Positions 1 through 64,000 of a stretch of DNA of 64,000 nt are shown in pieces. This DNA comes from Dysidea avara (Eukaryota; Porifera; Demospongiae; Dictyoceratida; Dysideidae): contig NC_089273.1 in the NCBI RefSeq assembly GCF_963678975.1, positions 33,542,973-33,606,972 of the forward strand, given 5' to 3'. The notes below the pieces were generated by a model. It did not search any database. It had not been told where the DNA came from and saw only the letters and a list, made by a program, of their open reading frames with translations. Position 1 is the first letter of the stretch, and each line of letters starts with the position of its first letter. The translations under genes were made by a program, and so were the position numbers.

Positions 1-209
1 GATATCATGATACGCAAACTTAGTTAAGATGGTATTGCACAGCTATTATAACTACAACTATTTGCCAATTATTAAAGCAGCCGTTTCCCTGTACATTTTG
101 TGGTGTTATCTCTTGGATTCAAAGTCAACCATCTTAGCCAAGACTCAAGATTGTATTATATTATATTATTAGCCATCTTAGTCAAGACTCAAGATTGTAT
201 TATACTATA
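1..209. repeat. Left end of duplicated segment, copy A
   Basis: This non-coding stretch matches the start of copy B near 37,091-37,700, including the shared tract TTTCCCTGTACATTTTGTGG and the 'AAGACTCAAGATTGTATTA' motif. The match begins at base 1, so the duplicated unit may extend to the left of the window. It is interrupted at 209/210 by the Helitron, and the homology resumes at about 6690. No gene is seen in it. Confidence 0.8.
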
Positions 210-241
210 CTAGCATTGTTACCTGCCCTACGTGCAGGTAT
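210..241 (-). other. Helitron 3' terminus: CTAG end and subterminal hairpin
   Basis: On the - strand the order is TACCTGC, a 7-nt loop, GCAGGTA, a short spacer, then terminal CTAG. The hairpin is the proposed terminator signal for rolling-circle transposition. The terminus position agrees with the breakpoint against copy B. Confidence 0.85.
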
Positions 242-1455
242 GGGTTATGTATGATTTGACTGTAATATTTAAAACCAGCTCAGTTATTTCTATCCCATTG
301 TGCAGACAAAACAAAGAAAAATGGCTGTTTAATGGCTGGGAATGATAGGGCTTGAGCAGCAATATAAATGCAATTTACAGCATATTTCTGAGGTGTGAAT
401 AAACACAATGTATTTGCTGACAGCTCAGAAATGTGCAATTATGGGCATTTTGTAGGGTACAAACAACTAAGGTCACATGGCACATAGTTTTTGTGTTAGA
501 AGACCCACCAAGAGTAGTGTTATTGATACCTTGGCCTTGGCTGTACCTTGGCCTTGGCTGTACTGTAGCTTATTACAGACAGGGTTATAATGCCAGAAAA
601 ATTTTTGAGGTGGGTATCATATTCACGTGACATTCAAATGATCTAATCACGTGCTAGTAATTGTCCTCCAGCAGCAAGTATGACCTCAAATGCGCTTGCA
701 TGGGTTCAAACACAGTGTAACCTCAGTCAAAGTTGTCTTCAATCTCCCATCAAAGGTGGTAAATAGCTGATTATCATCACATCCTTTAATAATACTACCA
801 ACTCCATTATCCATGTCAAGCAGCAATAAATCATACTATTACCCTTATCACCCACATGCAACATTAACACTGGATTGTGCACCACAAAGTGTGGGCTACT
901 GTCATTGAACTTTAACAACACTTACAACTACATACACCAACTACTACCTAGGTAACTACAAACTGGAGTGGGGGCTTAGCAGCAACTAATAATAAAGAAA
1001 AATAATAAATTTGGAACTGTCCAGCCCTAGACAGCCCCAGGAAAAAACCTGGTAGGCCTATTATTGTTTTTTTTTGCCTACCAGGAAAAACCCAAAAATA
1101 CTCCACTCGTGTGTGTATGCACAAAACTAAGTTGTCCAAAAAACTCCAGTTGGCACAACATTAACTACTGATGAATCCACCTACAGAGATAGTTAGGAAA
1201 TCACGCTAATTAAAACATTACACTGGGAGGGTGGGCGGATACTCCACTTGTCTGAACACCTGTAGAATATAATAAACCCACTGCCATGCGAGTCACAACT
1301 GACAGAAAACACAATTACATCACAGCCGATACATTCCTTACCATGATACATTCCTTACCATGATACATTCCTTACCATGATACATTCCTTACCACATCCA
1401 CATGAGCTGACCCACAATACTACCAGCACCAGCACCAGCAGATGGGTGTAACTAC
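242..1455. other. Helitron 3' non-coding region
   Basis: This is about 1.2 kb downstream of the Rep-helicase frame, within the element. It contains a short tandem duplication (CCTTGGCCTTGGCTGTA twice at about 530-562) and a 17-bp tandem repeat near 1328-1394. No coding frame is convincing; the small open frames here lack family features. Confidence 0.6.
1328..1394. repeat. Four-unit 17-bp tandem repeat
   Basis: The unit GATACATTCCTTACCAT occurs four times head to tail, the last unit lacking its final base. It lies inside the Helitron, just after the stop codon of the Rep-helicase frame in the element's orientation. A CAGCAC trinucleotide-like run follows at 1424-1441. Confidence 0.9.
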
Positions 1456-4400
1456 TTAAACAAAAACTTCAGTATAAACTACATTACGTGTTTTGCGATC
1501 CTCCCTAACTAATAGTGTCAAACAATCTGGGGAGCCTACTCTAGACAGTGCTACATAAAGCATTCCATGTGTGAAGCTCTCGTCAGTCATATCTACTCCT
1601 ACAGCTTTAAAAGTTTGGCCCTGGCTTTTGTTGACCGTCATTGCAAAGCAAAGAGAAATAGGAAACTGCACACGTCTAAATTCAAAAGGCAATGTAGAGT
1701 TGCTAGGAATAAGTGGAATGCGAGGGATGATGATTTCATGGCCTGCATGCTTACCGTGGGAAATTTTGGCTTCTATACTGTTGGCAGAAAGTTTAGTGAT
1801 CACGCACCTAGTACCATTGGTGACTTGTGGGGGGTCCAAGGAACGTAAAATTATAATTGGTGCACCAACTTTCAATGAAAGTAAGTGTGGAGGTAATCCT
1901 GAGACTTCTAAAGAATTTAAAAACTCTGTTGGAAACTCAACTGCATGGGATTCATCTGGCACAGAGTCCAAGGACTTGTACTGGATGCACTCACCAGGCA
2001 ATTTCTCCACCAGAGTTGTGTTGATGGTGCGGGTAGTTTTATTAAGAGGAGCCAAAATGCAATGCTCCGATAACCAAGCGATGTTTGTGAAGTTGGAGAG
2101 CAAGCCAGGATAAACTCTGGACACCAACTCATCAATGTCGTGTACAAAGGTACCCATGGTCTCAGGTAGCTGGACAACATCAAGAGTGTCATCCTCAGTA
2201 GGGAACTTGCCATCTCCAATGGCTAACAACTGGTCAGCAAATTGTCCAGCTGCTTGGTCCCCACAAAGGTACACTCTCATGTTAGTGTGTAGATGTTTAA
2301 CAACCACACTGTCCCACAGTTGTGACTTCTTCAGACAGGCATCCACTATGTTACCTCTGGTGCCACGTTGAATAACTGGGAGGATTTGTCTGAAGTCACC
2401 ACACAACAACATACAGATTCCTCCCATTGGTTGGCTGTTACCTGTCAGATCCCTAAGAGTGCGGTCCATAGCCTCAAATGCACGTCTGTTAGTCATTGGA
2501 GCCTCATCTACAACAATGGCTTTGGCTTCCTGGATGACTTTGCAGAGTGCAGTTCCTCTCTTAATGCTACACATCGGGATATCCATTGCATTCAAGTCAA
2601 GTGGAATTTTGAAGGTACTATATAAGGTGCGACCTCCAGTTAACAGTGTGGCAGCTATTCCGCTAGATGCAGTGGCTAATGCTATTTTACCTTCAGATCT
2701 AAGTTTGGCAAGAATAAGGTTGATTAAGAAAGTCTTACCTGTTCCACCTGGAGCATCCAAGAAAAGCATACCTCCCTCATTCCTATCCACCATGGAACAA
2801 AAACACTCATACACTTCACGCTGGTCTGCTGTAAGCAAAGCTGTATTATGATCTACGTATGCTTGCTGTTCCCCTTGGTCATAGTCTATTTCCCTGCGGT
2901 ACACTCTTGCAAACCTATCATTGTCCACTCTTTGTGGCTGAGGTAGGCCATACTCAGACAGCTGCCTACTTCCCATGGAAATGACTTTCTCCTGCAAGTC
3001 ATTGAGTGCCAAGTTGAAAATGTCATCATTAAACTCCAGGTGTTCATCTCTGTGTAGGGTACGTTGGTGATATAAGAAATCTTCTGCCATTGCTTCCTTG
3101 TGGTTGTCATATATCTCCAGTGGGTTGGATGGTTCACACCAGGCCAGTATCACTGCAAAGAGGGTGCGAAGACTTGCTGGTGAGTTGCTGACTGCCGCCT
3201 CCTCCATAGCCAAGTGATACTGATTGTCATCTTCAAGAAGATCCAACTTGAGGCATGCCTCACGGAAGGAACTACAGAGATCACCATCAACAGTCCTCAG
3301 ATCAGCAAATGACTGTGGACCCTTAACATTATGCAACAACAAACGTAGATAAAAGCATTCTCCTTGACGTGGGCTGATGGTGTAGACCCTACCTAAGGCT
3401 TGAGCTTGCTTAACACCAGGATATCCAGCCACATGTGTTCCCTGTTTTCTCCTGTGCCAAGACTTGTTGTTCCATGTGTAGTACTCTGGAACATCAACAT
3501 ACAACAATGTCTTGGCAAAGTTGTCAACTTGACATAATGTGAAAAATTCAGTCAAAGTGGTCTTTGGAGGGTCTCCCGAAGCTTGGCCCCTCGCGGTGTC
3601 TTCAGTGAAGTAAACTCGCTGGCCATTTTCTAAATGAACAGCAAGTTGCTGTACAGTAGGGAACCTCTCATGGATGGGGAACTCCAGTATCCTCCAGGCA
3701 GCTTCGTGGCTGCTGATGTAGCAAGCATTCTGATACTCGGAGATCTCATCCACCTGATTTGAGCGCAGAGCAAATGTTGCCTGGTCACAACCTTTGTGTA
3801 CATACTTGAGTACGTACTTGATGGAATTGATGGACATGCACAATTCAACATTGCAGTGGCAGTTTAAAGCTCGCAACAAAAACTTGTTGTACGGCACTAC
3901 CCACCTGTTGTCAATGTCCTGAGTACAGCGACTGCCTCGTACATTCATGGTGATGGTACTTACCTGTCCACCATCTTCAGGATTTCTCCTCCTGTACATT
4001 GGGTAGCTATCAGTACCTTGTTGGGTCTCAGATATGAATGGTTTTGGGTATTTCTTACTACAGTGGCCATGTTCCATGCAAGGAGACGTAGGATTGATGC
4101 TACCACAGGGTCCATGCACCATGTTGGACATTACAATCTGGTGCAAGTCAAGGTCAATAGCCAGGTCAGGGATTTCAGCACATACGATGTCATCAATCTT
4201 ATCAGGTGTTATCTTGTGTTCTGGAATTAACCACACCAAGAAATGAGCATGTGGTAGACCACGCTTTTGCCATTCTACTGAGTACAGCCAAGCCCGTGGT
4301 TTTCCAAAAATCATATCGGTTTTTAACATTTCTAACATTTTCTTAATCTTTAGTCTAAACACTCGAGCCACTAAGTCTGGACGATCCTTGGGCTCCTGAC

Positions 4401-4986
4401 CTGGAAGCAAACTATTTTTAATTTCAGGCCAATTGGGATTACATGTCATGGTTATAAACAAATCAGGGTGACCATATTTCCTAACGTAAGTCATGGCATC
4501 TTGTTGGCGCTCATGCATGTAGCGTGGCCCACCTGTGAATGTTGATGGAAGGATAATCCTACGACCTACATTGCTAGGGTCCCCATCCCCATCTATGATT
4601 GCATCTCGTAGATCCTGATAACAGTCAGCACGGAGTGCCTTCTGCTCACGTCTCAGAAATTGTAACCGTTCAGTTTCAATTTTACAGTAGGCATCTACCA
4701 AGAACTGTTGGAATAGTCGCTTAGCCCTAAGCAACACAGATACATTTTGCCTTACCATGATGTGGTAGCGGTAATACACTAAAGCCGTTAATTTTTTGTT
4801 ATTAGCTAGTTTTAGGTTAATGTGCCATCCATCAGTACCGTGAGAGAAAATCAGTGGGTACTGCAGTGGATCATAGCCCCTGTGCAGTTCTGAAATACTA
4901 TGCAAGCCACCATCCCTGTAGTGCAACACTATGTCTCTATTGTTTGCATTTTCATTAGGCATCAACACACCTACCTCATCACACAT
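1456..4986 (-). CDS. Helitron Rep-helicase (HUH nuclease plus Pif1-family helicase)
   Basis: The frame encodes 1176 residues of the Helitron transposase, which nicks and transfers single strands by rolling-circle replication. The Rep part carries the HUH motif as PHAHF (His246/His248) and the two-tyrosine motif YVLKYVHK (Tyr391/Tyr395, Lys398). The C-terminal half is a Pif1-like superfamily 1 helicase with Walker A GGTGKT (747-752), Walker B VVDEAP, the GDFRQILPV motif, and the late motifs KSQGQT and YVALSR. No stop or obvious active-site loss is visible, so the catalytic part looks intact. The ATG shown is not the true protein start. The frame is open upstream to about 5085 and includes Helitron-like HSRRYNSP just before the ATG. 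The N-terminal segment is encoded in the next frame (5055-6068), offset by one base. Confidence 0.93.
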   Translation of the reverse strand: MCDEVGVLMPNENANNRDIVLHYRDGGLHSISELHRGYDPLQYPLIFSHGTDGWHINLKLANNKKLTALVYYRYHIMVRQNVSVLLRAKRLFQQFLVDAYCKIETERLQFLRREQKALRADCYQDLRDAIIDGDGDPSNVGRRIILPSTFTGGPRYMHERQQDAMTYVRKYGHPDLFITMTCNPNWPEIKNSLLPGQEPKDRPDLVARVFRLKIKKMLEMLKTDMIFGKPRAWLYSVEWQKRGLPHAHFLVWLIPEHKITPDKIDDIVCAEIPDLAIDLDLHQIVMSNMVHGPCGSINPTSPCMEHGHCSKKYPKPFISETQQGTDSYPMYRRRNPEDGGQVSTITMNVRGSRCTQDIDNRWVVPYNKFLLRALNCHCNVELCMSINSIKYVLKYVHKGCDQATFALRSNQVDEISEYQNACYISSHEAAWRILEFPIHERFPTVQQLAVHLENGQRVYFTEDTARGQASGDPPKTTLTEFFTLCQVDNFAKTLLYVDVPEYYTWNNKSWHRRKQGTHVAGYPGVKQAQALGRVYTISPRQGECFYLRLLLHNVKGPQSFADLRTVDGDLCSSFREACLKLDLLEDDNQYHLAMEEAAVSNSPASLRTLFAVILAWCEPSNPLEIYDNHKEAMAEDFLYHQRTLHRDEHLEFNDDIFNLALNDLQEKVISMGSRQLSEYGLPQPQRVDNDRFARVYRREIDYDQGEQQAYVDHNTALLTADQREVYECFCSMVDRNEGGMLFLDAPGGTGKTFLINLILAKLRSEGKIALATASSGIAATLLTGGRTLYSTFKIPLDLNAMDIPMCSIKRGTALCKVIQEAKAIVVDEAPMTNRRAFEAMDRTLRDLTGNSQPMGGICMLLCGDFRQILPVIQRGTRGNIVDACLKKSQLWDSVVVKHLHTNMRVYLCGDQAAGQFADQLLAIGDGKFPTEDDTLDVVQLPETMGTFVHDIDELVSRVYPGLLSNFTNIAWLSEHCILAPLNKTTRTINTTLVEKLPGECIQYKSLDSVPDESHAVEFPTEFLNSLEVSGLPPHLLSLKVGAPIIILRSLDPPQVTNGTRCVITKLSANSIEAKISHGKHAGHEIIIPRIPLIPSNSTLPFEFRRVQFPISLCFAMTVNKSQGQTFKAVGVDMTDESFTHGMLYVALSRVGSPDCLTLLVREDRKTRNVVYTEVFV

Positions 4987-5054
4987 GGGACTATTGTACC
5001 TCCTGGAGTGCTCACCTGTAGGTCTCTTTGTTTCATTGATAACAATTTTAATAT

Positions 5055-6068
5055 TTATTGGCTCATCCTGCTGGTCAAATATTTCTTAACTATTTGACAC
5101 CTAGTGGCCACTTGAGATTCCTGATTGTCAATGAAATAAATTTGACAAAATTTTGGGGACTCACCTGTTGAGGGAACCATGCTACCAATACGATGGTATA
5201 CCTGACCCTGTATTTTAAAGGAGGGGTTGAAGCCAGGGAAAGCTATCTCATTACAACCAAAGCTGGTCATTTGGAATGCACAATTATATTTACGTATGTT
5301 GTTTAGAAAATGTTTACCATCACTATCTGTACCCTCATACAGGTGCAGTAAGAACGGCTGTGGTTGAGGGAATGGCTCTAGTTGGACATTACCTTTTGAA
5401 CAACAAAGGGACTCGGTTTCCCCAGGAAACTTTAATGCATCACAATGTGAACATTCTATGTTAAGTGTGCCTACATCAGTTGTGCTAAAGAAATTGTGTG
5501 GCTGGTAATTAAGGCCTCTAAAGCTAGGGTGTGTGCTTGCATGTACCTGATGTCTTTCTGTGTTCTCCATCTGCTGCTCTTGTGCACGGTATAGTGGATC
5601 AGCTCTTGCCAGCTGGTGCTGTGGTTGGTCGTGCTGTCGCTCCTCCCTCCTTGTAGTTGGCTCTAGGCGGGTATCTCTTCGAGCAGCTGCATCTTTTTGC
5701 TGTTCTTCGCTTCTCGTTACCGGGTCTAGACGGGCTTCACTTCGAGCAGCTGTGTCTCGTTGCTGTTCTTCACTTCTCGTTACCGGATCTAGACGGGCTT
5801 CTCTTCGAGCAGCTGTGTCTCGTAGTTGTTCTTCATTTCTTGTTACCGGGTCTAGACGGGCTTCTCTTCGAGCAGCTGTGTCTCGTAGTTGTTCTTCATT
5901 TCTTGTTACCGGGTCTAGACGGGCTTCTCTTCGGGCAGCTGTGTCTCGTAGTTGTGCTTGCCATCGTTTATTCCTGTCTTGTCGTTGAATTCGTTTGCGT
6001 CTCTTTGCCTGAGACGCGCGGAGTGAAGAAGTTGATCGCTTGAGCTTTGGCATTGTACTGTACAACAC
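5055..6068 (-). CDS. Helitron transposase N-terminal segment, in a different frame from Rep-helicase
   Basis: This frame of 337 residues forms the N-terminal portion of the same transposase. A probable start is the second Met (MPKLKRS). A basic region (AKRRKRIQRQDR) is followed by about six tandem 21-residue repeats of the type RDTAARREARLDPVTR. Then comes a zinc-binding-like C..C...CC segment (CSHCDALKFPGETESLCC) and the conserved Helitron stretch with KYNCAFQMTSFG, IQGQVYHRIGS and IYFIDNQ. The frame ends at 5055 while the Rep frame is already open from about 5085. The two parts therefore overlap by roughly 30 bases in different frames. A one-base frameshift mutation, a short intron or programmed frameshifting would all fit; the sequence alone does not decide. 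Confidence 0.85.
   Translation of the reverse strand: MLYSTMPKLKRSTSSLRASQAKRRKRIQRQDRNKRWQAQLRDTAARREARLDPVTRNEEQLRDTAARREARLDPVTRNEEQLRDTAARREARLDPVTRSEEQQRDTAARSEARLDPVTRSEEQQKDAAARRDTRLEPTTRREERQHDQPQHQLARADPLYRAQEQQMENTERHQVHASTHPSFRGLNYQPHNFFSTTDVGTLNIECSHCDALKFPGETESLCCSKGNVQLEPFPQPQPFLLHLYEGTDSDGKHFLNNIRKYNCAFQMTSFGCNEIAFPGFNPSFKIQGQVYHRIGSMVPSTGESPKFCQIYFIDNQESQVATRCQIVKKYLTSRMSQ
5580..5960 (-). repeat. 63-bp in-frame tandem repeats encoding 21-aa units
   Basis: About six copies lie in the Helitron N-terminal frame. The outermost copies on the + strand right side are almost identical at nucleotide level; the inner ones are diverged. Each unit encodes an Arg/Glu/Asp-rich 21-mer likely to form helix or coiled coil. 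Confidence 0.85.
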
Positions 6069-6254
6069 TATTTGAAACGTATGTAAAGCACGTATTGATT
6101 TGCTACAACAACACTCGAGTTGCCAGATGATGGGCGTTTAATTTCGCTGAAGTCCCGCCTCGATACGTGCTTTGCATGCCAAGATATGATGAGCTAAAAG
6201 CCGTGTTTTAAAAAGGTGTTCACAAAAAGGTACTAAGTAGAAAGAAAAAAATCT

Positions 6255-6326
6255 GTCAACACGTGGATTTGAACCCACGACCTCTTGCACGCTAGTCAGG
6301 CGTTCTACCACCTGAACAGTATGTGC
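6255..6326 (-). pseudogene. tRNA-Ala(AGC)-like sequence, degenerate
   Basis: Read on the - strand, there is a perfect 4-bp D-arm (GTTC...GAAC) around a GGTGGTA loop, an anticodon loop CTAGCGT with AGC at 34-36, and a B-box-like GGTTCAAATCC. The anticodon stem has two mismatches, the T-loop is one base short, and the acceptor ends do not pair. It is therefore a tRNA-derived promoter remnant or SINE-like head rather than a working tRNA. It lies in the 5' leader of the Helitron. Confidence 0.6.
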
Positions 6327-6513
6327 TGTGGTTTTCAAAGGAATGTTGCTCAAGTTTTCTCTACACCTTGGCCTTCTACGCGCTGTAGAGACCGAACGGA
6401 AGCACGCGTGAACTCGTGATAACAATCTTAGAGTAGGCGGATGATGAGCGCTTCATTATCAGCACAGACTATGTCGATTCGCGCCAAGTCTGGTGAGTAA
6501 GCAGCGTGACCGT

Positions 6514-6621
6514 CAGACAGACAGACAGACAGACAGACATTTTCAGCTTTATATATATATATATTATTATATTATATATTATTATATATTATATTATTAT
6601 ATATTATATATTATTATATAT

Positions 6622-6659
<38 letters not shown>

Positions 6660-6689
6660 ATAGAATATAATAGATAATAGATAGATAGA
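6514..6689. repeat. Microsatellites: (CAGA)n, long TA-rich tract, (GATA)n
   Basis: A GACA run covers about 6514-6539. An AT-only tract with TATAT/ATTAT blocks covers about 6549-6660, and TAGA/GATA units close the region. The tract sits at the 5' border of the Helitron and obscures its exact end. Confidence 0.9.
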
Positions 6690-6843
6690 TAGAAGAGGAA
6701 TGCAGTTCTGCCATAGGTGCTGGGAGCCAGCAGCAATGTTAACAAGTATGTGATTTGGGATTTGTATATTATTATAAGTATGGGTTCATATACTGCAAAT
6801 AGTCAAAAATATGTATCACCCTGAAGAAATCTATGGTCAACAG

Positions 6844-8544
6844 CAGGGGCGGATCTAGGATTTCAGAAGGGGGGGGGGGTGCTAACATGGACATTTATAT
6901 ATGTGCCAAGAAAGTTGATACAACTAGTGTGAGAAGCACACTCAGCATGCAGAGCATGCTCTATCTAGGGGGGTGGGCATGCCCTCACAGGTAAATTTTG
7001 CAAATTTGGCCTTTTTGGTAGTATTTTTGAGTGAAAAATGATGTCACTCTGTTTATGTGATACCATTATTCCCCTACAGCTTGTCAACTAAAGGGCACAG
7101 CCAGTAGCTAAAATTCATCTTAGACTAACATCTTAAAGAACTAGTAGTGGAAACACATGGGTATCATCTGCACATGATAAAATTTAGTGTTTTGAAGTAT
7201 AGCATAATTTACAGTCTCATGGCTCAAACTACACTAGCTGTCCAAACAGTGGAGAGGGTAAGTGTGAGTGGAGAGGGCAAGTAGACTGACTCACCAGTGT
7301 GTGGAGTGCATGTGCACTCAGCTGTATATAATTCTCTAGCTAGGGGGCTCTAGATCTGGTGGCATATATACTCCTGGACCCCCCGGAAATTTTTGGAAAA
7401 TGGCTATCACAAGATTGAACTAGAAGCTATTTTTAACCAAATGTGGGTACAAGATAAATGAGTTCAGGTGGAAGTAATTTTAATTTAAAAAACAGAACTA
7501 TATATACACTGTTTCTTGTTATTGGAATTTAAGAAAATGTATAATAGTGGCTTGTCAAAGAGAATAAAGAGTGTATAGTTTTAATTGAACGTAAGGTCAA
7601 GGAGAATATTTAAAACACAGGATTGGATCTACCTTCATATGTAGCCACTGTTCTGAAGTGCAGGTTGCTATTTCAATCTAACTTTTAAAATGATGGATAC
7701 ATCCATCATTATAATTGTATAGTCTACAAATACAACTAGTTCTTGGCCACAACTATAACCCTTTTTTAGCACACAATGATCATGACAACATAAATGCTGC
7801 AGTATCATTTAAGCTTGAAGTTGAGCTTCAAGGGATTTGATAGTGCAAACTCCAAAGCTGCTAGATTTATACAAATGTAGCATGGGATTTGATCAAGTAA
7901 GGGAAACAAAAACGAACAGCTCTCAGATGTTGCAGCCTTGTGAACTTTATAAAAGCTAAGAAATTCACTATTATATAAGACTACTGTTTTATCTGCAAGA
8001 GAAGCATTTCAACCCAAGAATCAAGTTTGTAGCAGAGCCTAAAAGAACTTAAACTATTTGACAGAAAAGCTTATTTTTCAGAATAGATTTTTAATTAATG
8101 ATGTTTTATACAATTCATAGTACATTAAAGGTATAAATCTTTTACCCGAAGTGATTGGTTGTTTGGTACAATGGTGAGGGTAGCAGTGCACAGGTCTAGA
8201 AGAATAGGTTTAATTTCAGCTTACATTCTGGTAACTTCTTAAAAATTATAGTTTTAATGATGGATGTTCTATTAGAGTAGTTGACTGTTCTATTGGAGTA
8301 TTTCGGATATAGCAACTTACTCCAAAAGTCAGTATAAATTTGAACCCCTCTTAGTAATTCTTGGATAGATTAGCTATTCCCCTTGCTCTTTCCATCTTTT
8401 CATTACCCATACATGTGTATAAAATGCCGCGCCAGCTGTACCTGTGCTACAACTTCTACTGAGAAGCTTCCTAGCTTGCTCATTGTAAAATTTTGGAGGG
8501 GGGGTGCTTCAGCGCCCCAAGCACCCCCCTAAATCCGCCCTTGC
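6844..8544. mobile_element. hAT-like non-autonomous DNA transposon, about 1.7 kb
   Basis: This block is absent from copy B. Its ends are inverted repeats CAGGGGCGGATCTAGG and the complement of CTAAATCCGCCCTTG, each followed inward by a G-run or C-run. The flanks GTCAACAG (left) and ATGAGCAG (right) match the single copy B sequence GTCAGCAG imperfectly, as expected for an old 8-bp target duplication. No transposase frame is present. Confidence 0.8.
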
Positions 8545-10567
8545 ATGAGCAGTTGCTAGCTATCAAGTGTATAGCCCCAGACTGCTAAAACTACTAAGCT
8601 TTTGCTGTGATTGTACTCATTCTCAGTAGACACAAGCATTATTCTTCCTGCACTGGACCATATGTGTAAAATGTTTTATGGAATCCAATAAAAATACTAA
8701 AATATTTCTACACTACATGGAAAGCTAAAGAGTTGTGGTGCTAGCTCTAGCACTTTCAAATGGTCAAAGTTCTCAAAAGAAAGTTTTGAAGAGCTGCATT
8801 AGCTATGGACTGTAACATTTTGTCTATTTTCCACCATTCCTCTTTTAAAGCGGCTACTGTATAGTTCCTTTGTTCTAGTACTACTTTGTGTAGTTAGCTA
8901 TAATTTATTGTATCGAAATTGTTTTTGTAATGTATGTAGCTTATGGTTAAACAAATAAATTAGACAGTGAAGTATTCACAAGTACAAACCACAAAAGTGA
9001 GACTTCATCATTGAAACAGAGTCAACCATTTTACCATTCTTTGTGACCAACCTCACAATGCAGAATATTCAGTGTGTAACTACGGCTTGATGGATGGGTG
9101 TGTTTACACAACCCACTCACCCACTCACATACATGCATGTATATATGGTAACCATTAAAAAACCATCTGAAACAAATCTTTCAACACATTCAGTAATCTT
9201 CCAGGCTTATATTTGAGTTTCACAAAACAGGTTAGAAATAAACACTGTATGTGAGCAAACCCAATGCTGAATGTAATTGCATTCCTCTTATGGCTTCCTG
9301 AATGTAATGGCATTGAATAGTGCAAAGAAGGGCCTTGTTTGGATTGTTTCTGTTTCATGACAAATCAAAAAGATAAAAAATACATATGCTATGCATTAAC
9401 TTCTCCAGCAAGCCTTGGATTCTCCTAGCTTGTACACTTTGCCATGCATGCAAGTGTATACGTATCAGTGAAATGAAATGATATTAAATAGCAAAAACAG
9501 CATATTTAAGATACACTATTCCACCTGGGGCATAAAGTTAATGTACAAGTACAATAATTACAGTAAAATGTTTTGCAGCAAAATTCTCTATTGTGCAAAA
9601 TTAAAATAATGGCAATAGGTTCCATTTGGGGATAGTTCTTGACAAAAGGAATACTTATAACAGTTGAAGGATGTTTTGAGTTGAAGGATGCTTTACAAGG
9701 TGGCTGTTTGGTGTGTGTGCATTCTAATAGTCCGCTAAAACTTGCTGTGTCTGTTTGTAATGTACTATAGTTACTGTAACAAGTTTGTATGATCACTCCA
9801 CTCAGATACGTATACAGTATGGTTATGTGCATTTCTCTAAATATTAGCTGTTACTTACAATAGCTACATGTACAGCAAAGTGGCCATTTTAGATAAGTTT
9901 CAAATATTGTTCTGTCTGTTACATAGCCTGAATTATATAGAGTACAGTACACAGAGTATAATTTATTTTACAGTAGCATGTATAGTTATAGTTAGTGAAC
10001 AAAACTTGCAGTTCTTTTTTGAAGCATGAGCATAACTGAGTAATTGTAACTAGTGTTGTAGCTTAGTAACAGTTGTAACTAGATACAAGCAATGTAACTA
10101 GTTATACACTGTTAAAATGAAGAGTAACCACAACTCTCAAGGAGTTCCCAGTGTAGGGAGGATTTAACACCCCTGGAAAGTAACCATTACTCTAAAGGAG
10201 TAACTGGGGAGTAACACATGCTCTGAAGGTGGTGTCACTTACTCTTCAGAGTAATGGTTATTCTCTTCAGAGTGTTGGTTACTCTCCATGGGGTGTTAAA
10301 TCCTCCCTACACTGGGAACTCTTCAGAGTGGTGGTTACTCTTTATTTTTAACAGTGTAGTTACTCTAAAAGTAACATATATTTTATCCAACTCTGGCCGG
10401 TCTTGTGGTACATGATTAATAAATGTGAGACAAAACAGCTGCAATACAAAACAAGTTGATTTTGAAAAGTCAATGAAAAAGGTGAAATCACAGAACTTTA
10501 CAAAAAGCAGCAAGGCTCAGTATACAATACAGAATGATATTCCAAAGAAGGGTGTGTGTGTTCCATG
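8545..10567. other. Non-coding duplicated sequence, copy A
   Basis: This aligns by eye with copy B 37,884-39,735 with only small differences, apart from the MITE at 10,107-10,356. No gene is supported; short open frames here are not conserved as proteins. Confidence 0.7.
10107..10356. mobile_element. 250-bp foldback MITE with TA target duplication
   Basis: The termini are CACTGTTAAAA and TTTTTAACAGTG, and the long inverted arms share the GGGAGGATTTAACACC block. TA flanks each end, and copy B has one TA at the empty site (GTTATAGTTACT). The TA duplication suggests the Tc1/mariner superfamily. Confidence 0.85.
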
Positions 10568-11298
10568 CAGTGTTTATTCTAGGGCTGTTAGGGGGAGAAC
10601 TTTCCCCCCTATAAAATCTCAGACTCACTCCCTAAAATTGTGAGTGACTATTAGACTATATGTTTAGGTCATAATAATTAAACTTGGTATTGAATGGCAC
10701 ACAAACTTGTCAAAAATGCTCTCAGATTCAATCTCAAAGTGTTTAATATGTAAAAATTTCCTGGTTAAACATTACAAATGCAACCTTAAAATGCTCTCAG
10801 ATTTAGTTTAATTATTAAACATCTCCTGTATTAAGTACACATATATACCACTAACAAAAATTCCTACATAATTATAGTGATGCTGGGCTTCATGCAATAT
10901 CTGAGAGCCCAATTTTACCCAGCTTTTCTAAATAGCATGCTCAGTTAACACTCAAAAAATAATGTTTTAAATTCAATCTCAGAAATTTCTAAGCCAGCTG
11001 CAGTTTACTTTCAAAATCACATGCTGTGCACAGCCAGTGAAACCAGATTTAATCTCAGAAAGCCTAATGATAAAAAAAACTTCAGTCATGAAAATACCCT
11101 ATTATTCTGATTAATATATTCAATTTCAAATAACTGAAGTTTCTTGGCACCCATGCAGTTTGCTAGTGATTTGTGGTATAGATCATGCAGTGATGGTCAA
11201 TACAGCTATATATTATGCTATAGCTATATCTCACACAAATAGTTTATTCTGGCGACAGATTCAACATATGCAGTGCACTGTATACTATTAAATAGTAG

Positions 11299-11650
11299 CA
11301 GGGGCGGAGGAAGTATAGTTGATATGAGGGGGGGGCTGGACTGACCCAGGCTTATCTCTAGTTTGGTAAGGTGAGACCAAAAAAAAAAAAACAAAGAAAA
11401 AAAAAAAAAAAAAAAAAAGGTCACAACCAACTAACAACCTCACCAGCTACCATTTCTAGCTGATAAACTACATAAAAATCCTTACATAGCTCGCTACACA
11501 GTGACTACTTTATTAGAGTGACTGCTCTATTAGAGTATCTCGATCTTTATCACGGTTTTCAGCCCCACTCCAAGAAAGATAATTTCGGTGTGATATCATT
11601 CTGAGGGGGGGGCTTCAGCCCCCTAGCCCCTACCCTTTCCGCCGCCTATG
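11299..11650. mobile_element. 352-bp hAT-type MITE with perfect 8-bp target duplication
   Basis: The ends are CAGGGGCGGAGG and CCGCCGCCTATG, and AATAGTAG is duplicated on both sides (11,291-11,298 and 11,651-11,658). The interior has a G-run, a GACC-(A)n-GGTCAC block and the motif CTATTAGAGTATCTCGATC. Confidence 0.9.
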
Positions 11651-13161
11651 AATAGTAGTAATAGAATAATAGCGTATACTGACATGAGGTGCACATGGCT
11701 GTCCTAGATATTACATCATTATGTTGTCACTACTACCATAGATTATATATTCCCTACCCGAGATTGGAAACCAAGGCAATTAACACCAATCAACAGTTCC
11801 ACTCAGCGTTGAACGTGTAACGGCGTAGTGTAACGAAGATCCGCTTCGTCAGTAAATCAGGAAGATTGTGCAGAGGAATGGATGATGAATTCGAGCTACG
11901 TATATAGCACCCACAGGTCATGCAACAATGGATCTGTAGTCCTTACCCACCTGGTGCTTAACTTGCATTACTTCACCAGCTAGGCCTTCCACTGAACAGC
12001 TAGCTATTCAGTGAGTGCACTCATTAGCTACATAGCTATGTATTCTGTATACTGCATCTATGTATAGTTACACTTTCAGGACTTTTATTATTGCTGATCT
12101 GTAAATAATCTACCTTATTAATTGTACATGTTTCATCACTTTCCTTCCTTGTAGGTGAAAGAGCAATTTGTAGTGGATCACGCTGTACAGCATGACACAT
12201 CACTGCAATTAACTTCGCATCTTTTTTTTGTAATTACTAACAACATCTTATTGAGATACTGACATTCTTTTGCAGCTTGGAATGATCACTGAGATAATAT
12301 GATAGCACTTCAGTATGCTGTGTTATGCTGCTAATATGTGTATAAAATACTGCACAGACAATGAATTGAACACAATAAGCATGAATTATGTAGGTTTTCC
12401 TAGACTAGATAACTTGACCCTCAGCATTTGTTGGCATTTTCTAAAATGCAGCCATGACTCATGGTGATTTGGTAGTTTTGAAGCATCAATTGATCGACAT
12501 GCTGCTTCACAAATGCACAGTGACAGTCAGAGCCTGCATGGCTGCTATCAGTTGAATGTTAGAGGGCTGCCAAGTGTCTATAGAAAAGCAGTGCCACTAT
12601 AGCTACCTGTATATATGTACAAACAGGAGAAAAAAGGTTAGGGACAGATACACTAGACAATGGACACCAGACCCATTTTAAAGATACAATATGCAGTATG
12701 TCTCTGGCATATGCAACAGTTGAAAATTATTTTGGTTTGCAAGTGTTCGGATAGCCATAGCAAACAATACACAATGGCTGAAGAGATCATGTGGCAAAGG
12801 ATTTATAGCTATATGCATAATTATATATGACAAGAAGTAGCTAGCATCAAATCATTGCTAGAAGTGAATCAGATCTCAATCATAAATTACGACATCTTTA
12901 CATCAAACAATTGTATTCCTTATACCTGTATAACAGTGCCCAGTAACTATCTGCCATCTACACAGTATAGTCACTCCAATAGAAACCAATAGTTACAAGC
13001 TGCCAGCAGCAAACCCATACCACAATTCAGTGACCTTATATTATTTTAATTTATTTACACAAAATAGCCGCAGTCATAGTCTATAGGGTGGTGGTTCCAG
13101 CAACAATCATCCTTTTCTCAAATATATATGCTTACAAAGAAAGTGTACAACTAATTCACAT

Positions 13162-13478
13162 CAGTGGCGGATTTAGGGGGTTTCAAAATTTCCACGGAAA
13201 CCCCCTTTGAAAAATGATTGCGTAACAATTAAATGATTTAATTAGCGCGGCGTGCGCCTCGATTGAGATACTCTAATAGAGCAGTCGCAGTAGCTATTAA
13301 AGTAGTGTGTAGCAAGTTATTTAAGATATTTTATGTACTGTGACCTTTTTTTTTTTTTTTTTTGGTCTCACTTTACCAAACCAGACGATGTAGTGCAAAC
13401 TTTTGCGTATCTTATGTCAGTGTATATCTCCACCTTCTAAACTGGAAACCCCTTTATAAATTCCTAGATCCGCCACTG
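13162..13478. mobile_element. 317-bp hAT-like MITE
   Basis: The ends are CAGTGGCGGATTTAGG and CCTAGATCCGCCACTG. The interior has a poly-T tract next to GGTCTCAC and the complement of the TATTAGAGTATCTC motif, linking it to the 11,299 and 41,358 elements. The flanks share CACAT; the full 8-bp duplication is not intact. Confidence 0.8.
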
Positions 13479-14424
13479 CACATATAAGACTGCTATGGTC
13501 CCATGAGATATTTATGAAGATTATTTTAATCGGTGCATTGATGAGACAATGCCGGCATGGACACTGTCTAGATGGTGAGTATTGGTGACCACTGAGATTT
13601 CTAGTATGGACATATTCGTTACTACAAGTAACGAAGTTACTAATCTCGTTAGTTATCCTCTGAGTAACGCCTAGCCACAACGAAGTAACGAGGCCTACTG
13701 AATGAAGCTTATTCACCAGCTTCTTACTTATAACCAAGATTTGCATATTGTCCAACAACGCAATCATGTCACGTGATAAGGTGGTAGTTTCACACGTGAC
13801 AGCTTAAGGCTGTGGACACAAAGTAATATAATATGTAATATTATTACAGTTACTTTATTTTATGGGTAATATGTAACTGTAACTAAATAGTTCAGTTGCA
13901 AGTAATATGTAATATGTAACTAGTTACTTTTACAAAGTAACTTGCCCAACACTGGCAATAACTACTCAGACAACGTATTAAAACCTCCAAAGTTCGCCAT
14001 TGCAGATCGAAAATGAATAAATAATTGATCATAACACACGTACATACTGAAAACTACAACATATTACTACTTATTACCTAACTATATACTTATTACTACC
14101 TATACGTACTTAACTTAACCAATGTCAAGTCAGGAAATTCGTCCTCAGCAGTAAGCGAATACTGGCGGAGTATCATTTTTGCATTGTACCTCCACAAAGT
14201 CACAGACAGTTGCTGGAGAAGTTGGCGCCTAGCAAACTTTCGAGATCGAAAATTGAAAGGGTCTTTCGCTGTACTTTCGCCTGAAAACTAATTTTGTAGG
14301 GACTCAACCTAGTCAGAAAGACGCGAAATTAATTTAGCTGTTACTTGGGATAATTTACAGCGGATTTGGACGCTTCCTCAGAGCTCTAAAACCTCCAAAC
14401 TTTCAGGGCACGATAAATGGCGAT

Positions 14425-14818
14425 AGTCTCACGTAGCCAGGCCCACTCTTCGCGCGGCGCTTATCGATTGATAATTATAAGCGCCTAGCTGCGAGAAGGT
14501 CTGGTGGCAAAGTTGTTCTGACACCCTGAGTTTTTTCAGGGTGCATGATAATGAAACACCTGGTTAACTTTCATCACGCCACGTCATATTGCGGGTTGTT
14601 AGCAAATTCCTTTCTTTATTGACAGTAAGCCACTAGTCCACAATATGACGTGACGTGATGAAAGACTTTAACCAGGTGTTTCATTATCACCCTGAAAAAA
14701 CTCAGGGTGTCAGAACAACATCACTATTCGAACTATACCAGACCCTCTCGCAGCTAGGCGCTTATAATTACCAATCGATAAGCGCCGCGCGAAGAGTGGG
14801 TCTGGCTACGCGAGACTA
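14425..14818. mobile_element. 394-bp Mutator-like foldback element
   Basis: Two long inverted arms (about 160 bp each) start with AGTCTCACGTAGCCAGGCCC and end with the near complement finishing in CTACGCGAGACT. AAATGGCGAT is repeated at both sides (14,415-14,424 and 14,819-14,828), a 9-10-bp duplication typical of Mutator-like elements. The loop is only about 60 bp. Confidence 0.85.
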
Positions 14819-14847
14819 AAATGGCGATTCAGTAAACTAAACGGATA

Positions 14848-15711
14848 AGGTAAGTGCGCCTAATTCCGGACAGTTCCTAACTCCGGACGCTTTCAATGTT
14901 TGGCGTCATATCTCCAAAACTATCAACAGCATTTGCTTGAAATTTTAGGTGAATAATGCTTCATATACAATGATGCTGTGATCCTAAAAGTCCTGCTAGT
15001 TTTTTTTAAACAAGGTGATTCATAATTTTATTTAATTGCTGTAAAGCATTAATAAATAAATAAAAAGGGGTTATAATTTTTTTAAAGATACTAAGACAAT
15101 GATAATCGAGGTGATTATTTATTGCTGTGTGTGGCAAAATTATCAAAAAATTTTAGATAATCGCTGCGTATTCCCAAACTCAAAGAGCTATCTGGCTGAT
15201 TTTCATACAGTGCAGAGGGACAACTATGACGTACCACTGTACAAAGTTTCGTTTGCAAGCAATCAGCCAAACACTTGCTATGGACGATTTTGTAAGAGCT
15301 AGTCTTATTGAAGCTACATAATATTTGCGTAAATACACCTAGATTTGAAATACCCATAACTCGGCAACGAAAGGTACTATAACTCTCGAAATAGAGTATA
15401 AGGTGGGCAATAGATGCACGTTTAACGTGGCGGTGTTTAAAATTCGAAATCAACTTCGGAACTGCTGTATCAGACGTGATAAAAAGTGTCCGGAGTTAGG
15501 AGCATGCGCGATATTTACATAGTTGAATTTTGGAGCGAAGCTCGACGGATAGAGATATTTTGATGAAACTTGCAGGACTGATGCACCATAGGATAGGCTT
15601 TATCACCATATTTTAAGGATTGAGTAATTCGCTTGCATGGCGGAGATGGGCTTGATGGCGGAGATGGAGCACCTGAAAGCAAAAATTGTCCCGAGTTAGG
15701 CGCACTTACCT
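14848..15711. mobile_element. 864-bp element with AGGTAAGTGCGC termini and TA duplication
   Basis: The left end AGGTAAGTGCGCCTAATTCC mirrors the right end CGAGTTAGGCGCACTTACCT, with TA on each side (14,846-14,847 and 15,712-15,713). The interior holds further 'CTAACTCCGG' copies in both orientations. The open frames at 15,099-15,453 overlap on opposite strands and resemble no family I know. Confidence 0.75.
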
Positions 15712-15988
15712 TAGTAGTACGTAACGCTCTCGGATTTTTGACGATCGTCAGTTACACAACTGTGTTCAACTTACCATGATTGGAAATCCTTCAAATACAA
15801 CGGCCAAGATGCCAAACTGCTTTTCCTCTCCTCTTCTTCATCGGTAAGATGAAACCATAGTAATCAAAGGAAAGGTGTTGATTATTTCAACGCTGACGGT
15901 TCGTGGTTTTGTATAGAATTCCTCCGGTTTCCAATCCCGGGTAGGGAATATATAATCTATGCTACTACCAACCATATGATCTTAATTC

Positions 15989-16606
15989 TAGGGCTGCACC
16001 GATTTTGGTATCGGTATCTGGCCGATACTGCTGTTTTCATGAAGTATCGGAATCGGCCATTATATTGTTGCAGATACCGATTCTTATCACGTGCACGGAG
16101 AATAAAATAACGTTCGTTTACTTGCTTATTTTACTAGCACAGTGGACGCCTAAAAGCATCAAGTGTAACACTAACAGCTAACTACCAGCAAAATTTGATC
16201 TATGCTGAAACCTACGTGTGATAATGAAAAAAAGATCGATATACTCTAATAGAACAGTCAATAATTCTAATAGAGCAATCAGGTAGAAGTGACTGTTTCA
16301 GTATTAGAATAAACACCATTATGATATTATCTACACTTCTCCAGAAGAATACTGGTCTGGAATATCCACTGCATGGTTTGCATTTCAGTGACTTCTTTGT
16401 GAATCTTGATTGGCTACTTCAGTATAAACATGAACCATACTGAAAACGTGTACAAGAATACCATGAAATGCACTATATAATAAATGTGTACACTATGAAG
16501 TAGCTACTTTAAGGTACTTGGTATCGGTACTTGTACTTGCAGATACTTCCCAGCTGAGTACTTGGTATTTGAAGTATCGGTAAAAAGTGGAATCGGTGCA
16601 GCCCTA
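15989..16606. mobile_element. 618-bp hAT-type element, TAGGGCTGCACCGATT termini
   Basis: The termini TAGGGCTGCACCGATT and AATCGGTGCAGCCCTA are flanked by a perfect 8-bp duplication CTTAATTC (15,981-15,988 and 16,607-16,614). The interior is rich in GTATCGG repeats. Confidence 0.92.
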
Positions 16607-17184
16607 CTTAATTCTTAATCACAAAAATCAAAATCATCAACACTCGTCGCAGCCTTAAATGACTAACCAGTTTCACAACTATTTCAACTGTTGTGAACAA
16701 AGACAACTATATGTAGACTTACATCTGGTCACCCCCCAAATGAGAAATTCTAGAATAAACACTGGTGTGTTCACAAAGTATATAGATTTTAAAGTGTATA
16801 GAGGGACTATAGCACAGCTTGGAATTTAGGCTGTAAAATAAATAGAATCAAATTATAAAGTGGAGTATTGGCTGTGCAGGTGCAGAACATAGGAAGGAAC
16901 ACAGAGAGGTGTTTTTGAGAAATTGCCAAGGTAGTCTCAGTTCCATCGATGATTTAGATCACATGATCCCTGGGAGACAGGATCCTATTGGCTGTCTGCA
17001 ACCCAGCAGGCCAGAAGTTTGACTGATTCAAGTGCATTTAATGTTTTTAGCAGTAGCTATTATGGGATTGTACGATCCACACTTGAGCTGCATACTCAAG
17101 TACTGTCCATACACATTGGGGCAAACTTAATTTGCAACAGAGAAACAACCGCAGAGTGAATGGTGCATAAATTTTAGACACTTG

Positions 17185-17416
17185 CACTACAGTAAAGTGT
17201 GTATTTGTGCATATGTGATATGCTGTAAATGTGTCGTACATAGTATGCCCTCCTGTAATGTGTGTGATGTGTAGATCTGATGATAGTTGACATTTGCCTC
17301 ATTAGTTAGCAAATGTGAACTATCATCTCCTACACATCACATACCCCACTGAGTACATTTTATGCACACCATTTAGAGTTCATCACATATGTACAGATAC
17401 ACTTTTTATTGTAGTG
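17185..17416. mobile_element. 232-bp CACTA-like MITE
   Basis: The ends CACTACAGTAAAGTGT and ACACTTTTTATTGTAGTG are flanked by TTG on each side; copy B shows the empty site with one TTG. The CACTA terminus plus 3-bp duplication fits the CACTA/EnSpm superfamily. An 80-bp hairpin (about 17,261-17,341) lies in its middle. Confidence 0.8.
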
Positions 17417-18062
17417 TTGGTAGCCAGCTAACTTTGGAAGCAGTAATGCATGCATGTGACAGCGATCAGACCCAGGGGCGTAGCCAGCCAATACTTGATG
17501 GTTGGGCATAACATCAACTTAACTACACACAAGCAACACGCTCACTTTCGTGCGAGACATCAAAGAAAGAAAAAGAAATGAAAAGTGTATGCACACAAGG
17601 CCTACAGCTACCTATGCTATAGCGAAAACAAATACTGTTTGCATGTATGCAAACATTTACTAGCTATTATGCTATTCTATTAAACTTGTAGGACAGGCAT
17701 CCACCGACGATCGTCGTAGCCGATCATCACGTGACATCAAACTGCTGAACCTACAAGAACCAACAATTAACCAGTTCATCACATATTTACTACAATCAAC
17801 TTGCAGTATAGTTTACAGACCAATCATCACAGCGATATGTAATGTTTTTTCAAGTAAACGCCACATGGCACCAAATGATGGCCGGGGGCGCTAATTTATG
17901 AACTATAGTGAGTCCTATCACAAATATCAGCATGCCAAGAAAGCTTCGTCCCAGACTTAGCTATAGCAGCCAATGTACACTTTCCATGAATCTGGTGTAA
18001 ACCACAGCTCAGTTAATCAGTACAAATTGTGCACGTGACACTTTAAATGGTTCACTGGGTTC

Positions 18063-18326
18063 CTAGTCTCGTGCCCAGACCCCACCCACTGCGTTGAATA
18101 GGGTCTGGTGACATTCGCAGGAGTTTTGGGCCCTACGCCATTTTTCTTTTCTGACCAATCGGACGCCTTGATTCAGGTACAACGCGATTTTATAGGCTGG
18201 AACTAGGAAAATGGCCGACTACAGCTATGGATACAAATGTGTAAACAATATGGCGGCGGGCCCAAAAACATAGCGTAAGTCACCAGACCCTATTCAACGC
18301 AGTGGGTGGGGTCTGGGCACGAGACT
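18063..18326. mobile_element. 264-bp Mutator-like MITE
   Basis: The termini CTAGTCTCGTGCCCAGACCC and its complement are nearly perfect for about 50 bp. ACTGGGTTC (9 bp) is duplicated at 18,054-18,062 and 18,327-18,335. It shares the AGTCTC...CCAGACCC start with the 14,425 element, so the two are probably related. Confidence 0.9.
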
Positions 18327-18329
18327 ACT

Positions 18330-19265
18330 GGGTTCCCGGTACAGGGTTGCTATCTCTCAAAAAGCAGAAAACGAACACAAATTTTCGAATTCAAACTGCC
18401 CTACCAGCCAAGACAAGAAAAGCCAACTCTTCCTCATAGTGATGTGATAAGGTTGGATGCATAGTCTGTCTATGCTGTTAGTCTGGAAAGGATCTGAGAC
18501 TTCTCACCATCTGGGTGAAGAACGTCAAAAATTTCGTGCGTCATTTCAAGGGATTCTCTCAATGGTACCAAAGTGCTTTCCAGTACTTCTGATGACACAC
18601 TGGTCACTTAATTTTGTTTAGAATGATGATAAAGGATGGATCAAAACGTTTGGTAGTAGTAGTAGTTGGGGTTTCTGTGATTTCATATGGTGCAATATAC
18701 CAGCAGCTCACTAGGAGCTCCACCCAGCTCGAATCAAAAATGAAAGATTTTATGCTTTTTTCGGTTTGTTTTTGGATGTTTTGCAGCATAATGGTGATGT
18801 AGGGTGATCTAGTGAAAACTTGAAGCTGCCGTGGAGCGTGATGGGTGAAGTCAAATTTGGACGATTTTGCTGCCTCCCTGGATGCATAGCTTAGAGCGAG
18901 GCGTGGAAGCCGTGGATGAAATAATAATTGACAACCGCTACTACCAAACGTTCAGGGACATCTTTTGCCATAGTTTTAGTTTATAACTGATGATTGTTGT
19001 GGCTGCAGAAGCGCTGGAAATGGCTAGAAAGCGCGACACAATTCTTTGATGCTGCAGAAAAATTTGACGCTCGTCACCCAGATGGTGAGAAGTCTCAGAT
19101 CTTTTCCAAACTAACAGCATAGACAGACTATGCACCCAACCGTATCGAAACACTATGAGGAAGAGTTAGCTTCTCTTACCCTGGGTGGTAGGGCAGTTTG
19201 AATTCGAAACTTCGTATCTCTTTGTCTGTTTTTTCAAAGAAAACAACCCTGTGCCGGGCACCCAG
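18330..19265. repeat. Foldback arms inside the 17,473 element
   Basis: Sequence from the CCCGGTACAGGGTTG region through the block CCTCATAG (about 18,440) recurs inverted near 19,150-19,265, with a centre near 18,800. The left arm was split by insertion of the 18,063-18,326 MITE. This leaves an inverted repeat of some 230 bp per arm, partly diverged. Confidence 0.75.
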
Positions 19266-20243
19266 CAGATCATTTACTTATTTCTGTGCGTACTTTTCAA
19301 CTACAACAACTCTGGATACGATTTGGCTAAGTAGCAAGTTTCATCCGGTCCTTTGTGTGGAGAACGAAATTTTAAAAATAAATTTTGCATCTTGCGAGAT
19401 ACTGAAAACGATATTTCTGTGAAGACAACAATCGTCCCTCCGGTTTCATGATGGATCAAGCAATGGGATACTACAATGAACATCCCACAATGGTAGGGGG
19501 ATTGATTTGTAGAAGTTGATTTTTCGGATTGCGGACCCTAGCTATGTCAAATCCCGCGTTGCAACTGGGGCCAACGGTGGGGATTTGACACGATAGGTTT
19601 GCCCTAGCTACTATGGGGCATTTGACATTCGCCAGTGTCAAATCCCCACTACAGCCCTATATATGCCCTGGGGGAGAGTGGGGCAATATATTGATTGGTG
19701 CATAATTAGTATAGGGACCTCCCAAGGGATTTTCCGCGTTATGGATCACGTGATACACCATCTATCTCGATCCTTCTTTCGAAGTCATAAACGAGGTACA
19801 CGTTTACGCTTTACAGTATTAAAGTAGGATTGTTTTATGTGCTGCTGTGCTGAATCCTCGCGTGAATCTTAAGCTACTTGTGATGGTTGGGCAAAAGTTT
19901 GTGATAGTTAGGCAAGAAACTCCGGCATGGTTGGGAAAATTCCCGCCCATGCCCACCCTTGGCTACGCCCCTGATCAGACCAATCTATATAAAATTCCCA
20001 AGTATCGAACAGGTGAAATCCAGATATAGGTGTAGAAAAAAATATTGAATTGATTTACGTTTTCTATCGTAATAGCTAATGCATCACATTTTGCAAACTT
20101 AATTGGCCACTTCACAGTCCATAGAAAAAATCTATGTTCATACGTAAATCATCTTGCAACTTAGAGCAATCTTCTAAGCAGATAATTATAATTTCATTAT
20201 AAATCGTGGCAACATCAACTGCGAAGAATTTGATGTTGTAATA

Positions 20244-20497
20244 ACACCTGTCACTATTACAAGATCTAATCATGAACAAAAATTCCTACACTATCATACA
20301 TCAATAGACAATTATAAGTACTCATTTTTTCCAAGAACAATACCAGAATGGAATGGACTACCACAAGACATCATCAACCAACAAACTATTGACAGCTTCA
20401 AACAATTATTATACAATCACTTTTAATTTAATGTACATTAGCACTTATGCCCCAGGCGGGCTCTGCTAATTAAACAATATAATAATAATAATAATAA
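20244..20497 (+). mobile_element. 5'-truncated non-LTR retrotransposon 3' end (CR1/L2-like)
   Basis: An insertion relative to copy B. An open frame (20,244-20,426) encodes the last 60 residues of a LINE reverse transcriptase protein, with the signature SFFPRTIPEWNGLPQDII and DSFKQLL before the stop. An untranslated tail ending in (AAT)n follows to about 20,497. Strong 5' truncation is typical of target-primed insertion. Confidence 0.85.
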
Positions 20498-20665
20498 AAT
20501 TCCGGGTTTTACTGTATACTGTACACGCCCGAAAATTTCGGAAATCACATGCACAAGATTTTGACCAATCAAAACGTTTCTTAAACTTCAAAACCGCCCT
20601 CTATTGTTTTTTTAAATGCCTTTAGTCAAGCGGGAAACTAAAAGTGAAGAGTCTGCGTTTACAGC

Positions 20666-21091
20666 ATGGCGAAACGGGTGTGGTCGACTGCTCGATGGAT
20701 TGCTAGTTACCGTAACGGTGGATATACTACTGCAGACACATTTTCAACATCCTTATTTGCAAAAAGATCTGAAAGCACAGAGTCACTCGTTATAATAAAC
20801 AATCTGCAGCAAGCAAGTGAGCTAGACGGTTCCAGCACTGTGCAATGTGATGGTCCTGGATCCTTGCCTGGATCCAACTTGAAGGTCGACTTGAAAAATA
20901 CATGCGCCAATAAAAGGCTGTCTGTTTGGTTCAAAAACTTCGCCTTAGCTTCACTATGCGTAGTTGTTGCTGTCGCATTTTGTATACCTGTCATCGTTTA
21001 CCTTACTGGTGATGATCACAGCTCAGGAAAACTACGAGCTGCAATCAACGATTACAATTTTAGTAACTGCTCAACAGACACCATGATGCAG
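20666..21091 (+). CDS. Receptor A exon 1: cytosolic N-terminus and signal anchor
   Basis: 142 codons end in ATG ATG CAG before the donor GTATGTG, phase 0. The ATG is the first in the frame. The hydrophobic segment FALASLCVVVAVAFCIPVIV lies about 90 residues in, too late for an ordinary cleavable signal peptide. Confidence 0.85.
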
Positions 21092-24000
21092 GTATGTGTA
21101 TAGCAGGGAACATTGCATGGACTACTAGCTGGACAGATGTATTTTAGGGTTTTACACATTATGGTTGGGTTTATTGAATTTTGCTTGCTTCTAACTGTAG
21201 CTATGGCAGACAGAATGCACCTATCAATGTCAATCCCCTCCCCATATATAGGGTCTCCATACACCTACTGAGAATTTGACATCTACGCCTTGCCCCACCC
21301 TGGGGCTTTTGACAGCAGCAGTTTGCTGAACCAAAAATTATTATGCTATGTAAATAAATTCCCTATAGAACCCCTCTTTTGAGGTGGGGATTTAACAAGC
21401 TTCTTAGATCCAGTACTGGGGAATTGGGACATTGAAAACAGTGCAAATTGAAAACTGAAACTGAAACCGAAAAACTAAACTTGGTCAAAACTTCATATTA
21501 ACAGGTACCTCTTAACAAAGGCCACCTCTGTAGTAAGACCACCGTATAATAAGGCTGCCTCTAATGAAACCACCTCATTATAGTAGTTATGTGGTTCAAC
21601 AAAAAGGCTGTAAGGTGTACTCATAATGTAATAAAGTATCAATCAATAAGACAGTACTTAAAAGTTAAAATGACAGGTGCAGGGTTGTACAAAAGGATAC
21701 ACCATCTTACCTTACCAAGACCTAAAGTCCATGGTCATGTCACAATGAAAAAGGGGTAGTTGCATGCATAATTTACTCTGCTGATACTGGATTTGATAAT
21801 GGATTTCTCATGAATTGTGCATGATTTAAGAGTTGCATAGTTAAATTAATGATCTTGGACTTTGTGTCTTGGTAATAGTTAGACACTTGTGATAGATGTC
21901 TTTGAGGATTTAAAAACCTGAGGTGATGTCAATAATATTATTACTTGCGCCTCAGTAATTACTGATGTCACCTCAGGTTTTTAAATCTTCGAACATGCTT
22001 ATTACGAGTGCCTAACAATTATTAAGACACAAAGTCCAAGATCATTAATGTTGATTTTGTAACTATGCAACTCCTAAATCATGCACAATTCATGAGAAAT
22101 CCATTATCAAATCCAGTATCAGTGGAATAAATTATGCATACAATTGCTCCATTTTCATTTGTGATTGACTTTAGGTCTTGGCATGCACAGTAAGATCATA
22201 GTATATCCTTTTGTACAACCCTGCATGCAGCTGTCATTTTAACTTTTAAGTACTGTTTGATTGATTGATACTTTATTACATTATGAATACACCTTAGCCG
22301 GACCTACTTGACATAACTACTATAATGAGGTGGTCTTATTTTTAGAGGCAGTCTTATTATACAGGTGGTCTTATTATAGATGTGGTCTTTGTTAAGAGGT
22401 ACCTGTGAATATAAAGTTTTGACCAATTTTAGTTTTTCAGTTTCAATTTTCACTATTTCCAATCTCCCTGGGGAATTTGACACTATAGACTTTGTCAAAT
22501 CCCCTGTATTCGCCACCACATTCCCCAACCCTACTCAGGGGTGGGCATGACAATGCTACATGCATTTCTAATACATTCAGTCTCAAATATAGTGTATTAA
22601 AAGAAATTTAACGAAGGCTGTGGTAGCTTCTTTAAATAAGGGAAAAACAACTGAAATATCTACGTAGATAAGCGTCGCCTATTGTTTTGCATCATAACAG
22701 AAAATGGAATTTCCTGCCTATGTGCATGCCAAAATTTGTGTGATCGGGATGACAAACAGGACAGGAAATCAATATGGAGTGGACTAATGGCTTTGATCCC
22801 TCATCACTGAAATTAGTATGAACACTGCTTACCTACACAACATAATTCAGTCTATGCATTACACAAAACAAACATATTAAGATTATCCCCATATCTCTAT
22901 AGATCTGCACTAGCAGTACAATGTAAGTTGAATTTCAAGGGACTATATAGCATTGTACAACTTGTTTTGATGCATAATTCTTCAAGTTATTTTTGCATAT
23001 TTTGCACAGGATGTCAACACTTCTACCACCTTACCCTTGTATGATGATAACTGTTCAAGTTACAATGGACTATGCTTGAAATTTTTGGATGAAAATGCTA
23101 TCTCATTGTCTACACGTACATTGAAAGGAATATCTGACAACGACGTTGCTAATTTTATTGAGCTTTTAGATCAATACTCTGGTAAAAGTGTTGTCAGTGA
23201 ACAATGTGCTGAAGTTGTGTTACCATTTCTGTGCCAATACATACATCCCCCATGTGATGGTAATGGTAGTGTCAACTTTATAAGCCAGGAACAGTGTAGT
23301 AATATCCGTGATGTGGTGTGTGCTGATGAGTGGAGGCTGGTTATGGTGTCAGCATCATCATTACTTTTACCAGTCTGTGAACATTTCAGTCATGTTGACA
23401 ATAATACTCTGACCATTGACGATAACGCTACACAAATAACAATGCAACCGTTACAATGTCACTATCAGTTTAAAAACTACTGTGGCTTGTGCCGACCTCT
23501 GTGTGGAGAGTTTTCATCACATAGTGCTAATAAGAAATTACAAGAAAAAATTACAATGATAATTGCTGCTATGTTGGCACTTTCTGGTGGAATTCTATTA
23601 TTTATTGTATCTATCATAAGAAGGAAGTCAATGTAAGTAGTCTTATACTTTCTGGACAAGACAAGGTGTCATTGGTGAATTTATACTGATGTCATGGTGT
23701 GGGGCTAATACCGTAAACTCAAAGGGTATAATCCCGACATTACCTTTCCTTTTTTTAATGCTCTTTCATTATCTGCTTTGCTTAAATAATTTTCTCATAA
23801 TGTGCAAACAAAGTTTTCTGTGTCTTTTAGAGCCCCTCATGATCAGATTGAATGCCATTCACATTACTAAGGCTACAAATAGCATAGAAACTATAATATA
23901 TGCAATGGAGTCTCTAAGATCATAAATATTTCCACAACATCAATAAGTGTGTATGTGTATTAAATTTTCTCCAAAGCCTGATTTTTGGTCTGCCTGCCTG

Positions 24001-27000
24001 CTTGCCTGACCACAGTCAAAAGGCTAGAGCCCAAACAAAATTGTGCATGTTGTTCATGACAGGTGGCAAAGCATGTGATTTTTCTGGTTCCAACAAGTGT
24101 CTGCCTTCTGCACTTTCCCTTCCTTTTATCTGGTCATGTTCTTCATGCAATAAAACCATACAGAGATGTTAATTTTTGGTATTGATACTTAGAGGAGCAT
24201 ATTTAGATGCCACAAACTATTTGAATCACTTCAGTGGAAGTATACCTGTGGCTTGTACTTATTTTGTTGTGTTAGTAGTTGTAGTGAATTATTTTCATTT
24301 TAGAGAAATCAGGCTATACCTGTAGCTACATACACTAGTTACTTATTTTTTGCTAGGATGAAACAACCGCATTGCAACCACACCCTTAAGCAATCATAAC
24401 ATGTTGCCACATTCTTAAACAATCAGATGCAATAAGGTGCAATGTTTGCTCCAGTAAACAAGACGTAGCAATGAACAGGCTCCCGTTGCTCACTCGAGAT
24501 GAACAGCGAGACCAAGATACTCACAGTCACATAACTATAAAAAAAATTTAACTAGTGCAATTAAAATTTTAAGAAAACATAGTAGAATTCCAGGGATAAA
24601 GTATATATGTGACCAAATTTGGGAAAACCATATATCTACATACATTAATAGATGGTAAGAGATGCGGTTTTAAACATTTCAATCCAGTATAGTTTGGAAG
24701 GTCAAAAGCTACGAGTTTCAAATTCACTGTGAATGCAGCCAACCATATTGTTTATCTCACTTGAATCCACTAGCTGTTGGTATAACCATGATTTTTGAGT
24801 ACTTTTTCATGACGGTATCTGTAACACAAATACGTCATCATGGGTGATAGTGGGGGTGGGCAATTGGTATATGAACAGAAAATGGCCGAGTATAGTTCAT
24901 ATAATGTTACCAGCCTTAATATTGGGCTCTTAAGACCACCTGTGTCACTGAAAATAAAAGTATTTTACATAGAAAACATCTGGGCAACTGTCCGAGGTTG
25001 CGTGCGTGTTCATGTCTCTAGCCTTGTGTTTCAGCTGGTCAGTAGCATTAAAAGGTGCCACAGCATTTTTGCTGGCACATGTCTCTAGAAATCTACTTAT
25101 GGAAAGCAGCCTGAGCAAATAAGTTGCATGCATAGCTGAGGTGCAATAGTGTATTGTTTAGGTGTGGCTATATCCATTCATGGTGAAAAGTGAAATTCAC
25201 TGGTGTGTGCATATATAGACAATTATCAAAGATTTTGTCACATAGTCAAACAAGTGATATGAATGATGATATTATGTGACCGGATTATACAAAACCGATC
25301 CAAATTGCACATCAGGCAAAATCAAACTAACACCACCAGTGACGTTATTGTACTAACAGTGTATCGTACTAAATAGTTTTGACCCTCAGTACTACTCAAA
25401 ACTACTCAATGCTGGTTTTAACAGATATCTTTTCTGGGTGGTGCAGATAGCTCGAATGGCAGTTTCTGGTCTTGTGAAGAACCTGGCTTGGCAAGAATCA
25501 GTGGTTTACTGATGAATGGCCTGATAACTTAATGTTGGCCAAATTTTTCTGTTGATTTTGCTGCGTATCTGCAACTAAGAAGCCAGTACAACTCTGTAAT
25601 CTCATGTCTGGACTTCAATCGTGGTCTGGCTACATTTTGGAGTCTATCTCTTTCCCACCCTGGGAAACTCTACAAGCAGCTACAAGTACTGGAAGTGGTC
25701 TGAAAGGTAATAGATTGATGCATCTCTGGACTAAATTTCATATGCGTGCTTGTTATCACCTTGGCAGATTATGCTGACTTGAATTCTTTAAAACAGTTTA
25801 TCTCGAAACATTTTCCATGTAGCATACACTAGATAATGTACTTTAACAGATGGCAGCAACATGACAATGTAGGGATTTTCTCACATAGCTGTTCAGTCAA
25901 ATGCTACATCATTCATACGGGCGTATACCTTGTTTCTCTACTTCTAATCATTGAAACCTTACTTCATTTTAAATTATTTTTAATGCTGAGAGCAACTGAC
26001 AAAGTTCTACCAGTGACTCAACAAAAGAATAGGAGAACCACAGAATAATTAAGTAAATTCCCTGTGTAAGGATGTCATTGATGTTGTGACATGTGGCAGC
26101 AATGGGAATGATAATGAAAAGAATGGACATTAACATTAGTGTCATCAAATCCGTAGATGAAGTGTTCCCACATGTAGTAATATAGTTTACGCTGACTATT
26201 TTTGGCAGTGAACACCATACATACGTAGATGTGGTATGTGGTGAAAATAGAAATTGCTAGTATTTAATCTGTTTTACTACTGTCAGTAATTGACAGCTGA
26301 TTATTGTTTACATCATTGCAGTTAATGTTGATCATGTGTTTGAATTTGGTTTTTGGGGGCATAGTCTGGATTAGCAGTGGTATGCAAAAGCCTTATATTA
26401 ATTAGAGGTGCACCAATAATCGGATTGGCTATTGGTTATTGGCCTTGTTTTTTCATATTGGTATCAGATCGGTAACATGCATAAAAAGGCAGCAGATACA
26501 GATACACATAAACATCTATTTATGGGCACTCATACTCTAGTAATACCCTAGCAACGCAGGATTATGTAGTGTTGGCTATCGATTACAGTCCCACTCTGTC
26601 ACTTATTTACTACATTTAGAGAGCAACTTGTTAGAGAAAATGTCCATGCTACCATACCAGATCGGCTTTGTTTATTGGCTTGATAATATTATTTTATATC
26701 AGTTATCGGAATATCGGCTAAAAGTCATATCGGTGCACCTCTAATATTAATTGGAGTGCAGGCCTCAGTTTCAGATGAAGCTTCACTAAAATGACTAGAT
26801 GTGATAAATTGGCACGTTACCATGAATATCACAGTTGAACAGTAAAAATTGACTTTACTCAAAAATAGTTACACTTTACCAGATTAGCACTGCCAGTGTA
26901 TTGTTATTATTATCATTGATATCACTATTACTAGGACTACGTCACATACATCCAAGTACATGTACCAACAGGAATACCTAATAGCAGGACAATGCATAGC

Positions 27001-30000
27001 GAGGAGTGTGTCATTCCCAGCACACTCACTGCTTGAAGTATCTTAGTTTACTACAGTAGTATATCCCCAGTACATGGAACAGTTAATTGTTTGTTATTTT
27101 AGTAGTTTTTCAGTAAACCCGCATTTACTGATGTTTTACTGAGAGTTTAAAACTTAGTAAAATAATTATGTTCCATATACTTAAGTCTACTGACACTTTA
27201 CTATCAGGATATCTACAGTAAGGCATCTTAACAAATTAGTAAACTAAGAACCTTCAAGCAGTGACTTCACTATGTGTCAGGTACAAAGAAAACACAATTT
27301 TCATGCATGTATATAGTTTCACGGTTCCTTCTTTTTCACATTTATCCATGTTAACAGATTGTGTCATTGTATTAAATATTTTTCTTTTTTTTCAGGTTGA
27401 GCTTTCCACAAATTCAAATAGTTTATCTAGCACTCTGTGCTTTTATAATTGGTAAGCTACGTATGCATATTCATATGTTACAAACTGAATGTATTGCACA
27501 CTGTTATAGTGAACTGCAGAATTTACGTCACATTAAATAATGCTGAACCTCTATGTACTCCGTCTCCATCCGATATACCCTACCAAAAATATTATGCACA
27601 ACATAGTATGATAGATGTATTTTGTTTGTTTTTAGCTTGTTTGATTCTTATTACATTTCTTGGTGGACAGGAGATATTCTTTTGCACAGATGAATATTTA
27701 GATGTGGCAGTTAAGCATCCATCAGTGTTTTGCCAAATCTCAGGTAATTTGAATATTGATCAAGATTAATTGTTGTGAGTTGCATGGCCAAAAAACTAAA
27801 ATGTGCATGCCTAATAAATAATCGAAACCACTGCTGTGAGTTATTTACATGTCTTGTAATGTTTTTGCAATCTCCACCGCAATTCATGTTTTCTTTACCA
27901 TTTTTAACTCCTTTTGCAGCTCATGGGAAGGTAGTAACCTGTTATTATAAATGTGCAATTTTCGTATCTAAAATAGGCAACCCATCTAATGTGACGTGAG
28001 CCAGTGCTGATTCTGTCACACACACCCAATGGCTTTTTTCATCCCTGAATTTAGATTAAAGGCCATACAATGTTTCACTCTATTTCACATCACTATTAAT
28101 GAATTACTACACTAAACTCTGTATTGTAAAAAAATAACAGTGCAAGTAGTAACATAAATTTAACTCTCCATTATCATTGGCATTACCAGAAAACTGTTTT
28201 TAAATTATAAAGCACAGAATTGTCTATAGTGCTTATTATTACGACATCTATTTTAAAAGGTTGGACTAGGAAAAAAACTGTGCTTACCTGTGAACTTTTG
28301 AAGTTAATTAATACTCTTTCATTTGGTTAATTTAGGCCTTTAATGGTATAGGAGCATTGATAAATGCGGTTAAGAGATGTCATGAAGTGAAAATGTGTTT
28401 ATACAAGGAAAGGGAAAGGAGGCCACTGTCACACTCAACTCCACCAGGAGGCAAATTCCAGTTACTCACTACAATTTTATTAGTATGTGCTGGGTTGACA
28501 CAAAATTAAAAATGGTCCTGTGCATTGATACAGTATACAGTATTATTTTAAAGGTGGCAATGACAGTGAATCATCTGGTAGAGTATGTATCCATTTCCCC
28601 TATCGAGTAGTTAATGCATCCTTCCACTCTTTCTAGTACAAGACACAACATTATAAATTATGACTCCGCTAACACTTTGGATCTTTATAGTGTTCCCCCT
28701 ACGCAAGCTATAGGAAAAAGTGGTCTCAGCGAGACCATGGACACAAGATTATCAATCATGTGTTAAGTGAATGCAAATTAACTTCAACCAAGAAAAAGAG
28801 CATGATGCACAAAGATGCACGTACAATTACAAAATAGACAAAAGATCTTACTTATTGCACACACAAGGCTGTACATTGATTACTAATTAATAATTAGGTT
28901 ATAGCCCAGCTAGGTTGTGCTTGAATTGGTCAATCTCTGTTCATGTTCTGAGATAAGGAATTCAAATTTTGGGAAAAAACTTCTTTTATGTGGTCCTCTA
29001 CATAAATCCAGAAACATACACAAAAGGTATACAGCCTTGCCTGGCAGGCCATTATGTGGAGTAGGCACATGTACAATTTCCAGCTGGTGATGCAGTTTTT
29101 CCATGGTGGGGCAATCAAGAGTACAGTTTCCAGGATTTTTCCAAGGTGGTTTCCAGATCTGGTCCTAAGTGCTAAACTGTATTTCTCACATCTGCTTTCT
29201 ATAGCACTCAAGATGCGTTGCACCTTCAGACTCAGTGATCTACCAAAGCTCCATTTCCACGTGGACAGAGGTGCCAATTTACAGCCATCTCTCAGAAGTA
29301 ACTGGGAATAACATTTGATAATAAACTGGATTGGTCAACTCATGTACGTAGCTACTACTTGTAAGAAGACGTCTTTTTTATTTATTTTGGATTAACTCCT
29401 ACAGGAAAACTTTACCAACTGAAGTCATCAAGATGTGTTATCTTGCCTGATTTATGGTTTACCGGTTTGGAGTCCTTTGTTGTCTCAGTAATACATTCAT
29501 CACTTACAACGTTTACATAATTGGGGTGCGTGTATCACTGCTTCATTGCAGAAATTTGACCATGTGTCAGAACATCGTACCAACTTTATTGACTGACAGT
29601 TTCATCTTTAATTAAGTACCACTGCTTGTGTACTTTACAAAAAATCTATATTGGTGATGATACTTTGCTGGATCCTTCAGTAGTATTTGGAACTAATCAT
29701 AAGCATCATACTAGATCCTCACAAAGATTTATTCAGCCAGCCTTCTGTAGATTGTCCTTTACTAAGAAACTGTTTAGACATTTCTGCCGCACTCTGGTGG
29801 AATGGTCTGCCTGATGAAGTTGCTCTGTCCTCCACTTTTCCTTCAGTGTATAATTTTATGTTGTGTAGTGATTGTGTAATTTTTTTGTGTAGTGTATTTG
29901 TGTTGTGTACAAATAGTTCCTGTATCTGTGTGCTGGTGTTGTACTTGTATTGCTTCTGCACTTGTGTGTTTGTTAGAGATGTACATTAGTTCTTTGTACG

Positions 30001-32435
30001 CTCTTGTACGGAAGAACAGCTATGCTGAATATTTGAGCTAAAATAAAAATCAAACAATTAATCAAGCATGGAGGAGCTAGTGAACCTCTTATGTATGTCA
30101 GTCTGTCAGGACTAGTGAGGAGTCAGTTGCAATATTATAACTACAGGTGCTAAGAATCTTGTCTCTGTCATGAGATGCTTACTGTCACCAATATCATCAA
30201 GGCCATAGCAGCGCAGCATATAAACACACAAACTGTTGTTGCTGCCATTAAACATTAATTTGTTGATTGTCTCTTAAAACTGTCAAGCATTGCATGCCAA
30301 AATAATCTCAACAATGAGTGAAAGCATTACCATGTGGCTCTGTGTGAGCTGGTTAAGATTTGGAATATTTGCTTACCTGCATGCACAGCAAATAGTATTA
30401 TAATTTGGCCATATTGGTTTATGCTATGTGCGTAATTACATATGGGTCATTTCACGTAATCACTAGGTCATCTTTGCTGAAACTTGGGGTATTTGTAGTA
30501 GCTACTTGAGGTGTTCATCACCCATACAATTTTTTTGGTCACTGCATTATGACCACAAACATTTTGAATATTTCATGAAAAATTGGTCCATCTCATGTTA
30601 GTAAATTAACTGTAATTTTGTACTGTGTTAATGTTAATTTCAATGATTGTGGTATTTGTGATATATGGGGCTAAAATGGTATGGGTGATATGCACTGACT
30701 ACAAACACACCAAGTCTAAGAGAGATTTTTTGTTGATTTGAGACATGGAATGACTATACAGATTACAGAGAGGAGTAAATTTGTATGTCGGATGATAATC
30801 TTCCCTGCATATATAAAGTACATTTAATTGTAATAACAAAATTCATTGTACTAGTAGTAGTAGAGATAGGAATGGTTAAGCAAAAACCTTATCAAAATTG
30901 TTGACAAAACTGCAATTCCAAAAGTTTGTAAACTGTTGGTGCAAGTGTGATAGGAAAAAATCATTCATGCACTGATCTGCCTCATTTTAGGTGAGTGATT
31001 TAGCATGAATATATGAAATTATTTGTCTGTGATACCAAATCCTAGACACAGCCAAGAACAGAGTTGTAAAAAAATCATCTGAAGTTGCCATAAGGATAAA
31101 AAAATAATTAAACCAATGCTGTTCATGTGTGGCATCCACCTTTTACTTTCTTGACTGTGTGGCTTACTGTAAGTTTTGGGTGAAAAATACATCAATTTTT
31201 TCAGAAAATTTGTTGTTGCTATTGTGTAATTAACCTGGCCATGCTGAATTCTTCATACTCAGGTTTTTCTAACCACTGGTTGTTTATGCTTGCTGGCATA
31301 CTCTGGTTTCAACATACATGTCATCTATTTATGAAAATTATGTTTCCAATGTGGTCAAAGAGACATGACGACAAGGAAAAGTCAGTTGTACTTCATGTGT
31401 TAGAGCTTTCTGGAGCAATCTTTATTAGTATTATTGCACCAGTGACATATTCAGTGCAATCAGAATACAGACTATCTCGTTTTCCTCCAATATTCTGTGC
31501 TCCCTCAAGAATATTCTTATTTTATACACTGTGTTTGCCACTTTGCATGATATGTGGAGGAGGATCAGTTCTACTCATTATTGTTCTTTGGACATTAGTC
31601 AAGGTTAGTATATACTATTTATATTCCTTTGTGTAATTTCCTTTGCATTTTAATATAAGATTTTCTTGTGAATTGACCAGTTTTAGAACTAAATCTGTAA
31701 GCCTTCTTACAAGAACCTATAGGGATTGCATTCACAGTGTAATTATGGCGATGGTGAATGATTAATATATATGTAATATTATTATTGTATTTCATCAATA
31801 GATCAAGAGGTAAAGGGCATGTGGCTAGCATATATTTGTGAAAGATTATGTGTGCATATATAGCTGGAGTTTTGAGAATGATGCCAGGACTGCACACAAA
31901 TAAATATGTTATTATTATTACTTATTCTGGAGCTGGTACTACTTCATTGGTACAATATAATTATTAATTGTTGACACAAATGAATGTATTTATGTAAAAT
32001 ACATTTTATCATGTTTAGAGGAAACAACTATTCAAGAAAGAATCATCCAAATGTTTCTGCAACATACAGGTTGGTATACCAGAAGTGAAAGTCTTCCTGA
32101 TACTATCTTATTTTGTTGTTTTTGAAATAATGGCTCTAGTCACTTTGGGTATCAATGTCAGAGATTCAGAAACCATTACAAAAACATTACTGGAGTACAT
32201 TTTCTGTCAACTAAGCGGGCTTAACAACGGTAATTCATGTACTGCATTGAGAGATAAAATAGAGTCTCATTTACAAATCGAGCTTAACAATGTAACGTAT
32301 CTTTTAATGGGACTTCTGCCATGGGTAATCCTGTTACTTGCTATCCAGTTTACAGACATCAAAAACGCACTTCGAAAGGTGGGGTCTGCTTGCCAACAAT
32401 TTTGTAAAGACAAGAGAGCCATCAATAGAAAGTAA
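20666..32435 (+). CDS. Frizzled-class receptor, copy A (spliced, about 656 aa)
   Basis: Proposed exons: 20,666-21,091; 23,010-23,632; 27,396-27,451; 27,636-27,743; 31,263-31,603; 32,019-32,435 (stop). All have GT/AG borders and the phases join in frame. Residues 1-91 are hydrophilic and probably cytosolic. Residues 92-114 form a hydrophobic helix preceded by KRLSVWFK, so N-in orientation is likely. Residues 135-292 form a Frizzled-type cysteine-rich domain: FLCQYIHPPC has the spacing of Fz FLCxxYxPxC, and LLLPVCEHF parallels LxCExFP. Seven membrane segments follow: IIAAMLALSGG, IQIVYLALCAF, HWLFMLAGILWF, AIFISIIAPV, IFLFYTLCLPL, VFLILSYFVVF and LLPWVILLLAI. LSFPQIQIVYLA matches the Fz TM2 start RYPERPIIFLS. 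The expected role is a Wnt-type or other CRD-ligand receptor at the plasma membrane. The Dishevelled-binding KTxxxW after TM7 is absent. Family call firm, subfamily unknown. Confidence 0.82.
21092..23009 (+). other. Intron 1 of receptor A
   Basis: Donor GTATGTG, acceptor TTTTGCACAG. It is mostly occupied by a large inverted repeat (about 21,260-22,510). Confidence 0.8.
21260..22510. repeat. About 1.2 kb foldback repeat in intron 1
   Basis: Left-arm landmarks (AACAGGTACCTCTTAAC, GTACTTAAAAGTTAAAATGAC, GATCTTGGACTTTGTGTCTT, AAAACCTGAGGTGATGTCA) recur in inverted order on the right, converging near 21,955. Arms are roughly 500 bp. The same structure is in copy B, so it predates the duplication. 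Confidence 0.85.
23010..23632 (+). CDS. Receptor A exon 2: Frizzled cysteine-rich domain and TM1
   Basis: The exon starts after CTGCACAG-type acceptor TTGCACAG and ends in TCA AT|GTAAGT, phase 2. It encodes Cys 157, 164, 208, 217, 224, 238, 246 and 265 of the domain, then a CGLCRPLC linker that corresponds to the Fz CGAPCEP linker, and the first membrane helix ending in IIRRKS. Confidence 0.87.
26403..26743. mobile_element. 341-bp hAT-type MITE, TAGAGGTGCACC termini
   Basis: TAGAGGTGCACC and GGTGCACCTCTA bound the element, with the perfect 8-bp duplication ATATTAAT at 26,395-26,402 and 26,744-26,751. The interior repeats TATCGG, as in the 15,989 element, and the termini are similar, so they are probably of related families. 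Confidence 0.92.
27027..27263. mobile_element. 237-bp MITE, CACTGCTTGAAG termini
   Basis: CACTGCTTGAAGTATCTTAG is mirrored by CTAAGAACCTTCAAGCAGTG. ACT flanks both ends, and copy B retains the empty site CACACTACACTATG. A 3-bp duplication suggests a CACTA-like origin. Confidence 0.8.
27396..27451 (+). CDS. Receptor A exon 3: start of TM2
   Basis: A 56-nt exon between TTTTTTCAG and GTAAGC, entered in phase 2 and left in phase 1. It encodes LSFPQIQIVYLALCAFII, the counterpart of the Fz RYPERPIIFLS segment. Confidence 0.82.
27636..27743 (+). CDS. Receptor A exon 4: end of TM2 and first extracellular loop
   Basis: A 108-nt exon, phase 1 to 1, acceptor TTTGTTTTTAG, donor CAG|GTAATT. It encodes ILITFLGGQEIFFC and ends at SVFCQIS. 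The two cysteines 17 residues apart parallel the Fz loop cysteines before TM3. Confidence 0.8.
28352..28482 (+). CDS. Possible extra or alternative exon of receptor A (uncertain)
   Basis: The 131-nt open segment joins exon 4 in frame (phase 1, acceptor GGTATAG) and ends at a strong donor (TTA|GTATGT). If used, exon 5 would need the acceptor TTTTTTCAG at 31,204 rather than 31,262; the total stays in frame (about 719 aa). The copy B equivalent (53,634-53,764) differs by only one base. Against it: the insert (ALINAVKRCHEVKMC...) adds charged sequence and would add an eighth core helix, which breaks the Frizzled topology. Confidence 0.35.
29300..30062 (+). mobile_element. Decayed LINE 3' end in an intron of receptor A
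   Basis: Broken frames read LGITFDNKLDWSTHV, LPTEVIKMCYLA, RSSQRFIQPAFCRLSFTKKL and ALWWNGLPDEVALSS in that order. These are typical C-terminal motifs of CR1/L2-type reverse transcriptases. Frameshifts and stops separate them. A related remnant is at the same place in copy B, so the insertion is older than the duplication. Confidence 0.75.
31263..31603 (+). CDS. Receptor A exon 5: TM3 to TM5
   Basis: A 341-nt exon, phase 1 to 0, acceptor CTTCATACTCAG, donor AAG|GTTAGT. It encodes HWLFMLAGILWF (TM3), a basic loop WSKRHDDKEK, then VLELSGAIFISIIAPV (TM4) and the PSRIFLFYTLCLPLCMICGG helix (TM5). An upstream in-frame acceptor at 31,204 would extend it by 58 nt. Confidence 0.8.
32019..32435 (+). 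CDS. Receptor A exon 6: TM6, TM7 and short C-tail
   Basis: The acceptor is ATGTTTAG. It encodes a third intracellular loop (RKQLFKKESSKCF), VFLILSYFVVFEIMALVTLG (TM6), an extracellular loop with NNGNSC, and LLPWVILLLAIQF (TM7). The tail is about 28 residues (DIKNALRKVGSACQQF...). The stop TAA is at 32,433-32,435. Confidence 0.85.
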   Translation, partial: RKQLFKKESSKCFCNIQVGIPEVKVFLILSYFVVFEIMALVTLGINVRDSETITKTLLEYIFCQLSGLNNGNSCTALRDKIESHLQIELNNVTYLLMGLLPWVILLLAIQFTDIKNALRKVGSACQQFCKDKRAINRK

Positions 32436-32876
32436 ACAAGCTTGCAATGCATACTCACACTTAGAATAATATTATATATTTGACTGTTGCACGAGGATTC
32501 AATAATTATGAATACAGTTGCGTATGAATTTTTACCTTCATGTACTGAAACTGTATTCCAATTTTTTGTATATACATATATCTATACATGTATATCAAGT
32601 TGGTTGATAATAATATTCATATTATATATACATAACAGTTAGTATCTCTAAAATGTGTGCACCTGTAGAATAACAGTGGAAAGGCTATAGCCCTTTCTTT
32701 TGCTTTATGGGGTCTACACATTAACAGCAGTATAATAGTATAGAGATGAGTAGTCCAAGAAAGTTCGGATGCATAATTATGTGTGTAGCTTAGTAGTGGT
32801 CTATTGACATCAAATGTTTAGAGAAGTCATACAGGATATGAGAAATAACGTTACTTCTTCATCATTTGTCAAGACT

Positions 32877-32952
32877 ATTATGTAGGTTGGAGGAAGGGAC
32901 CAACAATAGTGGGACACCATTTCTTCTTTCCTGGTCCCCCAGTCTACATAAT
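32877..32952. repeat. 76-bp imperfect hairpin downstream of receptor A
   Basis: ATTATGTAGGTTGGAGGAAG and its near complement (CTTTCCTGGTCCCCCAGTCTACATAAT) face each other. The counterpart in copy B is near 58,390-58,470, so it predates the duplication. It could be a small MITE. Confidence 0.7.
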
Positions 32953-33583
32953 AATTATGATTGTTATTTTACTTGCTAATCATTATAACGCAAGCATGGA
33001 GGAGCTAGCAATCATTAATCACTTGGATATGTTCAAATAGACAGCAGGGTCAGATGTAACATCAAATTACAATTCTGTTGAGTATGAGTTGTGTTTGTAG
33101 TATATCATAATATGTTTGCAAAGCTTGTAGGAAACCAGCTCCTCATGATGACTTCGGAAATCCAGGTCCATGAAGAAATGCCTCACAGTAAAGCTTACTC
33201 ATGTCTGTAGCAAGTACACTGGTGTAATAAAACTTTAGTGAAATGATTCAGTAGAACATGTATTAAAAGTGTTTCGGGTTTCTTGAAGATGTGATACAGT
33301 TATGTAATCCCATCCGATACTGCAAAGCTTTTTGATGGAAATGTGAAGTTGGTTTCTGGTCATTATTTTTGATAAGAAAATGTAACCTTCGTAATCTCCA
33401 CTATTTAGTGTTGCCATACTAAATGATAAGTTGTTTAGTACAAGATAGATATCTGTACAGATCATGGTTTCAATAGCTACCTGAAAACCAACCTTTGGCT
33501 GGTAATTGTTTGCTTCTATTGTTGACTCCTCACTTCAAGTCTGATACTGAGAACTCCTATGTGACTAGATATCAAAATTCATC

Positions 33584-33880
33584 ATGATTCATTACTGGTT
33601 TAATCCTGATAAGATGGAGACATTATTACAAGTGATAGAGAATATTGAAGCCTGGGTTGTAAAGGAAGTTGAAGATAAAAACTATAGTATACCATATTGT
33701 TACTGTGGTGAGTACACCTTCACCGTTGTGTACCTAGAGATGTTGGGAACAAGGTATTATCGTCAAGAAATGTCAGACTTGGATGCTGCCACTATTCTTC
33801 ATGATAAACAGCCTTTTATGATGATAGCTAATGTTCTTGTACCCTGTTACAGTGAAGATTGTTGGTGCACTATTGTTTAA
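33584..33880 (+). CDS. Unrecognised 98-aa open frame 3' of receptor A
   Basis: The frame encodes MIHYWFNPDKMETLLQVIEN and a short Cys/Tyr-rich end. I recognise no family. The copy B counterpart (about 58,994-59,480) carries the same sequence, but one base is lost after 'EDK', which splits it into two frames. It may be a fragment of an older gene or a 3' exon, or an open frame by chance in conserved duplicated DNA. Confidence 0.25.
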   Translation: MIHYWFNPDKMETLLQVIENIEAWVVKEVEDKNYSIPYCYCGEYTFTVVYLEMLGTRYYRQEMSDLDAATILHDKQPFMMIANVLVPCYSEDCWCTIV

Positions 33881-34497
33881 GCCAAAAGTGTACAACTACG
33901 CATGTTTAGTTATAATAGTATTGAAATAATAGGAATGTATAGTGTGTATAGAAATTATTTCTTTACAAATGGAACAGTAAACCTGAACATCTGAAAACTA
34001 TATTCAATGGTCACATGCACCAATTGCAAACCATGCTTGTCAAACTATAAACAGACGGAGTTCTCTTGTGGTAAAGTACGTACGTACATACATGATGAAA
34101 ACAGGAAATACATGGGCACAAGCTACACCCCATCACACGACAGATCAATATCTCGGTGCAAATACAGAATAATATCTGTATATTCTGTACCTTTATTATT
34201 ATTATAAAGTCAATTAAAGTGTAACTGCTAAAATTTGTGTGGCCATATGTAAAAGGTTATGTCACCAAATGTGACAAAGTAGGCTAATTTTATATGCTAT
34301 ATAATTATAGCTATTTTTTCACAGGCCCAATCACATATAGTAACACAATGGGAGGTACAGAGATATTTACTTGCAAGGATGGGTACAGTACTTTGTAACA
34401 TGCTGAAGATGTATTCTCACAACTATAATAGTTTATGGTTTAATGGTTGTATTATTCCATCACATTTATACACTACCATTATATGGACTACAAACAG

Positions 34498-36580
34498 ATG
34501 TACTGCATATGTATATACTGGCTGAATTATGGACTACAACCTTATGTTCTTCATATGCATTGATCGATGGTAGAAAGTTATACTTATAGGTGTAGTGCGG
34601 TATGATTTATTACAGTGAGGAGTAAGGGGTTGCATGACATGATGATGTGCAATCATGCCCGGCTGTAGCACTTGTACTCTGTTACTAATTTGAGTTTAAA
34701 AATGAACATCAGTGAGTGAAGTGGTCTTTATCCAGGATCTCTTTCTTCTTGTCCTCAACATTGTACAGTGACTCCCTAAGAAGGGATGACACCTAAAAGT
34801 CGCCTCAGTATTGCACATTAACTAAAAGCTTGCCACAAAAATAAAACTGTTATATATATATTATTATAATGTTCAATCCTCCCAAAGATACTATAGTGCT
34901 ACTACTAATTATTATTTCATAATGGATTGAGCAGCAGATTGCACAGTTATCATTGTATGGTAAAGGTATGAAGAATAAAACCACAGTTTAGATTTTAACA
35001 GAATTTGCAATCGAACTGTTAATTTATCAATAAGATTAACTTTTATTTGTTTTTGAAATATGCACACTTTCCACTGAATGAGTAAAGAGCTGTGTAAGGG
35101 GAGCTAGCTTTTTTACATTATTGTGTATTTCCTAGAGAAAGATCTACCTTTTAAAGACAGTGCTGTAATCACACATGTATCTTGCTTTCTGGTGTCAAGC
35201 TATGTACATTTTCTGTGTAAAGCTTAGCCTCTATTCACTAGGAAGTGCATAATAATTCAGTTTTGCTAAACAGTAAACAAGTAAACTCCTGTCCCTTGCA
35301 CTCTTTGTCCATGCAATGGAAGCACTACATGCAGTAGCACCTCGGGAAGATTAAACATTTTTTTTTACGAATATTATAACAGCTTTTATTTTTGTGGTAA
35401 ACATTTAATAGACCAAAGGGTACCAGGTCACTTCTAGGTGATGCCCCTTGAAATCACTTAGTGCATCCTAAAGGAGCCACTGTACCAAGTTTGGTGCTAT
35501 GGACCACTATATCATGATTTTTTCAAAAGTGTGATGTAACAGACCAGACTATTATTGACAAGGAAAACAAGGAATAGGTAATGTCCATCAAACAAATAAT
35601 TGCTAGTAAAACAGTTATGCAGTGTTTTTGTTTAATGAAATCTACTAGTATAATGAATCTTGACACATAGTGTCAAACTTGGTGTGTGACTTCACCTTGA
35701 GACAACTGATCTGAGTAAAGGTTTTATGTTTAATATAGCAAGTTTGGTAAAGTGTACAGAAAGGACTAAATTCTGATTCTAACTATTTTCACAAGAAAAA
35801 TTGAAGCTGCAAATTTGATCAAATTTGAGGAGTGCAGTCTTCCCTAACTGGCAGACCACACTAGCCTGCACTGGAAACTGCACTCACCACTCATAGCTAG
35901 TTTTGGGATTGATTGAAGCAAATTTGATCAAATTTGAGAAGTGTGGTCTGCCTAGCTTTGTTACATTATTATGGTGTGGTTTGGAGAAGGCACCATGGAG
36001 CTGTGTAAAAATCTTTTTTTAATATACTTATACATGTGGTGTGCTGGTTTTCTTGGCTATATGACACACTAACATGTGTCTTGATGCAACAAGTTCCTTT
36101 GTTGCTGATTTATAAAGTTTCCTGAATTCGAAAGTTTCACAATTGTGATTTACTTTTATTGCAAAAATCACATACCATATATGTAATGTCTTGCTATTAG
36201 TACCTGTGTAGCAAATAAAATTATATGCAACCGGGCCTACAAAAATAGGACTATAATATTGTTAGAACTTTTATGACTTATAACATCTTATGCCATCAGG
36301 CTATAGCCACATGCAATTTACAGCCGCTTTTTAAACATGTATATAATACAAGTTATAATACCATACCTGTTTCACTTCCCGTACAAAAGTCTCAATAGTA
36401 GCAGTGAAATTTATCCCGTATTTCACTGACAGCAGTGAAAAAGTTGTAATTGCAATTTCATTGGCTAGAATTTATGTTAACAATGTAGTGCCAATTAGTG
36501 TCGATGCGTGTTTAGTACATAGTGACAAATTGCGTACATAGCAAAGCTAATGCAGCATATGCAGCGAGTATGGTATTAAC
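34498..36580. other. Unique spacer between the duplicated copies; no gene seen
   Basis: Homology to copy B fades at about 34,495. The stretch is AT-rich and has no convincing coding frame. Two direct copies of GCAAATTTGATCAAATTTGA occur (about 35,809 and 35,918). A partial relative of the next hairpin (GTAGCAGTGAAATTTATCCC) lies at about 36,399. Confidence 0.6.
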
Positions 36581-36584
36581 TGGG

Positions 36585-36738
36585 AATAGCATGGGTAGCA
36601 GTGAAATTTGGGATAAATACCACTCTTGTTGTATTGGAAATGGTAAATTTCACTCGGCTTCGCCTCGTGAAATTTATCCCCATTTCCAATACAACACTCG
36701 TGATATTTATCCCAAATTTCACTGCTACCCATGCTATT
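36585..36738. mobile_element. 154-bp nearly perfect hairpin (foldback MITE)
   Basis: AATAGCATGGGTAGCAGTGA pairs with its exact complement TCACTGCTACCCATGCTATT. The pairing continues through TTGTTGTATTGGAAATGG / CCATTTCCAATACAACA to a small loop around CGGCTTCGCCTCG. Flanking target duplication is not clear. Confidence 0.8.
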
Positions 36739-37128
36739 ACTAGTACCAATTGAAATATACCCATTGGGTGTAGTTCGTGCCCACATGCTTGGCTACTTTC
36801 ACAGGTCTATGCATGCAGTCACAAAGTAGAGTTGTGCAATGCTATTGATATTAACCAGCTAGTGTCATGATGCAAGTGGCAATGCTCTACTCCAAGATTT
36901 GGTGTCGCAATATAACTACATGCATGTACGTAGATGGTTGATGATGTTGGCAATAAGATACAAAGTTTGCAACTTCACGTACACTAAAATTAATTATGAA
37001 CTTTATGTGCACATTAGTTTGGTTATTTCTTGTCGGCCATGCCATGTGTGGTATCAATGCCTAAAATATAGTTGTGATATCCCAGCTATGATATCATGAT
37101 ACACAAACTTAGTTAAGGTGGTATTGCA

Positions 37129-37542
37129 GAGCTTATGATAAGAATTCTCTGTTGTCCTGCCACAATGTCCTGACAAACCAAAATCGGCCGGACAATTGCC
37201 AAAATTGACTGGACATGAGATGAATGCCCAACATGTCTTCTGTAGCATAGCAAATAAACATTATAGTGGTAAGACATCACATGCCTTACTGCAGCTGTTA
37301 TGTGGTTAAAGTACACCAGTGGGTTGGCAATGGTACATTTATGGTCACTCCCTTGGGTTGTAAGAATGTATACTATCTCCTGGCAACCAAGTGAATGTTA
37401 TTGTTGATAGCATGCCAGCTCAGCCCTTAGGCTCCTTCTTTATGCTTTGATGGGACACTGTGTCCGGACAAATTGCATTATGGTCAGACACCTATGCAAT
37501 TTGACCGGATTTTGTCCGGTGTCCGGACGTTATCATAAGCTC
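37129..37542. mobile_element. 414-bp element, GAGCTTATGATAA termini
   Basis: GAGCTTATGATAA and TTATCATAAGCTC are flanked by TGGTATTGCA on both sides; copy A has it once. The 8-10-bp duplication suggests an hAT-like element. The interior holds GTCCGGAC and GGCCGGAC blocks. Confidence 0.88.
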
Positions 37543-37989
37543 TGGTATTGCACAGCTATTATAACTACAACTATTTGCCAAAGCAACTGTTTCCCTGTAC
37601 ATTTTGTGGTGTTACCTCTTGGATTCAAAGTCAACCATCTTAGCCAAGTCTCAAGATTGTATTATATTATATTATTAACCATCTTAGCCAAGACTCAAGA
37701 TTGTATTACATATATTATAAGAGGAATGCAGTTCTGCCATAGGTGCTGGGAGCCAGCAGCAATATTACAGTATGTTAACAAGTACACATGATTTGAGATT
37801 TGTATATACAAGCTAAGTATGCAGGGGTTCATATACTGCTAATAGTCAAAAATATGTATCACCCTGAAGAAATCTATATGTGGTCAGCAGTTGCTAGCTA
37901 TCAATTGTAGCCCCAGACTGCTAAAACTACTAAGCTTGTACTCATTCTCAGTAGACACAAGCATTATTCTTCCTGCACTGGACCATATG

Positions 37990-38058
37990 TGCAAATGTTT
38001 TATGGAATTCCCAAAATGTTTTATGGAATTGCCAAAATGTTTTATGGAATTCCCATGT
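37990..38058. repeat. Three-unit minisatellite of about 22 bp in copy B
   Basis: The unit AAATGTTTTATGGAATTSCC occurs three times in copy B and once in copy A (about 8668), so it is a local expansion after the duplication. Confidence 0.85.
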
Positions 38059-39993
38059 ATACCAATAAAAATACTTAAATATTTCTACACTGCATGGAAA
38101 GCTAAAGAGTTGTGGTGCTAGCTCTAGCACTTTCAAATGGTCAAAATTCTCAAAAGAAAGTTTTGAAGAGCTGCATTAGCTATGGACTGTAACATTTTGT
38201 CTATTTTCCACCATTCCTCTTTTAAAGCGGCTACTGTATAGTTCCTTTGTTCTAGTACTACTTTGTGTAGTTAGCTATATATAATTTTTTGCAAGTGTAT
38301 TGAAATTGTTTTTGTAATGTATGTAGCTTATGGTTAAGCAATTAAATTAGACAGCGAGGTATTCACAAGTACAAACCACAAAAGTAAGACTTCATAATTG
38401 AAACAGAGTCAACCATTTTACCATTCTTTGTGGCCAACCTCACAATGCAGAATATTCAGTGTGTAACTACGGCTTGATGGATGGGTGTGTTTACACAACC
38501 CACTCACCCACTCACATACATGCATGTATATATAGTAACCATTAAAAACCATCTGGAACAAATCTTTCAACACATTCAGGTTAATCTTCCAGGCTTATAT
38601 TTGAGTTTCACAAAACAGGTTAGAAACAAACAATGTACATGAGCAAACCCAATGCTGAATGTAATTTTATATGGCTTCCTGCATGTAATGGCATTGAATA
38701 GTGCAAAGAAGGGCCTTGTATGGATTGTTTCTGTTTCATGACAAATCAAAAAGATTAAAAAATACATATGTTATGCATTGACTTCTCCAGCAAGCCTCGG
38801 ATTCTCCTAGCTTGTACACTTTGCCATCCGAGTGTATACGTCTCAGTGAAATGAAATGATATTAAATAGCAAAAACATCATATTTAAGATACACTATTTG
38901 ATTAGCAGAATCCACCTGGGGCATAAAGTTAATGTACAAGTACGATTACGGTAAAACGTTTCACAGCAAAACTCTCTATTGTGCAACATTAAATGACAAT
39001 TGGTTCCATTTGGGGATGGTTCTTGGGAAAAAGGAATACTTATAACAGTTGAAGGATGTTTTGAGTTGAAAGTTGTTTTGAGTTGAAGGATGCTTTACAA
39101 GGTAGCTGTTAGGTGTGCATTCTAATAGGATTTTGCCAGTCCACAAAAACTTGCTGTGTCTGTTTGTAATGTACTATAGTTATTGTAACAAGTTTGCATG
39201 ATCACTCCACTCAGATACGTATACAGTATGGGAAGAACTTATGTGCATTTCTCTAAATATTAGCTGTTACTTACAATAGCTACATGTACAGCAAAGTGGC
39301 CATTTTAGATAAGTTTCAAATATTGTTCTGTCTGTTACATAGCCTGAATTATATAGAGTACAGTACACAGAGTATTTATTTTACAGTAGCATGTATAGTT
39401 ATAGTTAGTGAACAAAACTTGCAGTTCTTTTTTGAAGCATGAGCATAACTGAGTAATTGTAACTAGTGTTGTAGCTTAGTAACAGTTGTAACTAGATACA
39501 AGCAATGTAACTAGTTATAGTTACTCTAAAAGTAACATACGTTTTATCCAACTCTGGTCTTATGGTTCATGATCAGAGGTTCATGATTAATAAATGTGAG
39601 ACAAAACAGCTGCAATACAAAACAAGTTTGAAAAGTCAATGAAAAAAGTGAAATCACAGAGCTTTACAAAAAGCAGTAGCTAAGGCTCAGTATACAATAC
39701 AGAATGGTATTCCAAAGAAGGGTGTGTGTGTTCACAAAGTATATAGATTTTAAAGTGTAGAGGGACTATAGAGAGAGTATAGCACAGGTTGGAATTTAGG
39801 CTGTAAAATTAATAGAATCAAATAAAGTGGAGTATTGGCTGTGCAGGTGCAGAATATAGGAAGGAAACACAGAGAGGTGTTTTTGACAAATTGCCAAGGT
39901 GTAGTCTCAGTTCCATCGATGGTTTAGATCACATGATCCCTGGAAGACAGGATCCTATAGCTATTGGCTGTCTGCAACCCAGCAGGCCAGAAG

Positions 39994-40958
39994 CAGTGTT
40001 TATTCTAGGGATGTTAGGGGGGGAACTTCCCCCCTAAAATCTCATACTAACCCCCTAAAATTGTGAGAGATAACTACACTATACTTATAGGTTATAAGCT
40101 TGTTTTAAAATGACACATGAAACTTCAAAATGCTCTCAGATTCAATCTCAGAGTGTGAAATTTTCCCAGGTCAAAAATCGCAAGCACAACATTATAGTGC
40201 TCTCAAATTCAGTATTAGATCAATTTTTAAAAATCTCCTAGTGTAGAACTAAGAAACATTCATGCATATAATATTAGTGATGGAAGTTCAATATCTGAGA
40301 GCCCAAGTTTACCTAGTATAGAAAAAAATAGCATGCTTAATTAACTCTCAAAATTGTGCTTTAAGTTTTATCTCAGAAAGTGCAATTTTGTAAAAATTTC
40401 TTCTTTCAAAATAGCATGCATAGCCAGCACAAATACCCCCAGGTTTAATATTAAGATTAAAGAAAAAACTTGTTTTGCTATAACTATGAAAATGCCCTAT
40501 TTAATTTCAAACATCCTAAGTTTTAAATTATGTTGTTAAAGACATCCACCCATACAGATGTTGTAATTTGCTAGTGCTTTGTGGTATCATACATACAACG
40601 ATGGTACTGATCTCACACAAATTGTAAAGATTCAACACTTGATATGCAGTGCATTACTAATAGAATATGTAGCTATACATGCAGACGATGCAGCTGCATA
40701 CATTCATGCATCAAGCTCTACCCACCATACAATCTGGCTTCACCCAATCACAAAAATCTAAATCAACATTCATGACACAGTCTTACCAAGAGTTGATAAT
40801 ATATTGTATTATATATTATCAACTCTTGGTCTTACTATCCAGTTTGGCAACTATTTCCATAGTTGTGAACTTGGACAACTATATATGCAGACTTTTCACC
40901 TGGTCACCCCCCAAATTCCTGATTTCCTCCCAAAGGAGAAATCCTAGAATAAACACTG
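39994..40958. mobile_element. 965-bp CAGTGTTTATTCTAG-family hAT-like element
   Basis: CAGTGTTTATTCTAGG and CCTAGAATAAACACTG are flanked by a perfect 8-bp duplication GCCAGAAG (39,986-39,993; 40,959-40,966). Copy A has the empty site GGCCAGAAGTTTGAC. It is the same family as the composite 10,568-16,764 but at a different site. The interior shows no transposase. Confidence 0.93.
40785..40830. repeat. 46-bp perfect hairpin inside the 39,994 element
   Basis: ACCAAGAGTTGATAATATA pairs with TATATTATCAACTCTTGGT around a loop of a few bases. Confidence 0.9.
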
Positions 40959-41357
40959 GCCAGAAGTTTGACTAATTCAAGTGCATTTAATGTTCTTAGC
41001 AGTAGCTATTATGGGATTGTACGATCCACACTTGAGCTGCATACTCAAGTACTGTCCATACACATTGGGGCACTGAGACTTTGCAACAGAGCCGGAAACA
41101 ACCGCAGAGTGAATGATGCATAAATTTTAGACACTTGGTAGTTAGCTAGCTAGCTTTCAAATTGGCAGCAGTTATGCATGCATGCGACAGCGATCAAACC
41201 AATCTATATAAAATTCCCAAGTATCGAACAGGTGAAATCCAGATATAGGTGTAGATATTGACGTTTTCCATCGTTATAGCTATTTAAATGCATCACATTT
41301 TGCAAACTTAATTGGCCACTTCACAATCCATAGAAATATTCTATGTTCATAACTAAG

Positions 41358-41683
41358 CAGGGGCGGTGGAGCAGGCCAAAAAGTGAGGGGGCCAGGCCAG
41401 CTGTAAGTTGAAGACCAAAAAAAAAAAAAAGGTCACAGCCTGCTGACAATAGCTGCTCTCCGCCAATTATATGTTCTTATTTTTAACTACACATAGACTA
41501 CGTAGCTAATATAAGTAACTTACTACACTGCTTCTCTGAATACTGTGCCGGGACTGCTCTATTAGAGTATACAGATCCTGAATGTAATTAGAGTATCTCG
41601 ATCTTTTCTTGCAAAACAGTGTCCCATAAAAGTGGGGGGCCATCATGGCCCCCCTGCATGGCCCCCCGTCTCCACCGCCTATG
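41358..41683. mobile_element. 326-bp hAT-like MITE just upstream of receptor B
   Basis: The ends are CAGGGGCGGTGGAGC and CTCCACCGCCTATG. The interior has GACC-(A)n-GGTCAC and AGAGTATCTCGATC, the same build as the 11,299 element. It is absent from copy A. The 8-bp flanks (TAACTAAG / CTGATAAG) match only partly. It lies about 270 bp before the receptor B start codon. Confidence 0.82.
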
Positions 41684-41948
41684 CTGATAAGTAAATCATC
41701 TTGCAACTTAGAGCAATCTTCTAAGCAGATAATTATGATTTCATTATAAATCGTGGCAACATCAACTGCAAAGAATTTGATGTTGTAATAAATTCCGGGT
41801 TTTACTGTATACTGTACACGCCCGAAAATTACGGAAATCACATGCACAAGATTTTGATCAATCAAAACTTTCCTTAAACTTCAAACCACCCCCTATTGTT
41901 GCCTTTGGTCAAGTGGGAAACTGAAAGTGAAGAGCCTACGTTTACAGC

Positions 41949-42341
41949 ATGGCGACACGAGTGTGGTCGACTGCTCGATGGATTGCTAGTTACCGTAACG
42001 GTGATGATACTACTGCAGACACATTTTCAACATCCTTATTTGCAAAAAGATCTGAAAACACAGACTCGCAGCAAGCAAGTGAGCTGGACGGTTCCAGCAC
42101 TGTGCAATGTGATGGTCCTGGATCGAATTTGAAGGTCGACTTGAAAAATACATGCGCCAATAAAAGGCTGTCTGTTTGGTTCAAAAACTTCGCCTTAGCT
42201 TCACTGTGCGTAGTTGCTGCTGTCGCATTTTGTATACCTGTCATCCTTTACCTTACTGGTGATGATCACAGCTCAGGAAAACTGCGAGCTGTAATCGATG
42301 ATTACAATTTTAGTAATTGCTCAACAGACACCATGATGCAG
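41949..42341 (+). CDS. Receptor B exon 1
   Basis: 131 codons ending ATG ATG CAG|GTATGTG, phase 0. The cytosolic part and the anchor FALASLCVVAAVAFCIPVIL are conserved. Two gaps relative to copy A remove SLVIINNL-type and SLPG-type stretches. Confidence 0.85.
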
Positions 42342-45300
42342 GTATGTGTATAGCAGGGAACATTGGACTACTAGCTGGACAGATGTATTTTAGGGTTTTA
42401 CACATTATGGTTGGGTTTATTGAATTTTGCTTGCTTCTAACTGTAGCTATGGCAAACAGAATGCCGGCACCTATCAATGTCAATCCCCTCCCCCTATATA
42501 GGGTCTCCATACACCTACTGAGAATTTGACATCTACGTCTTGCCCCACCCTGGGGCTTTTGACAGCAGCAGTTTGCTGAACCAAAAATTATTATGCTATG
42601 TAAATTAAATTCCCTATAGAAACCCCTCTTTTGAGGTGGGGATTTAACAAGCTTCTTATACCCAGTACTGGGGAATTGGGACATTGGAAACAGTGGAAAT
42701 TGAAAACTGAAACTGAAAAACTGAATAAAATTGGTCAAAACTTCATATTAACAGGTACCTCTTAACAAAGACCACCTCTGTAATAAGACCACTGTATAAT
42801 AAGGCCGCCTCTAATGAGACCATCTCATTATAGTAGTTATGTGGTTCAACAAAAAGGCTATAAGGTGTACTCATAATGTAATAAAGTATCAATCAATCAG
42901 ACAGTACTTAAAAGTTAAAATGACAGCTGCAGGGTTGTACAAAAGGATACACCATCTTACCTTACCAAGACCTAAAGTCCATGGTCATGTCACAATGAAA
43001 AAGGGGTAGTTGCGTGCATAATTTACTCTGCTGATACTGGATTTGATAATGGATTTCTCATGAATTGTGCATGATTTAAGAGTTGCATAGTTAAATTAAT
43101 GATCTTGGACTTTGTGTCTTGGTAATAGTTAGACACTTGTGATAGATGTCTTCGAGGATTTAAAAACCTGAGGTGATGTCAATAATATTATTACTTGCGC
43201 CTCAGTAATTGTGACCGGATTTGCGAAAAGGTACCTTTTTCACACACAAAATTTGACCCATTTTTTGAACTTTAAAGCTTCATAACTTTTTAATCATGAC
43301 ATGTAATTGCTTGAAAGTTTCAATGAATGTAGCTGCAGTATCTAGCTACATTTTGATGCTGAGAGCAAGTTAAACAGTATAAGGAGTCAAGTGTTACATC
43401 ATTTTGTTTGCTGGTATGTCAAATGTGTGGAAAAGGTACCTTTTCGCAAATCCGGTCACAATTACTGATGTCACCTCAGGTTTTTAAATCTTCGAAGATG
43501 CTTATTACGAGTGCCTAACAATTATCAAGACACAAAGTCCAAGATCATTAATGTTGATTTTGTAACTATGCAACTCCTAAATCATGTACAATTCATGAGA
43601 AATCCATTATCACATCCAGTATCAGCGGAGTAAATTATGCATACAATTGCTCCATTTTCATTTGTGATTGACTTTAGGTCTTGGCATGCACAGTAAGATA
43701 GTATATCCTTTTGTACAACCCTGTATGCAGCTGTCATTTTAACTTTTAAGTACTGTTTGATTGATTGATACTTTATTACATTATGAATACACCTTAGCCG
43801 GACCTACTTGACATAACTACTATAATGAGGTGGTCTTATTTTTAGAGGCAGTCTTATTATACAGGTGGTCTTATTATAGATGTGGTCTTTGTTAAGAGGT
43901 ACCTGTTAATATAAAGTTTTGAACAATTTTAGTTTTTCAGTTTCAATTTCCACTGTTTCCAATCTCCCTGGGGAATTTGACACTATAGACTTTGTCAAAT
44001 CCCCTGTATTCCCCACCATATTCCCCAACCCTACTCAGGGGTGGGCATGACAATGCTACCTGCATTTTTAATACATTCAGTCTCAAATATAGTATATTAA
44101 AAGAAATTTAACAAAGCTGTGGTAGCTTCTTTAAATAAGGGAAAAACAACTGAAATATCTACGTAGATACGCGTCGCCTATTGTTTTGCATCATAATAGA
44201 AAATGGAATTTCCTGCCTATGTGCATGCCAAAATTTGTGTGATCAGGATGACAAACAGGACAGGAAATCAATATGGAGTGGACTAATGGCTTTGATCCCT
44301 CATCACTGAAATTAGTATGAACACTAGGGCTGAGCAATAGTATCGATAGTGCGATATATCGCGATAGTAAATCACTATCGTTATCGCGATAGTAGGGATA
44401 TCACTATCGTGATAGTTATGATAAGCTCAGATCTGCATTAAAATGGTATTAACAACCCTTCTATACTGTTTTACAGTTGGTATTACCAGCTTTCTTACAA
44501 AGGAGTGGCATATAAAAACTATACCAAAGTCCATATTCACCGGCCGCCCACGCAGTAAATTAACAAATGTCCTGTGCATGCAAAATAACTTTCTATATGA
44601 CTGCAAATCATAGCTATACAACTAAGACTTTGTTAAGAACAAAGTGTTTCATAAACTATCGGGATAGTATTCACTATCGCGATATTTAATGAGTAACCAT
44701 CATGATAGTAAAATTTTTACTATCGCTCAGCACTAATGAACACTGCTTACCTACACAACATAATTCAGTCTACAGATTATGCAAAACAAACATATTAAGA
44801 TTATCTCCATATCTCTATAGATCTGCACTAGCAGTACAATGTAAGTTGAATTTCAAGGGACTATAGCAACTTGTTTAGATGTATAATTCTTTAAGTTATT
44901 TTTGCATATCTTGCACAGGATGTCAACACTTCTACCACCTTACCCTTGTATGATGATACCTGTTCAAGTTACAATGGACTATGTTTGAAAATTTTGGATG
45001 AAAATGTTATCTCATTGTCTACATGTACATTGAAAGGAATATCTGACAACGACGTTGCTAATTTTATTGAGCTTTTAAATCGATACTCTGGTACAAGTGT
45101 TGTCAGTGAACAATGTGCTGAAGTTGTGTTACCATTTCTGTGCCAATATATACACCCCCCATGTGATGGTAATGGTAGTGTCAACTTTATAAGCCAGGAA
45201 CAGTGTAGTAATATCCGTGATGTGGTGTGTACTTTTGAGTGGAGGCTGGTTATGGTGTCAGCATCATCATTACTTTTACCAGTCTGTGAACATTTCAGTC

Positions 45301-48300
45301 ATGTTGACAAGAATACTCTGACCATTGACGATAACGCTACACAATTAACAATGCAATCATTACAATGTCACCATCAGTTTAAAAACTACTGTGGCTTGTG
45401 CCGACCACTGTGTGGAGGGTTTTCATCACATAGTGCTAATAATAACTTGCAAGAAAAAATTACAACGATAATTGCTGCTGTGTTGGCACTTTCTGGTGGA
45501 ATTCTATTATTTATTGTATCTATCATAAGAAGGAAGTCAATGTAAGTAGTCTTGAATGCATACAGTGCTCTGCATACATGTCTATCCTACAAAGCCATCT
45601 GGCTTCAACTAACTGAAATGTACTATAATTTTCATAATATGCCAAGCCACATAATTATTATGTTATGTTTATGATCTTTCAAGCTCCCCAAATTAAACCG
45701 GTCACCATGCAGGCTTCTTTAATGATGTGTTACTACATTTGGCCATTTTAGTGAAAAGGTTCAAAAATTTACACAATATTTTAGTGCCATTTACTACCCA
45801 GGATAGAAGCTTGCAGTGGGAGATTACTAACTAATTAGTAACCTGTGGTCTAGCTCATGATTGTTCACTATATAATTCACAAAACAAATCAACAATGTAA
45901 AGAATGAAGTAGCCTGACTGTTATACTTTCTGGACAAGACAAGGTGTCATTGGTGATGATATACTGATGTCATGGTGTGGGGCTGATACCGTAAACTCAA
46001 AAGGTAATCCCGACATTACCTTCCTTTTTCTCATGCTCTTTTGTTATCTGCTTTGCTTAAATAATTTTCTCATAATGTGCAGACAAAGTTTTCTGTGTCT
46101 TTTAGAGCCCCTCATGATCAGATTGAATGCCATTCACATTACCAAGGCTACAAATAGCGTAGAAACTATAATATATGCAATGGAGTCTCTAAGATCATAA
46201 ATATTTCCACAACATCAATAAGTGTGTATGCGTATTAAATTTTCTCCAAAGCCTGATTTTTGGTCTGCCTGCCTGCTTGCCTGACCACAGTCAAAAGGCT
46301 AGAGCCCAAACAAAGCCGTACATGTTGCTCACGACAGGTGGCAAAGCATGTGCCTTTTCTGGTTCCAACAAACGTCTGCCTCCTGCACTTTCCCATCCTT
46401 TTATCTGGTCATCTTCTTCATGCAATAAACCATACAGAGGTGTTAATTTTTAGTATCAATACTTAGAGTAGCATACTTAGATGCCACAAACTATTTGAAT
46501 CACTTGAGAGGAAGTATACCTGTGGCTTGTACTCATTTTGTTGTGTTAGTAGTTGTAGTGAATTATTCTCATTTTAGAGAAATCAGACTATACCTGTAGC
46601 TACATACACTAGTTACTTATTTTTTGCTAGGATGAAACAACCGCATTGCAATCACACCCTTAAGCAATCATAACATGTTGCCACATTCTTAAACAATCAG
46701 ATGCAATAAGGTGCAATGTTTGCTCCAGTAAACAAGATGTAGCAATGAACAGGCTCCTGTTGCTCACTCGAGATGAGCAGCGAGACCAAGATACTCACAG
46801 TCACATAACTATAAAAAATTTTAACTAGTGCAATTAACATTTTAAGAAAACATAGTAGAATTCCAGGGATAAAGTATGTATGTGACCAAATTTGGGAAAA
46901 CCATATATCTACATACATTAATAGATGGTAAGAGATGCGGTTTTAAACATTTCAATCCAGTATAGTTTTGGAAGGTCAAAAGCTACGAGTTTCAAATTCA
47001 CTGTGAATGCAGCCAACCAAAGTGTTTATCTCACTTTAATCCACTAGCTATTGATATAACCATGATGTTTGAGTACTTTTTTCATGACGGTATCTGTAAC
47101 ACAAATACGTCATCATGGGTGATAGTGAGGGTGGGCAATTGGTATATGAACAGAAAATGGCCGAGTATAGTTCATATAATGTTACCAGCCTTAATATTGG
47201 GCTCTCAAGACCACCTGTGCCACTGAAAATAAAAGTATTTTACATGGAAAACATCTGGGAAACTGTCCAAGGTTGCGTGCGTGTTCATGTCTCTAGCCTT
47301 GTGTTTCAGCTGGTCAGTGGCATTAAAAGGTGCCAGAACATTTTTGCTGGCACCTTTTACAAGAGCACAAGAACTTTCGCCACTACCACCGCTCTCCAAT
47401 CACGTACACTTCCTGTCAATATACCCACGGTGTGCGCACCGGCTTCTTGGGCCGCACGACACACTATCGTGTGTCTTGATACATCCAAGTACATGTACTA
47501 ACAAGAGTACCTAATAGCAGGGTAATGCATATATAGCAAAGAGTGTGCCATTCCCAGCACACTACACTATGTGTCAGGTACAAAGAAAAAACAAATTTTC
47601 ATGTACTGTATGTAGAGTCAACTATCAATTATCGGGCACTATGGTTTTCGAACAGCTGCCACTCACTTCATGGAAATCCAACAGCTTAGGTTATTATACT
47701 ACAAATTAGCCTACACTAAGCAGCAATTATCCTCCAATAATCAGGTAAGTAAGATTAATAGCGTGAGAGCTGCAGCTAATAGTATGCAAGGTCCGATAAA
47801 TTCCAGATTCATACAAAACCATCCATTTACGAACATTGCGTTTTACTACCAGAAAATAATGCCCACATTTATGTATAATATACTTGTGTTCATTAGCTAC
47901 CAATGACCAAAAAATGGTTTCGATATCTTTAGTAGTCTATATTTGAACGCCATTAATTTTTTTATTTAGCCATGCCCACCAGTAGATTTTATGCTTCTGC
48001 AAGAAATACTCCAGTGTTGAAGTACAGAAATCGGTAAATAAACAACTTGCATGTATGTAACTGTACTGTGAAGTTGATATCAAGAATATTTTCGTTATTG
48101 CACTGCATTTTCAGCTCCTACATGAAGGAGATGCAAAAAAGTGAAAAAATGAAGTAAGGAGAAGCAGCCTCCTGACCATCCCTATATGTTAGTCTAGGTG
48201 GCCCACCACAAATAGAATCATAAAATTTAAAGGGCGTTGCTTTATCTACCTATATGGGTGCATAAAGTAGCAAAATTTCGACAAAGCGTGCATCCTTTTG

Positions 48301-51300
48301 CACCCATATAGGGTATAAAAAGGAAAGTCCCTCATTTTTTATGATGATATTTGTAGTGGGCCACCTAGATTAACATATAGGGATGGTCAGGAGGTTACTT
48401 CTCCTTACTTCATTTTTTCACTTTTTTGCATCTCCTTCATGTAGGAGCTGAAAATGCAGTGCAACAACGAAAATATCCTTGATATCAACTTCACAGTACA
48501 GTTACATACATGCAAGGTGTTTAATTACAGGTTTCTGTACTTTAGCACTGGTGCAATTCATGCAGAAGCATAAAATCTACCATTGAGCATGACTAAATAA
48601 AAGATTAATGGCGTTCGAAAATACCGCCAAATATCGTAAGGCTCTTACTCCCTCTATGCTACAGGTATCGAAACCATTTTTTGGTCATTGGTAACTAATG
48701 AACACAGGTATATTATACATAAATTTGAAAAAATTGGGCATTGTTTTCTGGTAGTAAAACGCAATGTTCCTAAATGGATGGTTTTGTTCGAACCTGGAAT
48801 TTATCGGACCTTGCATAATATTAGCTGCAGCTCTCACGCTATTAATCTTACTTACCTGATTATTGGAGGATAATTGCTGCTTAGTGTAGGCTACGTTGTG
48901 GTATAATAACCTAGGCTGTTGGATTTCTATGAAGTGAGTTGGCAGCTGTTCGAACACCATAGTGCCCGTTAGTTGATAATTGACTCTATATAGTTTCACA
49001 GTTCCTTCTTTTTCACATTTATCCATGTTAACAGATTATGTCATTGTATTGAATACTTTTCTTTCAGGTTGAGCTTTCCGCAAATTCAAATAGTTTATAT
49101 AGCACTCTGTGGTTTTATAGTTGGTAAGCTACGTATGCATATACATATGTTACAAACTGAATGTAATACATACTTTTATAATGAACTAGAGTTTACGTCA
49201 CATTACACATTGCTGAACCTCTATGTACTCTGTCTCCATCCGATATACCCTACCAAAAATATTATGCACAACATAGTATGATAGATGTATTTTGTTTGTT
49301 TTTAGCTTGTGTGGTTCTTATTCCATTTCTTGGTGGACAGGAGATATTCTTTTGCACAGATGAATATTTAGATGTGGCAGTTAAGTATCCATCAGTGTTT
49401 TGCCAAATCTCAGGTAATTTGAATATTGATCAAGATTAATTGTTGTGAGTTGCATGGTCAAAAAACTAAAATGTGCATGCCTAATAAACAATCGAAACCA
49501 CTACTGTGAGTTATTTACATGTCTTGTAATGTTTTTGCAATCTCCACCGCAATTCATGTTTTCTTTACCATTTTTAACTCCTTTTGCAACTCATGGGCAG
49601 GTAGTAACCTGTTATTATAAATGTGCAATTTTCGTATCTAAAATAGACAACCCATCTAATGTGACGTGAGCCAGTGCTGATTCTGTCACACACACCCAGT
49701 AGCTTTTTCATCCCTGAATTTAGATTAAAGGCCATACAATGTTTTACTCTATTTCATATCACTATTAATGAATTACTACACTAAACTCTGTATTGTAATA
49801 AATTAACAGTGCAAGTAGTAACATAAATCTAGCTCTCCATTATCATTGGCATTACCAGAAAACTGTTTTTAAATTATAAAGCACAGGATCAAGACACACG
49901 GTAGTGTGTCGTGCGGCCCAAGAAGCCGGCGCGTAACACCCGTGAGTACCGTATAGCGGAAAATATTGGCGGGAGAAATTTTTGGCGAATTGATCATTGG
50001 CAGAAATTGGCGAATAATATTTTGGCGAATGTATGACATTACTTTGCCTACGCAATTTTAATCTGATTGCGTAGGCGACGAAGCTTACTACAGTTCAATG
50101 CCTCTCATTCGAATCGACGCGCTCTTATGCAAATAGCTAGCTCGAGAGCTAGCTGTAATTAAAACAGCATGCACTAGCTCGCTAAGTCACTGGGGCGCGC
50201 GTGGCAAGCGAGGCGAGGGCACTGAGCCATAGATAATATAGATAATATATTAAGGACTATATTATCTATATTATCTATGACTGAGCTGAATCGCTTGAGC
50301 TGAATTGCCCATCTGCCTGAGCTATTAGTAGTCTAAAACCATATACTGTATTCAATGGGATAGGAAGACTAACCACTCACCGCTGTAACAATATTCACCC
50401 ACTAATGAACAGCGTCTACCTCGGCGTCTACTACACTTTCAGTGTTTAGAAAATGGCGAGTAAAATTTTGGCGAATCAATGCACGATCGCCAAATTCGCC
50501 AAAATTTTCTCCCGCCAAAATTTTCCGCTATACGGTATATTGACAGGAAGAAAGAAAACGCAATTTTCGCACTTCCATAGCTCTGTGCTGCCTTGATGAA
50601 ATCGCTTCAAGCGTTCCCGAGATATGCGACTTCAAAAATTGGCTTAGTTTCTTCGTTTTTTTCTTCTTTTTCTTCCTCTTTTCGCACACTTACAAAAACT
50701 GCTATAAAACGCGAACGCCATATCCGATCGCCTTGAAATTTTGCACACAGAAGGGAGGTATAAAGGCGCATCTCTGTACCAACTTTGGCTGGAATACGAT
50801 AAACAGGCAAAGAGTTATGAGCGATTAATCACGAAAAATAACACCAATATGTTGTCACGCCTACAGGGTAAACCGCGTATGGGAAGAAGCTGAAAATCGG
50901 TGGATGAATAGGTTAACTACTGAACCTCAAACCTTTTGTGGTTTGAAAGAAATCGAGCTAAAAACCAGGAAGATACAACGAAAAAACCAACAGTGTGTAA
51001 CAATTACGCAATCGAGATTAGCTAATAAAAAACGACTGCTTGCCACACCTACCAGGTAAACCGCTTGGGGTAATGCTTTGAAAATCGCTGTACAGATGGA
51101 GTTATCATCTTATAAAGGCTCTTCAATGGTGTAGAAGAATCAGACTTAAAGCCACGGAGTTATAACACGAAATCCAACTTGGTGTAGCAAGTGCGAGATC
51201 GAGATTCTCTAATAGAGCATTCATCCTATTAATAGAGCAGTCATCCTAATAGAGCAGTCACCCGAAGAGAATTCAAGAGATCAGTTAGAAACAAGTAACC

Positions 51301-54300
51301 TGTATAGAGATCAGCTACAAACAAATCACCCTGTAGAGAGATCAGCCACAAACAATTCACCCTGTAGAGAGATCAGCTAGAAGAAATTACCTTGTAGGGA
51401 ATTCATGCAACTATAGAAAGAGATAATTCAGCTAGAAGAAATCACCTTGTAGAGTTCAGCTACAAAGAAACCACAATGTAGAGAGTTCAGCTACAAACAA
51501 ATCGCCCTGTAGAGAGATCAGCTAGAAGAAGTTACCCTGTAGAGAGTTCAGCTACAAAGAAACCATCATGTAGAGAGTTCAGCTGCAAACAAATCACCTG
51601 TAGAGAGTTCAGCTACAAACAAATCTCCCTGTAGAGAAATCAGCTAGGAGAAGTTTCCTTGTAGAGAGTTCAGTTACAAAGAAACCACCATGTAGAGAAT
51701 TCGTTTACAAACTAGTGACCCTGTAGAGACATCAGCTAGAAGAAGTTACCTTGTAAAGAGTTCAGCTACATAGAAACCATTCTGTGAAGAGCTCAGCTAC
51801 AAACAAATCACCTGTACAGAATTCAGCTACAAACAAATCACCCTGTAGAATGATCAGCTAGAAGAAGTTACCTTGTTGATAGTTCAGCTACAAACAAATC
51901 ACCCTGTAGAGAGATCAGCTAGAAGAAGTTACCTTGTAAAGAGTTCAGCTACAAAGAAACCATTCTATAAAGAGCTCAGCTGCAAAAAAATCACCTTTAC
52001 AGAATTCAGCTACAAACAAATCACCCTGTAGAATGATCAGCTAGAAGAAGTAACCTTGTAGAGAGTTCAGCTACAAAGAAACCACCATGTAGGGAGTTCA
52101 GCTAGAAGAAGTTACCTTGTAGAGAGTTCAGCTACAAAGAAACCATCATGTGGAGAGTTCAGCTGCAAACAAATCTCCCTGCAGAGAGTTTAGTTAGAAG
52201 AAGTTACCTTGTAGAGAGTTCAGCTACAAAGAAACCATTCTGTAAAGAGCTCAGCTGCAAACAAATCACCGGTACAGAATTCAGCTACAAACAAATCACC
52301 CTGTAGAGAGATCAGCTATATAGAAGAAGTTACCTTGTAGAGAGTTCAGATACAAATTTAAAGAAACCATCATGTGGAGAGTTCAGCTGCAAACAAATCA
52401 CCTGTAGAGAGTTCAGCTACAAAGAAACCACCATGTAGGGAGTTCAGCTAGAAGAAGTTACCTTGTAGAGAGTTCAGCTACAAAGAAACCATCATGAAGA
52501 GAGTTCAGCTACAAACAAATCACCCTGTAGAGAGATCAGCTAGAAGAAGTCACCTTGTAGAGAGTTCAGCTACAAAGAAACCACCATATAGAGAGTTCAG
52601 ATGCAAACAAATCACCTTGTAGAAAAATCAGCTACAAACAAATCACCCTGTGGAAAGATCAGCTAGAAGAGGTAACCTTGTAGAGAGTTCAGCTACAAAG
52701 AAACCACCATGTAGGGAGTTCAGCTAGAAGAAGTTACCTTGTAGAGAGTTCAGCTACAAAGAAACCATCATGAAGAGAGTTCAGCTGCAAACAAATCTCC
52801 CTGTAGAGTTCAGTTAGAAGAAGTTACCTTGTAGAGAGTTCCGCTACAAAGAAACCATTCTGTAAAGAGCTCAGCTGCAAACAAATCACCTGTACAGAAT
52901 TCAGCTACAAACAAATCACCCTGTAGAAAGATCAGCTAGAAGAAGTTGCCTTGAAGAGTGTTCAGTTACACAGAAACCACCATGGACAGTTCTGTAATAA
53001 ATATATGTATTATATATATAATTTGTACATTTACTGATTAATTCAGAAATATTTAAGGTACATCTGCTTCATCTTTTCTTTTTCCTGTGGTAAAGAAAAA
53101 AAGATAGGTTAAAAAAGTCCCAAAGCAGGCCATAGGCCGGCTTTGGGGTATACAAATACAAAAAGAAGTGAAATCTAATCCAAAACAGCCAAGCTGTAAA
53201 AAAAGTGTGCGGCCCTCAAAAAGGCTATGGTGAAAAAAGATGTGAAATCCAAGGTGGCGGCCAAGAAATGGCTGTGATGGTAGGTTAATGGTAAAAATTT
53301 TAATAATGACAATTCAGGTGAATTTTGTGCCAATTGACCAAGCGGCACCAAAATTCACCTGAATTGTTGTTATTAAAATTTTTACCATTAACCTACCATC
53401 ACAGCCATTTCTTGACCGCCACCTTGGATTTCACATCTTTTTTCACTATAGCCTTTTTGAGGGCCGCACACTTTTTTTACAGCTTGGCTGTTTTGGATTA
53501 GATTGTCTATAGTGCTTATTATTTACGACATCTATTATAAAAGGTTGGACTAGGAAAAACTGTGCTGCCCTGTGAACTTTTGAAGTTAATTAATACTCTT
53601 TCATTTGGTTAATTTAGGCCTTTAATGGTATAGGAGCATTGATAAATGCGGTTAAGAGATGTCATGAAGTGAAAATGTGTTTATACAAGGAAAGGGAAAG
53701 GAGGCCACTGTCACACTCAACTCCACCAGGAGGCAGATTCCAGTTACTCACTACAATTTTATTAGTATGTGTTGGGTTGACACAAAATTAAAAATGGTCC
53801 TGTGCATTGATCCATTATATGAAAGGTGGCAATGACAGTGAATCATCTCGTAGAGTATGTAACCATTTCCCCTATTGAGTAGTTAATGCATCATTCCACT
53901 CTTTCTACAGTAGTACAAGACACAACATTATAAATTATGACTCCGCTAACACTTCGGATCTTGGAAAATGATATAGTGTTCCCCCTACACAAGCAATAGG
54001 GAAAAGTGGTCTCAGCGAGACCATGGACACAAGACTATCAAACATGTGTTAAGTGAATACAAACTAACTTCAACCAAGAAAAAGAGCATGATGCACAAAG
54101 ATGCATGCACGTACAATTACAAAATAGACAAAAGATCTTACTTATTGCACACACAAGACTGTACATTGATTACTAATTAATAATTAGGTTATAGCCCAGC
54201 CAGGTTGTGCTTGAATTGGTCGATCTCTGTTCATGTTCTGAGATAAGGAATTCAAATTTTGGTTGCCAGGGGGGAAAAACTTCTTTTATGTGGTCCTCTA

Positions 54301-57300
54301 CATAAGTCCAGTAACATACACAAAAGGTATACAGCCTTGCCTGGCAGGCCATTATTTGGAGTAGCACATGTACAGTTTCCAGCTGGTGATGCAGTTTTTC
54401 CATGGTGGGGTAATCAAGAGTACAGTTTCCAGGATTTTTCAAAGGTGGTTTCCAGATCTGGTCCTAAGTGCTAAACTGTATTTCTCACATCTGCTTTCTA
54501 TAGCACTCAAGATGCATTGCACCTTCAGACTCAGTGATCTACCAAAACTCCATTTCCACATGGACAGAGGTGCCAATTTACAGCCATCTCTCAGAAGTAA
54601 CTGGGAATAACATTTGATAATAAACTGGATTGGTCAACTCATGTACGTAGCTACTATTTGTAAGAAGACGTCTTTTTATTTAATTTGGATTAACTACCAC
54701 AGGAAAACTTTACCAACTGAAGTCATCAAGATGTGTTATCTTGCCTGATTTATGGTTTACTGGTTTGGAGTCCTTTGCTATTTCAGTAAAACATTCATCA
54801 CTTACAACGTTTACATAATTTGGGTGTGTGTATCACTGCTTTATTGTGGAAATTTGACCATGTGTCAGAACATCGTGCCAACTTTATTGACTGACAGTTT
54901 CATCTTTAATTAAGTACCACTGCTTGTGTCCTTTACAAAAAATTTATGTTGGTGATGGCACCTTGCTGGATCCTTCAGTAGCATTTGGAACTAATTATAA
55001 GCACCATACTAGATCCTCACAAAGATTTATTCAGCCAGCCTTCTGTAGATTGTCCTTTACTAAGAAACTGTTTAGAAATTCTGCCGCACTCTGGTGGAAT
55101 GATCTCTGCCTGATTTAGTTGCTCTGTCCTCCACTTTTTCTTCAGTGTATAATTTTATGTTGTGTAATGATTGTGTAATCTTTTTGTGTAGTGTATTTGT
55201 GTTGTGTACAAATAGTTCCTGTATCTGTGTGCTTGTGTTGTACTTATTGCTTCTGCACTTGAGTGCTTATTGAAGTTGTATGTTTGTTCTTTGTACACTC
55301 TTGTATGTAAGAATGGCTATGCTGAATATTTGAGCTAAAATAAAAATCACTCAATCAATCAATCAATCAAGAATGGAGGAGCTAGTGAAGGTCTTACGTA
55401 TGCTAGTCTGTCTGGACTAGTGAGGAGTCAGTTGCAATATTATAACTAATAACTACAGGTACTAAGAATCTTGTCTCTGTCATGAGATGCTTACTGTCAC
55501 CAATATCATCAAAGCCATATCAGCGCAGCATATAAACACACAAACTGTTGTTGCTGCCATTAAACATTAAGTTGTTGATTGTCTCTTAAAATTGTCAAGT
55601 GTTGCAAATTCCTAAATAATCTCAATAATGAGTGAAAGCGTTACCATGTGGCTCTGTGTGAGCTGGTCAAGATTTGCAATATTTACTTTCCTGCATGCAC
55701 AGCAAATAATATCAGAGACCAACCTAATTTAGTCATATTGGTTTATACTATGTGTGCAATTACATATGGATCATTTCATATGAAATCACTAGGTCATCTT
55801 TGCTGAAACTTGGGGTATTTGTAGTAACTACCTGTGGTGTTCATCACCCATACAAATTTTTGAAACATTTTGAATATTTCATGAAAAATTGGTCCATCTC
55901 AAGTTAGTAAATTAATTGTAATTTGTACTGTGTTAATGTTAATTTCACTGATTGTGGTATGTGTGATATATGGGGCTTAAATGGTATGGGTGATGTGCAC
56001 TGACTACAAACACACCAAGTCTAAGAGAGATTCTTTGTTGATTTAAGACATGGAATGACTATACAGATTACAGAGAGGAGTAAATTTGTATGTCGGATGA
56101 TAATCTTCCCTGCGTATATAAAGTACATTTAATTGTAATAACAAAATTCATTGTACTAGTAGTAGTAGAGATAGGAATGGTTAAGGAAAAACCTTATTAT
56201 CAAAATTGTTGACAAACTGCAATTCCAAAAGTTTGTAAACTGTTGGTGCAAGTGTGATAGGAAAAAATCGTTCATGCACTGACTTGCCTTGTTTTAGGTG
56301 AGTGATTTAGAATGAATATATGAAAATTATTTGTCTGTGATACCAAATCCTAGACACAGCCAAGAACAGAGTTGTAAAAAAAATCATCTGAAGTTTCCAT
56401 AAGGATAAAAAAAATTAAACTAATGCTGTTCATGTGTGTTTATTTGAGGCATCCACACAGTAAAAACAAACTAGTGAACGTCACTACTAATGGCTGCCAC
56501 AATACTCACTATTTTTGTGTAGTGACGTTCACTACTAAGTTTGTAGTGAACGTCACTACATCGACCACCAAGTAGTGACGTTCACTGCAAAAAGTAGTGA
56601 GTATTGTGGCAGAGCAATTCACTACTAATTTTTTACAGTGCACCTTTTACTTTCTTGACTGTGTGGCTTACTGTAAGTTTTGGGTGAAAAGTACATCAAT
56701 TTTTTCAGCAAATTTGTTGTTGCTATTGTGTTATTAATCTGGCCATGCTGAATTCTTCACACTCAGGTTTTTCTTACCACTGGTTGTTGATGCTTATTGG
56801 CATACTCTGGTTTCAACATTCATGTCATCTATTTATGAAAATTATGTTTCCAATATGGTCAAAGAAACATGACGACAAGGAAAAGTCAGTTGTACTTCAT
56901 GTGTTAGAGCTTTCTGGAGCAATCTTTATTAGTATTATTGCACCAGTGACATATTCAGTGCAATCAGAATACATAGTGTCTCGTTTTCCTCCAATATTCT
57001 GTGCTCCCTCAAGAATATTCTTATTTTACACACTGTGTTTGCCACTTTGCATGATATGTGGAGGTGGATCGGTTCTACTCATTATTGTTCTTTGGACATT
57101 AGTCAAGGTTAGTATAATATACTATTTATATTCCTTTGTGTAATTTCCTTTGCATTTTAATATAAGATTTTCTTGTGAATTGACTAGTTTTAGAACTATA
57201 ATCTGTAAGCCTTCTTACAAGAACCTATAGGGATTGCATTCACAGTGTAATATGGCGATGGTGAATGATTAATATATATGTAATATTATTATTGTATTTC

Positions 57301-57941
57301 ATCAATAGATCAAGAGGTAAAGGGCATGTAGCTAGCATATATTTGTAATAGATTATGTGTGCATATATAGCTGGAGTTTTGAGAATGATGCCAGGACTGC
57401 ACACAAATAGATACGTTATTATTATTACTTATTCTGGGGCTGGTACTACTACAGTGGTACACTATAATTATTAATTGTTGACATAAATGCATGTATTTAT
57501 GTAAATACATTTTATCATGTTCAGAGGAAACAACTATTCAAGAAAGAATCATCAAAATATTTCTGCAACATACAGGTTGGCATACCAGAAGTGAAGGTCT
57601 TCCTGATACTATCTTATATTGTTGGTTTTGGAATAATAGCTCTAATTACTTTGGGTATCAATGTCAGAGATTCAGAAATCATCACAGAAACACTACTGAA
57701 GTACATTCTTTGTCAACTACCTGGTCTTAACAATGGTAATTCATGTACTGCAATGAGAGATAAAATAGAGTCTCATTTACAAATCGAGCTTAACAGTGTA
57801 ACGAATCTTTTACTGGGGCTTCTACCATGGGTAATCCTGTTACTTGCTGTCCAGTTTACAGACATCAAAAATGCACTTCGAAAGGTGGGGTCTGCTTGCC
57901 AACAATTTTGTAAAGACAAGAGAGCCGTCAATAGAAAGTAA
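41949..57941 (+). CDS. Frizzled-class receptor, copy B (spliced, about 645 aa)
   Basis: Proposed exons: 41,949-42,341; 44,919-45,541; 49,068-49,123; 49,306-49,413; 56,767-57,107; 57,525-57,941 (stop). Lengths of exons 2-6 equal those of copy A exactly (623, 56, 108, 341, 417), and every splice site keeps GT/AG. Exon 1 is 33 nt shorter by in-frame losses in the Ser/Gln-rich cytosolic part. The domain order is the same: cytosolic N-terminus, signal anchor, Frizzled cysteine-rich domain, seven helices and a short tail without KTxxxW. The cysteine-rich exon differs at about 18 residues, including a new cysteine (STCTLKG for STRTLKG). Introns 2 and 4 are enlarged by a 1.37 kb foldback and a 3.6 kb insertion. 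Both frames are open, so it is probably a functional paralogue. Confidence 0.82.
42530..43990. repeat. Intron 1 foldback repeat in copy B, with an insertion at its centre
   Basis: This is the same inverted structure as in copy A intron 1. It is split at its centre by the element 43,211-43,459. Confidence 0.85.
43211..43459. mobile_element. 249-bp element, GTGACCGGATTTGCG termini
   Basis: GTGACCGGATTTGCGAAAAG and CTTTTCGCAAATCCGGTCAC are exact inverted repeats of about 30 bp including GGTACC. The flanks share AATT; copy A has the unbroken CAGTAATTACTG. It sits within a few bases of the centre of the older foldback. Confidence 0.9.
44325..44735. mobile_element. 411-bp hAT-type MITE, TAGGGCTGAGCAATAG termini
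   Basis: TAGGGCTGAGCAATAG and TACTATCGCTCAGCACTA are flanked by the perfect duplication ATGAACAC (44,317-44,324; 44,736-44,743). The interior repeats CTATCGCGATAGT palindromes near both ends. Confidence 0.92.
44919..45541 (+). CDS. Receptor B exon 2: cysteine-rich domain and TM1
   Basis: 623 nt, same borders as in copy A (CTTGCACAG / AT|GTAAGT). FLCQYIHPPC and LLLPVCEHF are unchanged. Replacements cluster before the third domain cysteine and at ADE/TFE after VVC. Confidence 0.87.
47365..47480 (-). repeat. Short copy of a GTGTGTCGTGCGGCCC repeat family
   Basis: Inverse complement of the block at 49,887-49,948 and 50,536-50,560 (CAAGACACAC, GTCGTGCGGCCCAAGAAGCC, TATATTGACAGGAAG). It replaces about 1.9 kb that copy A has at 25,080-26,945. 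It shows the uninterrupted form of the site into which the 49,949 MITE inserted. Confidence 0.75.
47615..48986. mobile_element. 1.37 kb foldback element in intron 2 of receptor B
   Basis: The arms of some 500-650 bp are complementary from GAGTCAACTATCAATTATCG to its partner ending GATAATTGACTC. Copy A has neither arm, and TA flanks both ends. Each arm contains the same open frame (QQLSSNNQVSKINSVRAAAN), read outward-in on opposite strands. The centre (about 48,170-48,400) holds a second nested inverted pair (GGGATGGTCAGGAGG). Confidence 0.88.
49068..49123 (+). CDS. Receptor B exon 3
   Basis: 56 nt, acceptor TTTCTTTCAG, donor GTAAGC; encodes LSFPQIQIVYIALCGFIV. Confidence 0.82.
49306..49413 (+). 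CDS. Receptor B exon 4
   Basis: 108 nt; encodes CVVLIPFLGGQEIFFC through SVFCQIS; acceptor GTTTTTAG, donor CAG|GTAATT. Confidence 0.8.
49949..50535. mobile_element. 587-bp MITE, CCGTATAGCGGAAAA termini, TA duplication
   Basis: CCGTATAGCGGAAAAT and TTTTCCGCTATACGG form long inverted repeats with GGCGGGAGAAA and TTTGGCGAA blocks. TA lies on each side, and the empty form of the site exists in this window at about 47,415-47,430 (complement strand). It is probably Tc1/mariner-derived. Confidence 0.88.
50228..50279. repeat. 52-bp perfect palindrome inside the MITE
   Basis: CATAGATAATATAGATAATA is mirrored by TATTATCTATATTATCTATG around a short loop. Confidence 0.92.
51285..52985. repeat. Satellite array of about 55 units of 30-31 bp with higher-order order
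   Basis: Three monomer types share GAGAGWTCAGCTA. Type a continues CAAAGAAACCACCATGTA, type b CAAACAAATCACCCTGTA, and type c GAAGAAGTTACCTTGTA. They follow each other in recurring orders (c-a-b and c-a-c blocks), so a higher-order repeat of roughly 90-150 bp is superimposed on the 30-bp period. No long open frame runs through it. Confidence 0.9.
53172..53504. repeat. Foldback repeat at the right end of the 3.6 kb insertion
   Basis: AATCTAATCCAAAACAGCCA pairs with TGGCTGTTTTGGATTAGATT. The arms are about 155 bp and include GGTAGGTTAATGGTAAAAAT. The loop is only about 15-20 bp, so the extruded arms would be very stable. Confidence 0.9.
53634..53764 (+). CDS. Possible extra exon of receptor B (uncertain)
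   Basis: Counterpart of 28,352-28,482, with the same acceptor and GTATGT donor. It differs by a single base (Lys to Arg). It would require the acceptor at 56,708 for the next exon. See the copy A entry for arguments against. Confidence 0.35.
54600..55375 (+). mobile_element. Decayed LINE 3' end in receptor B intron
   Basis: Orthologous to 29,300-30,062 in copy A, with the same broken CR1/L2-like motifs. The 3' tail here is an expanded (TCAA)n, a usual CR1/L2-like end. Confidence 0.75.
56456..56640. mobile_element. 185-bp MITE, CACAGTAAAAA termini
   Basis: CACAGTAAAAA and TTTTTTACAGTG bound the block. The interior has repeated GTAGTGACGTTCACTAC palindromic units. It is absent from copy A. 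It lies about 125 bp before the exon 5 acceptor region. The terminal CACWGT resembles the 10,107 MITE. Confidence 0.8.
56767..57107 (+). CDS. Receptor B exon 5: TM3 to TM5
   Basis: 341 nt, acceptor CTTCACACTCAG, donor AAG|GTTAGT. Membrane segments are as in copy A, with replacements in TM3 (HWLLMLIGILWF). Confidence 0.8.
57525..57941 (+). CDS. Receptor B exon 6: TM6, TM7 and C-tail
   Basis: 417 nt including the stop; acceptor CATGTTCAG. The last 28 residues are almost identical to copy A (one Ile to Val change). Confidence 0.85.
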   Translation, partial: RKQLFKKESSKYFCNIQVGIPEVKVFLILSYIVGFGIIALITLGINVRDSEIITETLLKYILCQLPGLNNGNSCTAMRDKIESHLQIELNSVTNLLLGLLPWVILLLAVQFTDIKNALRKVGSACQQFCKDKRAVNRK

Positions 57942-58993
57942 ATGTGCTTGCATATAGAATATGTATTTGACTGTTGCATGAGGATTCAATAATTATTATG
58001 ACTACAATTGTGTATGAATTTTTACCTTCATGTACTGCAACTGTATTCCAAATTTTTGTATAATTATGGATATATCTATACATGTATATCAAGTTGGTTC
58101 ATAATAATATTCGTATTACATAATACATAACAGTTAGTATCCCTAAAATGTGTGCACCTGTAGTATAACAGTGGGAAGGCTGTAGCCCTTTATTTAGCTT
58201 TGCTTTGCTTTTATGGGGCCTACACATTAACAGCAGTATAATAGTATAGAGATGAGTAGTCCAAAAGTTTGGATATATAATTATGCATGTGTGTAGCTTA
58301 CTAGTGGTCTATTGACATCAAATATTTAGAGAAATCATAACAACCTGTCAAGATATGAGAAATAACGTTACTTCTTGATCATTTGTCAAGACTATTATGT
58401 AGGTCGGAGGAAGGGACCAACAAGAGTGGGACACCATCCCTTCTTTCCTGGTCCCCCAGCCTACATAATAATTATAATGAGCATCATTGTTATTATACTT
58501 GCTTATTGTTATGAGGTAAACCCTATCAGTTTGATTTGCTTATAATTCTTGGATATGTTCAAATACACAGCATGCTGCAGGGTCAAATTACAATTCTGTT
58601 GAGTATGAGTTGTGTTTGTAGTATACCATAATATATTTGTAAAGCTTGTAGGAAATCAGCTCCTCATGATGACTTCAGAAATCCACCATGAAGAAATTCC
58701 TCACAGTAAAGCTTACTCATGTCTGTAGCAAGTGCGCTGGTGTAATAAAACTTTAGTGAAATGCTTCAGTAGAGCATGTATTAAAAGTGTTTCAGGTTTC
58801 TTGAAGATGCGATACAGTTATGTAATCCCCAACCAATATTGCCAAGCTTTTTGATGGTATTATGAGGTTGATTTCTGGTCATTATTTTTGATAGGAAAAT
58901 GTAAACTTCACATATAATCTATTTAGTGTTGCCATACTAAATGATTATAGAGTTGTTAAGCACAAGATAGATAGATACCTGTAGCTACAGATT

Positions 58994-59480
58994 ATGGTTT
59001 CAATACCTGAAAACCAACCTTTGGTTGGTAATTGTTTACTTCTATCATTGATTCCTCACTTCAAATCTGATACAGAGAACTCCTACATGATCAGAGAATA
59101 TCATGTAATGATTCATTATTGGTTTAATCCTGATGAGATGGAGACATTATTAAAAGTGATAGAGAATATTGAAGCCTGGGTTGTAAATGATTTTGAAGAT
59201 AAAACTATAGTATACCATATTGTTACTGTGGTGAGTACACCTTAACCGTTGTGTACCTAGAGATGTTGGGAACAAGGTATTATTGTCAAGAAATGTCAGA
59301 CTCGGATGCTGCTACTATTCTTCATGATAAACATCCTTTTATGATGATAGCTAATGCCCTTGTACCCTGTTACAGTGAAGATTGTTTTTTTGCACTATTG
59401 TTTAAGCCAAAAGTGTACAACTACGAATGTAGTTATAGTATTGAAATTTGTATGAATGTAGAAATTATATTATTTCTTTA
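58994..59480 (+). pseudogene. Frameshifted counterpart of the 33,584 open frame
   Basis: An 83-codon frame (58,994-59,245) carries HYWFNPDEMETLLKVIEN, then the frame shifts by one base and continues as YLEMLGTRYYCQEMSDSDAA from 59,251. The function is unknown in both copies. The break in one copy argues against a constrained protein. Confidence 0.3.
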
Positions 59481-60175
59481 AAAATGGAATGGCATACCTG
59501 AACATCTGATAACTATATAGCCAATAGTCACTTGCACCAATTGCAAACCATGCTGACCGATGGGAGTTTCATTGTGGTAAATAATGTAGTACTTGACTAA
59601 AACAGAGAATCTTGGCATAAACTACACCTCATCACGACAGATCAATATCTCAGTGTAAATATAGAATATTTATATTCTGTAACTTTTATTATTGAGCCAA
59701 TTAAAATGTATAATTTGTGCTAAACTTGTGTGGCCAGAGCACAATGTTGTGAAAGTGTGAAAATGTAGGCTAATTTTTATGCGCCCAGATGCTCACCTGC
59801 AGATCCAATCACATAATGCAGTAGTGTAATGGGATGCCTAGAAATAATATGTGACCAGATTTGACAAAACCAGGCTTCCACACACATCCAATTCCTTGAC
59901 TTTAACCAGTTGTAACTTTACCACTCAGTGTGCTATTGATCTACAATTTTCACACAATTCTTTCATTGCATTGTGCAATAACAAGTCAAAATGTGAAAGT
60001 GATAACATACTCCTAAATTGAGTTATGGTCCTATAAAGTCACAAAGCTGCAGGATGTGTGTGGAAGCCTAAGCTTGTGAGCTAGAATGCAGTTATAATTT
60101 GGTACTGTGCTTTATAGGTATATTCCCACAACTATAGTAGTTTGATAATTACTTATGTACTACCATAATTATAGA

Positions 60176-62497
60176 AGGAAATTTTGGTGGATTCAAGCTC
60201 AATCTTTAGCTATAAGATGGCACTACAAGTAATTGGCAAATCGCCAAAGTTTCCCTCAAGCTATATAGTTCACACATTAGGTGAAACAGGTTTAATAGTG
60301 GAGTAGGATAACTCTAGCAATGGTGAAACTATCATGACAGTGGTGTTTGTTTGAATACTTAGAACATGTCAAGCAGTTGCATGCATTATAATGTTTATCT
60401 CCTTCACTCTTTGTGATCATTTTTAAGTTGCTAATTAAACTGGTAATGTTTTTAGAAATGATTAGATAATGAAGGTGATTGATAATGAAATTGTGAATTA
60501 TAGTATTAAAATGCACATGTTCTGCTTCATAATGGATTCTATATTAGATAGAACGAAGTTTCAATACTCCTACTACATTAGTAAAATCATAGATTGTAAA
60601 GTCAGAAAAGGCTCAAGCTCGTGATTATGCATCAGCTATACGTTTGCAATATTGTTATGAATGTTCAGTTAGAGAGCCTTTATCTATCAAAGAGTACTAT
60701 GCAATGTAGTCATGTATGGCTATAGTTGTATGGTATTACTTGCTTTTTGGAAACATTCATGAATTCTAGTAGACTGCCTGTCCAGCATTATGCATGAAAA
60801 CTTACATAACTTCAATGTGATGGTAGCTAGTCATGAATGGTCAAGAAACTCAGTGGTTAGCTTGTACCGATCATGAGAGCATAATTGTTTTGAAACTGCA
60901 GACGTGAGTTCAGATCTCAGTCTCCACTCTGGAATCTACTGACTCTCAGACTGAAGCAATTTCTACTTTACAGATACCAAAAGTCTCACTGTCTTACTGG
61001 GTGATGTTTTGTTGATTAGTGATTTTTAGTCAGATGCTATAGAATTATTAATGGTGCATTGCATTTGGGCTGGATGCACTGGGTGGTATGCCAGGAAAAA
61101 CAAAAAAAAAAAGAAATGCAGCATGTAGACATTAATCACTTAATTAGGTTGTATTTTGTGGATAAGTGGGTGGACTAACATGTATTTGAATTTATTCCCT
61201 CTTGGCTATGTAAACGCACTTGAAATAATATTTTATACAGCTGGTATGTGTATTGGTGGCCATGATGGGTTTATCAATGAAGGTGGGGCTGAAGTCCTTT
61301 GGATCCTCCCATGCATTTGACATGTACACCACTACATGATTGACAACAACAGCAGATCAATGCATATAATAATTTATACTTGCAGCAGTATGATAAGCTA
61401 TTACTATAATTTCACTAGGAATTTGAAGTTGTTTTTATTTTACAACTGCATGGATATAATTTATAGCAAACTATGAAAACATTTGCTCAAACAAAAATAG
61501 CGGAGTTTTTTTCATTTATGTAAAAGTATACGGAGCTATTTCCACCTATGTATCGGTAACATAAAAACTGCTTTTTAACTGCAGAGATGTAGGTATGAAC
61601 CAAACACTTACCAAAGTAATATTATGCAACTTATGGTTATGTTTATTCATATTCATACACTGTATAAGCATGTACTGGCTGTAGTAGGAGTATTGAAACT
61701 TTATGTACGTGTTTGGTTTTCCATACGTATCTTGAATTTTTCACAGATGTTGTTACTGAAACGTACATACATACGTACCCTTGTATGCCTTCTCCACACT
61801 TTACTGTCAAGTTACAGCACTTCGGTTTTGGTTTATTGGATATCTGCAAGATTAATAGTATCACATGCAATAACTGTTCTGTTAGAGCATTTTGTTGTAT
61901 ATAGATATACAAGCATATGGCTTGCTAGCTAGGCAATTACAACCACTAGCATGATTATATGACTTTGTCTTTTAATAATTAATGATAAAGACTCACATTC
62001 CTGCACTGTGCATATGTAAATCTGAAGAATAACAGCAACCATATCAGATAAACAGACTGGAAATATGCATGTAATACAAGCTATAAAGTTGTACAAACTC
62101 ATACATGTACTGTACAGTGTACACATACATTCCCCATTTATTATTTTACAAATCAATTGTAAATTTAAATATATAATAATTATTATTAATAAGGAATGCA
62201 CTTGTGATAACTTGCATTGCAATTAATAATTTATATACAAAAATCATGTATACAAGAAATAATTATGTATAAATCACAAAATTATATGCTCAACAACTAG
62301 ATTAGAAACGGTCATGTATCATCAAGCTATCAACATTTAAAGCTACGTGTGTTTATAAGGATAAGTGTTCATATACACTGCGTATAATATATACAAATAG
62401 ATAATACAAAAGAAGGAATAGTTTTCTATTATAGAGTTGTGGGGTAGAAGGGAGTGCTATTAGGACAGAAGATGAAACATGTAGTAGATGTATATAT
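60176..62497. other. Intergenic AT-rich sequence; no gene seen
   Basis: Beyond the end of copy B homology. The open frames of up to about 100 codons near 61,624-62,222 overlap on both strands and show no family features. This stretch separates the receptor duplication from the convergently oriented NLR gene. Confidence 0.6.
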
Positions 62498-64000
62498 TTA
62501 AGTTACGGTCCAATCAAAACTTGCACGATCATCAATTCTTAGAAATGTTGTTTCATTTGATTTTCTGCTTACATTAATTTCGTCCAAAATTTCAATGACA
62601 TCGGCATTTTTCACATGCTGCTTATCGACCAGCAAATATTCTAAAATTGTTTTGTCTTTAATGCTTAGTAAAAAGTTTTTAACATCTTCTGACTGGAAAG
62701 GATTTTGTCTTAGGTCAATAAACAATATTTTATGATTAATCTTAAGCATATCAGCAATTGTTTGCAACCCATCCCTTCCTATGCTGCAGTTTTTTAATTC
62801 CAATATCACAACTTTACCGTCAAATTTTAAACATTCACAAAGCTTTGAGGTGCCATCATTGCCCAAACGACTTCCATTCAGCAAGTGTATCCACTGGAGT
62901 GATGGTTGTACTTCAATGGTGTTTATAAAGGTATTTATATCTGATGGTTTCACTACAAAACACCATACCCAAAGACCTCCAATAGTCTCATTGCTTGAGG
63001 CATATAGTGCAGGATTATTGATATACGTGTTTAGTAGTTCAACACCAGTTGAAATAGCAGCAACACACCTTACTGACCACATCTTACCAGAATGTGCAAT
63101 AAAATATGAAACAGCTAACAGCATATATGGTGTGATACGATTTGCTGGAATTTCAATGCGGCACAAGTTGTTTGGGTAATAATGGTTAGCAATGGTTTTA
63201 CATGCTGAGGGATTCTTAGCTTCATAACAACACTGCATTAGCGTCAATAGAAACCCATCATTAAAAGTTGGATTTTTAGCCATCTCTATATAATGCTTGT
63301 AACATCTCCCCCAATTTTCAACTAGTTCTGTGCAGTTTTGAAGTGGCAGCTTTACATCAGGCAGTGGAGCTATGTTTAATACAGGTAGTATTGATTGTAT
63401 ATGTACTCTAGTCATTCTGGTAAAGCCAGCATGAAATATCCACACCATTTCATAACTGGCTTCTCCAAATATGGTTATTAGTGCTTGTTTTTGTTCATCA
63501 GCTTCAAGTCCAGTCAAATAGACAGCAGAAAGAAATTCTTGAATAATTCCATAATGATAAATATAGTAATTTTTCTCTGCAGTGAATATGCGTTTTCTTA
63601 TTGTTTGAAGCAATCCCATTCCATCAAATTCTTGCTGACTCAACAGACTACGATCAGATATGTACACCAATAATTCTTCATTACTAAAAGGCCTTTGTGT
63701 TGAGACATTGGCATAAGCATGCTCTCCTAAGCCATGCAATATTGTGTTCATATCAGCAGGCATTTGATCATCATCTGTTAGACTTGTCAATGCATACCTG
63801 TTGTAATGTTTGTTCTTATGATGCTGTAAAATCATCAACACAATTTTTTCATAAATCTCAGTCAAATTGTTTGGCAAATTATTGTCATCCACAAACAATT
63901 CCAATAAAAAGGAAAGATTAAGTGGAACTTCAGCAAGTTGTGATAAACCATGGATGCTACGTAGCTGTGCCATAAATTTTGCATAAGCTAATTCAAAGTC
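62498..64000 (-). CDS. NACHT-LRR (NLR-type) receptor, C-terminal part, cut by window edge
   Basis: The frame is open from the window edge (reading DFELAYAKF before the first Met at 63,973) to the stop at 62,498, so the true start lies outside. The first part (EVPLNLSFLLELFVDD...LTEIYEKIVLMIL) matches the winged-helix/helical region that follows the NACHT ATPase in metazoan NLRs. YHYGIIQEFLSAVYLTGL fits the 'QEFxAAxYL' helical-domain motif. The last 150 residues carry leucine-rich repeats of the ribonuclease-inhibitor type (LQWIHLLNGSRLGNDG, VILELKNCSIGRDGLQTI, ILFIDLRQNPF). NLRs are cytosolic innate immune sensors and are strongly expanded in sponges. The NACHT Walker motifs and any CARD/Death domain would be to the right of the window. 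Confidence 0.8.
   Translation of the reverse strand, partial: DFELAYAKFMAQLRSIHGLSQLAEVPLNLSFLLELFVDDNNLPNNLTEIYEKIVLMILQHHKNKHYNRYALTSLTDDDQMPADMNTILHGLGEHAYANVSTQRPFSNEELLVYISDRSLLSQQEFDGMGLLQTIRKRIFTAEKNYYIYHYGIIQEFLSAVYLTGLEADEQKQALITIFGEASYEMVWIFHAGFTRMTRVHIQSILPVLNIAPLPDVKLPLQNCTELVENWGRCYKHYIEMAKNPTFNDGFLLTLMQCCYEAKNPSACKTIANHYYPNNLCRIEIPANRITPYMLLAVSYFIAHSGKMWSVRCVAAISTGVELLNTYINNPALYASSNETIGGLWVWCFVVKPSDINTFINTIEVQPSLQWIHLLNGSRLGNDGTSKLCECLKFDGKVVILELKNCSIGRDGLQTIADMLKINHKILFIDLRQNPFQSEDVKNFLLSIKDKTILEYLLVDKQHVKNADVIEILDEINVSRKSNETTFLRIDDRASFDWTVT

Follow-up and report, generated by a model that had tools for sequence, protein, structure and literature searches.

Two tandem genes in the genome of the sponge Dysidea avara are best explained as members of a large class F family whose first exon would provide an additional transmembrane helix, TM0, instead of a cleavable signal peptide. 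The best-supported reading of this helix, and one that we regard as probable, is that of an uncleaved signal anchor, which would result in a receptor of eight helices with its N-terminus in the cytosol. Both genes lie in a stretch of 64,000 nucleotides that was analysed as a whole (hereafter, the window; C2:33542973-33606972), and relatives were searched throughout the 550.8 Mb genome, in 108 contigs, to which it belongs.

Gene models of the two tandem copies

Both genes are encoded on the forward strand in six exons, whose borders were picked by inspection of the sequence. In copy 1, exon 1 (20666..21091) starts with an ATG at 20666, ends at a GT donor at 21092 and comprises 142 codons, which correspond to a polar head of 91 residues including KRLSVWFKN, 24 uncharged residues (FALASLCVVVAVAFCIPVIVYLTG, 20939..21010, residues 92-115 of exon 1) and 27 residues up to the splice site. 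These three parts are the predicted cytosolic head (1-91), signal-anchor helix (92-115) and exoplasmic stub with one Cys (116-142). Exon 2 (23010..23632) carries a cysteine-rich domain (CRD) with 8 Cys, a linker with 4 Cys and TM1, followed by exon 3 (27396..27451) with the start of TM2, exon 4 (27636..27743) with the end of TM2 and extracellular loop 1, exon 5 (31263..31603) with TM3 to TM5, and exon 6 (32019..32435) with TM6, TM7, a short tail lacking KTxxxW and the stop codon. Copy 2 is built from exon 1 (41949..42341; head of 80 residues, anchor helix of 24 and stub of 27), exon 2 (44919..45541; CRD, linker and TM1), exons 3 to 5 (49068..49123, 49306..49413 and 56767..57107) and exon 6 (57525..57941), which ends in a stop codon. 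The spliced proteins have 656 and 645 residues for copies 1 and 2, respectively.

All ten introns of the two copies have GT-AG ends and matching phases, and the junction between exons 1 and 2 is of phase 0. The joining of these two exons, as the original prediction had it, is thus backed by in-phase canonical splice sites in both copies and by a genome-wide pairing of anchor and CRD exons (see below), and is very probably real. The layout described in that prediction, 80-91 polar residues followed by KRLSVWFK, was also right in its order, except that KRLSVWFK had been counted twice, being already included in the heads of 91 and 80 residues. The only ATG codons among the 142 of exon 1 in copy 1 are those of residues 1, 140 and 141, and their arrangement is the same in copy 2, which leaves no ATG-initiated start just before the helix; a translation start at that point, raised in the original prediction as a way in which its reading might fail, therefore looks unlikely for either copy.

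Ser and Thr together make up 23% and 25% of the two heads, and the exon 1 sequences differ by two gaps that keep the frame, one of 7 codons and one of 4. The intron blocks common to both copies (ungapped, selected for likeness) are 93-98% identical, and the pair is, as judged from these alignments, a recent tandem duplication. Since the introns are so similar too, the likeness of one copy to the other says little by itself. The comparison of exon 1 between copies gave a pN/pS of 0.29 (head, 0.030 versus 0.102, from no more than some 5.5 changes of either kind), and this value, together with the matching order of parts in diverged relatives across the genome, indicates that the arrangement of exon 1 exceeds what chance would produce.

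Diverse repetitive elements were also observed in the window. A Helitron transposon (1456-5085, reverse strand) contains a long open frame with a Helitron-like N domain and a PIF1 helicase. A fold-back element of about 1 kb with nested inverted repeats occupies positions 21458-22449, in intron 1 of copy 1, and parts of it are also present in copy 2. The long intron of copy 2 harbours a degenerate tandem array (51276-52981), which can be read, for example, as about 27 copies of a 61-nt unit.

Class F affinity and the genome-wide family

The assignment of these genes to the Frizzled class, already made in the original prediction, agrees with the match of the spliced copy 1 to PF01534 (Frizzled), which reached 35.8 bits over a cut-off of 22.3 and spans residues 314-615 of the protein and positions 3-295 of the 322 in the profile. 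Their CRD scored 21.7-23 bits against PF01392 (Frizzled CRD), under the cut-off of 32.1, and KTxxxW, the Dishevelled-binding motif that follows TM7, was sought there and found in neither copy. Because of this combination of a PF01534 match, a CRD under its cut-off and the absence of KTxxxW, the window genes are to be filed as class F related and not as canonical Wnt-receptor Frizzleds. No adhesion-class seven-helix region or GPS appeared in the Pfam scan of the spliced protein, where matches with E values up to 10 comprised just Frizzled, Fz and a weak DUF2231. When the transmembrane exons were scanned singly against Pfam, no match was obtained, and a search of the whole genome with PF01534 detected four places, none of them inside the window. 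The silence of the isolated transmembrane exons and a CRD below its cut-off are a suggested reason why domain scans miss this family. TM3 was at one point suspected of lacking a mini-exon, as the Cys-to-Trp spacing seemed eight residues short; this idea was rejected once a later Trp restored, in our own reading, an approximately canonical spacing.

Canonical Frizzled/Smoothened-type genes are present in the same genome, namely L001 (C12), L002 (C6) and L003 (C12), each matched within one open frame. KTxxxW occurs in L001 and L002 and not in L003, while L001 and L003, inspected by eye, open with a short hydrophobic leader of the ordinary kind. No cleavable signal peptide was recognised directly before the CRD of the window copies, where a head of 80-91 residues and a predicted helix of 24 residues are found. 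On the side of structure, a family profile built from 20 CRD exons matched, among solved structures (PDB), the CRDs of ROR2 (E 2e-8), MuSK (E 1.3e-4) and Smoothened (E 0.01).

The original prediction spoke of two paralogues. Both copies are real, and the genome contains about 100 related CRD loci that this first inspection had missed. Two CRD-exon queries run against the whole genome gave 101 merged loci at E < 0.001 (23 of the 105 rows of the first CRD search were dropped for E > 0.001), and three exon-1 protein queries gave 46 distinct places (9 + 15 + 22, at E limits of 1, 10 and 1, some of them weak when taken singly). A CRD locus on the same strand follows within 15 kb downstream of 43 of the 46 anchor-exon places, a different locus in each case, compared with a mean of 1.64 and a maximum of 7 of 46 in a shuffled control (1000 trials with random strands and with shifts of up to 1 Mb). 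Consequently paired are 43 of the 101 CRD loci, which is a lower bound, the other 58 having no anchor match to the three exon-1 queries. Among the three unpaired anchor places, C1:17210926 has its closest CRD locus 56 kb away, C13:13528733-13528879 (reverse strand) has one at 24.6 kb, and C9:7140176-7140295 (reverse strand) lies on a contig with no CRD match. The latter two may be either orphan exons, unrecognised genes or chance matches.

The sequence upstream of 12 selected CRD loci was read as well, which revealed an anchor exon in nine (on C8, C12, C15, C5, C7, C3 and three on C13), whereas it was not found in the stretches read at the loci on C6, C11 and C1. Five of these nine (L038 to L042) were recognised by eye as an ATG followed by a polar stretch, helix and stub, with profile scores either missing or under the HMMER inclusion level; a later genome search with exon 1 matched two of the five (C5 and C3). 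Eight further CRD loci with about 1.5 kb of flank gave a single anchor exon (L030), in a frame without ATG. The 101 loci of the CRD-TM1 exon are clustered, mostly on C13 (42) and C7 (34), and several CRD matches contain stop codons, suggesting that some loci are probably pseudogenes. No relatives were confirmed in prokaryote genome contigs or viral contigs. Upstream of one family member (L039, C13:11483150-11488650), an open frame resembling a retrotransposon polymerase was noticed, a label given by eye.

Topology of the first helix

The original prediction described an added hydrophobic helix and a total of eight, and the charge bias, helix length and conservation of this segment would all fit an N-in signal anchor. 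In nine of nine exon-1 sequences the uncharged stretch is 23-26 residues long, and their alignment has five invariant columns, which are the C, F, P and Y of the helix and the Cys of the stub. Across 119 pairs of 16 genes, mean identity was 47.6% for the helix, 44.2% for TM1 and 56.3% for the CRD, and the helix exceeded TM1 in 75 of the 119 pairs; this comparison, like that of charge, is centred on the anchor Pro, which is conserved there by construction and counts as independent only in the nine-sequence alignment. The pair counts exclude the comparison of copy 1 with copy 2 and the column counts exclude copy 2, four of 22 exon-1 sequences fell outside the anchor filter (none among the 16 used for pairs), and identity figures for the head were set aside, as short heads inflate them. 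In a table of 21 members that left out copy 2 and recorded charge, sequons, head length and stub Cys, net charge is higher before the helix than after it in 19 (means of +1.43 and -1.43), and sequons lean in the expected direction without reaching significance (p of 0.067 and 0.095). Of the 21 members, 18 have a Tyr at the fourth position after the Pro of the helix.

A competing explanation accepts exon 1 as genuine and takes its hydrophobic stretch for a signal peptide with a long n-region, removed by signal peptidase to leave an ordinary seven-helix receptor. The core of a signal peptide measures, as a rule of thumb, 7-15 residues, and the 23-26 uncharged residues seen here are long for it. 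A cleaved signal peptide is not usually constrained like a resident helix, and the residue-specific conservation of this segment is as high as that of TM1; moreover, heads reach 120 residues, and a common cleavage-site pattern was not noticed in an unscored inspection by eye. On the other hand, many signal peptides also carry a Pro towards the end of their hydrophobic part, several members show, by eye, small residues after the stretch, and just 7-28 residues precede it in nine of the 21, as they would in a signal peptide, which makes one possible for those nine; some of the short-head members, such as L055 and L057, resemble ordinary if long signal peptides. Weighing these points, we hold the removal of the segment to be unlikely.

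Much less probable still would be that exon 1 forms part of another transcript, or that the true first exon lies elsewhere and encodes a normal signal peptide. The three of 12 loci where no anchor exon was found upstream would agree with it, but order and strand coincide at the 43 paired loci, exons 1 and 2 join in phase in both window copies, and the open frame of exon 2 upstream of its acceptor has no in-frame ATG. A scan of intron 1 and of the 5 kb upstream of exon 1 found no candidate signal-peptide first exon with a phase-0 donor in either copy; this result is suggestive only, because the same scan recovered four of seven known first exons of short-head relatives, one of them with a different donor. 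An alternative first exon of this kind, which the original prediction had also raised, looks unlikely within that limited sensitivity. Finally, an inverted or hairpin-like first helix, either leaving the head outside or not spanning the membrane, is scarcely credible: two of the 21 members depart from the positive-inside trend, but the other 19 follow it, and a Frizzled-like CRD with its cysteines must be outside.

The head, the cysteines and known receptors

The head was proposed in the original prediction as a new signalling or sorting module, an idea that finds no echo in these data as far as a conserved module is concerned: no Pfam domain was detected, the invariant columns are confined to the helix and stub, and heads may have as few as 7 residues or as many as 120. 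Against Pfam, six long-headed exon-1 proteins gave no match above cut-off and just one below it. Counted with no chance control, SP or TP dipeptides occur in 10 of the 12 heads of at least 40 residues and are absent from copy 1, and basic kinase-like and sorting motifs are scattered among the same 12 heads, again with no such control. The head is thus probably a variable, disordered regulatory tail and not a domain. In a tree of 26 CRD exons (22 with a measured head; midpoint root, for display), long heads of 50 or more residues (13 rows) are found on both sides of the deepest branch, whereas an unresolved fork outside the 12-row clade of the window genes accounts for eight of the nine short heads. 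This tree requires three changes of head length, versus a mean of 7.2 after shuffling. An old long head with later losses is the likely scenario.

As for the cysteines, the stub contains exactly one in 21 of 21 members (exons hand-trimmed at the donor), and the linker between CRD and TM1 contains four in every one of the 20 counted; by eye, the number is three in L047, and the canonical genes have three (L001 and L003) or one (L002). With borders chosen by hand, the outside cysteines of copy 1 are distributed over the CRD (8), the loops (5), the linker (4) and the stub (1). Their total is even only when the stub Cys is counted, and a bond between stub and linker is therefore predicted. The CRD of copy 2 carries one additional Cys, which weakens this count. 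More speculatively, then, the stub Cys and the extra linker Cys would bond and clamp TM0 to the hinge.

Under the signal-anchor reading, the polar head would be made first in translation, and TM0 would act as a type II signal anchor that stays uncleaved, so that the head would face the cytosol and the CRD the exterior, in a protein of eight helices whose two ends are inside. TM0 and TM1 would hold the CRD at both ends, and a TM0 clamped to the hinge would serve as an intrinsic accessory helix that restricts the CRD. Current models of Frizzled and Smoothened activation have a CRD that swings freely; if the topology is true, the CRD of this family would be unable to do so. It is possible, and we offer it as a tentative proposal somewhat on the doubtful side, that the roughly 100 class F loci constitute a rapidly duplicating repertoire (chemosensory or immune-like), in which a disulfide-clamped TM0 would couple the CRD to a variable cytosolic tail as a Wnt-independent second Frizzled-type design.

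The window genes share with Frizzled and Smoothened the CRD, the Cys-rich linker and a seven-helix region over the Pfam cut-off, but they would have TM0 and a head in place of the signal peptide, and they lack KTxxxW. Moreover, the family CRD lacks one Cys pair of Frizzled in our own alignment, with the usual Cys numbering, and the family linker has four Cys as opposed to three in the Frizzled-type L001 and L003. Corin and MFRP are type II proteins with a cytosolic head, a signal anchor and a Frizzled-type CRD outside, and they have no seven-helix receptor region. The order of head, anchor and CRD would thus be common to them and the window genes, whereas the seven-helix region is found only in the latter. 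Both proteins are mentioned, in the accessible text of the source, among those with Frizzled-type CRDs (PMC6747125). ROR2 and MuSK, whose CRDs were the best solved-structure matches of the family profile, are in contrast receptor tyrosine kinases; the CRD of ROR2 is described, in the part of the report available, as having no lipid groove (PMC11219042), which may or may not hold for the family CRD.

The closest parallel in topology that we came across is human ADGRG7/GPR128, reported, in the available text, as the first eight-helix GPCR with both ends inside, as deduced from tags in COS-7 cells (PMC11039983). According to the same text, its long isoforms have an extra N-terminal helix, no predicted signal peptide and an N-in orientation, similar to what the window genes would have when read from their sequence, but ADGRG7 is a single gene of the adhesion class with a GPS, whereas the window genes are of the Frizzled type and belong to a family. 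A short ADGRG7 transcript variant with a signal peptide, driven by an intronic promoter, is also described there (PMC11039983), and a counterpart was not found in the window genes. If the topology is true, these would bring an eight-pass, N-in design to a second GPCR class. The portions of the open-licence literature that could be consulted yielded no Frizzled described as eight-pass or signal-anchored, and no large sponge family of the Frizzled type. In the accessible parts of two sources, a demosponge GPCR survey retained three Frizzled-type receptors out of nine candidates (PMC4302439), and a review credits some sponges and cnidarians with up to four orthologues of Frizzled (PMC9729800). 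The class F sets of early animals are thus described as small in these texts, in contrast to the about 100 CRD-exon loci detected here in one genome.
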